Assembly: GCA_008016945.1 (NCBI GenBank)
Contig: SSGN01000024.1
Location: forward strand, 1-46,342
Direction of reading: 5' to 3'
Length of the DNA stretch: 46,342 bases
Source of the DNA: Flavobacteriales bacterium
GTDB lineage: Bacteria > Bacteroidota > Bacteroidia > Flavobacteriales > PHOS-HE28
Part shown: positions 1-46,342 of the stretch, piece by piece
Numbering within the stretch: position 1 is the stretch's first letter
How the letters are laid out: each line of letters starts with the position of its first letter
Translations under genes and position numbers: made by a program
Notes under the pieces: generated by a model
Databases searched by the model: none
Told to the model about the DNA's origin: nothing
The model's input: the letters and a program-made list of their open reading frames with translations, nothing else

Positions 1-1218
1 GCCATCGAGCACGGTGCCGTAGCCGAGCGCGGTCGCATTGGTGTAGCCCGCTGCGTTCTGCACGATGTTCGCACCAACGATGGTGCTGTTGGCGGCTCCT
101 GACAAACCAGCTTGGTACCCGATGGTCGTGTTGTAGTTCTGGTTCGTGATGCCGATGCCGGCCTGGTAACCCACCGCGGTATTGTAGTCGCCCGTGACAG
201 TGGAATTCACCCCGATCGCTTGGAAGCCGACAGCCGTGTTGTTCACACCGACCGTATTGTTCCACAAGGCGAACGCGCCGACAGCGGTGTTGTCGCCACC
301 GGTTGAATTGTCCTCCAACGCTTCGGCTCCAACGGCGACATTGTAAATGCCCGATGTATTGGCGAACAGTGCCGTATTCCCCACGGCGGTGTTCCCGCTG
401 GCCACGTTCGTGTAAAGCGCGCTGCTGCCAACGGCCGTGTTCCCCGCGCCCAGGACGTTCACCCGAAGGGCGTCGCTGCCTACCGCGGTATTGTCCGCTC
501 CTGTGCCGTTGAAGAGCATCGCCTCGGAACCCACGGCGGTGTTGTCACTTGCCACGGTGACGTTCATAGCACGGAAGCCCACCGCGGTGTTGTTGCTGGT
601 GCTCAGGTTCAGGTTCAAGGCCTGGCTGCCCAGGGCGGTGTTCTGGCCGCCCGTGGTGTTGGTGGCCAGCGCCTGGCTGCCCAGGGCGGTGTTGTTGTTC
701 GCTGTGGTATTGGCCGTGAGCGCGTTCTTGCCGACGGCCGTGTTGTTGGTGCCCGTGTTCACCATCAGTGCGCGATGGCCCCAGGATGTGGTGGTGCCGG
801 ACGGTGTGAGGAAGCCGCTGCGCTCGTTGTCCACGCGCACCTCCAACTGGTTGTTGTCCGTGGTGCCCAGGAAGTTGGTGCCGAGCGCCATGCCCGCGTT
901 CCCTGTCGTGCTCCAGCCTGTCGAGGCATTCAGAAGCGGTGCCCACGCTGTGCTGTTGAAGTACCAGAAGCCGTTGGTGCTGCTGTCGAAGACCAACAGA
1001 CCCGTGGCCGGGGCGGCGATCGCCGCGCGCTCGGCGGAGGTCATGCGCGGTATCAGCAGCCCACGTTTGGCGTTGGCGGGCAGGGCGGCAGCGCTCACAT
1101 CGAGCAAGGCCGAACCATCCGGCGCCGACCCATCGACATTGATCCCGATGTTCTGCGCCCGGGTACCACACACGAACGTGCACGCGAACAGCACGGCGAT
1201 GGTAGCCTTGTGAACCAT
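1..1218 (-). CDS. Secreted fibre-like protein with NTAVG head repeats (C-terminus off window)
   Basis: The reading frame is open from the ATG at 1218 to the window edge (406 codons), so the C-terminus is missing. It starts with a signal peptide (MVHKATIAVLFACTFVCG, then TRAQ), followed by a region of the form DGSALLDVSA...GLLIPRMT that is common at the N-terminus of Bacteroidota tail-fibre-like proteins. From about residue 150 onward the protein is built from roughly 15-residue repeats with the core NTAVGxxAL, which resemble the left-handed beta-roll head repeats of YadA-type trimeric adhesins. The neighbour at 1371-3287 has the same repeats followed by an S74 chaperone domain, so this protein probably ends the same way; that part is not visible. 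A surface fibre or adhesin is inferred from architecture only. It has its own promoter with the palindrome shared by two other units of this locus. Confidence 0.85.
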   Translation of the reverse strand, partial: MVHKATIAVLFACTFVCGTRAQNIGINVDGSAPDGSALLDVSAAALPANAKRGLLIPRMTSAERAAIAAPATGLLVFDSSTNGFWYFNSTAWAPLLNASTGWSTTGNAGMALGTNFLGTTDNNQLEVRVDNERSGFLTPSGTTTSWGHRALMVNTGTNNTAVGKNALTANTTANNNTALGSQALATNTTGGQNTALGSQALNLNLSTSNNTAVGFRAMNVTVASDNTAVGSEAMLFNGTGADNTAVGSDALRVNVLGAGNTAVGSSALYTNVASGNTAVGNTALFANTSGIYNVAVGAEALEDNSTGGDNTAVGAFALWNNTVGVNNTAVGFQAIGVNSTVTGDYNTAVGYQAGIGITNQNYNTTIGYQAGLSGAANSTIVGANIVQNAAGYTNATALGYGTVLDG

Positions 1219-1222
1219 GACC

Positions 1223-1269
1223 CAAATGTGCGCAGAGAGGCCGAGCCCGGCAATAACCCGTGCGGGTTA
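1223..1269 (-). promoter_or_regulatory. Promoter A with 7-2-7 palindrome, upstream of the 1218 gene
   Basis: The palindrome at 1254-1269 is perfect (minus strand TAACCCGCACGGGTTA: 7-bp arms, 2-bp centre). It directly abuts a -33 TTG (1251-1253), followed by a 20-nt spacer and the -7 element CACATTTG (1223-1230; consensus TAnnTTTG). Only 4 nt separate the -7 element from the ATG at 1218, so the transcript would be nearly leaderless. The same layout recurs at 5329-5375 and 10159-10205. Confidence 0.6.
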
Positions 1270-1279
1270 GAACGCAATG

Positions 1280-1317
1280 CCGGATCCCCGGCACCCGTAA
1301 GGTTGCCAGGGATCCGG
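1280..1317. terminator. Long hairpin between the two fibre genes
   Basis: CCGGATCCCCGGCA (1280-1293) pairs with TGCCAGGGATCCGG (1304-1317), a 14-bp stem with one mismatch and a 10-nt loop. It lies 54 nt after the stop of the 1371-3287 gene and just before promoter A, so it most likely ends the upstream three-gene operon. There is no T-run after it, so classical rho-independent termination is uncertain. A further inverted copy of the AATGCCGGATC word is at 1341-1351. Confidence 0.45.
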
Positions 1318-1370
1318 TTGCAGGACGCTCGCCGGTTATTGATCCGGCATTTGCCCTGCTCGAGGCGTGA

Positions 1371-3287
1371 TCACCGTTTCTCGAGTTCTTCGATGCGCGC
1401 TTTCAGTTGTTCGATGATGGCTTGTTGCTCCTGTACGGCCTTCACCAGCGGCACCACGAATTCGGCGTAGCGCAGGCCGTACAGGCCCTCGGCGGTCGCC
1501 GGTCGGTCAACGCCACTGAAGTCATAGCCCAGCGAACGACTGGCGGCCTCCACCTCCTGGGCGATGAAGCCGGTGTAACGGATGCGGGCCTGCTCGTCGC
1601 GTGCTTGGACATCGAGCGGATCGGTCCTGTGGATCTCCGCGCCGGTGCTGTCGTAGCGCACGTCCTCTTTCATGTGGGCGGCCAGAGCGTGTGCATCCAC
1701 ATTGTAGGTCACGGGCCGAAGCTTCATGATCAGGTCCAGGCCGCGCACATCCTCGCGCAGCGCGGTCTTGAAGCGGCCATCGCTGTAGGTGGTGAAGCCA
1801 ACCTGCCCTCTGATGCCAATGATGCTGGTGTTGCCCACGTGTACCCTGTTATTGCCATCCGGGCGTGCATTGTAGCCAAGCCCCATTGAGTTCGTGAAGC
1901 CCGAAGCTGTCGGAAAGGCCTGCCAGCCCAAATAGGTGGAATTGCTCATGTTGTAGAAGTTCCCCGCATCACGGCCTACCGCTGTATTGCCCCCACTGGT
2001 CGTGAACTCAAGAGCACTGTGGCCTACACCGGTATTATTGTCACCGATCAGATTCTGGTTGAGTGCGACATGACCAACTGCAGTGTTGAACTCGCCAGTG
2101 GTGTTGCCCTCCAATGCAAAGGAACCCACAGCCACGTTCGTCGAGGTTGTTCCATTGTTAGCATAGAGCGCATTGTACCCAACCGCAACATTGTAGTTCC
2201 CTGCAACATTCGAGTAGAGTGCGTTCTTACCCGCCGCGGTATTGTTCCCACCTGTTGTGTTATAGTGCATCGCATCCTTGCCACATGCGGTATTACCTGA
2301 GCCGCTGTTGTTGCTTGCGAGCGACTTCATGCCCAAAGCCGTGTTATCGGACCCTGTATAGTTGAAGTACAATGCACTGCTTCCAACAGCCGTGTTCTGC
2401 CCGCCGGTCGTATTGAACATCGAAGCGACATGCCCGATAGCAGTGTTGTCCTCACCGGTTGTCTGGTGCAGACTGTTGTACCCGAACGCAACAATTCCAG
2501 GATCGCGATCGATCTTACCTGCTTGATATCCAAGCACCTTGAAGACCAAAGTCGTGTTGTCCGTGGTACCAATGAAATGCGTTGCTGGGTCCGTGCCCGC
2601 ATTCCCCTGCAACCCCCAAGCGTTCAGCGCACCATCGGCACCAGGAGGTCCTTGAGGGCCCGCTACGCCCTGCGGCCCCGTGGCACCCACGGGGCCTGGT
2701 GGACCTTGTGCTCCGGTGGCTCCGGTCGCCCCTGTTGCACCGGCCGGACCGGTCGCGCCCTGCGGCCCCGCTGGCCCCTGCGCCCCGGTTGCTCCTGCGG
2801 GCCCCGCAGGACCGGTCGCACCTTGTGCCCCTGTAGCGCCCACGGGACCTTGCGGGCCCGCGGGGCCCACAGGACCGGCGGGACCTTGGGGGCCGGGCGT
2901 ATTGCTCGTCTCCGCGTACAGCGCATAGGGCACACTGAGCAATTGGGTCGTGCTGATGGTGACCCCGTTCACCCGGGTGCGTGCGAACCAGGGACCATCG
3001 CTCCAATCGACATCCGACCACGATCCGTTCACCGGTGTGCCCTGACCGAAGGCGAGGTTCACCAAGCCGAAAGCGTTCGTGGTGGCGGCGTGTTCTTCGC
3101 TGTACACCACGGGCCCATTGATGGCGCCTTGCAGCAGCGACAATTCGATGGCCGCCGGGGTGTTGGCTTGCACCACACCATTGCCGTCACGAACGATGGC
3201 CTGGTAGCTGAAACTCTGCGGTGTTTGCGCGCAAAGGGCCGTGCAGGCCACCAATGCGCACATCAGGAAGGAAGGTCGCTTGTTCAT
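1371..3287 (-). CDS. Collagen-like / NTAVG-repeat fibre protein with S74 intramolecular chaperone domain
   Basis: This 638-aa secreted protein has a signal peptide ending near [11 protein letters not shown]. An N-terminal beta domain follows (to about residue 125), then about 30 collagen-like Gly-X-Y triplets rich in GPQGPAG and GATGAQG (about 130-215). Next come many NTAVG/NTALG head repeats (about 245-460). The C-terminal peptidase_S74-type domain begins at [20 protein letters not shown], contains [10 protein letters not shown], and ends in a short coiled coil ([20 protein letters not shown]). In the family this domain drives trimer folding of phage tailspikes and bacterial fibres and may cleave itself off. 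It has no T9SS sorting domain, unlike the two genes before it. Its ATG overlaps the stop of the upstream gene (ATGA), so it is the third gene of a translationally coupled operon. A trimeric surface fibre is inferred. Confidence 0.9.
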
Positions 3288-3754
3288 TGGGTCACGATGA
3301 AGGGGATGGTCCGCAGTTCATCGTTGCCACGATCGAAGACCTGCAGGCGGTACGCGCCACTGGCCAGGTGATCGACGGACCAGGAATTGGTCGATGTGAT
3401 ACCGGACCACATGGCGACGTGTTGGCCGAGCGCGTCCAGCACGACAGCATGGTGTGCTTCGGAAGCGGTGGTGTTGAGCCGCAGCACGTCGCGCGTGGGA
3501 TTCGGGAAGAGCTGCCAATCCGCGTTGGCGGTTACCGGAACGACCACCGTACTGAAGTCGGCCGGTGGTTGGTGGAACCCTTGCGTGGCGATCACGGCCG
3601 GGCTCGTACCGGTCGCGATCATCGGTTCGCCGATGGTCCAGGCCCAATGCAGTCCCCCGCCATTCCCTTCACTGCCGCTCGGGGCCAGAACGGTTTGCGC
3701 GCGAGCGTTCTGGGTGAGCATGGCCGCCAGCACAAGGATCGCCGTGCGCATCAT
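3284..3754 (-). CDS. Small secreted protein with T9SS sorting domain
   Basis: This 156-aa protein has a signal peptide ([20 protein letters not shown]) and a short mature region with [10 protein letters not shown]...TQGFHQPP, a pattern common in short Bacteroidota T9SS proteins. The C-terminal type A sorting domain covers about residues 80-156: [12 protein letters not shown], then VLDALGQHV, and [10 protein letters not shown] near the end. The sorting domain takes up half the protein, so the functional part is small and its role is unknown. The ATG at 3754 overlaps the TGA of the upstream gene, and its own stop overlaps the next ATG, so it is the middle gene of a tightly coupled operon. Another in-frame ATG lies one codon downstream. 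Confidence 0.8.
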
Positions 3755-5304
3755 CACTTCAGGAGCTTGACAGCGGATCGAACGAGGCCATTGTCCACGT
3801 GCAGCGTGTAAGCGCCCGGAAGCAGTGCGCTCAGATCCGCAAGGAAGGGCGCATCACCGGGAACAGACGACGACCACATGCGCACGGCTCTGCCCGTAGC
3901 GTCCACGATGGTGAACTGCACGAGACCGGTATAGGCGGCACCCAGTTTGATGGCGACACGGTCGGCTACTGGGTTCGGGTACGCGCTGATCACCGAGGTG
4001 TTCGCTCTTTCAGGAAGGCCGGTGGAGATGTCGTTCAGGTATTTGATGAGCACGATCCGGTTGTGCCCGTCGACTTCGGCGTATCCAATGCCGATGATGG
4101 AACTGTCATTGGTGAAGGCCAGATCGAAACAGGTCTCCTCGCCGCCGTCCTCGTCGTAGTCGGCGGCAAAGAACACGCCATCGCTGCTGATATTGTTGCT
4201 CTGCGTACGTTTCACGTTCCAGTTCCTGGAGTTGGGGGCAGCGCCCACGTTGCCACCACATATGATGGCACCGTTGTTCTGTACCAGCAGGCAATTCCAA
4301 GCATCTGCGCCGTTGGGATCGTCCATGAAAGAATAGGACACTTCGTGTCCCGTTGCATCGAAGGTGTGGATGATGCGGGCTTGGGTAGACCCGGTTATAC
4401 GCTTCACACCGGCAGCGGCAATCTGCCCATTGGGACGTAAAGCGATCGATCGGGGGATCAGGTCCGATCCGCTTTCCGAAACCCACGAATGCCCGTTGGC
4501 GTTGCCGAAAGTGGACGGATCGTTGCCTTGAGCGTCGAGGTGGCCGAGAAGCAATGAAAGATCGCTTTCGCCAGAACGCGTGCCATAGCCGCAGAAATAG
4601 ACCTCGCCGGCATCGCTGAGCACCGCGCTTCGCAGTTCCTCGCCGATCGCATCCACGATGTATACCAGTACCGAGCCATCGCCACCGAACGATGGGTCCA
4701 GACCGCCATTGTCCAAGTATCGCTCCACCACGATCTCCGTCTGGCCGATGGCCGGACCGCTGAAGCCGCAGAGCAAGACCTTGCCATCGGGCTGGATCAG
4801 CACTTCGTAGGCCTCCTCCGCATCCGGGGTGTTGTGGATGTCGCGCACCAGGATGCCCGTGCCGTTGAACGAGGGGTCCAGGGAACCATCGGCGAGGAAA
4901 CGCGCCACGAACATGTCGCTGTTGGTCTCTGCCGCATCGGAGAACAGGTGGCCGCCCACCACCAAGCGGCCCGAACCATCAAGTTCCGCGGAACGGATGA
5001 ACTCGCTGCCATCTGCGAGATCGTGCTCCACCACACCGTTGGTACCGAAGGTCGGATCGGGTGATCCATCCGCATTGAAGCGGAGAAGCACGGAATTGAA
5101 GTGAGTGCCATCGCTGCTGCGACCGGCCACCAAGATGCGGTCGTCCGGCAGTACCACGGCGGTCACACTCTGGTCATCCTCCCCCGCACCAAGCTGGGGG
5201 ACGATGACTTTTCCGTTGTTACCGAATGAAGGGTCCCAGGTGCCCGGCTGGGCGTACGCCCCCATGGTGAGGAGCGCGAGGAAGGGAAGGGTGGCGTGTC
5301 GCAT
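3754..5304 (-). CDS. Delta-60 repeat protein with T9SS type A sorting domain
   Basis: This 516-aa protein begins with a signal peptide (MRHATLPFLALLTMGAYAQ). At least four delta-60 repeats follow (for example GTWDPSFGNNGKV, NADGSPDPTFGTNGVV, ADGSLDPSFNGTGILV, DNGGLDPSFGGDGSV), a beta-propeller-like repeat family of secreted proteins. The last 90 residues form a type A sorting domain (AYPNPVADRVAIKLG, IVDATGRAVRMW, LLPGAYTLHVDNG). The start at 5304 is chosen because the signal peptide begins there; the longer frame would need a TTG codon inside the -7 element. It is the first gene of the operon read from promoter B, followed by two coupled genes. The family is secreted and surface-attached; the ligand or function is unknown. 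Confidence 0.88.
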   Translation of the reverse strand: MRHATLPFLALLTMGAYAQPGTWDPSFGNNGKVIVPQLGAGEDDQSVTAVVLPDDRILVAGRSSDGTHFNSVLLRFNADGSPDPTFGTNGVVEHDLADGSEFIRSAELDGSGRLVVGGHLFSDAAETNSDMFVARFLADGSLDPSFNGTGILVRDIHNTPDAEEAYEVLIQPDGKVLLCGFSGPAIGQTEIVVERYLDNGGLDPSFGGDGSVLVYIVDAIGEELRSAVLSDAGEVYFCGYGTRSGESDLSLLLGHLDAQGNDPSTFGNANGHSWVSESGSDLIPRSIALRPNGQIAAAGVKRITGSTQARIIHTFDATGHEVSYSFMDDPNGADAWNCLLVQNNGAIICGGNVGAAPNSRNWNVKRTQSNNISSDGVFFAADYDEDGGEETCFDLAFTNDSSIIGIGYAEVDGHNRIVLIKYLNDISTGLPERANTSVISAYPNPVADRVAIKLGAAYTGLVQFTIVDATGRAVRMWSSSVPGDAPFLADLSALLPGAYTLHVDNGLVRSAVKLLK

Positions 5305-5328
5305 GTTCTTGTGGTTGTTCTTCCACAG

Positions 5329-5375
5329 CAAAACACGCGTGCCACCGACGTGGCATCAATAACCCATGCGGGTTA
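5329..5375 (-). promoter_or_regulatory. Promoter B with 7-2-7 palindrome, upstream of the delta-60 operon
   Basis: The palindrome at 5360-5375 (minus strand TAACCCGCATGGGTTA) differs from that of promoter A at one base. It abuts a TTG (5357-5359), a 20-nt spacer and GTGTTTTG (5329-5336), 24 nt before the ATG at 5304. The spacer contains a second perfect inverted repeat, TGCCAC-CGAC-GTGGCA (5340-5355), absent from promoters A and C. The palindrome overlaps the stop codon of the response regulator gene (5373-5375). Confidence 0.6.
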
Positions 5376-6029
5376 AGCAGACCCGTCCTTCGGATACCCT
5401 TGGGGGTAGGCCTTCTTCAGCGCCTCCATCTTCCCGTTCACCTGCAGCTTGCTGTAGATGCGGCGCACATGCACGCGCACGGTCTCGGTGCTCAGCTCAA
5501 GCTTGGCGCCGATCTCCTTGTACTGAAGACCGGTAGCAAGGCCATCCAGTACCTGCTTCTCCCGCTCGCTCAACTTCTCGTCGTTGATGCGCTGCCGGGT
5601 CTCCTTCTGGAAGCTGTTCACCACCAACCGCGCGATGGCGCTGTTCATGGGCGACCCGCCGCGGTGGATGTCGCGCACCGCTTCCAAAAGCTCTTCGGCG
5701 GGTGTGCTCTTCAACAGGTATCCGGTCGCCCCGGCGCACAGCGCTTCGAAGATGTACGCCGGGTTCTCGAAGATGGTAAGCATGAGGTACTGCACTTCCG
5801 GCTTGCAGCGTTTGGCCTCGCGCACGGTATCAATGCCGTTGCGGCCGGCCATGTTGATGTCCATGAGCACCACATGCACTTCCAGGTCGTCCAGCTTGTT
5901 CAAGTAGTCGTCGCCGCTCTCGAACACACGCACCACCTGCATATCACTGCTGCGCTCAATGCGGCGGCGGATCAGCGTTCGCAATTCATCGTCGTCCTCC
6001 ACGATGGCGGTGCGGATGATGGTGGGCAT
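5373..6029 (-). CDS. NarL/LuxR-family two-component response regulator
   Basis: This 218-aa regulator has an N-terminal receiver domain (about residues 3-120) with the acidic pocket VEDDDE, phospho-acceptor Asp57 in LMDINMAG, the conserved Thr in LMLTIFEN and Lys in GYLLKSTP. A LuxR-type HTH (about 148-210) follows: KLSEREKQVLDGLATGLQYK, then IGAKLELSTETVRVHVRRIY. The ATG at 6029 is preferred over an upstream in-frame TTG at 6038. It follows the second kinase gene by 23 nt and is the last gene of a kinase-kinase-regulator operon. NarL-family regulators often bind 7-2-7 inverted heptamers, which is the geometry found in promoters A, B and C, so it is the best candidate to bind them; this is inference. 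Confidence 0.92.
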   Translation of the reverse strand: MPTIIRTAIVEDDDELRTLIRRRIERSSDMQVVRVFESGDDYLNKLDDLEVHVVLMDINMAGRNGIDTVREAKRCKPEVQYLMLTIFENPAYIFEALCAGATGYLLKSTPAEELLEAVRDIHRGGSPMNSAIARLVVNSFQKETRQRINDEKLSEREKQVLDGLATGLQYKEIGAKLELSTETVRVHVRRIYSKLQVNGKMEALKKAYPQGYPKDGSA

Positions 6030-6052
6030 GACCCGCAAGATAGCGGTCCCCG

Positions 6053-8128
6053 TTATTCCGCTGGCAGCGACGCCGCGAAGTCCACGCGGGTGCCTGCGCC
6101 TATCGCGCTGACCACATTGAACTCTCCTCCGATCCGCTCCGCGCGGGCCCGCATGTTCCGCAAGCCATGCCCTTGGCCGGCGTTCACCTCCATGCCCACC
6201 CCATCATCCTTCACCTCGAACCTGACCCGCGTGGCCGAGGTGTGGAACTTCACATGGATATGTTGGGCGTTGGCGTACTTGATCGCATTGTTCAGCGCCT
6301 CGCGTAAAATGAGATAGATGTCGCGTTTGGTGGCAGGGTCCAGCGATCGGTCGGGGCCTTCGTGAGCGCACTCCACGGTGTGTTCCACCTTGCTCCATTT
6401 CAGCATGCGATCGCAATGTGCGCGAACGCGTTCGGTGAGGCTCGTCAGCGAATCGTGGTGCGGATCGATGGCCCACACGATGTCGCCCAAGGAGCGGTTG
6501 GCCTCCCCAGCGATGCGCTCGATGTCGTTGGTGATGTCAGGTAACCCGTTCGTTCCGGAATGGGCCACCTCCCTGGCTTCGGTGCTGAGCAGAACGAGCT
6601 TGGTAAGATCGCTACCGAGCTGGTCATGCACATCGCGGGCGATGCAGGTACGCACCTCGCTGGCTTCACGAGCGCGTTCGCTCTCCAGCAACCTTTCCTG
6701 GGCTTCTTCGATGGCGCGTTTGGCCCGGGCCGTGTACCGCATGCGCAGCCACGCTGCAGTGCCCAGTATTGCGGCGACCGCCAGCAAGGCCAGCAGCCAC
6801 GTCCGTTGTTCCCGGTGCTTCGCTTCGGTCCGCGTTCGTTCGGCCACGTGGCGCAGGCTGTCCGTTTCCGCCGCGCGTTCATAGGTGTACTTGAACCCGC
6901 TGCGCAACAGGTCGCGCTGGTTCTCCTCGCGCAGGATGCTGTCGTTCAGCAGCACCACCTGCTCATGCACCGCCAGCGCTTCCTGCCAGCGACCCAGAAC
7001 TTTCAAGGCGGCATACCGCGCAGCGGCAGCATCGCGCTGCAGGTTCAGTTCCTCGGCGCGTACTGCGGCGCTGTCGGCGGCCACGGCCATCGCGAGTGCA
7101 CGTACCGGTTCGCCTTCCCGCAGCAGCACGGTGCTCAAGCCCACCAGCGCATTGCCCAACCCGTACGGCAGGTCTTCTGCACGGGCCATCGCCATGCTCT
7201 GGTCGAAGAGCGTCCTCGCCTCATTGGGCCGGAGTTGTTCGAGCAGGAGGGAAGCCAGGCGGTTACGCACGTTCACCAATCCATGGCGGTCGTCGATGGC
7301 CAGTCTGATGGTCTCGCTCCGTCGATACGCTTGCATCGATCCGGTGGTATCGCCCATTTCCTTCAGGCACGATCCGATCTCTTCCAGTTGTGTGCCCAGC
7401 TGATGCTGATCGTCCAGTTCCTCCGCCATTGCTGCTGCCCGGCGGTAGTACCCGAGCGCCTCGTTCCAGTCGCTCTGATTGAGGTACAGGCCACCGAGGT
7501 TGGCCAGCGAGGTGCAGATGCCGCGCTTGTTGCCGAGTGTTTCCTGGATGTACAGGCTTTGTTGGTAGAGGTCCACGGCCTTGCCATGGTCACCGCGGAG
7601 CATTTGCACGCGTCCGATGGCGTTGAGGTCGTTGGCGATGCTCGCACTGTCCGCCAAGCGCTCGTGTAGATCCAGGCCTTGTTCGTAGAGCGCCAGCGCG
7701 GAGTCCAATTCCCCGAGGTACGAGAGCATGCCGCCCATGTTGCTGATCACGTCGGCCTGTCCGTCGGCATCGCCGTTGCGACGATGGAGTACGAGCGCCG
7801 TGTCGTAATGCGACAATGCGGTGCGCATTTCGCCACGCACGTACCATACGGCCGCTTTCAGTTCAGAAGATCGTGCCTCGAACACGACATCGTGCTTGGT
7901 TCGTGCTTCGTGCTGTAGCTGTTCGGCGAGGAGGTAGGCGCTATCGGGATCGGAGAAGAGGTAGCCATCCCAGGCGAGGTCGAAGAGGGCGAGGAGGCGT
8001 GTGCTGTCCGGCTTGTGCGGATCGCACGTGATGGCACGCAGAGAATCCTTATTGACCTGTGCAAGACAGGGGTCCACGAGGAGGAGCAAGCAGGTGATCC
8101 CGCAGAATCGGAAGCCGAGGTTGCTCAT
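6053..8128 (-). CDS. TPR-containing sensor histidine kinase (HisKA_3), second of a pair
   Basis: This 691-aa protein has a signal peptide (MSNLGFRFCGITCLLLLVDP, cut near CLAQ) and a long alpha-helical TPR array (about residues 40-390; for example LGNKRGICTSLANLGGLYLN). A helix, one membrane segment (WLLALLAVAAILGTAAWLRM), and a HisKA_3 dimerisation domain with phospho-His501 in ARDVHDQLGSD follow. The C-terminal HATPase domain has N-box EALNNAIKYA, G1 box DDGVGM and GHGLRNMRARAERIGG. The TPRs are predicted to be periplasmic and the kinase cytoplasmic. The start at 8128 fits the signal peptide; the frame extends further upstream without support. It follows the first kinase by 16 nt and precedes the regulator by 23 nt, so all three probably form one phosphorelay. 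The signal sensed is unknown. Confidence 0.9.
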   Translation of the reverse strand: MSNLGFRFCGITCLLLLVDPCLAQVNKDSLRAITCDPHKPDSTRLLALFDLAWDGYLFSDPDSAYLLAEQLQHEARTKHDVVFEARSSELKAAVWYVRGEMRTALSHYDTALVLHRRNGDADGQADVISNMGGMLSYLGELDSALALYEQGLDLHERLADSASIANDLNAIGRVQMLRGDHGKAVDLYQQSLYIQETLGNKRGICTSLANLGGLYLNQSDWNEALGYYRRAAAMAEELDDQHQLGTQLEEIGSCLKEMGDTTGSMQAYRRSETIRLAIDDRHGLVNVRNRLASLLLEQLRPNEARTLFDQSMAMARAEDLPYGLGNALVGLSTVLLREGEPVRALAMAVAADSAAVRAEELNLQRDAAAARYAALKVLGRWQEALAVHEQVVLLNDSILREENQRDLLRSGFKYTYERAAETDSLRHVAERTRTEAKHREQRTWLLALLAVAAILGTAAWLRMRYTARAKRAIEEAQERLLESERAREASEVRTCIARDVHDQLGSDLTKLVLLSTEAREVAHSGTNGLPDITNDIERIAGEANRSLGDIVWAIDPHHDSLTSLTERVRAHCDRMLKWSKVEHTVECAHEGPDRSLDPATKRDIYLILREALNNAIKYANAQHIHVKFHTSATRVRFEVKDDGVGMEVNAGQGHGLRNMRARAERIGGEFNVVSAIGAGTRVDFAASLPAE

Positions 8129-8144
8129 ACGTTGTTGAACAAGT

Positions 8145-10154
8145 TCAGGTGGAGGCGAGTTCGACCTCCAGACGCACCAAGGTACCGCCCTCTGGTTCAC
8201 TGGCGATCACCAGCCTCCCGCCCAAATGCTCGGCCCGTTCCTTCAGGTTCCGCAGGCCGCGCCCCTTACGCATGGCGCTAATGGGATTGAATCCCTTACC
8301 ATCATCCTTCACTTCCAGTCGAAGGGAGTTCTCGCGGGCAACGAAGGTGACGTGGATGCAATGCGCCTGGGCATATTTCACCGTGTTGTTCACCGCCTCG
8401 CGCAGGATCAGGTAGAGGTCGCGCTTGGTGGCGGGATCGAGCGGCCGGTCCCGACCTTCCACGATGCAGTCGACGGTGTATGTGGCGCCGCTGGTGCTGA
8501 GCATGCGTTCGCAGAACTGGCGCGACCGGTCCATGAGGTCCGTGAGCTTGTCATTTGCGGGTTCCACGGCCCAGACGATATCGCTCAGTGAGCGCCCCGC
8601 TTCGCTGGCGATGCGGTCGATGTCGGCCACGAGTTCAGGGACCGCGCCCGGATCATCCTTCAGGCTCGCGCTCACTTCGCTGCCCAGCATGCTCAACTTG
8701 GTGAGGTCGCTGCCTAACTGATCGTGCATATCGCGGGCGATCCGTGAGCGCACCTGCTCGGCCTCGCGCTGCTTCTCGGTGGCCACCACCTTGTCCTGTG
8801 CAGCGAGCATGGCCGCGTTGGCCTTGCGTGCGATGCGGAATCGGCTCCACAAGGCGATGGCCAACGCGACCGCCAGCACGCACGCACCGATGATGATGTA
8901 TCGCCAGGTGCGTTCGCTCGCCAGCTTGTGCGCATGTTCCAGAGCCATGGTGCGCGCTCTGTTCACGTGTGCCAGACTGTCGCGCAACTCCTCTTCACGG
9001 AAGCGGGAGAACAGCACGGCCTCGCGCCCGTTCATGCGCTCCACGCTGTCCTTCAGCACGCTCCAGTGATCCGTGACCTCCAGTGCGTCAGCCGCGCGTC
9101 CTTGCGCCTTCAGCACGGTTCGCAATCCGTTCAGTGCATAGAGCATTGAGCCTTCGTCGCCCAGCTCGCGTGCCACGCCCACGTTGCCCAGGCTTTCCGC
9201 GAGCGCCAGTCCGCGCCGGTACCATTGTTCCGCTGCGGTGTGATCGCCGGATGCGACCAGTCCATCGCCAAGCAGATTGATGCACCCGCATTGTGCGGTG
9301 AGGTCGCCCATCCGCTCGGCGACCCGTGCGCAGAGGCCCGCGATGCGCATGCCATCGGCGATGCGCTGTTGCGCGTAGTACAGCCGGGCGAGCGGCGTGA
9401 GCCCGGGCAGGCTGTCCCAGGCGTTGTTCGATCGGGAAGCCGCGGCCAGGCTGCGCAGGTACAACTGCTCTGCATCAGCGGAACGGCCTTGCATGAAACG
9501 GATATGGGCACGTTCATTGAGCACCATGCTGGAATCGCCCGGGCTTCCTTTCCCGCAGGAATCCAGGTAGGCCCATGCGCGATCATGTTCGCTGCGGTCG
9601 GAACACAGACGTGCCAGGTGCACCAGTGCTTGTGTTCGCAGGAAGGAATGCCCGATGGACCGTCCGATGCCGAGTTCTGCGCTGAACGCGGCTTCAGCTT
9701 TGTCCTTGGCACCGGTCAAGCCGTACACCAGGCCGATGGCGTCCTGGCATTCGCCCACCGCATGCTGGTGCCCCCCTTGCTCGAAATCCGCGATCGCCTG
9801 CTTGAACGATGACAACGCGAGCGGGATGTCGCGCGCGAACTTGGCGTGGTAGCCGGTGAAGAAGTGGTAGGCACCGCGCGCATGGCGGGCTCGTTCGCGC
9901 ACGCGCGTTGATGGATGCAGGAGGAGCTCCGCGCTCAGGCTGTCCAGGCGATGGAGGAAGGGGAAGGCCTTGGGCGAAGTGGTCCACGATTCGCACGCCC
10001 AGATGAGCATGGTGAGTTGCAGGGTATCTTTTTTCGTGCGATCCAGCAGCGGTGTGATGGAGTCGAGGCGCGCGGGGTTCTCTTGTGCCCGTACTCGGGC
10101 GGGAAAGAGGTACACCGTAGCGGTGAGTGCCAGCAGATGCAGGTAACGCAGCAT
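8145..10154 (-). CDS. TPR-containing sensor histidine kinase (HisKA_3), first of a pair
   Basis: This 669-aa protein has a signal peptide (MLRYLHLLALTATVYLFPAR, cut near VRAQ), a TPR array (about residues 60-370), one membrane segment (YIIIGACVLAVALAIALW), and HisKA_3 with phospho-His477 in ARDMHDQLGSDLTKL. The HATPase domain has EAVNNTVKYA, DDGKGF and GRGLRNLKERAEHLGG. The architecture matches the following kinase, and the catalytic halves are clearly related, while the TPR halves are much more diverged. This suggests duplication followed by divergence of the sensing part. The start at 10154 is chosen from the signal peptide and from promoter C, whose -7 element is 4 nt upstream; the open frame continues to 10283 but reads through the promoter. 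Confidence 0.9.
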   Translation of the reverse strand: MLRYLHLLALTATVYLFPARVRAQENPARLDSITPLLDRTKKDTLQLTMLIWACESWTTSPKAFPFLHRLDSLSAELLLHPSTRVRERARHARGAYHFFTGYHAKFARDIPLALSSFKQAIADFEQGGHQHAVGECQDAIGLVYGLTGAKDKAEAAFSAELGIGRSIGHSFLRTQALVHLARLCSDRSEHDRAWAYLDSCGKGSPGDSSMVLNERAHIRFMQGRSADAEQLYLRSLAAASRSNNAWDSLPGLTPLARLYYAQQRIADGMRIAGLCARVAERMGDLTAQCGCINLLGDGLVASGDHTAAEQWYRRGLALAESLGNVGVARELGDEGSMLYALNGLRTVLKAQGRAADALEVTDHWSVLKDSVERMNGREAVLFSRFREEELRDSLAHVNRARTMALEHAHKLASERTWRYIIIGACVLAVALAIALWSRFRIARKANAAMLAAQDKVVATEKQREAEQVRSRIARDMHDQLGSDLTKLSMLGSEVSASLKDDPGAVPELVADIDRIASEAGRSLSDIVWAVEPANDKLTDLMDRSRQFCERMLSTSGATYTVDCIVEGRDRPLDPATKRDLYLILREAVNNTVKYAQAHCIHVTFVARENSLRLEVKDDGKGFNPISAMRKGRGLRNLKERAEHLGGRLVIASEPEGGTLVRLEVELAST

Positions 10155-10158
10155 GCGG

Positions 10159-10205
10159 CGAAGGTGCGCGGAGTTGAGCGCACGGGCAATAACCCGCAAG
10201 GGTGA
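10159..10205 (-). promoter_or_regulatory. Promoter C with 7-2-7 palindrome, upstream of the kinase operon
   Basis: The palindrome at 10190-10205 (minus strand TCACCCTTGCGGGTTA) has the same promoter-proximal half (CGGGTTA) as promoter A and a weaker distal half. It abuts a TTG (10187-10189), a 20-nt spacer and CACCTTCG (10159-10166), 4 nt before the ATG at 10154. Spacing is identical to promoter A, which supports autoregulation of the kinase operon. Confidence 0.55.
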
Positions 10206-10236
10206 ATGGAGCGGCTTACCGCGAGCAGGTTTTTCC

Positions 10237-11166
10237 ATGATCCCCCCCATCCTTGAGTTTTGTCGCGTTGACCGTACCACCATCCGCCTTCATGGGATAT
10301 TCGCGCTCTTGACCTATTTTGTTTTCGCCTGCGCTGGACGCGCCCAGGTTCTCACCTGCGGCACCGCCTACTGGAAATTCGGCTATGTGGGGACGCCGTG
10401 GTGGATGGTACAGTCTGGATCAGGGTCTTCATCGGAGTGGTCCCAAGCGTGATCTTCCCGCTGCGGATGAGGTATTCTGCCGATCTGGATGCGGCAGTGA
10501 TCTGCCGGTGAGCCCATCCATGGGGCCGGATGAGTCTGAGCGGTGCGTGGTGGCCGATGGTTCGGGTGGTAGGTACAGCGGTGGTGATCTTTCACCGGTG
10601 GCCGGGCAAGCCCGTGCGCACCGTTCCCATAGGGTGCCGAACGGAAGTGTTGCGCCCTGGAGCCCAGTGGTGAACGCACCCGTGAAGACGATGCTCATCA
10701 AATGGGATATCCTTTTCTCCGGCGAAGATCTCACCAATGTGAACCCCGCGCCGCAACACGACCTGATAGACGTGCGCTTGTCGCTGATCCATCGGAACAA
10801 AGTGAACCTTGATCAGAGCTACGCGAACGACTGGTGCGACCCTGAGCGCTGAACGCCTCTACGTTGGTGGCGACATCCCCCAGATCAACGGGGTAGCGCG
10901 CTCCCGTGTCGCATGCTCCACCGTGAGCGACCATACGGTGACCGGTTGGGCACCGACCGTGAACAACGTCGTGCACGGCTTGATCACCACGGCCTCCGTC
11001 ATCTACCTCGTTGGCGAGTTCACGACCATAACGGCACCACGTGTGGGGGCAGAGCCATGCTTGGCCAACAGCGAACGCTGAATGGACCAGGAAGTCCAAT
11101 GCCAACAACGCGGGCTATCGCATGGTGCTACGGGCAACCTGCCTGATCCTCGGTGGAGCATCGCGT
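10237..11166 (+). pseudogene. Decayed secreted beta-propeller-like repeat protein
   Basis: No single frame spans this 930-bp stretch, but overlapping fragments in different frames carry one protein family. The first (from 10237) has a signal-peptide-like FALLTYFVFACAGRAQ. The second (to 10852) has RYSGGDLSPVAGQARAHRSH, PNGSVAPWSPVVN and FSGEDLTNVNPAP. The third (to 11081) has ERLYVGGDIPQINGVARSRV, TVTGWAPTVNNVVHGL and VIYLVGEFTTI. A last piece reads NANNAGYRMVL near 11100-11150. Together these are degenerate copies of the repeat YVGGDFTxVxGxxR...NGxxxxWxPxVN found in secreted Bacteroidota proteins. At least three frameshifts and several stop codons break it up. It is divergent from the kinase operon. 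The exact ends are uncertain. Confidence 0.65.
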
Positions 11167-11167
11167 A

Positions 11168-11196
11168 TCTTCCTTGAAGCAATTCTTCCTTGAAGC
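11168..11196. repeat. Two 13-bp direct repeats upstream of the ChaN-like gene
   Basis: TCTTCCTTGAAGC occurs at 11168-11180 and again at 11184-11196 (16-bp period). It lies about 50-80 bp before the start at 11247. It could be a tandem regulator site or a simple duplication at the end of the pseudogene. Confidence 0.4.
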
Positions 11197-11246
11197 GATT
11201 TTCCGCACCGCCGTTTCGGCGCTTGCATGGTCCGTTCCTTTGCACC

Positions 11247-12101
11247 ATGCTTCTCCGATCATCGCTCACTGCCCTGCTCCTGCTGGCCTGTACGCTGTTA
11301 CCCGCCCAGCTTCCCGCCTACGCCCTCTTCAACGCCAAGGGGAGGCCTCTTGCACATAAGGGCATGATGAAACGATTGAAGCAGGCCGACATCATCCTCT
11401 TCGGCGAGCTGCACAACAACGCCATCGCGCACTGGCTGCAATTGGAGGTGACGCGTGAACTGGTCGCCGCCGGTCCGTTGGTGCTGGGTGCGGAGATGAT
11501 CGAACGCGACGACCAGACCACGCTGGACCGCTATCTGCGCGGCGAGATCGACCAGGCCGCCTTCGACACGCTGGCCCGCCTGTGGAAGAACCACGCCAGT
11601 GACTACAAACCCTTGGTGGACCTTGCGAAGGCCCATGACCTGCCCTTCGTGGCGGCGAACGTGCCGCGCCGTTACGCCCGCGCCGTGAACCGCGGCGGCT
11701 TCGAGGCGCTGGACACCGTGCCCGGTACGGAACGCGCGTGGATCGCGCCCTTGCCCATCGCCTTCGATCCCGAACTGCCGCGCTACCGGTACATGCTCAC
11801 CATGATGGGCGATCATGGCACCCCTGACATGGTGAAGGCCCAAGCGCTGAAAGATGCCACCATGGCCCACAGCATCGTGGAGCACTTCCGGCCGGGCCAT
11901 CGCTTCATCCACTACAACGGCAGTTTTCATAGCGACTATTTCGAAGGCATCAATTGGTACCTGCAACGCATGCGGCCCGACCTGAAGCGCATCACCATCG
12001 CCACGGTGACCCAGGCCGAAGTGAACCGCTTGCACACGGATCACTTGGGCCAGGCCGACATCATCATCGTGGTGGACGAGGATGTGCCGGGGACGTACTG
12101 A
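11247..12101 (+). CDS. ChaN-family (DUF399) haem/iron-associated protein
   Basis: This 284-aa protein has a signal peptide (MLLRSSLTALLLLACTLLPA then QLPAYALF) and the ChaN fold signatures: IILFGELHNN near residue 50, LGAEMIERDDQ near 90, and HYNGSFHSDYFEGI near 230. ChaN proteins are extracytoplasmic haem-binding proteins thought to take part in iron uptake, distantly related to the TraB/Tiki fold. The start at 11247 is supported by the signal peptide. A -7-like element TTCCTTTG (11235-11242) ends 4 nt upstream of this ATG, the same spacing as in promoters A and C. The gene stands alone between the pseudogene and the TetR gene. An iron regulator site was not recognised. Confidence 0.85.
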   Translation: MLLRSSLTALLLLACTLLPAQLPAYALFNAKGRPLAHKGMMKRLKQADIILFGELHNNAIAHWLQLEVTRELVAAGPLVLGAEMIERDDQTTLDRYLRGEIDQAAFDTLARLWKNHASDYKPLVDLAKAHDLPFVAANVPRRYARAVNRGGFEALDTVPGTERAWIAPLPIAFDPELPRYRYMLTMMGDHGTPDMVKAQALKDATMAHSIVEHFRPGHRFIHYNGSFHSDYFEGINWYLQRMRPDLKRITIATVTQAEVNRLHTDHLGQADIIIVVDEDVPGTY

Positions 12102-12154
12102 TCAGCGATGGTCTTCCCTCCCGCTCGTCCGTCCCGTTCACCGTTCGTCACATT

Positions 12155-12209
12155 GGAAACGATTTTGGATCAAGAATGTTTCCGGGGCGGAGATCGGCCT
12201 CTACTTTTG
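12155..12209 (+). promoter_or_regulatory. Promoter and putative TetR operator of the first RND operon
   Basis: A clear -7 element TACTTTTG is at 12202-12209, with TTT (12179-12181) 20 nt upstream in the -33 position. An imperfect 29-bp palindrome spans 12155-12183, with outer arms GGAAAC and GTTTCC; 10 of 14 base pairs match. Its right arm covers the -33 element, so binding there would block the promoter. The size suits a TetR dimer operator; assignment to the adjacent TetR gene is inference. Confidence 0.5.
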
Positions 12210-12234
12210 CGCCCGCCTCGGCCAAGCGGGTATC

Positions 12235-12903
12235 ATGAGCACGGAACAGACAACCTCGGGAACACCAAGCGGTGCACTGGCCACCGACGAACGTTGGCTG
12301 CGCATCGTGGAGGGGGCTGCACGGGTCTTCTGGACCAATGGCATCCGGAGCGTGACGATGGACGACATCGCGGGGGAGTTGGGCATCAGCAAGAAGACCC
12401 TGTACCTGTATGTGAAGGATAAGAGCGACCTGGTGACCAAGGTGCTTCAATTTACGAGCGCCCGTTACCACGCGCACGTCACCGCGATCCAGGAGCAGGG
12501 GCTCAATGCCATCGATGAGATGTTCGCCATCGCGCAGTACATCTCAGCGGAAGTCTCCAAGCTGCACCCCAGTCTGTACTTCGACCTGGCCAAGTATTAC
12601 CCAGAGGCCTGCCGGATCATGGACCAGGGCAAGCAGGTGGAGGTGGTGCGCCAGGTGGCGCAGAACATGGAGAAGGGCATGCGCGAGGGCTACTACCGTG
12701 AAGACCTCAATGTGCCATTGCTGGCCAAGCTGTACATGGTGCGGTTCGACCAGGCCATGAGCGTGGAGCAGGCGAAACTGGCCGAACGCTACAGCATGTC
12801 CGAGATCAACTGGGAACTCTTCCGCTACCACATCCGTGGGATCGCCAGCAAGAAGGGTCTGGATTACCTGGAGAAGCGAATGAGCAAAGGCACACCATCA
12901 TGA
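12235..12903 (+). CDS. TetR/AcrR-family transcriptional regulator
   Basis: This 222-aa protein has a TetR HTH in residues 20-70: RIVEGAARVFWTNGIRSVTM, then DDIAGELGISKKTLYLYVK. An all-helical C-terminal ligand and dimer domain follows. It is the first gene of a regulator-TolC-adaptor-permease set, with 61 nt to the TolC gene, so it most likely represses its own efflux operon. The start at 12235 is 25 nt after the -7 element; the upstream open frame is not supported. Confidence 0.92.
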   Translation: MSTEQTTSGTPSGALATDERWLRIVEGAARVFWTNGIRSVTMDDIAGELGISKKTLYLYVKDKSDLVTKVLQFTSARYHAHVTAIQEQGLNAIDEMFAIAQYISAEVSKLHPSLYFDLAKYYPEACRIMDQGKQVEVVRQVAQNMEKGMREGYYREDLNVPLLAKLYMVRFDQAMSVEQAKLAERYSMSEINWELFRYHIRGIASKKGLDYLEKRMSKGTPS

Positions 12904-12964
12904 AGCCGATGCAACAACGGAAGCCGGACACGATGAACCGGCCTGCGAAAACGAACGAACCGTC

Positions 12965-14284
12965 ATGAGGACCATCCATACGATCATCCTGCTGCTGGCC
13001 GCTCTGGTGCAGCATGCACAGGGGCCGGTCAGCCTGAGCCTGCAACAAGCGCTGGACCTGGCCGCCAAGCAGAGCTATAGCGTGCAGGCCAGCGCACTGG
13101 AGGCGGAGAAGGCCGCGTCGAAGATCAAGGAGATCACCGGTCTGGGCCTGCCGCAGATCGCGGCAACGGGCACGCTCCAGAACTACATCAAGGTGCCCAC
13201 CATGGTGGTGCCCAGCTTCTTCGGTGGCGATGAGCTGATGAAGATGCAGTTCGGTGTGCCCTGGAGCATGAGCGGTGGAGTGCAGTTGAACCAGTTGCTC
13301 TTCGATGGAAGCTACCTCGTGGGCCTCCAAGCCACGCGGGAGCTGCGCACCAAGAGCGCCAAGGACCTGGAGCAGGCCGTGATGAACGCGCGGGTGCAAG
13401 CGGCGAAGGCCTACCTCGGTGTATTGGCCGCGGAAGAGGGGGTACGGTTGATCGGGGAGAGCCTGCCCGTGCTGGAGAAGGCCAGTGCCGACGCCCAGGC
13501 CATGGTGGCGCAGGGCATGATCGAGAGCACCGATAGCGACCGCCTCCTGGTGCAGCTGGAAGAGGCCCGCGCTCAGCAGCGCAACATGCAGCAACAAGCC
13601 CTCGTGGCGCGGGCCTACCTCAACCTGGTGCTGGGCCTGCCCACCGGCACACCGGTCACCCTCACCGATGCCCTGCAACCGTTGCTCGACGCGCCTTCGG
13701 AAGCGGGCCTGGCCGATATTGCTTTCGATGTGGACCAGCACGTGGACCAGCAGGTGGCGCAGAGCATGCTGCGGCTGGGGGAGCTGGATGTGCGGAACAA
13801 GAAAGCCACCTACCTGCCCACGCTTGCAGGATTCATCAACTACCAGCAGCAGTACAACTACACCAAGTTCGATGTGGCCAACGGCAGTTGGTGGTTCCCG
13901 GCGAGCTTGTGGGGCCTACAGCTCAACGTGCCCATCTTCAGCAGTGGCATGCGGCACCAGCAGGTGAAGCAGGCGAAACTCTCGCTGGAGCAGGCCAACG
14001 TGAACCTCAAGGCCACGGAACAGCGCTTGCTCGCGGAGAAGGAGCAGCAACAGGCCATCCTGCGCGCCGCCCAGGACAGCTATGAGACGGGGAAGCGCAA
14101 CCTGGCCTTGAGCAAGAGCATCTTCGACCGCACCAGTATCAAGTTCACCGAGGGCCTGGCCAGCAGCTTCGAACTCACCCAGGAGCACGGGAGCTACCTC
14201 ACCACCCAACAGACCTACATCCAGCGTGTGGTGGACCTGCTGCAAGCGCGGGCCGACATGCGCAAGGCGCTGGATGCGTATTGA
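12965..14284 (+). CDS. TolC-family outer membrane efflux protein (first RND system)
   Basis: This 439-aa protein has a signal peptide (MRTIHTIILLLAALVQHAQG) followed by the two-fold helical and beta-strand pattern of outer membrane efflux channels: LSLQQALDLAAKQSYSVQAS at the start of the first half, and GLQLNVPIFSSGMRHQQVKQ in the second half. Length is normal for the family. It provides the outer membrane duct for the adaptor and permease encoded next. The genes are in the order regulator, channel, adaptor, permease, which is the usual Bacteroidota order. Confidence 0.92.
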   Translation: MRTIHTIILLLAALVQHAQGPVSLSLQQALDLAAKQSYSVQASALEAEKAASKIKEITGLGLPQIAATGTLQNYIKVPTMVVPSFFGGDELMKMQFGVPWSMSGGVQLNQLLFDGSYLVGLQATRELRTKSAKDLEQAVMNARVQAAKAYLGVLAAEEGVRLIGESLPVLEKASADAQAMVAQGMIESTDSDRLLVQLEEARAQQRNMQQQALVARAYLNLVLGLPTGTPVTLTDALQPLLDAPSEAGLADIAFDVDQHVDQQVAQSMLRLGELDVRNKKATYLPTLAGFINYQQQYNYTKFDVANGSWWFPASLWGLQLNVPIFSSGMRHQQVKQAKLSLEQANVNLKATEQRLLAEKEQQQAILRAAQDSYETGKRNLALSKSIFDRTSIKFTEGLASSFELTQEHGSYLTTQQTYIQRVVDLLQARADMRKALDAY

Positions 14285-14360
14285 TGATCCCATGATCCAC
14301 CCACAACGCACACGTACGCACGACCCATTGGTCCGCCCCACCGGTAACCTCGATAGACCC

Positions 14361-15509
14361 ATGAAACAGATCATCCTTCCGCTCACCCTCACCGCCCTGC
14401 TCGTGGCTTGCGGTGGGGCCGACACTAGCGACCTGGGCCAGAAGCGGGCCCACCTGGAGCGGCTGAAGGCGACCTACAGTGCCTATGCGGACAGCATCAA
14501 GTCGCTCGAAGCCTGGTTGGTGGAGAACGACACCACGGTGCGTCGCAACCTCCCCACGGTGACCGCCGACACCTTGCGCGCCATCCCCTTCACGCACTAT
14601 GTCGATGTGCACGGCAATGTCCGGGCGGATAAGTCCGCGGCGTTGTACAGCAATGGCGGCCGGGTGCGTCGCATACTGGTGAATCCGGGAGACCGTGTCA
14701 GCGCGGGCCAGACCCTGATCAGCATCGACAATGACATGGTGGTGAAACAGATCCAGCAGGCCGAGGCCGGACTGGAATTGGCGCGTACCGCCTTCGAGAA
14801 GCAGGAGCGGCTGTGGCAACAGCGGATCGGCAGCGAGATCCAATTCCTCCAGGCCAAGACCCAGAAGGAACAGGCCGAAGCGGGCCTCGCCACCCTGCGC
14901 GAACAGCAACGCCTCACCAACATCACCGCGCCCTTCGCCGGCACGGTCGATGACATCATGGTGCGCGAGGGCGACATGACCAGCCCCATGCAGGCGGCCG
15001 CCCGGGTGGTGGACCTCGCCAGCGTGCAGCTCGAGGCCGATGTGCCCGAGAGCTACCTGCGCAGCATCCGCAGTGGCACCCCGGTGAAGGTGAGCTTCCC
15101 CAGTGTGGAAGAACGGTTCAACGGCACCCTGGCGCACGTGGGTCAGTTCATCGATCCCAGCAACCGCACCTTCAAGGTGTCCGTGCGGGTACCCCAGGGA
15201 GAAGGCTACATGCGCCCCAACCTGCTGTGCGACATCAGTGTGCAGGACCAGCATTTCGATTCCGCCCTGGTGGTCCGTGCGCGGGCGGTGCTCCAGGATG
15301 TGAAGGGCAACAACTACATCTACGTGCTGGACCCCACCCGCGACAACGAGGCCCGGTCGCGCAAGGTGATGGTGGACCGCATCAGCGAGTACAAAGGCTA
15401 CATCAACATCGCCCCGGTGGAAGCCGATGCGCTGAAGGGAGGTGAACGGATCGTGGACGAAGGGGCCAAGAACGTGACCGACGGGCTTACGGTGCGGGTG
15501 GCGAACTAA
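14361..15509 (+). CDS. RND efflux periplasmic adaptor, lipoprotein (first RND system)
   Basis: This 382-aa protein begins with a lipoprotein signal (MKQIILPLTLTALLVAC, lipidated Cys17). An N-terminal coiled coil (about residues 25-60) comes next. The biotinyl-lipoyl half-motif GGRVRRILVNPGDRVSAGQ follows, then a helical hairpin, the second lipoyl half LTNITAPFAGTVDDIMVREG and the beta-barrel domain (VQLEADVPESYLRSI). This is the HlyD/AcrA adaptor architecture linking permease to channel. The start at 14361 is fixed by the lipobox. Between this gene and the permease lies a palindromic repeat element. Confidence 0.92.
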   Translation: MKQIILPLTLTALLVACGGADTSDLGQKRAHLERLKATYSAYADSIKSLEAWLVENDTTVRRNLPTVTADTLRAIPFTHYVDVHGNVRADKSAALYSNGGRVRRILVNPGDRVSAGQTLISIDNDMVVKQIQQAEAGLELARTAFEKQERLWQQRIGSEIQFLQAKTQKEQAEAGLATLREQQRLTNITAPFAGTVDDIMVREGDMTSPMQAAARVVDLASVQLEADVPESYLRSIRSGTPVKVSFPSVEERFNGTLAHVGQFIDPSNRTFKVSVRVPQGEGYMRPNLLCDISVQDQHFDSALVVRARAVLQDVKGNNYIYVLDPTRDNEARSRKVMVDRISEYKGYINIAPVEADALKGGERIVDEGAKNVTDGLTVRVAN

Positions 15510-15518
15510 GGAGGTCAC

Positions 15519-15625
15519 CTCACCACGAAGGCACAGCGAACACAGAGAAGAGCCACAGGATGACGCAAGGAACGACACGGAGCGCAAGACCGCATTACTC
15601 CGTGTTCGCTGTGCCTCTGTGGTGA
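15519..15625. repeat. Palindromic intergenic element, copy 1
   Basis: The 23-bp arms at 15521-15543 and 15602-15624 are inverted copies with two mismatches (core GGCACAGCGAACAC versus GTGTTCGCTGTGCC). The loop is about 58 nt. It sits inside the adaptor-permease gap. A diverged relative is at 31541-31636 (TTCACCACAACGGCACGGAG at its left end). It looks like a REP or MITE-type dispersed element; no coding capacity or target duplication was recognised. Confidence 0.7.
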
Positions 15626-15638
15626 AAAGCATTCCAAC

Positions 15639-18600
15639 ATGAGCGCACACGACATCGAAAAAGACCTGCACGGCCCCGAGCGGCAGTTCGCCATCACCAC
15701 CTGGGCGGTGAAGAACCGCACCACGGTGATCGTGCTCACCATCCTCATCTGCCTCATGGGCATCCGGGCCTACTTCGTGATGCCCAAGGTGAGCTTCCCG
15801 GAGGTGGTCACACCGGAGGTGTTCATCGCCACGCCGTACAACAGCAGTTCCGTGGTCGACATCGAGAAGCTGATCACCAAACCGATCGAGAAGGAGCTCA
15901 ACACCATCACTGGGGTGGATGAGATCAAGAGCACCAGCGTGCCCAACTTCAGCTCCATCCACATCAAGTTCGATTACAGCGTGAGTCCCACCGAGGCCTT
16001 GCGCAAGGTGAAGGATGCGGTGGACAAGGCGCGCGGCGACAGCAACTTCCCCACCGACCTGCCATCGGAGCCGAACATCTTCGAGCTCAACTTCTCCGAG
16101 CTGATGCCGGTGATGAACATCAACCTCAGCGGCGATTACCCGATGGATCAGCTCCATGAGTACGCCAAGCACCTGGAGGACCGGATCGAAGACCTCACCG
16201 AGATCAACAAGGTGGAGATCCGGGGTGTGCCGGAACGCGAGGTGAAGGTGACCGTGGACCTGGCGCAGCTCGAACTGCTCCAGCTCAACTTCGACGACAT
16301 CGCCAACGCACTGCGGATGGAGAACCTGACCATGAGCGGTGGCGACCTGCTCACCAAGGACCAACGCCGCAGCGTGCGCGTGATCGGCGAGTTCGTGGAC
16401 ATGGAGCAGATCCGCAACATCGTGGTGAAGAACGAGGGCCAGCGCGAGGTGCGCCTGCGCGACGTGGCCGACATCACGTTCGATTTCAAGGAGCCCGAAA
16501 GCTTCGCCCGCGAGTTCGGCAAGAGCGTGGTGATGCTGGACGTGATCAAGCGAGCCGGGGAGAACCTGCTCGATGCCAGCGACAAGATCAACGCCATCAT
16601 CAAGGAGGACCACGGCACGGTGCTGCCCAAGGACCTGGTGATCACCATCACTGGCGACCAGAGCGACCAGACACGGGTTAGCGTGGACGAGTTGATGAAC
16701 CACATCGTCCTGGGCGTGATCCTCGTGGTGGGTGTGCTCATGCTCTTCCTCGGCCTGCGCAACGCCGTGTTCGTGGGCCTGGCCATCCCCATGAGCATGT
16801 TCATCTCGTTCACCCTGCTCAACATGTTCGGGGTCACCCTCAACATGATGGTGCTCTTCGCGCTCATCCTCGCCCTGGGTCGTCTGGTGGACGATGGCAT
16901 CGTGATCGTGGAGAACATCCACCGGCACATGACCAACGGCGAACCGGCGCTGAAGGCCACGCGCCTCGCGGTGGGCGAGGTGACCATGCCGATCATCGCG
17001 GCCACCACTGCCACGGTGATGGTGTTCGTGCCCCTGCTCTTCTGGCCCGGCATGATGGGTGAGTTCATGAAGTACCTGCCCATCACCTTCATGATCGCAT
17101 TGGCCAGTTCACTCTTCGTGGCCCTGGTGGTGAACCCGGCCCTGGCCTCCAAGTTCATGAAGGTCGAGGAGGATCACATGCCCACCCGGAAGATGTGGCG
17201 CCTGGCCATCATTCTGGGCGTGGTGGGTGCGGTGATCGGCGCCCTGGGTGCCAGCATGCAGAGCAAAGGCGTGTTCGGCATCGGCATGCTCACCATCTTC
17301 TTCGGCCTCATGGGCATCGCCAACGAGAAGCTGTTCGTGCCGGCGGCGCACTGGTTCCAATACGCCTGGTTGCCACGGCTGGAGGCGCGGTATGAGAAGT
17401 TCCTGCGCTATGCGTTGATGAAACATCACCCGCGAACCTTCCTACTGGGCACCGTGGGGCTTTTGATCTTCGCGTTCATCCTGCTCGGGGTGTTCCCGCC
17501 GAAGACGCTCTTCTTCCCCACCAACCAACCGATGTTCATCAACGTGTTCATCGAAGCGCCCATCGGCACCGACATCCAGAAGACCGACAGCATCACCCGG
17601 GTGGTGGAGCGGCAGGTGATGAAGGTGATCAACGTGCCGGAGTACATGGAGGTACGCGAGGTGAAGAACGAACGTGGCGAGGTGGTGGGTACCGATACGG
17701 TGAACTACCTGGTGAGCTCCGTGATCGCGCAGGTGGGCGAAGGCACCAGCGACCCCGGCACCGGTGAGGTGGAGTTGAGCTCCACGCCGCATAAAGCACG
17801 GATCCAGGTCACCTTCGTGAAGTTCGCCGACCGGAAGGGCAAGGACACCAACGATGTGCTGGAGCAACTGCAAGCTGGCGTACCCGGCTACCCTGGGGTG
17901 ATCACCACCGTGGTGAAGAACGCCGATGGACCACCGGTTGGAAAACCCGTCAACATCGAGATCAAGGGCAAGGAGATCGACGGCCTGCTGGATGAGGCCG
18001 AACGCGTGAAGGCCTTCATCGAGGAGAAGAACGTGCCCGGCGTGGAAGCGTTACGCATCGACATCGACCGCGCCAAGCCCGAGATGCCCATCGTGATCGA
18101 CCGTGAGAAGGCGCGCCGCCTCAACGTGAGCACCTACGCCGTGGCCGATGCCATCCGCACCGCGCTCTTCGGCAAGGAGGTGAGCACCTTCCGCATCGAA
18201 GGCGACGACGATGACTACGAGATCAACGTGCGCCTGAAGGACCAGTACCGCTACGATACGCAACGGCTCATGGACATGCGGATCACCTTCCGCGACATGC
18301 TCACCGGACAGATCCGTCAGGTGCCCATCAGCGCCGTGGCCAAGGAGGAATACCGGACCACCTTCAGCGCCATCAAGCGCAAGGACCTGGACCGCGTGGT
18401 GACCGTGAGCAGCAACGTGATCGCGGGGTACAACAACAACGAGGTGGTGCAACAGATCAAGGACGAGATGGCCAGCGGCTTCCGCTCGGACGACCGGTTC
18501 AATCTGCGCTTCACCGGCGAACAGGAGGACCAGGCCAAGGACATGAACTTCCTGGGCATGGCGTTCCTGGTGGCCATCTTCGTGGTGTTCCTCATCATCG

Positions 18601-19223
18601 TGGCGCAGTTCAACAGCATCAGCTACCCGGTCATCGTCATGAGCACGGTGGTGTTCTCCACCATCGGCGTGTTCCTCGGCCTCATCGTGTTCCGCATGGA
18701 TTTCATCATCATGATGACCATGCTCGGTATCATCTCCCTGATCGGCGTGGTGGTGAACAACGCGATCGTGCTGATGGACTTCGCACGCCTGCTGTTCGAG
18801 CGTGCCCAACGCAAGCTGGGGCTGGACGAGCACACCATCATCCCGATCGACGAGAGCCGCGAAGCGCTGATCATCGCGGGCCACACCCGCCTGCGTCCGG
18901 TGCTGCTCACCGCCATCACGGCTGTGCTGGGTCTGCTACCGCTGGCCATCGGGCTCAACTTCAACTTTTTCACCCTGTTCAGCGAGCTGGACCCGCACAT
19001 CCACATGGGCGGCGACAACGTGGTGTTCTGGGGTCCGCTCTCCTGGGCGGTGATCTATGGCCTCATCTTCGCCACCTTCCTCACACTGATCATGGTGCCG
19101 GTGATGCTGCTGATCGTGATGAAGATCAAGCATAGGAGGCAGTGGAAGAAGGAGTTGCGCGAGCAGGCGAAGAGCGCCAATGTTGGCCTGCGCCCGAATA
19201 CGATGCGGCCTGGAACCACCTGA
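15639..19223 (+). CDS. RND efflux permease (first RND system), large form
   Basis: This 1194-aa inner membrane pump of the AcrB/HAE1 superfamily is about 150 residues longer than AcrB. It has the N-terminal membrane helix, porter domains (PEVVTPEVFIATPYNSSS; SVPNFSSIHIKFDYSV) and the proton-relay helix LGRLVDDGIVIVEN with Asp418 and Asp419. One extra length block is an insertion at about residues 515-570 with two added hydrophobic segments (LAIILGVVGAVIGALG and GIGMLTIFFGLMGIA) between the two halves. Another is the loop LFSELDPHIHMGGDNVVFWG before the last helix, a feature I associate with a Bacteroidota RND subfamily. It completes the TetR-regulated tripartite pump; the substrate cannot be read from sequence. 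Confidence 0.93.
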   Translation: MSAHDIEKDLHGPERQFAITTWAVKNRTTVIVLTILICLMGIRAYFVMPKVSFPEVVTPEVFIATPYNSSSVVDIEKLITKPIEKELNTITGVDEIKSTSVPNFSSIHIKFDYSVSPTEALRKVKDAVDKARGDSNFPTDLPSEPNIFELNFSELMPVMNINLSGDYPMDQLHEYAKHLEDRIEDLTEINKVEIRGVPEREVKVTVDLAQLELLQLNFDDIANALRMENLTMSGGDLLTKDQRRSVRVIGEFVDMEQIRNIVVKNEGQREVRLRDVADITFDFKEPESFAREFGKSVVMLDVIKRAGENLLDASDKINAIIKEDHGTVLPKDLVITITGDQSDQTRVSVDELMNHIVLGVILVVGVLMLFLGLRNAVFVGLAIPMSMFISFTLLNMFGVTLNMMVLFALILALGRLVDDGIVIVENIHRHMTNGEPALKATRLAVGEVTMPIIAATTATVMVFVPLLFWPGMMGEFMKYLPITFMIALASSLFVALVVNPALASKFMKVEEDHMPTRKMWRLAIILGVVGAVIGALGASMQSKGVFGIGMLTIFFGLMGIANEKLFVPAAHWFQYAWLPRLEARYEKFLRYALMKHHPRTFLLGTVGLLIFAFILLGVFPPKTLFFPTNQPMFINVFIEAPIGTDIQKTDSITRVVERQVMKVINVPEYMEVREVKNERGEVVGTDTVNYLVSSVIAQVGEGTSDPGTGEVELSSTPHKARIQVTFVKFADRKGKDTNDVLEQLQAGVPGYPGVITTVVKNADGPPVGKPVNIEIKGKEIDGLLDEAERVKAFIEEKNVPGVEALRIDIDRAKPEMPIVIDREKARRLNVSTYAVADAIRTALFGKEVSTFRIEGDDDDYEINVRLKDQYRYDTQRLMDMRITFRDMLTGQIRQVPISAVAKEEYRTTFSAIKRKDLDRVVTVSSNVIAGYNNNEVVQQIKDEMASGFRSDDRFNLRFTGEQEDQAKDMNFLGMAFLVAIFVVFLIIVAQFNSISYPVIVMSTVVFSTIGVFLGLIVFRMDFIIMMTMLGIISLIGVVVNNAIVLMDFARLLFERAQRKLGLDEHTIIPIDESREALIIAGHTRLRPVLLTAITAVLGLLPLAIGLNFNFFTLFSELDPHIHMGGDNVVFWGPLSWAVIYGLIFATFLTLIMVPVMLLIVMKIKHRRQWKKELREQAKSANVGLRPNTMRPGTT

Positions 19224-19237
19224 ACCATTGGACGTTG

Positions 19238-19273
19238 ATGCAGCAGGCGCGACTCCGGTCGCGCCTGCTGCAT
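19238..19273 (+). terminator. Terminator of the first RND operon
   Basis: A perfect 16-bp stem, ATGCAGCAGGCGCGAC (19238-19253) with GTCGCGCCTGCTGCAT (19258-19273) around a TCCG loop, begins 14 nt after the permease stop and is followed by TTATAG. The T-run is short but the stem is very strong. Confidence 0.75.
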
Positions 19274-19332
19274 TTATAGCCGCTCAGGGTCCTGAAAGGA
19301 CCGTTCCCTGAAAAATATGTAAAGCGCAATGG

Positions 19333-19360
19333 TTGCATAATGCAACAATACATACATTTG
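19333..19360 (+). promoter_or_regulatory. MarR operon promoter with palindromic operator
   Basis: The -7 element TACATTTG (19353-19360) is a full match to the Bacteroidota consensus, with -33 TTG at 19333-19335 and a 17-nt spacer. A perfect palindrome TTGCATAATGCAA (19333-19345) covers the -33 element. Its TTGC...GCAA half-sites are typical of MarR-family operators, so autorepression by the next gene is likely. The ATG at 19387 is 26 nt beyond the -7 element. Confidence 0.7.
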
Positions 19361-19386
19361 TGCCGTTGCAAAAGACAACTATTGAC

Positions 19387-19830
19387 ATGAGCACATCATC
19401 CGACGAACTCGCCCGCCTGCTTCCCACGGCCATGCGCAGTGTGATCCGCCTGATAGCCGTGGAGATGGACAAGCATGATGTCGGCCTCCGTGTACCGCAG
19501 TACGGCGTGCTGGATTTCCTGCTTTCCAACAGCCAGGCGGTGCAGACCGACCTGGCCAACCACTTCCTCAAGGACAAGAGCGTGATGCTGCGTCAGCTGG
19601 ACGACATGGAGGAGGCGGGATGGATCGAACGGCAGATGGATCCCAACGACCGCCGCCGCAAGAACCTGGTGGTGACCAAGGCCGGCATGGAGCTTTACAG
19701 GAAGGTGAGCAGGATGCGGGAAAAGGTCTTCGCCACCATGCTCGACGGGGTGAGCGAAAAGGAACTCGGCGCCTGCCTGAAGGTGCTACACGCCATGAAC
19801 GACAACGCCAACAGCGGCGACGCGAAATGA
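19387..19830 (+). CDS. MarR-family transcriptional regulator
   Basis: This 147-aa protein has the MarR winged helix: VPQYGVLDFLLSNSQAVQTD, LANHFLKDKSVMLRQLDDME and wing ERQMDPNDRRRKNLVVTKAG, flanked by dimerisation helices. MarR regulators bind palindromes as dimers and release on binding small phenolic or other ligands. The gene heads a TolC-adaptor-permease operon, its stop overlaps the TolC start, and a palindrome lies on its promoter, so it is the probable local repressor of this efflux system. Confidence 0.92.
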   Translation: MSTSSDELARLLPTAMRSVIRLIAVEMDKHDVGLRVPQYGVLDFLLSNSQAVQTDLANHFLKDKSVMLRQLDDMEEAGWIERQMDPNDRRRKNLVVTKAGMELYRKVSRMREKVFATMLDGVSEKELGACLKVLHAMNDNANSGDAK

Positions 19831-21149
19831 AACGCATCCTACCCATCCTCGCGGCGCTGGCCGTGACCAGCGCGCAGGCCCAGCAGGCCTTCACCCTGCG
19901 GCAGGCCATCGACTACGGTCGCAGCAACAGCCCCAGCATGGCCATTGCCGCCAACGACCAGCGCAAGGCCGACGCCCAGGCGCAGGAAGCCGTGAGCGGC
20001 TACCTGCCCCAGATCAACGGCAGTGGTACGCTGGATGACAATGTGAAGCGGCAGACCACCTTCCTGCCCGCCGGCATCTTTGGTGATGAACCCACGCCCG
20101 TGCAGTTCGGTACGCAGTTCAGCACCAACCTGAGCGTACGAGCCGAACAGGTGCTGATCGATGTGGCGCAGTTGAACGGGATCCAGGCCAACAAGCCCAA
20201 TCTTGCCATGGCCGAGATCAAACTGAAACAAGCCGAGGAGCAGGTGGCCTACGATGTGGCCAAGGCCTACGCACAAGCACAGACCTACACCGAGCAAGTG
20301 AAGCTGCTGGAGGAGAACCTGAAGCAGTACGATGAGTTGGTGCCGATCCTGCGACTGCGCCTGGAAAAAGGCGTGGTGCAGCAGTTGGACCTGGACCGTG
20401 TGGAGGTGACGCAGCGCAACATCCGCTCGCAGCTTACGGTGTCGCAGGCGAACTTCGAGGTGTCGTTGGCCCAGTTGAAACGCGTGATGGGCATGCCCAT
20501 GAACGAGGACCTGTCGATCGCCGATGTGGTGCGCAGTGCGAACGACATGCGCCAGCCCCCCAATACACCTTTCGCCCTAAGCAATTTGCTCGGCTTCCAA
20601 TACAACGAACAGTCGGTGCTGTTGTACGGCATCGATGTGAAGCGCAAGCGCAACGCGTTCCTCCCCACGCTGAGCGCGTACGGCACGTACGGGGCCATGG
20701 CCCAAGGCAATGACCTGGGCAAGAGCTATGAGAACTGGTTCGACTATTCCGCGATCGGCCTGAAGCTGAACGTGCCCCTGTTCAGCGGTCTGCGCCGCAG
20801 CAGCCAGATCAAGCAGAGCGAGATCGCGCTGGACAACCTGCGCGAACAGCAGCGCAACGCCAACCTGGGTTTCGAACTGGACTACCGCAGCGCCGACACC
20901 CGCCTGCTGGCCAGCACCAGCACCGTGGCCAACGACGAGGACAACCTGAAGCTGGCCGAACGCGTGTTCGCCAACACCAATCTGCAGTACCAGCAGGGCA
21001 CCGCCACGCTGAGCGACCTGCTGAACGCCGACTACCAACTGAAGGAAGCCCGGAACAACTGGACCACCTCCGTGCTGAACCGCTCGGTGGCGGTGCTGGA
21101 TCTGGAGAAGTCCAAGGGCACCCTGCTGGAATACGTGAACACACTCTGA
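19827..21149 (+). CDS. TolC-family outer membrane efflux protein (second RND system)
   Basis: This 440-aa protein has a signal peptide (MKRILPILAALAVTSAQAQ) and the outer membrane efflux repeat pattern (FTLRQAIDYGRSNSPSMAIA; later IGLKLNVPLFSGLRRSSQIK and LQYQQGTATLSDLLNADYQL). Length is normal. The ATG at 19827 overlaps the MarR stop (ATGA), which supports co-translation. It is the outer membrane part of the second pump. Confidence 0.92.
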   Translation: MKRILPILAALAVTSAQAQQAFTLRQAIDYGRSNSPSMAIAANDQRKADAQAQEAVSGYLPQINGSGTLDDNVKRQTTFLPAGIFGDEPTPVQFGTQFSTNLSVRAEQVLIDVAQLNGIQANKPNLAMAEIKLKQAEEQVAYDVAKAYAQAQTYTEQVKLLEENLKQYDELVPILRLRLEKGVVQQLDLDRVEVTQRNIRSQLTVSQANFEVSLAQLKRVMGMPMNEDLSIADVVRSANDMRQPPNTPFALSNLLGFQYNEQSVLLYGIDVKRKRNAFLPTLSAYGTYGAMAQGNDLGKSYENWFDYSAIGLKLNVPLFSGLRRSSQIKQSEIALDNLREQQRNANLGFELDYRSADTRLLASTSTVANDEDNLKLAERVFANTNLQYQQGTATLSDLLNADYQLKEARNNWTTSVLNRSVAVLDLEKSKGTLLEYVNTL

Positions 21150-21184
21150 TCAATCGAACAACATCCGCCATACGGCGAACACCC

Positions 21185-22261
21185 ATGAAACGTAAATGGA
21201 TCCTACCGCTGGTACTGGTCGTGCTGGCACTCGGCATCGGCCTGCGACTGGCCGGCAACAAGAAGAAGATCGACGCGGCCAAACAGCCGGTGGACCGCAG
21301 CGCGTTCGCCATTCCGGTGAACGTGATCTCCACGGCGATCGCAGCGGTGGAAGGCTCGTTCAGCGTGCCCGGCACCCTGGAGCCCTACGACCATGCCAAG
21401 GTGATGCTGCAGGCGCAAGGCAAGCTCGCCAACTTGAACGTGGACCTGGGGTCACGCGTGAGCAAGGGACAGGTGCTCGGTTCGTTGGATGTGGCCCAGA
21501 AACAACTGGAGCTGCAGGCCGCAGAACTGCAGCTGGGAAAATTGAAGAAGGACCACGACCGCTACAAGGACCTGTACGAGGGCAAGGCGGCCACCGAGGC
21601 CAACTACGATGATGCCCGGTACAACTACGAAAGCCAGAAGGTGAAGGTGGACCAGATCCGCCAGCAGATCCGCGATGCGCAGGTGATCGCACCGGTGAGC
21701 GGCACCGTGGTGGCGAAGAACGTGGAGGTGGGCGAATACGTGGGTGCAACCACCGCCGTGGTGGAAGTGGTGGATGTCGCGCGTTTGAAAGCGAAGGTGT
21801 ACATCAGCGAGCGCGATGCCTACCGCGTGAAGGAAGGCGCGGCCGTGACCATCACCAGCGAGGTGTTCCCCGGTGAAACGTTCCAAGGCAAGGTGACCTT
21901 CGTAAGCCCGCGCGGCGATGCCAGCCACAACTACGAGGTGGAAGTGGCCGTGGGGAACGAGAAGGCGCACCCGCTGAAGAGCGGCACCTTCGTGAATGTG
22001 CGCTTCGACACCGGCGACGCCGTGCCGATGCTGGCGATCCCCAAGAACGCGCTGGGCGAAGGGCTGAAGGACGCCTACGTATTCGTGGTGACCGGCGACA
22101 GTGCAGATGCGCGCGTTAGCCGCCGCGAGCTGGTGCTGGGCCGCGAAGTGGGCGACCGCGTGGAAGTGTTGAAGGGCCTGCAAGCCAACGAGACCGTGGT
22201 GGTAAGCGGGCAGCTGAACCTGGTGGAAGGAAGCAAGGTGCGGGTGACAACAACAAAGTGA
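21185..22261 (+). CDS. RND efflux periplasmic adaptor (second RND system)
   Basis: This 358-aa HlyD/AcrA-type adaptor is anchored by an N-terminal membrane segment (WILPLVLVVLALGIGLRLAG) rather than a lipobox. Lipoyl halves flank a helical hairpin: GKLANLNVDLGSRVSKGQVL and AQVIAPVSGTVVAKNVEVGE. The beta-barrel (LKAKVYISERDAYRV) and membrane-proximal domains follow. It lies 35 nt after the channel gene. It differs clearly in length and anchoring from the adaptor of the first system, so the two operons are not a recent duplication. Confidence 0.92.
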   Translation: MKRKWILPLVLVVLALGIGLRLAGNKKKIDAAKQPVDRSAFAIPVNVISTAIAAVEGSFSVPGTLEPYDHAKVMLQAQGKLANLNVDLGSRVSKGQVLGSLDVAQKQLELQAAELQLGKLKKDHDRYKDLYEGKAATEANYDDARYNYESQKVKVDQIRQQIRDAQVIAPVSGTVVAKNVEVGEYVGATTAVVEVVDVARLKAKVYISERDAYRVKEGAAVTITSEVFPGETFQGKVTFVSPRGDASHNYEVEVAVGNEKAHPLKSGTFVNVRFDTGDAVPMLAIPKNALGEGLKDAYVFVVTGDSADARVSRRELVLGREVGDRVEVLKGLQANETVVVSGQLNLVEGSKVRVTTTK

Positions 22262-22267
22262 ATGGAC

Positions 22268-22338
22268 GATGGTGAACAGCAAATGGTGAATGCGACCGTG
22301 GCGACAAGGCCACCATTCACCAACTCCCTTTCACCATT
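22268..22338. repeat. Palindromic intergenic element between adaptor and permease genes
   Basis: Two 25-nt inverted arms (22268-22292 and 22314-22338) share ATGGTGAA and TGGTGAATG blocks separated by an unrelated 7-nt block in each arm. The 21-nt loop holds a further GTGGC...GCCAC pair. It fills most of the 95-bp gap. It resembles the other operon-internal palindromes of this window in position, not in sequence. Confidence 0.55.
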
Positions 22339-22356
22339 CACCTAAGCAAACGAACG

Positions 22357-25300
22357 ATGAGCATTACCGAAGTCGCCATTAAACGACCGTTGCTGATCAC
22401 GGTGATCTTCTCCACCCTGATCCTCTTCGGCTTCATGAGCTACAAGCAGCTGAACTACAACCTGCTGCCGAAGTTCGAGGCCAACGTGATCATGGTGCAG
22501 ACCACCTACCGTGGTGCGTCGCCCGAGGAGATCCAGAACACGCTGACCAAACCCATCGAGGACGCCGTGAGCGCGATCGAGGGCGTGGACCAGATCGCCA
22601 GCACCAGCATGGAAGGTGTCTCGTCCATCACCGTGACGCTGAAATCGGGCACCAATGCGAACAACGCGCAACGCGATGCCGAACGCCGCATCGACATGAT
22701 CCGCGCCACGCTGCCCGATGACAGCGACGATCCGATTGTGCGCCGCTTCAGCACCGACGAGATCCCCATCCTGCGTCTGAGCATCAACAGCAACCTATCG
22801 CCTGGCGACCTGTACGAGCAGCTGGACAAGCGTGTGGCGCCGGTGGTAAGCAACGTGAGCGGCGTGGGCAGCGTGACGCTGATCGGTGCGCAGCAGCGCG
22901 AGATCCAGGTGGTGATGGACAACGACAAGCTGAAGGCCTACGGCATCGGCGCCGGGCAGGTGGCGCAGGCCGTGGCCGCCAACAGCAGCACCTTCCCCGC
23001 CGGTAATGTGGAGAGCAGCGCCGACCGCCTCTCGATCAACCTCGACGCCCGTGCCGGCAACGTGGACGACCTGCGCAACACCGTGGTGCGCGAGAACGCA
23101 GACGGTTCGCGCATCCTGCTGAAGGACATCGCCAGCGTGACCGACGGGCTCACCGAGGCCACCACCTACAACCGCATCAACGGCAAGCCCGGTGTGGGCA
23201 TGCAGATCGTGAAGCAGAGCGACGCCAACGTCGTGGAGGTGACCAAGGGCGTGAAGGAGCGCCTGGCACAGCTCAAGACCGAACTAGCCGACACCGGTTT
23301 CGACTACAGCATCGCCATCGACCAGAGCACCTACACGCTCAGCAGCGCCAACGCGGTGATGTTCGATCTGATGCTGGCCATCCTGATCGTGGGCGGCGTG
23401 ATGCTGCTCTTCCTGCACAGCCTGCGCAGCTCCTTCTTCGTGCTGGTGGCCCTGCCCAGCGCCATGATCCCCACGTTCATCGCCATGTACCTGCTGGGCT
23501 TCTCGCTGAACCTGATGACGCTGATGGCGCTCTCCCTCGTGGTGGGCATCCTGGTGGACGATGCCATCGTGGTGCTGGAGAACATCTACCGCCACCTGGA
23601 GATGGGCAAGACCCGTCGGACCGCCGCGCTCGAAGGCCGCAACGAGATCGGCTTCACCGCCATAGCCATCACCCTGGTCGATGTGGTGGTGTTCCTGCCG
23701 CTGTCCATGGCCGGCGGCCTCATCGGCAACATCCTCCGCGAATTCTCGCTGGTAGTGGTGATCAGCACCCTCATGAGCCTGGTGGTGGCCTTCACCCTCA
23801 CGCCGCTGCTCGCCAGCCGCTGGGGTAAGTTGGAACACCTCACCAAGGACACCCTGTGGGGGCGTTTCGGCCTGGCCTTCGAAAGGGCCGTTACCAACCT
23901 GCAGACCTGGTATGGGCGCACTTTGGAGAAGGCGCTGGATCGCAAGCGATACGTGATCCTCACCGTGATGGTGTTGATCATCGGAGCCATCGCCCTGGTG
24001 CCCACGGGTTTCATCGGTGCCACCTTCATGGCCCAAGGCGATCGCGGTGAGTTCCTTGTGCAGCTCGAGACCGCGCCGCAGTCCTCCCTCGCGGTGACCG
24101 ACCAACTCACCCAGCAAGCGGAGCGCATCATCCTGGCCCACCCCGAGGTCATCGATGCCTTCACCAACGTGGGTACGCAAAGCGGCCAGATGGGGTCCGG
24201 CTCGGCCAACGCCAACCTCGCCGAGATCAACGTGAAGCTGGTGCCCAAGAAGGAACGGACCATCAGTGCAGAGCATTTCGGGACCATGTTGCGCGATGAG
24301 ATCAGTGCCATCCCTGGCCTCAAGGTGACCGTGGCGCAGACCAACATCACCGGCAGCGCATCCACCCCGATCCAGATCGCCGTGAAGGGCGTCGACATGG
24401 ACAGTTTGTGGAAAGCGGCGCGGATGGTGAAGACGATCACCGAGGCCACGCCCGGCAGCGACTATGTCCAGTACAGCACCAAGAGCCCGAAGCCCGAGGT
24501 GAAGGTGCGCTTGGACCAGGACCGCATGGGCGCGCTGGGTTTCAGCAGCAGCGATGTGGGCCTTGCCGTACAGACCGCGTTCCGGGGCAACGACCGCTAC
24601 AAGTACAAGGAGGCCGGGGAGGAATACCCCATCAACGTGCGGTTGACCGAAGGTGATCGGCGCGATGTGGAGAGCGTTCGTGCGCTGATGGTGACCAATG
24701 GCCAAGGAGCCACCGTGCGCCTGGATCAACTGGCCGACGTGTACGAGACGGTGGGCAACAGTGTCTTGCAGCGCACCGACCGGCTCAACAGCATCACCAT
24801 CAACAGCGCCGCCGTCGGCCGGCCCAGCGGCACCATCGTGGCGGAGATCCAGAAGGCGCTGGCCCAGGAACAACTGCCTGCGGGTGTCACCATCCAATAC
24901 CTCGGCGATGCGAAGAACCAGGGCGAGGCGTTCGGATCATTGGGGCTCGCCCTCGTGCTCGGCATCCTGCTGGTGTACCTGATCATGGTGGCGCTTTACG
25001 AGAACGCGCTCTATCCCTTCGTGGTGCTGTTCTCCATACCGGTGTCGTTGGTGGGCGCCTTCCTCGCGTTGGCCCTCACCATGCAACCGCTCAGTGTGTT
25101 CGCCATCGTGGGCCTGATCATGCTGCTCGGGCTGGTGAGCAAGAATGGTATCCTCATCGTCGACTTCGCGAACCACCTGCGTTCCGAAGGGCTCGGCCTG
25201 GTCGAAGCCCTGGTGGAGGCCGGGAAGGAACGTTTGCGGCCGATCCTGATGACCACCGTGGCCATGATCTTCGGGATGCTGCCGATCGCGCTCGCCAGCG

Positions 25301-25494
25301 GCGATGGTGCCGAAGTGAAGAACGGAATGGCTTGGGTGATCATCGGTGGCTTGACCAGCTCGCTCATCCTCACCCTCTTCATCGTGCCGGTGATGTACTA
25401 CATCATGACACGCCTGATGGAGATGGTGGGCGGCAAACGGTTCGGCAGGAAGCGGAAGATGGTGGAGGAGCGCACGGAGCTGAGTGTGAACTGA
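22357..25494 (+). CDS. RND efflux permease (second RND system)
   Basis: This 1045-aa AcrB-type inner membrane pump has the normal family length. Visible are the N-terminal helix (IKRPLLITVIFSTLILFGFM), porter domains (EANVIMVQTTYRGASPEEIQ), and the proton-relay helix GILVDDAIVVLENIYRHLEM with Asp401 and Asp402. The TM11-12 region reads RLRPILMTTVAMIFGMLPIA and GLTSSLILTLFIVPVMYYI. It closes the MarR-headed operon; no terminator was recognised in the 92 bp before the AraC gene. Confidence 0.94.
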   Translation: MSITEVAIKRPLLITVIFSTLILFGFMSYKQLNYNLLPKFEANVIMVQTTYRGASPEEIQNTLTKPIEDAVSAIEGVDQIASTSMEGVSSITVTLKSGTNANNAQRDAERRIDMIRATLPDDSDDPIVRRFSTDEIPILRLSINSNLSPGDLYEQLDKRVAPVVSNVSGVGSVTLIGAQQREIQVVMDNDKLKAYGIGAGQVAQAVAANSSTFPAGNVESSADRLSINLDARAGNVDDLRNTVVRENADGSRILLKDIASVTDGLTEATTYNRINGKPGVGMQIVKQSDANVVEVTKGVKERLAQLKTELADTGFDYSIAIDQSTYTLSSANAVMFDLMLAILIVGGVMLLFLHSLRSSFFVLVALPSAMIPTFIAMYLLGFSLNLMTLMALSLVVGILVDDAIVVLENIYRHLEMGKTRRTAALEGRNEIGFTAIAITLVDVVVFLPLSMAGGLIGNILREFSLVVVISTLMSLVVAFTLTPLLASRWGKLEHLTKDTLWGRFGLAFERAVTNLQTWYGRTLEKALDRKRYVILTVMVLIIGAIALVPTGFIGATFMAQGDRGEFLVQLETAPQSSLAVTDQLTQQAERIILAHPEVIDAFTNVGTQSGQMGSGSANANLAEINVKLVPKKERTISAEHFGTMLRDEISAIPGLKVTVAQTNITGSASTPIQIAVKGVDMDSLWKAARMVKTITEATPGSDYVQYSTKSPKPEVKVRLDQDRMGALGFSSSDVGLAVQTAFRGNDRYKYKEAGEEYPINVRLTEGDRRDVESVRALMVTNGQGATVRLDQLADVYETVGNSVLQRTDRLNSITINSAAVGRPSGTIVAEIQKALAQEQLPAGVTIQYLGDAKNQGEAFGSLGLALVLGILLVYLIMVALYENALYPFVVLFSIPVSLVGAFLALALTMQPLSVFAIVGLIMLLGLVSKNGILIVDFANHLRSEGLGLVEALVEAGKERLRPILMTTVAMIFGMLPIALASGDGAEVKNGMAWVIIGGLTSSLILTLFIVPVMYYIMTRLMEMVGGKRFGRKRKMVEERTELSVN

Positions 25495-25586
25495 GCGGTC
25501 GCTATCCCGGAAGAGAGCAACTGACGCAGCGGTAACCCAAGCCTCAGCGATCCATCGGAACATGAACTTCGCAACCCATTGAAGCC

Positions 25587-26534
25587 ATGACCAGCCGGAC
25601 GGCCCGCCCCCGATCAATGCTCCTGCGCAACGGACTGTCGGAAAGGAGCGGTATCCCCGGTATGCGTTCGGTGGGCGATGAGCTGGCGGTGATCCGCGGG
25701 GACAACAGGGTGAACAGCATGGTGCAGGAGCGCTTCGAATCCACGGGATTCCGCTCGGACTTCTTCACCGTGGCGATGGTCCGTGTCGGCACCATCGTAG
25801 GTCGGCTGGACCATCAGTCCTTCCAGCTGAACTCCGGCGACATCGCCCTTTCGCCGCCCCAGCGCATCAAGCATCTGGTGGGTATCGAAAAGGACACGGA
25901 GATCTGGGTGATCTGTTTCACCGTGGACTTCCTGAGGCGGCTGAAGCTGCGTGGCCTCTCGGAGCACATGTCCATCTTCGCCGCCGCCAACCTGCCGGTG
26001 ATCCACCTGAACGAGGAACAACTGACCGCACTTTGTGGGGTGTTCGAGCGATTGGAAGGGCACATCGATCGGGTGTGGACCCATAGCTATGGCATGGAGC
26101 TGGTGAAGAACACCTTCGTGGAGTTCCTGTTGGAAACAGCCCACTATGGCACCTGCAACGGCGAGGGGATCCCACAACCCGTGGGCCGCAAGGAGGAACT
26201 CGTGGCCGGGTTCACGGAACTCGCTACCAGGCACCACCTCAAGCAACGGAACCTCAGCTTCTATAGCGAACACCTGTTCGTTACCACCAAGCACCTTTCG
26301 GAAACGGTGAAAGAGGTAACAGGCCGGACCGCCGGACAGGTCCTCGATGGTCTTCTCTTGGTGGAATCGCAGCGCCTGCTGGACGAAACGAACCTGATGA
26401 TCTCCGAGGTGGCCTTCCAGATGGGCTTCGCCGATCCCTCCCAGTTCAGCAAGTTCTTCCACCGCATGACGGGCACTTCGCCGCGTGCCCACCGGCAGAG
26501 TCTGCCCCCCCTTCCGGTGGCGTTCCATCCCTGA
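25587..26534 (+). CDS. AraC-family transcriptional regulator
   Basis: This 315-aa protein has a cupin-like N-terminal domain (about residues 40-130, with FQLNSGDIALSPPQ) and a C-terminal AraC double HTH (about 210-305). Characteristic stretches are LFVTTKHLSETVKEVTGRTA, and LDETNLMISEVAFQMGFADP followed by SQFSKFFHRMTGTSPRAHR. It stands alone between the second efflux operon and the inositol lipid operon. Its target is unknown; either neighbour is possible. The ATG at 25587 is used; an in-frame ATG at 25617 is an alternative. Confidence 0.9.
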   Translation: MTSRTARPRSMLLRNGLSERSGIPGMRSVGDELAVIRGDNRVNSMVQERFESTGFRSDFFTVAMVRVGTIVGRLDHQSFQLNSGDIALSPPQRIKHLVGIEKDTEIWVICFTVDFLRRLKLRGLSEHMSIFAAANLPVIHLNEEQLTALCGVFERLEGHIDRVWTHSYGMELVKNTFVEFLLETAHYGTCNGEGIPQPVGRKEELVAGFTELATRHHLKQRNLSFYSEHLFVTTKHLSETVKEVTGRTAGQVLDGLLLVESQRLLDETNLMISEVAFQMGFADPSQFSKFFHRMTGTSPRAHRQSLPPLPVAFHP

Positions 26535-26776
26535 GTTGCCGGTCATCGGAAGGCCCCGTCCGGCACGGGCGATCGCGTGTGCGCGGACCTCTCCTTCATG
26601 ATCTCATAAGAGCCGTGTAACAAGCAAGTAATACCGTGTTGCGCACCGGATCCCGGCCGCACACCTCGGGATCTTTGTGCCGCTTGGCACACGCGTGCTG
26701 GCCGTCGCTCTCGGAGGCCCTGCTCCGACCCCGATCGCCGCTGCTTCAGTACCGGATACAAAACAACCCGATCGAC
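26535..26776. other. Intergenic region before the inositol lipid operon
   Basis: This 242-bp gap must hold the operon promoter. The best -7 candidate is GATCTTTG (26670-26677), without a TTG at the right distance. An inverted repeat GATCCCG...CGGGATC (26649-26655 and 26667-26673, 11-nt spacer) overlaps it and could be an operator. The open frame upstream of 26777 lacks support. Confidence 0.3.
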
Positions 26777-28102
26777 ATGGACCATACGATCCCTTCCGCC
26801 ACCGGCAAGCTCGGTGTGCTCATCCCCGGCCTCGGTGCCGTGGCCACCACGATGATCGCCGGCGTCTTCGCCGCGCGCAAAGGACATGGCATTCCCGTGG
26901 GCTCGCTCACGCAACTGGGCCACATCCGCCTGGGCAAACGCACCGAAGGCCGCAACCCGCTGATCAAGGACTTCGTGCCCTTGGCCGGGCTCGACGACCT
27001 GGTGTTCGGCGGGTGGGACGTGTATGCGGACAACGTGTACGAAGCGGCCGTGAACGCACGCGTGCTGGAACCCGCACTGCTGGACAAGGTGCGCCCCGAA
27101 CTGGAGGCCATCGCACCCATGCCCGCCGTGTTCGACAAGGAGTACGTGCGCAACCTCGACGGCACGCATGTGAAACAGGCCGCCACCAAGATGGACCTCG
27201 CCTTCGAGTTGATGGCCGACATCGAACGCTTCAAGGAGCAGAACGGCTGCGACCGTGTAGTGATGGTCTGGTGCGCAAGCACGGAGAAGTACGTGACACC
27301 CGCACCGGTACACAACGACATCGAGGACTTCGAGAAGGGCCTGGTGAACAACGACCCACGCATTGCACCGAGCATGATCTACGCCTATGCGGCGATCAAA
27401 TGCGGAGTGCCCATCGCCAATGGCGCACCCAATCTGATGTGCGACATCCCCGCGCTGGTGGAACTCGCCAGGGAACTCGGCGTGGCCATTGCCGGCAAGG
27501 ACTTCAAAACGGGTCAGACCCTGATGAAGACGATCCTGGCACCCGGCCTCGAAGCCCGCGCCATCGGTATCAAAGGCTGGTTCAGCACCAACATCCTCGG
27601 CAACCGCGATGGTCTCGTGCTGGACGATCCGGACAACTTCAAGACCAAGGAAGTATCCAAGCTCAGTGTGCTGGACCAGGTGCTGAAGCCCGAACTGCAT
27701 CCCGAGCTCTACGGCGACCTCTACCACAAGGTGCGCATCAACTACTATCCGCCGCATGGCGACAACAAGGAGAGCTGGGACAACATCGACATCTTCGGAT
27801 GGATGGGCTATCCCATGCAGATCAAGGTGAACTTCCTCTGCCGCGACAGCATCCTTGCCGCACCGATCGTACTGGACCTCGCGCTCTTCCTGGACCTGGC
27901 CCAGCGCGCGGAGATGCACGGCATACAGGAGTGGCTTTCGTTCTACTTCAAGAGCCCGCAGACCGCCGAGGGCCTTCCGCCGGAGCACGACCTGTTCAAG
28001 CAGCTCATCAAGCTACAGAACACGCTGCGGCACATCATGGGCGAGGACCTGATCACGCATCTGGGCCTGGACTACTACCAGGAGTTGGTGGACGCACTCT
28101 AA
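26777..28102 (+). CDS. myo-Inositol-1-phosphate synthase (inositol-3-phosphate synthase)
   Basis: This 441-aa NAD-dependent enzyme converts glucose 6-phosphate to inositol 1-phosphate (L-myo-inositol 3-phosphate numbering). It has the N-terminal Rossmann motif LGVLIPGLGAVATTMIAGV, the active-site region GIKGWFSTNILGNRDGLVLD, and the C-terminal signature GDNKESWDNIDIFGWMGYPM with NFLCRDSILAAPIVLDLALF. The sequence is of the type seen in Bacteroidota, not the longer yeast type. The start at 26777 leaves a short lead before the Rossmann fold. It is the first gene of the operon and supplies the head group for the phosphatidyltransferase at 31652. Confidence 0.93.
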   Translation: MDHTIPSATGKLGVLIPGLGAVATTMIAGVFAARKGHGIPVGSLTQLGHIRLGKRTEGRNPLIKDFVPLAGLDDLVFGGWDVYADNVYEAAVNARVLEPALLDKVRPELEAIAPMPAVFDKEYVRNLDGTHVKQAATKMDLAFELMADIERFKEQNGCDRVVMVWCASTEKYVTPAPVHNDIEDFEKGLVNNDPRIAPSMIYAYAAIKCGVPIANGAPNLMCDIPALVELARELGVAIAGKDFKTGQTLMKTILAPGLEARAIGIKGWFSTNILGNRDGLVLDDPDNFKTKEVSKLSVLDQVLKPELHPELYGDLYHKVRINYYPPHGDNKESWDNIDIFGWMGYPMQIKVNFLCRDSILAAPIVLDLALFLDLAQRAEMHGIQEWLSFYFKSPQTAEGLPPEHDLFKQLIKLQNTLRHIMGEDLITHLGLDYYQELVDAL

Positions 28103-28107
28103 GTCGG

Positions 28108-28593
28108 ATGGAACGGGCCACACCACGGGTCATCTCCATCCCCTCGCTGATCGCCGGGGTATTGGGTATCGGGTACATCGGCCGTGGAGGCGGTACGGTG
28201 GCCGCGGCCGTGCTTGCCGTGCTGTGGGCGGTGGCGGGCGTGCATGCGCTACCGCCCGCCACGCAACTCGCGGGCATCGCGGCACTCTTCGCGCTGGGCA
28301 CATGGGCGGCCGGACGCATGGAACGGGGCTGGGGCAAGGACAGCAGACAAGTAGTGGTGGACGAGTTCGCTGGAATGGCCCTGGCCCTGTTCGCCCTGCC
28401 CGCCGGATGGCCCGCCGTGTTGGCGGCTTTCGTGCTCTTCCGCGTGTTCGACATCGCCAAGCCGCTCGGCATCGCCCGGCTGGAAAGGCTTCCCGGCGGC
28501 TGGGGCGTGATGGCCGACGACCTTCTGGCCGGGCTCTATGCCAACCTGATCATGCAGGCCGTTGTGCGCACCAACCTCTGGACATGGCTATGA
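28108..28593 (+). CDS. PgpA-family lipid phosphatase, probably phosphatidylinositol-phosphate phosphatase
   Basis: This 161-aa membrane protein has PgpA signatures: GYIGRGGGTVAAA near residue 25, VVVDEFAGMALALFALP near 85, and FRVFDIAKPLGIARLERLPG with GWGVMADDLLAGLYANL at the C-terminus. PgpA enzymes remove the terminal phosphate of phosphatidylglycerophosphate. Between a myo-inositol-phosphate synthase and a CDP-alcohol transferase, the likelier substrate is phosphatidylinositol phosphate. That shift of substrate is inferred from the operon; I recall the same reasoning and experimental support for a Bacteroides inositol lipid cluster. It starts 5 nt after the synthase and overlaps the next gene. 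Confidence 0.85.
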   Translation: MERATPRVISIPSLIAGVLGIGYIGRGGGTVAAAVLAVLWAVAGVHALPPATQLAGIAALFALGTWAAGRMERGWGKDSRQVVVDEFAGMALALFALPAGWPAVLAAFVLFRVFDIAKPLGIARLERLPGGWGVMADDLLAGLYANLIMQAVVRTNLWTWL

Positions 28594-28964
28594 AGGCACT
28601 GCTCCGCGCCCAGCTATCGGCATCGGTGGCCACCGCCTTCGACCTGGCCATCACCGTGGCGCTGGTCAGCGGTGCGGGCATCGCCGCGCCGCTGGCGGGT
28701 GCCACCGGCAGCGTGGTGGGTGGTGGCATCAACTTCACCCTGAACCGGCGTTGGGCCTACAACGCCACGGCCCGGGGCTGGCGGCGCCAGGTGATGCGCT
28801 ACCTGCTGGTGTGGTGCGGCTACGTGTTGTTGAGCTACGGCCTGCTGCGCCTCGGCGTGGACATGATCGGCTGGCACTACCTGCCGGTGAAGCTTGCCGT
28901 GATGGCCCTGCTGGCCGTGGGCTGGAACCACCTGTTGCACCGCCGCTACGTGTTCGCTGCATGA
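28590..28964 (+). CDS. GtrA-family small membrane protein
   Basis: This 124-aa protein has four predicted membrane segments and GtrA features: VATAFDLAITVALVSGAGI, GGGINFTLNRRWAYNATARG after the second segment, and a C-terminal WNHLLHRRYVF. GtrA proteins are linked to transfer of polyprenyl-linked sugars across the inner membrane. Here it lies between inositol lipid genes, so a role in moving an inositol lipid or a glycosylated form is possible but only inferred. The ATG at 28590 overlaps the PgpA stop; another ATG two codons upstream (28584) is possible. Confidence 0.85.
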   Translation: MKALLRAQLSASVATAFDLAITVALVSGAGIAAPLAGATGSVVGGGINFTLNRRWAYNATARGWRRQVMRYLLVWCGYVLLSYGLLRLGVDMIGWHYLPVKLAVMALLAVGWNHLLHRRYVFAA

Positions 28965-31525
28965 CCCGCACCACCACATACCGCACGGCCTGGCTGCTGC
29001 TCCTGTTGGTGCAGGCCATGGTGCTGCACGCCCAAACAGTGGTGCGCGGCGTGGTCACCGAAAAGGCCGATCGCACGCCGATCCCCTTCACCTCCATTGC
29101 CGTGGTGGGTGGTGCCGGTGGTGCCGTCACCGACTTCGATGGGCGCTACACCCTGCATCTGGCGGGCGATGGACCGCACGTGGTGCGCTTCAGCCACATC
29201 GGTCACCGCACCGTGGAGCGCACCGTGGAGGGCGGCGGCGAGCACACCCTGAACGTGGTGCTGGAACAGTCGGCGGTGGAACTGAAGGAGGCCACCGTGC
29301 GTGCGGGCAAACGCCAGCGCTACCGCAACAAGGACAACCCCGCGGTGGAACTGGTGCGGCAGGTGATCGCCCACAAGGACAGCAACCGCATGCAGGCGCA
29401 CGACCAGTTGCAGTACGAGGAGTACGAAAAGCTGCAGATGGCCATGAGCGGCGTCTCCGAGAAGTTCCGCAACCGCAAGATCATGCGCAAGTACGCCTTC
29501 CTGTTCGAGAACATGGATACCACCAAGGTGGAAGGCAAGGCCGTGCTGCCCATCTACCTGAAGGAGACCATGACCGACCGCTACTGGAACCGCGAGCCTG
29601 AGCGCAGCAAGGCCGTGGTGAAGGCGGAGAAGCGCGTGAGCTTCGAGGAGTACATCGATGACCAGGGCATCACCACCTACCTGAACTACCTGTACTCCGA
29701 CATCGACCTCTACGCGAACAACATCATGGTGCTCTCGAACATGTTCCTGAGCCCCATCGCCGACGGTGCGCCGCTGTACTACGAGTTCTTCATCATGGAC
29801 ACGCTGCAGGTGGGCGATGACCGCCTGGTCAAGCTCGCCTTCGTGCCGCGCAACCTCACCGACTTCCTCTTCCAGGGCCACATCCTTGTTTCGCTCGATG
29901 AGCGCTACACCGTACGCGAGGCCACGCTGGGTGTGAACAAGCGGATCAACCTGAACTGGGTGCGCGAGTTGCACATCGACCAGCGGTTCGAGCGCGACAG
30001 CACCGGCCGTTACCCGATGGTATACAGCAGTATGCACGCCGATTTCGGCATCAACAAGAACGGTGGTGGGGTCTATGGCGAACGCAGCATCTCCCTGCGC
30101 AACATACGCGTGGACCGCCCGCTGTCCGCCGAGTTCTTCAAGGACAAGGCGGTGCCCGACAGCCTGCGCGTGGACAATTCCGGCGATGACTTCTGGTCGG
30201 AGCATCGGCACGAGCCGCTCACACAGGCCGAATCGAAGGTGTACCAGAACGTGGACAGCCTCAAGAGCATGCGTTCGTTCCGCCGCACCATGGACGTCGC
30301 CACCCTGCTGCTGGCCGGCTACAAGGGGTTCGGCTGGTGGGAGCTCGGCCCGGTGAACACCTTCTACAGCTTCAATCCGGTGGAAGGGCTGCGGCTGCGC
30401 GCGGGCGGACGCACCACCACGACCTTCAGCGAGAAGCTCTACTTCGAGGGCTACGGCGCGTACGGCTTCAAGGATGAGCGGTGGAAGTACTTCGGCAGTG
30501 CCACATGGTCGCTGAGCGGGAAGTCCATTTGGCGCTTCCCGGTACACTCGCTGAAGCTGAGCTACCAGCACGACACGAAGATCCCCGGACAGGAGTTGCA
30601 GTTCGTGCAGGAGGATTTTTTCCTGCTCTCCTTCAAGCGCGGACCGAACGACAGGTGGCTGTACAACGACATCGTGCAGCTCGAATACTGGCGCGAGTTC
30701 CCCAGCCGCTTCAGCTATAAGGTGAACGTGAAGAATTGGCGGCAGCAGGCGGCCGGTGCGCTGCGGTTCCCGCTGGTGGGCGGCGAACCGGTGGGGCCGC
30801 TGGGCACCCTGCCCGAACAGGATGTGGTGACCAGCGAAGCATCGGTGGAGCTGCGTTACGCGCCCAACGAGCAGTTCTTCCAAGGCAAGCTGTACCGCAC
30901 GCCCATGGCCAACCGCCACCCGATCCTCACGCTGCGTGTGGGGCAGGGTGCGAAGGGCGTGCTGGACAGCGGCTACGACTACACCACGTTCCGCTTCAAC
31001 CTCTACAAGCGCTTCTACTTCTCGCAGTTCGGCTTCGCGGACCTCACCACGGACGCGGGCCTGGTGCTGGGTGAAGTACCCTACCCGCTGCTGATGATCC
31101 ACCGTGCCAACCAGACGTATTCGTACCAACTGCAGTCGTACAACCTCATGAACTTCCTGGAGTTCGTGAGCGACCACTACGCCAGCGCCCACGTGGACTA
31201 CTACCTGAACGGTGCGCTCTTCAACAAGGTGCCGCTGTTCCGCCGGTTGAAGTGGCGCGAAGTGGTTACCTTCAAGGCCCTATTCGGTGGGCTGCGGAAA
31301 GAGAACGATCCCGCGTTCAGCGATGATCAGATGCCCTTCCCCACGGACGAGCTCGGCAACACCACCACATGGTCGCTGGCCGACGGCCCCTACATGGAAG
31401 GCAGTGTCGGCATCGCCAACATCTTCAAGCTGTTCCGCGTGGACCTCGTGCGGCGGTTCAGCTACCTCGATCATCCCAACGCACCCGAATGGGGCGTGCG
31501 CGCACGGTTCAAACTCGATTTCTGA
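28961..31525 (+). CDS. DUF5686 outer membrane protein with carboxypeptidase-like regulatory domain
   Basis: This 854-aa protein has a signal peptide (TAWLLLLLVQAMVLHAQ), a CarboxypepD_reg-like Ig domain at about residues 27-110 (VVRGVVTEKADRTPIPFTSI; GAVTDFDGRYTLHLAG), and then the long DUF5686 region. The C-terminal third is rich in alternating aromatic strands (FRFNLYKRFYFSQFGFADL) and ends in Phe (RARFKLDF), typical of a beta-barrel that is inserted in the outer membrane. Its start overlaps the GtrA stop by ATGA, so it is truly part of the operon. The family has no established function; a role in placing or sensing lipids in the outer membrane is speculation from context. Confidence 0.85.
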   Translation: MTRTTTYRTAWLLLLLVQAMVLHAQTVVRGVVTEKADRTPIPFTSIAVVGGAGGAVTDFDGRYTLHLAGDGPHVVRFSHIGHRTVERTVEGGGEHTLNVVLEQSAVELKEATVRAGKRQRYRNKDNPAVELVRQVIAHKDSNRMQAHDQLQYEEYEKLQMAMSGVSEKFRNRKIMRKYAFLFENMDTTKVEGKAVLPIYLKETMTDRYWNREPERSKAVVKAEKRVSFEEYIDDQGITTYLNYLYSDIDLYANNIMVLSNMFLSPIADGAPLYYEFFIMDTLQVGDDRLVKLAFVPRNLTDFLFQGHILVSLDERYTVREATLGVNKRINLNWVRELHIDQRFERDSTGRYPMVYSSMHADFGINKNGGGVYGERSISLRNIRVDRPLSAEFFKDKAVPDSLRVDNSGDDFWSEHRHEPLTQAESKVYQNVDSLKSMRSFRRTMDVATLLLAGYKGFGWWELGPVNTFYSFNPVEGLRLRAGGRTTTTFSEKLYFEGYGAYGFKDERWKYFGSATWSLSGKSIWRFPVHSLKLSYQHDTKIPGQELQFVQEDFFLLSFKRGPNDRWLYNDIVQLEYWREFPSRFSYKVNVKNWRQQAAGALRFPLVGGEPVGPLGTLPEQDVVTSEASVELRYAPNEQFFQGKLYRTPMANRHPILTLRVGQGAKGVLDSGYDYTTFRFNLYKRFYFSQFGFADLTTDAGLVLGEVPYPLLMIHRANQTYSYQLQSYNLMNFLEFVSDHYASAHVDYYLNGALFNKVPLFRRLKWREVVTFKALFGGLRKENDPAFSDDQMPFPTDELGNTTTWSLADGPYMEGSVGIANIFKLFRVDLVRRFSYLDHPNAPEWGVRARFKLDF

Positions 31526-31540
31526 GGCATGCACGAACAC

Positions 31541-31636
31541 TTCACCACAACGGCACGGAGAACATGGAGGGAATGCGCCATGCGGCTTCGCGCACAAGAA
31601 GCTCCGCGCCATTCGGACGCTGTGCCGCTGCGGTGA
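31541..31636. repeat. Palindromic intergenic element, copy 2
   Basis: The arms TCACCACAACGGCAC (31542-31556) and GTGCCGCTGCGGTGA (31622-31636) pair with two mismatches. The left part is similar to copy 1 at 15519 (CACCACxAxGGCACxGxGAACA). It lies between the DUF5686 gene and the CDP-alcohol transferase gene, the only long gap in this operon. Confidence 0.6.
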
Positions 31637-31651
31637 CCAACACACCCGACC

Positions 31652-32392
31652 ATGGACCACGACATCACCACCACCCATGCCTTCGCGCCGCGCACCTCAT
31701 TGCGTGATCGGGCGCAACGGACCATCTACCGGATCATCGACCCCTTCGTGCGGCTGCTCGTGCGCATCGGGGTAACGCCCGACCTGATCACCACCGTGGG
31801 GTTCGTGCTGAATATCGGCGTGGCGGTGGTCCTGATCATCGGTGCCGAAGCGGGGCATCGCGGCGACCTGGCCTACGTGGGCTGGGCCGGTGCGTTGATC
31901 CTCTTCGCGGGCCTGTTCGACATGCTCGATGGGCAGGTGGCGCGCATCGGCGGCAGCGCATCACGCTCGGGCGCGCTCTACGATTCGGTGATGGACCGCT
32001 ACAGTGAACTGGCCATGTTCCTCGGCATCTGCTACTACCTCGTGGCGCACCACTACTTCCTCAGTTCGCTCTTCGCCTTCGTGGCGTTGATCGGCTCCAT
32101 GATGGTGAGCTATGTGCGGGCCCGTGCCGAAGGGCTGGGCATCGAGTGCAAGGGCGGGCTCATGCAGCGGCCCGAGCGCGTGGTGCTCACCGGTGTGGCG
32201 GCGCTGTTGTGCGGCGTGGTGGGCGGCATCATCGGCGGCGACTATCAGTTGCGTGTGCCCGGCATCCCCTTCGTGCTGTTCGAGAGCATCTCCGTCTTCA
32301 CCATCCCCATCGCCGTAATGGCGGTGCTTACCAACCTCACGGCCGCGCAACGCCTGCGCGATGCCCGCAAGGCCCTTGACCGGCAACCGTGA
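31652..32392 (+). CDS. CDP-alcohol phosphatidyltransferase, probable phosphatidylinositol-phosphate synthase
   Basis: This 246-aa integral membrane enzyme has the complete family motif D-x2-DG-x2-AR-x8-G-x3-D-x3-D: Asp90, Asp93, Gly94, Ala97, Arg98, Gly107, Asp111 and Asp115. The family transfers a phosphatidyl group from CDP-diacylglycerol to an alcohol or sugar phosphate. With a myo-inositol-phosphate synthase and a PgpA-like phosphatase in the same operon, inositol phosphate is the expected acceptor. Substrate choice cannot be proven from the motif. Its stop overlaps the start of the DUF4833 gene. Confidence 0.9.
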   Translation: MDHDITTTHAFAPRTSLRDRAQRTIYRIIDPFVRLLVRIGVTPDLITTVGFVLNIGVAVVLIIGAEAGHRGDLAYVGWAGALILFAGLFDMLDGQVARIGGSASRSGALYDSVMDRYSELAMFLGICYYLVAHHYFLSSLFAFVALIGSMMVSYVRARAEGLGIECKGGLMQRPERVVLTGVAALLCGVVGGIIGGDYQLRVPGIPFVLFESISVFTIPIAVMAVLTNLTAAQRLRDARKALDRQP

Positions 32393-32931
32393 TGAAGGCC
32401 CTGTTCGCACTGCTGCTGCCCTGCCTGATGGCCACCGCACCGCACGCCGGTACGGTGCCCACGGCAAGCCATCTGCCCGTGCCCGACGATCCCGGCATGC
32501 TGTTCTACATCCAGCGCAGCACCAACGAGAACACCATCGTATACGCGCTGAAGCCCGATGCACATGGCCTGCCCGCAGTGGACCAACCGGTACAGGTGTT
32601 CTGGCGCCGCTATCAGGAGGACGGGCGCAGGGCCGACCTCGACTTCATCCAGCGCACGTTCGCCTATGGCATCCGCAGCAAGCACCTCGGCAACGCGCAC
32701 GAACTGCGCTGCGTGGCCTACAACAAGCTGCCGCTCTTCCTGTACCCGCCCGCCACGCCCGATGCGCGCCCGCTGGTGCTCGTGACCGTGAACGGGCGCA
32801 CCCTCGCACTGCGCCGCATCTACCTCCAGATCGACGGCGGTGCGTTCTGGTCGCCCAACGTCACCTTCATCGAATTCAACGGCCACGACCCCCTGACCGG
32901 CGCGGCCGTGCTCGAACGCATCGTACCATGA
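32392..32931 (+). CDS. DUF4833 secreted protein of the inositol lipid operon
   Basis: This 179-aa protein has a signal peptide (MKALFALLLPCLMATAPHAG) and one domain matching DUF4833 by pattern: MLFYIQRSTNENTIVYAL, FWRRYQEDGRRADLDFIQR and FAYGIRS. The domain is predicted to be a periplasmic beta-rich fold. No catalytic residues are known to me. It overlaps both neighbours by 1-4 nt, so it is tightly linked to the transferase genes. I recall DUF4833 proteins recurring next to PI-phosphate synthase genes in Bacteroidota, which supports a function in the same pathway. Confidence 0.75.
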   Translation: MKALFALLLPCLMATAPHAGTVPTASHLPVPDDPGMLFYIQRSTNENTIVYALKPDAHGLPAVDQPVQVFWRRYQEDGRRADLDFIQRTFAYGIRSKHLGNAHELRCVAYNKLPLFLYPPATPDARPLVLVTVNGRTLALRRIYLQIDGGAFWSPNVTFIEFNGHDPLTGAAVLERIVP

Positions 32932-33980
32932 ACGCCGTGGCATTGGATAGGGTTGGTCCGTCGATCGCGCAGCGCCTGCAAGTGCCGGTGATCGCATCGG
33001 TCGTGTACCTGCTGCTCTCCGCACTGCTCATCGGCTTCAAGACGGATCAGCTGGTGCTCGTGGCACTGTTCACCGGGCTGTACATGGCTTCGGATACGAG
33101 CCGCCGCTGGGTGCTGGGCTTCGCCATCTTCATGGTGTACTGGGTGCTCTTCGATTGGATGAAGGCCTTCCCCAACTACACGGTGAACACCGTCCACATC
33201 GGCGATCTGTACGCCGCCGAACAGAGGCTCTTCGGCATTGCGCACCAAGGCGCGGTGCTTACGCCGAACGAATACCTCGCGCTGCACTCCACCCCGCTGA
33301 AGGACCTGCTGGCGGGGCTCTTCTACCTCTGCTGGGTGCCGGTGCCGCTGGCCTTCGCCGCCTACCTGTACGCGAAGAACAAGCCGTACTTCCTGCGCTT
33401 TGCACTGTGCTTCCTGCTGGTGAACCTGCTGGGCTTCGCGGTCTACTACCTCTATCCGGCGGCACCGCCGTGGTACGTGGCCGCGCATGGCACCGGGTTC
33501 ATTGCCGATACGCCGGGCAACACCGCCGGGCTGGGCCGCTTCGATGCGCTAACCGGACTACCCATCTTCCATGCGCTGTACAGCAAGAGTTCCAACGTGT
33601 TCGCCGCCGTGCCCTCGTTGCACGCGGCCTATCTGCTGGTGGCTGCGTACTGGGCGCACCGCGCGGGGCTGAAGAAGGCGCGTGCGCTCTTCGCCTTCAT
33701 TGCGGTGGGCATCTGGTGGGCGGCCGTGTACAGCGGGCACCACTACATCCTCGACGTGCTCCTCGGCATCGCCTGCGCGGCACTCGGCATCATGCTCTTC
33801 AACGCCCTGTTGCGACGGCCACGCTTCGCACGCTGGACCGAACGCTACCGACGGGCGATCGAAGCCCCTGCGCAACGGGCCCTCCGGCTTGTCCACAGAG
33901 GCCACATCACCGGTCACGACCGGGACAACGACACCCTCCACATCACAAAACACCACGACCATGTCACTCCGCATCATTGA
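32928..33980 (+). CDS. AUR1-like PAP2 transferase, probable inositol-phosphoryl-ceramide synthase
   Basis: This 350-aa polytopic membrane protein has PAP2/AUR1 motifs: AVYYLYPAAPPWYVAAHG (C1-like), VPSLHAAYLLVAAYW with His232, and YSGHHYILDVLLGIACAALG with His272 and Asp276. The spacing of the His-His-Asp triad is close to that of fungal AUR1, which moves inositol phosphate from phosphatidylinositol to ceramide. Together with the PI-synthesis genes in the same operon this points to bacterial inositol phosphosphingolipid synthesis. The C-terminus is an unusual His-rich tail (HITKHHDHVTPHH) that overlaps the next gene by 20 nt. Another PAP2 activity cannot be excluded. Confidence 0.82.
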   Translation: MNAVALDRVGPSIAQRLQVPVIASVVYLLLSALLIGFKTDQLVLVALFTGLYMASDTSRRWVLGFAIFMVYWVLFDWMKAFPNYTVNTVHIGDLYAAEQRLFGIAHQGAVLTPNEYLALHSTPLKDLLAGLFYLCWVPVPLAFAAYLYAKNKPYFLRFALCFLLVNLLGFAVYYLYPAAPPWYVAAHGTGFIADTPGNTAGLGRFDALTGLPIFHALYSKSSNVFAAVPSLHAAYLLVAAYWAHRAGLKKARALFAFIAVGIWWAAVYSGHHYILDVLLGIACAALGIMLFNALLRRPRFARWTERYRRAIEAPAQRALRLVHRGHITGHDRDNDTLHITKHHDHVTPHH

Positions 33981-34773
33981 CGTGAGCAGCGATCTTGGCA
34001 CCATGCTCACGGCGGATCAACGCGCCACGTTCGAGCGCAACGGGTTCCTGCATTTCAAGAATTTCATCTCGCGCGAAAAGGTGGCGGAGATCATCGGTGC
34101 CATGCGCACCATCGAGGAGCAGTGGATCCGCGACGACGTGAAGGTGCTGAACGGTACGCCCATCAAGTACGGCACCGATGTGGACGGGCGGCCGATCGTG
34201 CAACGGTTCGCCTTCGCCTCGCAGCACCACCCCGTACTGGCCGAGCTCATGCGCGATCCGCGCTTCGCCGCGATCCTGCAACTGGTGGGGTCCGATGCGC
34301 GTCTGGGTACGCACGAGAAGGACGGGCTGGTGATCAACCACTACGTGAACCACGAGGCCAGCAACTTCACGCAGATGGGCTGGCATACCGACTCCATCCG
34401 CGACCTGTTCCTCGGCAAGAAGGTGGGTCCCATGCTCAACGTGGGCATCCACCTCGACGATCAGGACCCGCGCAACGGTGGTCTGCGCCTGCTGCCCGGC
34501 ACGCACCGGCAGGGCCTGTGGGGGCTGCTGTTCCACAAGATGTACTACCTCAACAAGAAGGCCGATCCCGGGGAGGTGTCCTTCAGCATCGGTGCCGGTG
34601 ATCTTACCGTACACGATGGCAGCATGTGGCACCGTGTGCAACGCTCGTCGCTCGTGGGCGAGGCCAGCAGGCGCAGGGTGATGTACATTCCCGTGATCAA
34701 CGGTGCATACCAGCCGAAAACCACCGAAAGCCCCACGCCGTTCTACCATCGCTTCCAACATCTGGTGAAATGA
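33961..34773 (+). CDS. Phytanoyl-CoA dioxygenase (PhyH)-family Fe(II)/2-oxoglutarate oxygenase
   Basis: This 270-aa protein fits the PhyH family: GFLHFKNFISREKVAEII near the N-terminus, metal ligands in GWHTDSIRD (His142, Asp144), the middle motif NGGLRLLPGTHRQG, and the distal ligand His224 in SMWHRVQRSS followed by Arg-rich SRRRVMYIPVI. Such enzymes hydroxylate lipids or small molecules using oxygen and 2-oxoglutarate. Position inside the operon suggests hydroxylation of the ceramide or acyl part of the inositol lipid, but the substrate is unknown. The ATG at 33961 overlaps the previous gene by 20 nt; no better start is visible. Confidence 0.85.
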   Translation: MSLRIIDVSSDLGTMLTADQRATFERNGFLHFKNFISREKVAEIIGAMRTIEEQWIRDDVKVLNGTPIKYGTDVDGRPIVQRFAFASQHHPVLAELMRDPRFAAILQLVGSDARLGTHEKDGLVINHYVNHEASNFTQMGWHTDSIRDLFLGKKVGPMLNVGIHLDDQDPRNGGLRLLPGTHRQGLWGLLFHKMYYLNKKADPGEVSFSIGAGDLTVHDGSMWHRVQRSSLVGEASRRRVMYIPVINGAYQPKTTESPTPFYHRFQHLVK

Positions 34774-35579
34774 GCACGCCACACAAGGACAACGCACACG
34801 GCCTCGCCGTGGTGACCGGTGCCGGGCAGGGACTGGGTGCGGCCATCGCACTGGAGCTGGCACGTGCGGGCTTCGCCGTGCTGTTGGTGGCGCGCTCGGC
34901 CGATGCGCTGGACAAGGTGCGGGCACAGGCGGCGGCCTTGAACGGCGACCGGGCCTTTGCGCTTGCGCTGGACCTGCTGGCACCCGATGCCGTACCGCGC
35001 ATCCAAGAGGCCGTGGCGCATGCCGGCATTCCGCTCACCTGCTTGGTGAACAATGCGGGGCACGGGCTGTACGGCCGCTTTGCCGATCTGCCCATCGCGG
35101 AGCAGCAGCGCATGATGCGCCTGAACATGGACGTGCCGGTGCTGCTCACGCATGCGCTGCTGCCCCTGCTGCTGCGGTCCTCACGTGCATGGCTGCTCAA
35201 CATCTCCAGCATGACGGCCTATGGATCCATCGCCACGCTGGCGGCCTATGGCGGCAGCAAGGCCTTCGTGCTGCGCTGGTCGCGCGCGCTGGGCGTGGAG
35301 CTGAAAGGCACCGGCGTAAGCGTGACGTGCGCGTGTCCGGGAAGCATCAACACGGGTTTCACCGCACGCGCGGGCATGCAGGCCATGGACGATCTCGCGA
35401 AGAAGTTCGGCACCGGTCCGGAGCCCGTGGCGAAAACCTGTGTACGGGCCATGTTGAAAGGCAGGGCCGAAGTGGTGCCGGGCCTGCTGAACAGGATCAC
35501 CGCCTTCTTCCAGCAGGTGCTGCCCGCAGGTCCCGTGGAGCGGGTGGGGAGCGGGATCTATTTGAAGCGGCTGCAGTAG
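34770..35579 (+). CDS. Short-chain dehydrogenase/reductase, last gene of the lipid operon
   Basis: This 269-aa classical SDR has TGAGQGLGAA for cofactor binding, CLVNNAGHG, and the catalytic set Ser147, Tyr160 and Lys164 in AYGGSKAF. Then come CPGSINTGF and a C-terminal hydrophobic tail. The Arg in VARSADAL after the second strand favours NADPH. In this setting a 3-ketosphinganine reductase-like step or another keto-lipid reduction is a reasonable guess, but SDR substrate prediction from sequence is weak. The ATG overlaps the PhyH stop, so both are co-translated. Confidence 0.88.
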   Translation: MSTPHKDNAHGLAVVTGAGQGLGAAIALELARAGFAVLLVARSADALDKVRAQAAALNGDRAFALALDLLAPDAVPRIQEAVAHAGIPLTCLVNNAGHGLYGRFADLPIAEQQRMMRLNMDVPVLLTHALLPLLLRSSRAWLLNISSMTAYGSIATLAAYGGSKAFVLRWSRALGVELKGTGVSVTCACPGSINTGFTARAGMQAMDDLAKKFGTGPEPVAKTCVRAMLKGRAEVVPGLLNRITAFFQQVLPAGPVERVGSGIYLKRLQ

Positions 35580-35711
35580 CACGTGGTGATCGGCCCTTCG
35601 CGGCGCGAGGGGAAGCGGTCGCAGCGGAGTGGTCCGGGCACGCTCCTGTACTGCCCGTGTTCGCGGAGAGGGGATCCGACGTCCGTGGCGATCCGTCCCA
35701 CGGTTAGGCGG

Positions 35712-35733
35712 GTCCATTCAACGGTGAATGGAC
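35712..35733 (+). terminator. Hairpin after the lipid operon
   Basis: GTCCATTCA-ACGG-TGAATGGAC is a perfect 9-bp stem with a 4-nt loop, 132 nt after the SDR stop in the 250-bp convergent gap. No T-run follows. It is the best visible terminator candidate for the operon. Confidence 0.45.
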
Positions 35734-35781
35734 ATGCATGATCGTGTACACACCGCAGTTACAACAGGCAGGCTGTTCCGG

Positions 35782-35802
35782 TCCGGAGCACAAGGCTCCG
35801 GA
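35782..35802 (-). terminator. Hairpin after the HdeD gene
   Basis: TCCGGAGC-ACAAG-GCTCCGGA is a perfect 8-bp stem, 27 nt beyond the stop of the minus-strand HdeD gene. There is no clear T-run. The rest of the 35580-35829 gap shows nothing else. Confidence 0.4.
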
Positions 35803-35829
35803 ACTCCGGGCGGCACGGCCCAGCGGCGG

Positions 35830-36393
35830 TCAGGACCGGTCGCGGTGATCCTTGATCGCGCTGTGCAGCTTGCGCATGCGCAGCCCTCCGGCAATGAGCA
35901 CGCCGCCCACCAGCAATGCTGATATGCCGATGATCACGGCCAGCGTGACCACGCCCACGTTGGGAAGCAGCACCAGTAGCACACCCATGCCCACGGTGAG
36001 CAGGCCACCTAGGATGGCCCAGCCTTCGCCCTTGATCTCCTTGCGCAGGTGAATGGCCAGTGCGATGCGCGTGACACCCGCGAGCATGGCCCATACGGCC
36101 ATGAGCAACACCAGCACCAGTACGGTGACCTCGGGCATGCGGATGATGAGCCAACCCAGCAGGATGCCGATGCCTGCCTCCAGGATCAGCAGCCATTTCT
36201 CCTCCAGCCCCTTCCCGTTCACCAGCGTGCCGATGAGGCCGAACAGACCATCGAGCAGCACGAACACACCCACCCACAAGGCGAGGATCTGCAGTGTGAT
36301 GCCGGGACTCACCAGGCAGATCACACCGAACAGTAGGGCCAGGATGCCACGGACCAGGTAGGTCCACCAATAACGCAGGATCTGTTGGAGCAT
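35830..36393 (-). CDS. HdeD-family (DUF308) membrane protein
   Basis: This 187-aa protein has six predicted membrane segments in three pairs, as in HdeD: RGILALLFGVICLVSPGITL, LWVGVFVLLDGLFGLIGTLV, ILEAGIGILLGWLIIRMPEV, and GWAILGGLLTVGMGVLLVLL. HdeD is linked to acid resistance in enterobacteria; in Bacteroidota its role is not established. It is a single gene, convergent with the lipid operon, with its own promoter. Confidence 0.88.
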   Translation of the reverse strand: MLQQILRYWWTYLVRGILALLFGVICLVSPGITLQILALWVGVFVLLDGLFGLIGTLVNGKGLEEKWLLILEAGIGILLGWLIIRMPEVTVLVLVLLMAVWAMLAGVTRIALAIHLRKEIKGEGWAILGGLLTVGMGVLLVLLPNVGVVTLAVIIGISALLVGGVLIAGGLRMRKLHSAIKDHRDRS

Positions 36394-36409
36394 GAGGATG
36401 GGGTTTTCT

Positions 36410-36417
36410 CAAATCTA
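36410..36417 (-). promoter_or_regulatory. -7 element of the HdeD gene
   Basis: The minus strand reads TAGATTTG, a full match to TAnnTTTG, 16 nt upstream of the ATG at 36393. No TTG was found at the expected -33 distance. Confidence 0.5.
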
Positions 36418-36537
36418 TGCCTCCGGACAGCCTATTGGTGGGTGCCTCGTAGCTGCGCACGCATGATCCCGTGTTACCGGCATGTATTTCCGCCATTCCG
36501 GCCAGATCTCCCATCGCCAGCAGCTGACCTTTGAATC

Positions 36538-37389
36538 ATGCGCGTGAGTGCGCACTGTAGTTTGAGGATGACCCCCCGCTATGCACATAGCATCCTCGTC
36601 CTGGTCTTCACCACGTTGCTGCTCGCTGGTTGCGACAAGTTCGAGGCGAGCCCGTATGCCACGCACACGCCCAACGCGCCTGTGCATTCCAACCTGACGA
36701 ACATCGAACGCCTGGCGGCACGCGAGCCCTTCGATGACGACACGGTGACCATCGTGTTCACCGGCGATCCGCAGCGCTTCTACGAAGAGCAGGAGCTGAT
36801 CGTGGCCAAGGCCAACACCATCCCCAATGTGGACCTGTTCATCCTGGCCGGCGACATCGCGGACTTCGGATTGATGCAGGAGTTCCTGTGGGTGCATGAA
36901 CGCATGGAGCGCTTGAACATGCCCTGGTTCGCGGTGATCGGCAACCACGACATGCAGGCCAACGGCAGGCTCATCTTCCAGCAGCTCTTCGGTCCGCTGG
37001 ACTTCAGCTTCACGTACAAGGGCTATAAGTTCCTGTTCCACGACACCAACGGGCGCGAGTACGGCCACAACGGCACCGCGCCACGGATCGGCTGGTTGGC
37101 GGACCAGATGGCGGACACCGTGCCGGACCACTTCATCGCCGTATCGCACGTGCCGCCCTTCAACGGCGACTTCGACCCTTCGCTGGTGCAGCCCTACACC
37201 CAGCAGCTCGGTTCCGACGAACGCACCATCCTGTCATTGCACGGGCACACGGGCAGCCATGTGGACGAATACCTCTACGGTGACCACGTGCGCTACATGG
37301 TATGCAACGCCATGTACTGGCCGGTGTTCCACGTGCTGCGGATCCATGGTGGGCAGGTGGAGGTGGAGGCGATGAACTATAGGGAATGA
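36538..37389 (+). CDS. Metallophosphoesterase lipoprotein
   Basis: This protein has a lipoprotein signal (ILVLVFTTLLLAGC) and calcineurin-like phosphoesterase motifs in order: TGDPQ, LAGDIADFG, VIGNHDMQANG, ISVSHVPPF-like AVSHVPPFNGDF and LSLHGHTGSH. All five metal-binding blocks are present; TGDPQ departs from the usual D-x-H in the first block, so the metal site may be modified. It would be attached to the membrane facing the periplasm or the surface. The substrate is unknown. Two starts are possible, 36538 and 36568; a -7-like GACCTTTG at 36526-36533 would make the second more natural. The next gene starts 3 nt after its stop. Confidence 0.85.
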   Translation: MRVSAHCSLRMTPRYAHSILVLVFTTLLLAGCDKFEASPYATHTPNAPVHSNLTNIERLAAREPFDDDTVTIVFTGDPQRFYEEQELIVAKANTIPNVDLFILAGDIADFGLMQEFLWVHERMERLNMPWFAVIGNHDMQANGRLIFQQLFGPLDFSFTYKGYKFLFHDTNGREYGHNGTAPRIGWLADQMADTVPDHFIAVSHVPPFNGDFDPSLVQPYTQQLGSDERTILSLHGHTGSHVDEYLYGDHVRYMVCNAMYWPVFHVLRIHGGQVEVEAMNYRE

Positions 37390-37392
37390 GCC

Positions 37393-38001
37393 ATGGCGTT
37401 GCGATGGTCCATAGCAGTATGGGGCCTGCTGGCCTTGGCTCCTTTGGCACAGGCCCAACTGTTCCGTGGTGCGCTGCCCGGCCGTTCGGTGTCCGCGCAG
37501 TACGCCGGTAGCGTCGGGCTGGGCTCGGTGGCGGTGATGCGCCACACGAAGAACGAACGCATCGGCGTGGGCGGTTCCTTCGGCCACACACCACGATCGC
37601 ACGGCGGCCCATTGAACACCTGGACGCTGCGCTTCATGTACACGCCTTGGCGGGTGGACCTCAATGAGACCTGGCAGCTGGAGCCGGTGCAGACGGGTCT
37701 GTTCGTGGCCTACACCACCGGGCTGGACCTGCAAGCAAGCTGGCCATCGTACTTGGAGAAGGGCTACTACTGGTGGACACCGAACTTTCGCCAGCACCTC
37801 TATCTGCGCAGCCAGGTATCCCACCGCTTCGAGGGGGCGTTCGTGCAGCGCATCGGTGCCTATTTCGAGGTGAATACGAACGACCTCTACGTGTACAGCT
37901 GGTGGCCCAACAAGGGTTCGATCGGCGTGGGTGACATCCTCTTCTTCGGAGCAGGCGTGCAGGTGTACTTCAGGCCGTTCGCGCCACGCCGCAATAGCTG
38001 A
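37393..38001 (+). CDS. Predicted outer membrane beta-barrel protein, unknown function
   Basis: This 202-aa protein has a signal peptide (IAVWGLLALAPLAQAQ) followed by alternating hydrophobic and aromatic strands (TWTLRFMYTPWRV, LFVAYTTGLDLQAS, QHLYLRSQVSHRFEGAF) and a last strand GAGVQVYFRPF. This pattern suggests a small beta-barrel of 8 or so strands. No family was recognised. It follows the metallophosphoesterase by 3 nt and is probably co-transcribed with it. Confidence 0.7.
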   Translation: MALRWSIAVWGLLALAPLAQAQLFRGALPGRSVSAQYAGSVGLGSVAVMRHTKNERIGVGGSFGHTPRSHGGPLNTWTLRFMYTPWRVDLNETWQLEPVQTGLFVAYTTGLDLQASWPSYLEKGYYWWTPNFRQHLYLRSQVSHRFEGAFVQRIGAYFEVNTNDLYVYSWWPNKGSIGVGDILFFGAGVQVYFRPFAPRRNS

Positions 38002-38011
38002 TGCGTTGTGT

Positions 38012-39604
38012 TCAAAGCCCGATGAAGCCGAACCGGTAGCGTTTGCCGCCGTTGTGCATCACCGCCAGCACGGCCAGGTCGCCGTTCAGGTGGAAGAAGA
38101 AGGGCGTGGTCATGCTCATCTCGAAGATCGCTCCCTCGTGCAGGTGGAACAGCGGCAGCCCGTAGGTGCGGTCCGCATAGGCCGAGCGGCCGTCGGGTTC
38201 CACCACGTGCATGAACGTGGCATGCACCGTCTTCGGGTCGAAAGCCTTGTGCTTCACGTAGCGCGTGCCATCGGGTTCGGTCCAGTTCGCCGGTGGGATC
38301 GACGGCACGCTGAGTGCCGTGTTGTTCCACAGCACATAGAGCCGGTCGTTCTTCAGGTGGTACACGAAGCTGCCGAACTCGTCCTGCGGCACGTTGCTGC
38401 GCGTCTCCTGACGTTTGGGCAGCACCTGCCACCACACGGGATCGCCGGTGGTGGTGGACATGCGCATGGCCACGGCATCGCCGTACACCCATTCATAGGT
38501 GAACTGGATCGGAGATGAACCAGCGATCATCTTGCTGCTGGCGCGCACCACCTCGAACAGCACGAGCAGGTCGCCGTCCGTGCGGAACAGCACATCCTTG
38601 ATCGTGAGATCGTCCACGTAGGCATCATCGCCCTTCTCCGCCATGCGCTCGCCGCTGAGCTGTGCCACCAAGTTAGCAGGCAGGCCTTCCACCCGGTCCA
38701 CGGCCACAGTACCGTCCGGTGCGAACCGCGCATACCAACGGCCGTGGATCTTCTTGTTATAGTTCGATGGTTCCTTGGTGAAGAGCGCCAACACGTAGGC
38801 CTGTCCATCCGGACCGATGTCCAGACGATGGTCCTCGAGTTGTTTGCCCGCGAGCCCGGCCGACCGATGGGCCTTCCAAGACCCGGCGCCGTCCGCGCTG
38901 TAGAGCGCATACTCCCACACCGGTTTTTGCCAGGTGCGCTTGAGGATGTACGCACGGCCACGATCATCCACCACCACCTTGTTGTCCGGGCCCTTGTCGG
39001 CGGGCCACTCCAACACTTGTGCGTGTTGCCAAAGCATCGAAAGTGTGGGCCATGCGAAACACGTCAGCTGTATGGACTCCTTGGTGTCCTTCACGTACGG
39101 TTGTTCGGCCAGCACCAGCAACTTGCTGCCATCGGGGCTCACGCTCCAACGGTAGTTGCCGCGGTTGCCCATCTTTTCGGCGCTGATGGAAGCCAGTTCC
39201 TTCTCTTCGCCCAGTATCCCATCGAACCCGAGAGGTTGTGCCAGTAGGCGATGTTGGCCTTTCGCCTTGTTCCAGTGGGTCACCATCGCGAAGAGGCGAC
39301 CGTTCACGGCCAGTACTTCATCGAGGAAATAGGCGTCGCCCATCACCCCGTTGCCGAAAGCCACCTCACGCATGCCACGCGAACGCAGGTCCTTGTCGAA
39401 CTGCTCCAGCCAATAATGCCGCACGGAGGTGGCATCCTCTGTGGTGCGCAACAGCACGAACCCTTGGTCTGCCAGGTCCAGCAGCCGCTCTATGCGCCGC
39501 TCGGGGAATTCGTTGGTGGCGTCTTCGGCCCAGCGGTAGATGGGCTCCTGGGCGTTGAGCGACGTTGCTGCCACGAGCGTCGCCGCCAGCACACACTTCC
39601 ACAT
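38012..39604 (-). CDS. Secreted protein of unknown function, possibly beta-propeller
   Basis: This 530-aa protein has a signal peptide (MWKCVLAATLVAATSLNAQ) and repeated strand-turn units with DGS or DG turns (WSVSPDGSKLLVLAEQP, DIGPDGQAYVLALF, FAPDGTVAVDRVEGLP, FRTDGDLLVLFEVV). Such units suggest a beta-propeller, but no family was recognised and no T9SS sorting domain is present. It starts 2 nt after the stop of the gene at 39607, so the two form an operon. It converges on the barrel gene with a 10-nt gap and no hairpin between them. Confidence 0.75.
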   Translation of the reverse strand: MWKCVLAATLVAATSLNAQEPIYRWAEDATNEFPERRIERLLDLADQGFVLLRTTEDATSVRHYWLEQFDKDLRSRGMREVAFGNGVMGDAYFLDEVLAVNGRLFAMVTHWNKAKGQHRLLAQPLGFDGILGEEKELASISAEKMGNRGNYRWSVSPDGSKLLVLAEQPYVKDTKESIQLTCFAWPTLSMLWQHAQVLEWPADKGPDNKVVVDDRGRAYILKRTWQKPVWEYALYSADGAGSWKAHRSAGLAGKQLEDHRLDIGPDGQAYVLALFTKEPSNYNKKIHGRWYARFAPDGTVAVDRVEGLPANLVAQLSGERMAEKGDDAYVDDLTIKDVLFRTDGDLLVLFEVVRASSKMIAGSSPIQFTYEWVYGDAVAMRMSTTTGDPVWWQVLPKRQETRSNVPQDEFGSFVYHLKNDRLYVLWNNTALSVPSIPPANWTEPDGTRYVKHKAFDPKTVHATFMHVVEPDGRSAYADRTYGLPLFHLHEGAIFEMSMTTPFFFHLNGDLAVLAVMHNGGKRYRFGFIGL

Positions 39605-39606
39605 GA

Positions 39607-40254
39607 TCAGCGCGTGCAGGATGCGTTGTACTCGTCCATGATCGCCAGGATGTTGAGCATGCCGTAGCCCTTCTCCTTGTCGGCGACCTTCTTGGCCAAC
39701 TCCGCATTGGCAGATACGTACTCGCTCATCTTCTCGGCGAACTTCAGGGCGAAGTGGTCCAGGGTGCGCGGTTTCTCATCGCTCTGCTTGTAGTACACCG
39801 ATACGGGTGGGTACATGCGTTTCATGAAGTCCTCCTCCGTTTCGTTAGCCCCCTTCTGCATCAGGGCGAAGTTCTCAGCCCGGTTGTACCACACGTACTC
39901 GGTGATGCAGCCTTCTTTCACCACCAGGTTGGCGCGGATGGCCGACCCCACCAATCCGCCGGAATAATTGATGCAGTGGTAGAGCTTGTCGGCCACCTTG
40001 TATTCTTTGAGGTCCTTGGTCTTCAGGTCTTGCTTGCTCTTCTTGTCATCCTTGTTGCTGTAGAACAGTACCTCGTTCTGCATGGTGTACCGGTTCTGGT
40101 ACTTGATCCAGCCTTCCGTCTTGGTGCCCGAGGCGTCGATGATATAGCCGGGATAGAGCTCGCCCATGCGGTATACATCGGAGCTCCAGTCCTGGGCGTG
40201 AACAAGGGTGATGGCCGCGTAGCATGCGGCAGTGATGAGGGATCGAAGGGTCAT
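39607..40254 (-). CDS. Secreted protein of unknown function
   Basis: This 215-aa protein has a signal peptide (MTLRSLITAACYAAITLVHA). An N-terminal beta part follows (YPGYIIDASGTKTEGWIKYQ; VLFYSNKDDKKSKQDLKTKD), and then a Lys- and Glu-rich helical C-terminal half (FALKFAEKMSEYVSANAELA). I recall similar proteins of unknown function from Bacteroidota but cannot name a family. The start at 40254 is set by the signal peptide. It is the first gene of a two-gene unit with 38012-39604 and is divergent from the B12 operon; the 280-bp gap between them shows only the riboswitch promoter described below. Confidence 0.72.
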   Translation of the reverse strand: MTLRSLITAACYAAITLVHAQDWSSDVYRMGELYPGYIIDASGTKTEGWIKYQNRYTMQNEVLFYSNKDDKKSKQDLKTKDLKEYKVADKLYHCINYSGGLVGSAIRANLVVKEGCITEYVWYNRAENFALMQKGANETEEDFMKRMYPPVSVYYKQSDEKPRTLDHFALKFAEKMSEYVSANAELAKKVADKEKGYGMLNILAIMDEYNASCTR

Positions 40255-40507
40255 CTTGGTCTGTTTTCTGGGGGTGAAGCTAATGGTGCGGCTTCTGGGC
40301 CGCACGCGGGAACGGTACACCGAAGCGCCGCAAAGGTTCGATCGCCTACTCCAGACCCATGTCATCGTGCCGTGCGTGAGTTGATCGAATGGTGCGCGGG
40401 CTGCAAGTTGGCCAGCAGCAGCGTAGGGTTGGGACTGAAGCCTTGGGGAGCGAGCTACATGGCCCTCATGCAGGACCGACGAACAACGACCGAACGCCGC
40501 GCATCCC

Positions 40508-40515
40508 TACCTTCG
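40508..40515 (+). promoter_or_regulatory. -7 element before the cobalamin riboswitch
   Basis: TACCTTCG matches TAnnTTTG at seven of eight positions and lies about 25 nt before the aptamer. The same TTCG variant occurs in promoter C. No TTG is seen at the -33 distance. Confidence 0.35.
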
Positions 40516-40540
40516 CCCCGCTGATGATCTCCGGCACAAC

Positions 40541-40692
40541 AACCGGGGTTAAAAGGGAACCGGGTGCGAATCCCGGGCTTTTCCTGAAGCTGTAAGTCCG
40601 TGTACGAACCGGCACGATGCCACTGTCCGAAGGGACGGGAAGGCGCCGGGGAGAATGGGCGAGCCAGAAGACCTGTCACCAGCGCATGGGTA
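40541..40692 (+). ncRNA. Cobalamin riboswitch
   Basis: The conserved blocks of the class appear in order: AAGGGAACCGGGTGCGAATCCC (shortened: GGGAACCGGGTGCGAATCCC at 40555-40574), then CTGAAGCTGTAAGTCCG, CCACTGTCCGAAGGGACGGG, and the B12 box GCCAGAAGACCTG at 40663-40675. Ends are approximate. The downstream operon encodes a BtuB-like receptor and surface B12-type proteins, which fits. A GC palindrome (40723-40740) between aptamer and start codon is the likely expression platform. Confidence 0.92.
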
Positions 40693-40722
40693 GTTCGCCT
40701 TCAGGACAAAGGCTGGCCCGTT

Positions 40723-40740
40723 GCGCACGGCGCCGTGCGC
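40723..40740 (+). promoter_or_regulatory. Candidate expression-platform hairpin of the riboswitch
   Basis: GCGCACGGCGCCGTGCGC is a perfect 18-bp palindrome able to form a 7-bp stem with a 4-nt loop, 58 nt before the ATG at 40799. The sequence after it (GATCGGCTTCTTC) is not a strong T-run, so whether control is by termination or by access to the start is unclear. Confidence 0.4.
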
Positions 40741-40798
40741 GATCGGCTTCTTCATCCTGTAGGCTGTTTCAGAACAGCGAATTCAAAAAACAACAAGG

Positions 40799-41929
40799 AT
40801 GAAAAAGACAGTACGCGCATTTTCCGCACTCGCCCTGCTGGCCACCGCGCCCATGCAGGCACAGACCTTCGACCTTTCCCAGGTGGAATTCTGGGTGGGC
40901 ACCGGCAGCGACAGCTCCGTGCTCGTGGTCGATTTCCACGATGGCTCCTTCAACACGAGCTACGCCTGGGGCTACTTGTACGATGGTGCCGCCACCGGAG
41001 AGGATATGCTCAACGCCATCGTAGCGGCGGATGCGAACTTCACCATCAACATCGGCAGTGGCTTCCTCAGCGACATCACCTACAACGACCATGCTGGCAT
41101 CGGCGGTTCACCGGACTGGTGGAGCACCTGGAGCGGAACGGGGCTTGATGACATGGCCATGAACATGGGCCTTGGCGAGGAGCTCTCCAACGGCAGCTGG
41201 TTCGGCTGTTCGTACGAGCCCTACATTCCGGGTGGCGAACCCACCGGCCCCACCGAGCCCATCGCCACCTTCGAGCCCTTCCGCTTCATGGCCGCCGACG
41301 TGACCTTCTGGACCGGCAGCGGCGCCAACGAGGCCGTGCTGATCGTGGACTTCCAGGATGGCAGCGGAACCTCCAGCTATGCCTGGGGCTACCGTTTCGA
41401 TGGCACCACCACCGGCGAGGACATGCTCAACGCCGTGGCCGATGCCGATCCCAATTTCGCGATCACAGTGGGCAGCGGCCTCCTCGGTGACATCACCTAC
41501 AACAGCCACGCCGGTATCGGCAGCAACCCCAACTGGTGGGGCACGTGGAGCGGCACCAACCTGGGCAACTGGTACATGAACATGGGTATCGGTACCAGCG
41601 TGGCCGATGGCGACCTCTTCGGATGCTCGTACACCGATTTCGCACCCGCGCTGCGACCCTACTACCCCGTGCCCGCTTCGGGCAGCACGTCCATCGCTGA
41701 GCAAACTGCTGCGAGCCTGCTGGTGTATCCGCAGCCCGCCTCGGATGTGATCAGCATCCGCAGTGAGGCCGCGAACAATGTGCCGGTCCGCATCATGGAC
41801 CTGACCGGCAAGCTGGTGCATACCGGCCGCACCAACGGCCTGCTCACCACCCTTGATGTGAGCAACTTCGCCAGCGGCATGTACGTGCTGCAGGTGGGCG
41901 AGGTGAAGCGCACGATCGCTGTGCAGTAG
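40799..41929 (+). CDS. Riboswitch-controlled T9SS protein with duplicated domain, probable cobalamin-binding surface protein
   Basis: This 376-aa protein has a signal peptide (VRAFSALALLATAPMQAQ) and two tandem copies of a domain of about 120 residues (about 25-145 and 165-285). Each copy has FWxGxGxxxxVLxVDFxDG, SYAWGYxxDGxxTGEDMLNA, DITYNxHAGIG, WWxTWSG and ends in FGCSY. A type A T9SS sorting domain follows (LLVYPQPASDVISI, IMDLTGKLVHTGR, FASGMYVLQVGEV). It is the first gene behind the cobalamin riboswitch and is followed by a BtuB-like receptor, so it probably captures cobalamin or a cobalamin complex at the surface. I recall related single-domain surface proteins in Bacteroidota B12 loci; the binding role here is inferred. 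Confidence 0.85.
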   Translation: MKKTVRAFSALALLATAPMQAQTFDLSQVEFWVGTGSDSSVLVVDFHDGSFNTSYAWGYLYDGAATGEDMLNAIVAADANFTINIGSGFLSDITYNDHAGIGGSPDWWSTWSGTGLDDMAMNMGLGEELSNGSWFGCSYEPYIPGGEPTGPTEPIATFEPFRFMAADVTFWTGSGANEAVLIVDFQDGSGTSSYAWGYRFDGTTTGEDMLNAVADADPNFAITVGSGLLGDITYNSHAGIGSNPNWWGTWSGTNLGNWYMNMGIGTSVADGDLFGCSYTDFAPALRPYYPVPASGSTSIAEQTAASLLVYPQPASDVISIRSEAANNVPVRIMDLTGKLVHTGRTNGLLTTLDVSNFASGMYVLQVGEVKRTIAVQ

Positions 41930-41933
41930 TGCG

Positions 41934-43952
41934 ATGCGCGTAGGAGGTGTGAGGGTGCGAGGGTGTAAGAGTGCAAGGGTGAACGCCCTGCCGCACCCTC
42001 GCACCCTCGCACCCTCGCACTTTCGCACCCTTCCACTCTTCCTCACCTCTTCACTCCTTCTCCTCGCAACGGGCCTCATTGCACAACCCCTCACCGACAC
42101 CCTGCTCCTGAAGGAATTCGAGGTGAGCGCTCCGCGTCTTGCGACCTACGGGGCGGGCGCCAAGGTGCAACGCATGGACAGTGCCACCATGGCCCGCTAC
42201 GCCAGTGTGGACCTGGGTGAACTGCTGGCGAACGAAAGCCCGGTCTTCATCAAGAGCTATGGGCTGGGCAGCCTGGCCACCACCGCGTTCCGGGGCGGCA
42301 GTGCCAACCATACGGCGGTGCTGTGGAACGGCATCTCCATCAGCAGTCCCATGAACGGGCAGATCGACCTGTCGCTGATCCCCGTGGGCGCGGCGAACGA
42401 GGTGAGCGTGCAGTACGGTGGAAGCACCGCGCTGTGGGGCAGTGGCGCGGTGGGCGGCGCGATCCACCTGAACAATGTGCCGCGTTTCGGGCGGGGTGTG
42501 CAGGTGGATGGCAGCGCCGCATTCGGCAGCTTCGGCGACCGCCGGCAGAATGTGCGCGTGGAGCTGGCGCAGGACCGATGGATCACCAGCATCGCGCTGT
42601 ACAACGCCGATGCCACGAACGACTTCACCTACTGCATCGGCCCGGCATCGGCACGCACGGAGCGCACCCAGACCAACGCCGACCTGCAACGCCGGGGCCT
42701 GCTGTTGGAGCAACATGTGCGCACCGGGTCGCACGGCCGCCTGGGTCTGCGCTACTGGTACCAGCAGGCCGACCGCAGGATCCCTCCCACGCGGCTGCAG
42801 GCCTTCAGCACTGCCCAACAACTGGACGCGAGCCACCGCGTGATGGCCGACTGGCGCTACGAACGCGCGAAATGGGGCACCACCCTGCGCGGTGGCTGGA
42901 CCGATGAACGACTGGACTGGTATGCTTCCGCCGATGCGGAGAATGCCCTGAGCCGGTCGCAGATACTGGTGGGCGAGGCCGAATTGCACTACCGCCCCGA
43001 AGGCCCGCACACCGTGGACCTTGGCCTGCACCACACCCATGCACAGGCGCGCACCGACGGCTACCCGCACGACCCCACGCAGGACCGCAGCGCGCTCTTC
43101 GCCCTGTACCGCTACCGGCCGCATACGCGCTTCACCGGCACCGTTGGCGCACGCCAGGAATGGCTCGATGGCAGCGCCGTGCCCTTCACCGGATCGATCG
43201 GCGCGGAGTACCGCCTGAAGCCATGGGCCGCACTGAAGGCACAGGCCGCGCGCGTGTACCGGGTGCCCACCTTCAACGACCTGTACTGGAACCCCGGCGG
43301 CAACCCCGCACTGCTGCCCGAGGACGGGTACAGCGGCGACCTCGGCATCCTGCTGCGCGGTTCGTGGAAGCAGTTCTCCGCGCGCAGCGAGATCACCTGG
43401 TTCAACCGCATGCTGGACAATTGGATCATCTGGCTGCCGGGGCCTGCGTACTGGAGCCCGCAGAACATCATGCAGGTGTGGAGCCGCGGCCTGGAGAGCG
43501 ATTCGGAGATCGCCTGGAAGGCCGGTAGCACCACCGTGAAGCTCGGCCTGATGACCAATCACGTGGTGAGCACCAACCAGGTGGCGAAGAGCCGCCACGA
43601 CGACTCCGTGGACCGCCAGTTGATCTATGTGCCCATGTACAGCGGCAACGGACGCCTCGCTGTGGCACGCGGGCGCGGATCCTTCACGGTGCATGCTACC
43701 TACACCGGCTACCGGTACACCAGCACCGACAACCGGGAGTACCTCGAGCCCTACTGGCTGCTGAACGCTTCCGCATCGCTGCGTGTGGTGCGCCAGGCGC
43801 GGTGGCAGGCCGATGTGTTCGCCCACGCCAACAACCTGCTCGACACCGAGTACGAGGTGATGCTGAGCCGCCCCATGCCACTGCGCAATTTCCAAGCGGG
43901 CATCAGGCTCCACTTTGACAAGCCCACCACCCCACGAACCAAGAACCCATGA
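41934..43952 (+). CDS. btuB: BtuB-like TonB-dependent cobalamin receptor
   Basis: This 672-aa outer membrane receptor has a plug domain (DLGELLANESPVFIKSYGLG; TTAFRGGSANHTAVLWNGIS; NEVSVQYGGSTALWGSGAVG) and a 22-strand-type barrel with the usual FNDLYWNPGGNPALLPEDGY and C-terminal NLLDTEYEVMLSRPMPLRNF. Assignment to cobalamin rests on the riboswitch and the neighbouring surface proteins. The predicted N-terminus (first about 30 residues) is encoded by a palindromic tandem repeat; the real signal peptide seems to be FLTSSLLLLATGLIAQ, and an in-frame GTG at 41979 is an alternative start. It starts 4 nt after the previous gene and overlaps the next by ATGA. Confidence 0.88.
   Translation: MRVGGVRVRGCKSARVNALPHPRTLAPSHFRTLPLFLTSSLLLLATGLIAQPLTDTLLLKEFEVSAPRLATYGAGAKVQRMDSATMARYASVDLGELLANESPVFIKSYGLGSLATTAFRGGSANHTAVLWNGISISSPMNGQIDLSLIPVGAANEVSVQYGGSTALWGSGAVGGAIHLNNVPRFGRGVQVDGSAAFGSFGDRRQNVRVELAQDRWITSIALYNADATNDFTYCIGPASARTERTQTNADLQRRGLLLEQHVRTGSHGRLGLRYWYQQADRRIPPTRLQAFSTAQQLDASHRVMADWRYERAKWGTTLRGGWTDERLDWYASADAENALSRSQILVGEAELHYRPEGPHTVDLGLHHTHAQARTDGYPHDPTQDRSALFALYRYRPHTRFTGTVGARQEWLDGSAVPFTGSIGAEYRLKPWAALKAQAARVYRVPTFNDLYWNPGGNPALLPEDGYSGDLGILLRGSWKQFSARSEITWFNRMLDNWIIWLPGPAYWSPQNIMQVWSRGLESDSEIAWKAGSTTVKLGLMTNHVVSTNQVAKSRHDDSVDRQLIYVPMYSGNGRLAVARGRGSFTVHATYTGYRYTSTDNREYLEPYWLLNASASLRVVRQARWQADVFAHANNLLDTEYEVMLSRPMPLRNFQAGIRLHFDKPTTPRTKNP
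41944..42038. repeat. Palindromic tandem-repeat element at the 5' end of the BtuB-like gene
   Basis: An array of 8-bp words close to GAGGGTGC (41944-41981) faces an inverted array close to GCACCCTC (41994-42038). About 30 of 36 positions pair. It covers the predicted start region of the receptor gene and encodes its first residues. Confidence 0.65.
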
Positions 43953-44950
43953 ACCTTCGCATACTTCCATTCCTGACCATCCTCGCGCTAAGCTTACCCG
44001 CCAGCGCCCAGTTCCCGCCACCCGCCGGGCAGCCCGGCACCACCGCCATGCACAAGGACAGCAGTGCCTTCGTGGCGTGGGCCACGGCCTGCACGGTGCA
44101 ACGCGGCCCACAGGACATCAGCAACCCATCGCTGGGCCTGGCCAGCGTGGGTGTGCAGGCCAACGTGGTGGGCATGCCCAACGGCAACGTGCTGAGCCTG
44201 GGCGATGGCGGCACGGCCACACTCACCTTCGCGCAGCCCATCAGCAATGGACCGGGTTGGGACTTCGCCGTGTTCGAGAACGGCTTCAGTGACACCTTCC
44301 TGGAGCTGGCCTTCGTGGAAGTGAGCAGTAACGGCACCGACTACGTCCGCTTCGCCGCCACCAGCAACACACAGACGGACACCCAGATCGATGGCTTCGG
44401 AGCGGTGGATGCCACCTTGGTCGACAATCTCGCCGGGAAGTACCGCGCCCAGTACGGCACCCCGTTCGACCTTGATGAACTGGCCGACGAATCCGGGTTG
44501 GACATCAACGCCATCACCCATGTGCGCATCGTGGACGTGGTGGGCTGCATTCAGGACGAATACGCCACCTACGACAGCCACGGCAACAAGGTGAACGACC
44601 CGTGGAACACGACCTTCGCATCCAGCGGCTTCGACCTGGACGGCGTGGGTGTGATCCACCATGTTGCAACTGGCGTGAATGAGTTGTTCGCGGCACAGCT
44701 GAACGCACAACTGCTGCCCAACCCCGCACAACAACAGACCCGCCTGCGCTTCACGCTACGCACCATCGACCGCGTGCAGGCTACCATCACAGATGCCACA
44801 GGGCGAGCCGTCCGCACGGTGATGGATGCTTCGCGCACGTCCGGCACGCACGACCTTACGCTGGACCTTTCCGAACTGCGCGCTGGGCTTTACTTCGTGA
44901 CGGTGGCCACCACCGAAGGCCGGGCCAGCCAACGACTGATCGTGCAATGA
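43949..44950 (+). CDS. T9SS surface protein of the cobalamin operon
   Basis: This 333-aa protein has a signal peptide (ILPFLTILALSLPASAQ). The domain that follows has SLGDGGTATLTFAQPISNGP, WDFAVFENGFSDTFLELAFV, EVSSNGTDYVRFAA and HVRIVDVVG, and then DLDGVGVIH. A T9SS sorting domain ends the protein (LLPNPAQQQTRLRFTL, ITDATGRAVRTVMD, LRAGLYFVTVATTEG). The central domain is a jelly-roll-like type that I recall in cell surface proteins beside btuB and YncE-like genes. Exact function is unknown; help in cobalamin capture is inferred from the operon. It overlaps both neighbours by ATGA. Confidence 0.82.
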   Translation: MNLRILPFLTILALSLPASAQFPPPAGQPGTTAMHKDSSAFVAWATACTVQRGPQDISNPSLGLASVGVQANVVGMPNGNVLSLGDGGTATLTFAQPISNGPGWDFAVFENGFSDTFLELAFVEVSSNGTDYVRFAATSNTQTDTQIDGFGAVDATLVDNLAGKYRAQYGTPFDLDELADESGLDINAITHVRIVDVVGCIQDEYATYDSHGNKVNDPWNTTFASSGFDLDGVGVIHHVATGVNELFAAQLNAQLLPNPAQQQTRLRFTLRTIDRVQATITDATGRAVRTVMDASRTSGTHDLTLDLSELRAGLYFVTVATTEGRASQRLIVQ

Positions 44951-45975
44951 TGAACAAACCCCTGCTGCTGCTGTTCGGCACGGTGATCCTCCTGGCCTGC
45001 CGGAAGGACAAGCCCGAACCACCGGTGGACACACCCATCACCGTGGGCAGCGGGGGCGTGTACATCACCAACGAGGGCAACTTCGGCTGGGGCAACGCGG
45101 GGGTGAGCTACTACGACATCGGTACGGGATCGCTTGCGGAAGACCTCTTCCAGCCCGCCAATGGCGAGGTCCTCGGCGATGTGTGCCAGAGCATGCGCCT
45201 GTTCAACGGCAAAGCGTACGTGGTGCTGAACAACTCCAACAAGGTGGAGGTGGTGGACCCCAACACGTTCATGCGCACCGCTACCATCACCGGCTTCAGC
45301 TCGCCGCGCTACCTGCTGCCCGTGAGCAATGGCAAGGCGTACGTCACTGACCTTTCTGCGAACGCGATCAGCGTGGTGGACCTCGGGAGCAACACCATCA
45401 CGGGCAGCATCGCCTGTCCCGGCTGGACGGAAGAGCTGGTGCTGGCCTACGGCAAGGCCTTCGTGACCAACCAGAGCCGCAGCTACGTGTACGTGATCGA
45501 CACCGCCACCGATCTGCTGGTGGACAGCATAGCCGTGAGCCGTGGTGGCAACAGCATGGTGGAGGATGCGCACGGCAAGCTGTGGGTGGCGTGCAACGGC
45601 GGTGGTGGTACGCAACCCGCACTGTACCGCATCGACCCCATCGCGTTGGACGTGGAGGCCACATTCGCGTTCGGCAGTTCGTCGGACAGCCCGTGGCGCC
45701 TGACCACCAACGGCGACCACAGCGTGCTGTACTTCCTGAACCACCACGTGTACCGCATGGCGATCACGGACGGGACGTTGCCCGCATCGCCCTTCATCGC
45801 CGCCGATGGCCGGAACTTCTACGGCCTGGGCGTGGACCCCGACAACGGCACGGTGTACGTGGCCGATGCGATCGACTATACCCAGCGCGGCGTGGTGTTC
45901 CGCTACGGCGCGGATGGCGGCACGATCGATGCGTTCCTCGCCGGGCGGATACCGGGCGGGTTCTGTTTCAATTGA
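44947..45975 (+). CDS. BtuG-like beta-propeller lipoprotein, probable surface cobalamin-binding protein
   Basis: This 342-aa protein has a lipoprotein signal (LLLLFGTVILLAC) followed by a YncE/DUF5074-type propeller: VYITNEGNFGWGNAGVSYYD, AYVVLNNSNKVEVVDPNTFM, AYVTDLSANAISVVDLGSNT, AFVTNQSRSYVYVIDTATDL and LWVACNGGG. Each block is one blade, about seven in all. In Bacteroides, BtuG is a seven-bladed propeller lipoprotein that binds cobalamin tightly and works with BtuB; the fold, lipid anchor and operon match. No direct cobalamin-contact residues can be assigned here. It is the last gene of the riboswitch operon, 7 nt before the thioesterase gene. Confidence 0.85.
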   Translation: MMNKPLLLLFGTVILLACRKDKPEPPVDTPITVGSGGVYITNEGNFGWGNAGVSYYDIGTGSLAEDLFQPANGEVLGDVCQSMRLFNGKAYVVLNNSNKVEVVDPNTFMRTATITGFSSPRYLLPVSNGKAYVTDLSANAISVVDLGSNTITGSIACPGWTEELVLAYGKAFVTNQSRSYVYVIDTATDLLVDSIAVSRGGNSMVEDAHGKLWVACNGGGGTQPALYRIDPIALDVEATFAFGSSSDSPWRLTTNGDHSVLYFLNHHVYRMAITDGTLPASPFIAADGRNFYGLGVDPDNGTVYVADAIDYTQRGVVFRYGADGGTIDAFLAGRIPGGFCFN

Positions 45976-45982
45976 CCTCACT

Positions 45983-46342
45983 ATGACACACGACGAACGC
46001 ACCGCAGCATCGGAGACGCGCATCTTCAAGGCCGTCTTCCCCAACACCACTAACCATTACGACACGCTCTTCGGCGGCACCGCCATGCAGCTGATGGACG
46101 AGGTGGCCTTCATCACGGCCACGCGGTACAGCCGCCAACGCATGGTCACGGTGAGCAGCGACCGCATCGACTTCAAACGACCCATTCCCAGTGGCACCAT
46201 CGTGGAACTGCATGGCCGCGTCACGTACATCGGCACCACCAGCCTCAAGGTGCGTGTGGACATCCATGTTGAACAGATGTACGCCGCACATCGGGAGAAG
46301 GCGGTGAGCGGCGAGTTCACCTTCGTGGCGGTGGACGAACAC
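45983..46342 (+). CDS. Hotdog-fold acyl-CoA thioesterase (C-terminus off window)
   Basis: The first 120 codons are present. The sequence RIFKAVFPNTTNHYDTLFGG with TAMQLMDEVAFITATRYS and VTVSSDRIDFKRPIPSGTIV matches YciA/BFIT-type acyl-CoA thioesterases, with the active-site Asp in LMDEVAF. These enzymes hydrolyse acyl-CoA in the cytosol. It starts 7 nt after the BtuG-like gene, so it may be co-transcribed, although no functional link to cobalamin is evident. Confidence 0.88.
   Translation, partial: MTHDERTAASETRIFKAVFPNTTNHYDTLFGGTAMQLMDEVAFITATRYSRQRMVTVSSDRIDFKRPIPSGTIVELHGRVTYIGTTSLKVRVDIHVEQMYAAHREKAVSGEFTFVAVDEH

Follow-up and report, generated by a model that had tools for sequence, protein, structure and literature searches.

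The window (the whole stretch of DNA that we analysed, 46,342 nucleotides) holds a two-component locus on its minus strand, next to genes for surface proteins. The features are listed here in the order of transcription, with all coordinates referring to the window.

10190..10205 (read 10205-10190), minus strand: box 3, candidate operator palindrome TCACCCTTGCGGGTTA, of the kinase-kinase-regulator operon
10159..10189, minus strand: kinase 1 core promoter, with TTG (10189-10187), N20 and CACCTTCG (10166-10159)
8145..10154, minus strand: kinase 1, 669 aa, with TPR-like region, TM segment, HisKA_3 and HATPase_c
6053..8128, minus strand: kinase 2, 691 aa, with N-terminal hydrophobic segment, TPR repeats, TM segment, HisKA_3-type H-box and HATPase_c
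5373..6029, minus strand: NarL/FixJ-type response regulator, 218 aa, with Response_reg and GerE; recognition helix TVRVHVRRIYSKLQV
5360..5375 (read 5375-5360), minus strand: box 2, candidate operator palindrome TAACCCGCATGGGTTA, of the delta-60/fibre operon
5329..5359, minus strand: core promoter of the delta-60/fibre operon, with TTG, N20 and GTGTTTTG (5336-5329)
3754..5304, minus strand: delta-60-type beta-propeller (DUF5122) protein with a T9SS sorting tail, 516 aa
3284..3754, minus strand: small secreted protein with a T9SS sorting tail, 156 aa
1371..3287, minus strand: collagen-like / S74-chaperone fibre protein, 638 aa
1254..1269 (read 1269-1254), minus strand: box 1, candidate operator palindrome TAACCCGCACGGGTTA, of the second fibre gene
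1223..1253, minus strand: core promoter of the second fibre gene, with TTG, N20 and CACATTTG (1230-1223)
1..1218, minus strand: second fibre gene, truncated by the window edge, named for its likeness to an S74 protein of genome G001

Each kinase has one TM segment ahead of the kinase core (at 415-443 in kinase 1) and an intact H-box. The HisKA_3 domain of kinase 1 contains ARDMHDQLGSDL. HATPase_c is above the Pfam cut-off in both. For HisKA_3 the cut-off is 24 bits, which kinase 1 exceeds (35.4 bits) and kinase 2 just misses (21.8 bits). The TPR repeats are clear in kinase 2, and the matches in the TPR-like region of kinase 1 are slightly below the Pfam cut-offs. For the two proteins together the scan listed TPR, HisKA_3 and HATPase families plus one SNAP match, and nothing else.

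The regulator consists of a receiver and a C-terminal helix-turn-helix (Response_reg at 9.2e-23 and GerE at 6.3e-17 in Pfam). Its best solved relatives are VraR, DesR and NarL, the last of which aligns over 9-204, so the claim of a NarL-type regulator within the locus was borne out. It contains the motifs VVLMDINM and GYLLKST, which we take to be the sites of the phospho-acceptor Asp and the conserved Lys. It is not NarL itself, as it scored 118.3 bits against the NCBIfam NarL equivalog with a cut-off of 250. NarL contacts DNA with K188, V189 and K192. The excerpt of PMC4549865 at hand had no mention of these residues as DNA contacts.

The portion of the second fibre gene inside the window gave no Pfam match, and it has 97% identity to a 578-aa S74-chaperone protein of G001. 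Upstream of the locus, a 72-aa plus-strand piece at 10634-10852 matches at 44% the divergent 920-aa delta-60 gene of G001, and this piece may be the decayed remnant of a lost divergent surface gene. The stretch at 12235-19223 adjoins the two-component locus and begins with a TetR gene (12235-12903) and an outer-membrane efflux gene, after which come ORFs that resemble, by eye, a membrane-fusion protein and a large transporter. A TetR gene lies near the two-component locus in several relatives too, and this is perhaps a preferred insertion site.

All three boxes run straight into TTG, then N20 and then nnnnTT(T/C)G. The sequence-only reading had placed the three palindromes at these positions, ahead of the fibre gene, the delta-60/fibre operon and the kinase-kinase-regulator operon, and we confirmed both the positions and the genes that follow. 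It had also described every -7 element as TTTG-type, which is correct for boxes 1 and 2 but not for box 3, where the element is TTCG. The 7-2-7 geometry that it reported is perfect only in box 1; box 2 pairs at 6/7 positions and box 3 at 5/7. When up to 3 mismatches are allowed, the palindrome by itself shows no enrichment in the window (5 seen against 7.35 expected from shuffles). Sites with all elements in place (palindrome with no more than 1 mismatch, TTG, N20 and nnnnTTYG) occur three times in the window, and none of 300 dinucleotide shuffles of the window gave such a site. The regulator's TAA stop codon forms the first three bases of box 2. Most of the spacer between the TTG and the -7 element of box 2 is occupied by a second inverted repeat (TGCCACGTCGGTGGCA, window 5340-5355), which has not been kept in G001.

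Kinase 1 and the second fibre gene both have a start codon 4 nt past the -7 octamer (gaps 10155-10158 and 1219-1222), so we predict that their mRNAs are leaderless. Among 45 boxes from the family as a whole, the start codon is at exactly this distance in 8, with gene starts taken from a simple gene caller. The leaderless class makes up only 5.5% of the mapped mRNAs in F. psychrophilum, according to the part of PMC9723704 available to us.

To look at the phasing in a larger set, we gathered boxes from the fetched loci without using the -7 element, which gave 65 distinct boxes (35 exact, and 30 that differ by one mismatch). In 45/65 the TTG slot is followed at 20 nt by a TTYG octamer and in 8/65 at 21 nt, and the rest of the range 10-30 nt contains just 3 more matches; these counts do not describe a random genome sample, because the loci were chosen around regulators and pattern matches, and the boxes are not independent of one another. 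With exact boxes, 33/35 have a -7-like element (TTYG or TTGY) exactly 20 nt on: TTYG at 20 in 30 and TTGC at 20 in 3, with TTYG at 21 in 1 and no element in 1. For the 30 one-mismatch boxes the corresponding counts are 15 (TTYG at 20), 1 (TTGC at 20), 7 (TTYG at 21) and 7 (none). Despite the fixed 20-nt distance, the spacer sequence between TTG and the -7 element is not conserved. A looser scan (free half-sites, TTG required, spacing 18-22) returned 25 rows in 0.69 Mb of window and family loci versus 1 in a mononucleotide shuffle; some of the 25 rows repeat one site because loci overlap or genomes are near-identical. The same scan gave 15 matches in 1.12 Mb of 75 other loci, many of them from other phyla.

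Across 45 boxes, palindrome pairs 1-6 agree in 45, 43, 39, 28, 35 and 40 cases, with the outer pairs being partly fixed by the search pattern. A strict 7-2-7 form is not established, because the seventh pair holds in only 19/45. As for the features of Bacteroidota sigma-A promoters, the TTG, the TT(T/C)G and the 20-nt spacing are present, and most octamers lack the initial TA (just 10/45 have T as their first base). The centre of the box is 31 bp above the -7 octamer. If the octamer is placed as in F. psychrophilum, where it spans -12 to -5 (PMC9723704, in part), the box would span about -51 to -36 and be centred at -43.5.

We scanned genome contigs with the regulator as query, which led to five close relatives (loci L001-L005), all of them Flavobacteriales MAGs, with regulator identities of 96, 89, 80, 71 and 75%. 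The plan of the window, with boxes before kinase 1, 3' of the regulator and before the second fibre gene, is seen in relatives as well. In L001, boxes are found before both kinases, 3' of the regulator and before the second fibre gene; the promoter ahead of kinase 2 in G001 is similar to that of box 3 in the window, and has TAACCTGAGCGGGTTA. L001 also has a divergent box, with TTC instead of TTG, before the 920-aa delta-60 protein. No such box was found in the fetched locus L004 (genome G004).

We then turned to 45 genomes of the family, which are also what the order-level search covered. Regulator matches are present in 40/45 (E up to 1e-40). The degenerate box TAMYMCN4GKGKTATTG, searched as an exact pattern, had 37 matches in 16/45 genomes versus 1 for the reversed control pattern. 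Thirty of the 37 share a contig with a homologous regulator (identity about 51% or more, entered by hand), always at 14.3 kb or less from it, in agreement with the expectation that genome-wide matches would be local and not scattered. The remaining 7 sit on contigs without a regulator; the MAG assemblies are fragmented, and two of the seven, in G024, are possibly pieces of the same broken locus. G006 has a contig, C1, of 3,918,270 bases (listed genome 3.9 Mb), and all 4 exact matches on it lie within 21.3 kb (3,201,179-3,222,517), around the regulator at 3,215,448. A fifth box at 3,218,019 has one mismatch to the class-A pattern described below.

The presence of a box follows that of the regulator: 14/19 genomes with a regulator at 56% identity or above have one versus 2/26 of the others (p = 6e-6), where the identity cut was chosen after the data were seen and the lists were entered by hand. 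The comparison with related genomes, a check named in the sequence-only reading, went largely in its favour, with boxes kept together with the genes in most close relatives. The exceptions are 5 of the 19 genomes (G004, G017, G020, G031 and G039), which have weaker or doubtful variants only. We dropped the idea of a wider regulon across the class. A sample of 198 genomes gave 57 matches, of which 9 belong to G001, G002 and G006, which are family members, and outside the family there was no clear excess, with 48 matches versus about 40 for the control (counted by eye from the rows).

Boxes were found before kinase genes, before the gene after the regulator and before further genes for secreted proteins. 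The genes directly 3' of them encode TPR kinases, S74 fibres, DUF5122/Rax2-like propellers and small T9SS-tail proteins, as well as a 1363-aa FG-GAP protein with a T9SS tail, an FGE-sulfatase-domain protein and, on a contig without a regulator, an ELWxxDGT-repeat protein. One box is followed by a gene for a 566-aa protein and then one for a protein of about 2294 aa whose TANFOR match is below threshold. In L001, an S74 gene is followed by a TPR-adenylate cyclase. Some off-regulator boxes precede genes with no evident tie to surface fibres, such as an imelysin gene in G021.

The imelysin box is one of three GATC-centred boxes (L216 9374 in G041, L221 11089 in G008 and L219 9689 in G021) on contigs without a close regulator; the other two precede hypothetical ~300-aa genes that look alike. 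These boxes are possibly targets of another NarL-type regulator. G041 also has a perfect palindrome, TACCATCAAGATGGTA, at 7004-7019 of L227, with an nnnnTTTG octamer on either side at the distance usual for boxes, and this could be a single operator for two divergent promoters.

We consider it probable that the locus encodes an autoregulated, locally acting two-component system of the NarL/FixJ type, which activates its own kinase operon and the adjacent surface proteins from an operator that abuts the -33 element. The genes, the boxes, their fixed phasing, conservation and local clustering, and the association of box and regulator are all in keeping with this. Two membrane kinases with TPR-type sensor regions would pass a signal to one NarL/FixJ-type regulator, and a dimer of the regulator would bind the 16-bp inverted repeat, whose centre is near -43.5 and which lies immediately above the -33 TTG. 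Once bound, it would recruit RNA polymerase at sigma-A-type promoters in a class II-like manner. The kinase-kinase-regulator operon would itself be among the targets, which gives positive feedback; further targets would be the neighbouring operons, which encode propeller proteins exported by T9SS and S74/collagen-like fibres. For NarL, a single 7-2-7 site abutting -35 is enough for activation, with its centre 32 bp above the -10 element (PMC7419079 and PMC9314961, in the parts available). Self-regulation and control of the adjacent fibres had been proposed in the sequence-only reading, and the box positions fit both; binding and activation are the steps that we infer.

The same arrangement could serve a repressor, which would keep the kinase and fibre genes silent until it is released by a signal. 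An operator that touches the -33 element could block polymerase, and the sign of the effect is not readable from sequence alone. We think repression unlikely, because the centre near -43.5 and the strict 20-nt phasing match the NarL activator sites just above -35 (PMC7419079, from the excerpt consulted), and because many of the cores, with TTCG and the rare initial T noted above, are poor sigma-A promoters and therefore suggest the need for an activator. We give almost no weight to the boxes being REP-like repeats or transcription terminators with no regulatory role. They are short inverted repeats, and box 2 sits at the regulator's stop codon, but a terminator scan of window 1-12000 predicted none of the three. 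Boxes also start operons, their distance to the -7 element is locked, and they are few per genome and clustered by the regulator. We rejected this explanation on the terminator scan and the promoter locking.

It is also quite improbable that the boxes serve as operators for the TetR-family regulator next to the locus (window 12235-12903); its efflux operon adjoins the locus in several genomes. The palindromes to which TetR proteins bind are similar in length to the boxes, and a TetR gene lies close by in the window and in G001, G002, G004, G006, G007, G009, G010 and others. Against this, TetR matches occur in 40/45 genomes (E up to 1e-30), of which 24 have no exact box, and in G003, G024 and G029 the TetR match and the boxes are on different contigs. 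G020 and G031 have boxes with 1-2 mismatches yet no TetR match, with the caveat that these assemblies may be incomplete, and no box was found at the TetR gene of the window. We rejected TetR as the box binder on this distribution across the 45 family genomes.

Returning to the NarL/FixJ-type regulator, the family contains paralogous copies of it with box variants of their own. In a tree of 33 regulators, that of the window falls in a clade of 11 (support 95/94), and a second group of 7 (86/86) makes up module B. Both module-A and module-B regulators are present on one contig in G003 and in G010. Class A boxes (TAACCC/GGGTTA) mostly go with the helix VRRIY, and class B boxes (TACTAC/GTGGTA) with VRNIY or VRHIY. 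Between the modules, the recognition helix differs at residues 190 (R versus N/H) and 186 (V versus K), in the numbering of the window regulator. We compared helix and box for 22 regulators with an adjacent box, a set that includes near-identical pairs (G006/G009 and G020/G022) and three boxes picked by eye (G001b, G004 and G017), and that leaves out the 11 tree members without a recognised adjacent box. VRRIY regulators are beside TAACMC boxes in 8/10 cases and the others beside TACTAC/TACCAC in 9/12. The right half ends in GTTA in 6/10 with R versus 0/12 of the others (p = 0.003), and the left half starts with TAAC in 8/10 versus 3/12 (p = 0.03). In partial Mantel tests, box distance correlates with helix distance when the receiver domain is controlled for (r 0.26, p 0.004), and it also correlates with the distance between receivers when the helix is controlled for (r 0.35, p 0.00025). 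Much of the helix-box correlation is therefore explained by shared descent. A strict code from helix to box is thus only partly supported.

Hybrid boxes are found 3' of module-A regulators, as TAACAC-GTGGTA in G003 and G010 and as TACTAC-GGGGTA in G006 and G009. G006 retains a pure class B box (TACTAC/GTGGTA) while its only close regulator has the helix VRRIY (its other regulator matches have at most 47% identity), which argues against a strict specificity. A third clade, of four regulators, has the helix VRTHVRSIY or VRTHIRSIY, and at the matching place G014 and G040 have TCNCATC-TT-GATGNGA, with its centre 31 bp above the octamer in G040 and 30 bp in G014 (by eye). We found no such box at the matching place for the other two members, G010c and G002b. 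The motif is also 3' of a 54% regulator in G011 that is outside the tree, and genome-wide it has 4 matches (3 exact) in the 45 genomes and none in the control. In G016 a second regulator copy is broken, with short pieces in different frames (L171 4695-5243).

One possible explanation, which we put forward tentatively as a little short of probable, is that two-component/operator modules have been duplicated as local cassettes and that regulator specificity and operator change together, half-site by half-site. The TAACCC, TACTAC and TCCCATC box classes would then go with different regulator clades, and the hybrid boxes would mark cross-talk between modules or the capture of one module's surface genes by the regulator of another. 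If this is true, the choice of surface coat evolves as self-contained cassettes, because the regulon stays physically local. The paralogous modules would form a natural series in which to study how regulators and their operators can diverge while avoiding cross-talk.

To our knowledge, few two-component regulators of Bacteroidota have known binding sites, and for this phylum the boxes offer an operator code of a NarL-type regulator that can be tested. They would tie membrane sensors of the TPR type to an exchangeable set of surface proteins, in bacteria that are known here only from metagenome assemblies. We found no description of the box or the locus in the titles and abstract starts of the open-access papers that our searches listed.

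BvgA of Bordetella belongs to the NarL family and autoregulates. It controls genes genome-wide, unlike the regulator here, whose regulon is mostly local. In both systems a regulator and kinase locus lies beside a large surface adhesin gene or its counterpart, and here the kinase/regulator operon and the adjoining surface-protein genes carry a common operator-like site. BvgAS-fhaB likewise has heptanucleotide inverted repeats, and one site, of low affinity, adjoins -35; at fhaB, BvgA relies on a high-affinity site together with weaker sites, and here there is usually one strong box per promoter (PMC2225982, in the excerpt consulted). BvgAS comes from another phylum and its sensor kinase is of the Venus-flytrap type (PMC5829827, in part), in contrast to TPR/HisKA_3 here. 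The Pfam scan of both kinases gave no Venus-flytrap sensor, which sets the locus apart from BvgAS itself.

The half-sites here (TAACCC or TACTAC) are unlike the NarL consensus, TACYYMT, and in contrast to yeaR and ogt of E. coli the promoter is of the Bacteroidota type and the targets are surface proteins. The placement is alike: a single 7-2-7 site abutting -35 is enough at yeaR, and at ogt1052 the centre is 32 bp above -10, compared with 31 bp above the octamer here (PMC7419079 and PMC9314961, in the parts available). PorXY-SigP of Porphyromonas gingivalis is also a case of two-component control of T9SS-linked functions in Bacteroidota. It differs in that it works in tandem with an ECF sigma factor and acts on secretion components, and the abstract of PMC7712824 describes no local box family. 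The sequence-only reading knew of no described system with this layout, which was too strong and has to be softened, since BvgAS-fhaB is a close functional analogue (PMC2225982, as far as the excerpt goes) and the NarL sites at yeaR/ogt are placed in the same way. The layout here seems best described as resembling BvgAS-fhaB and E. coli yeaR/ogt, with duplicated and apparently co-diversifying regulator-operator modules added.
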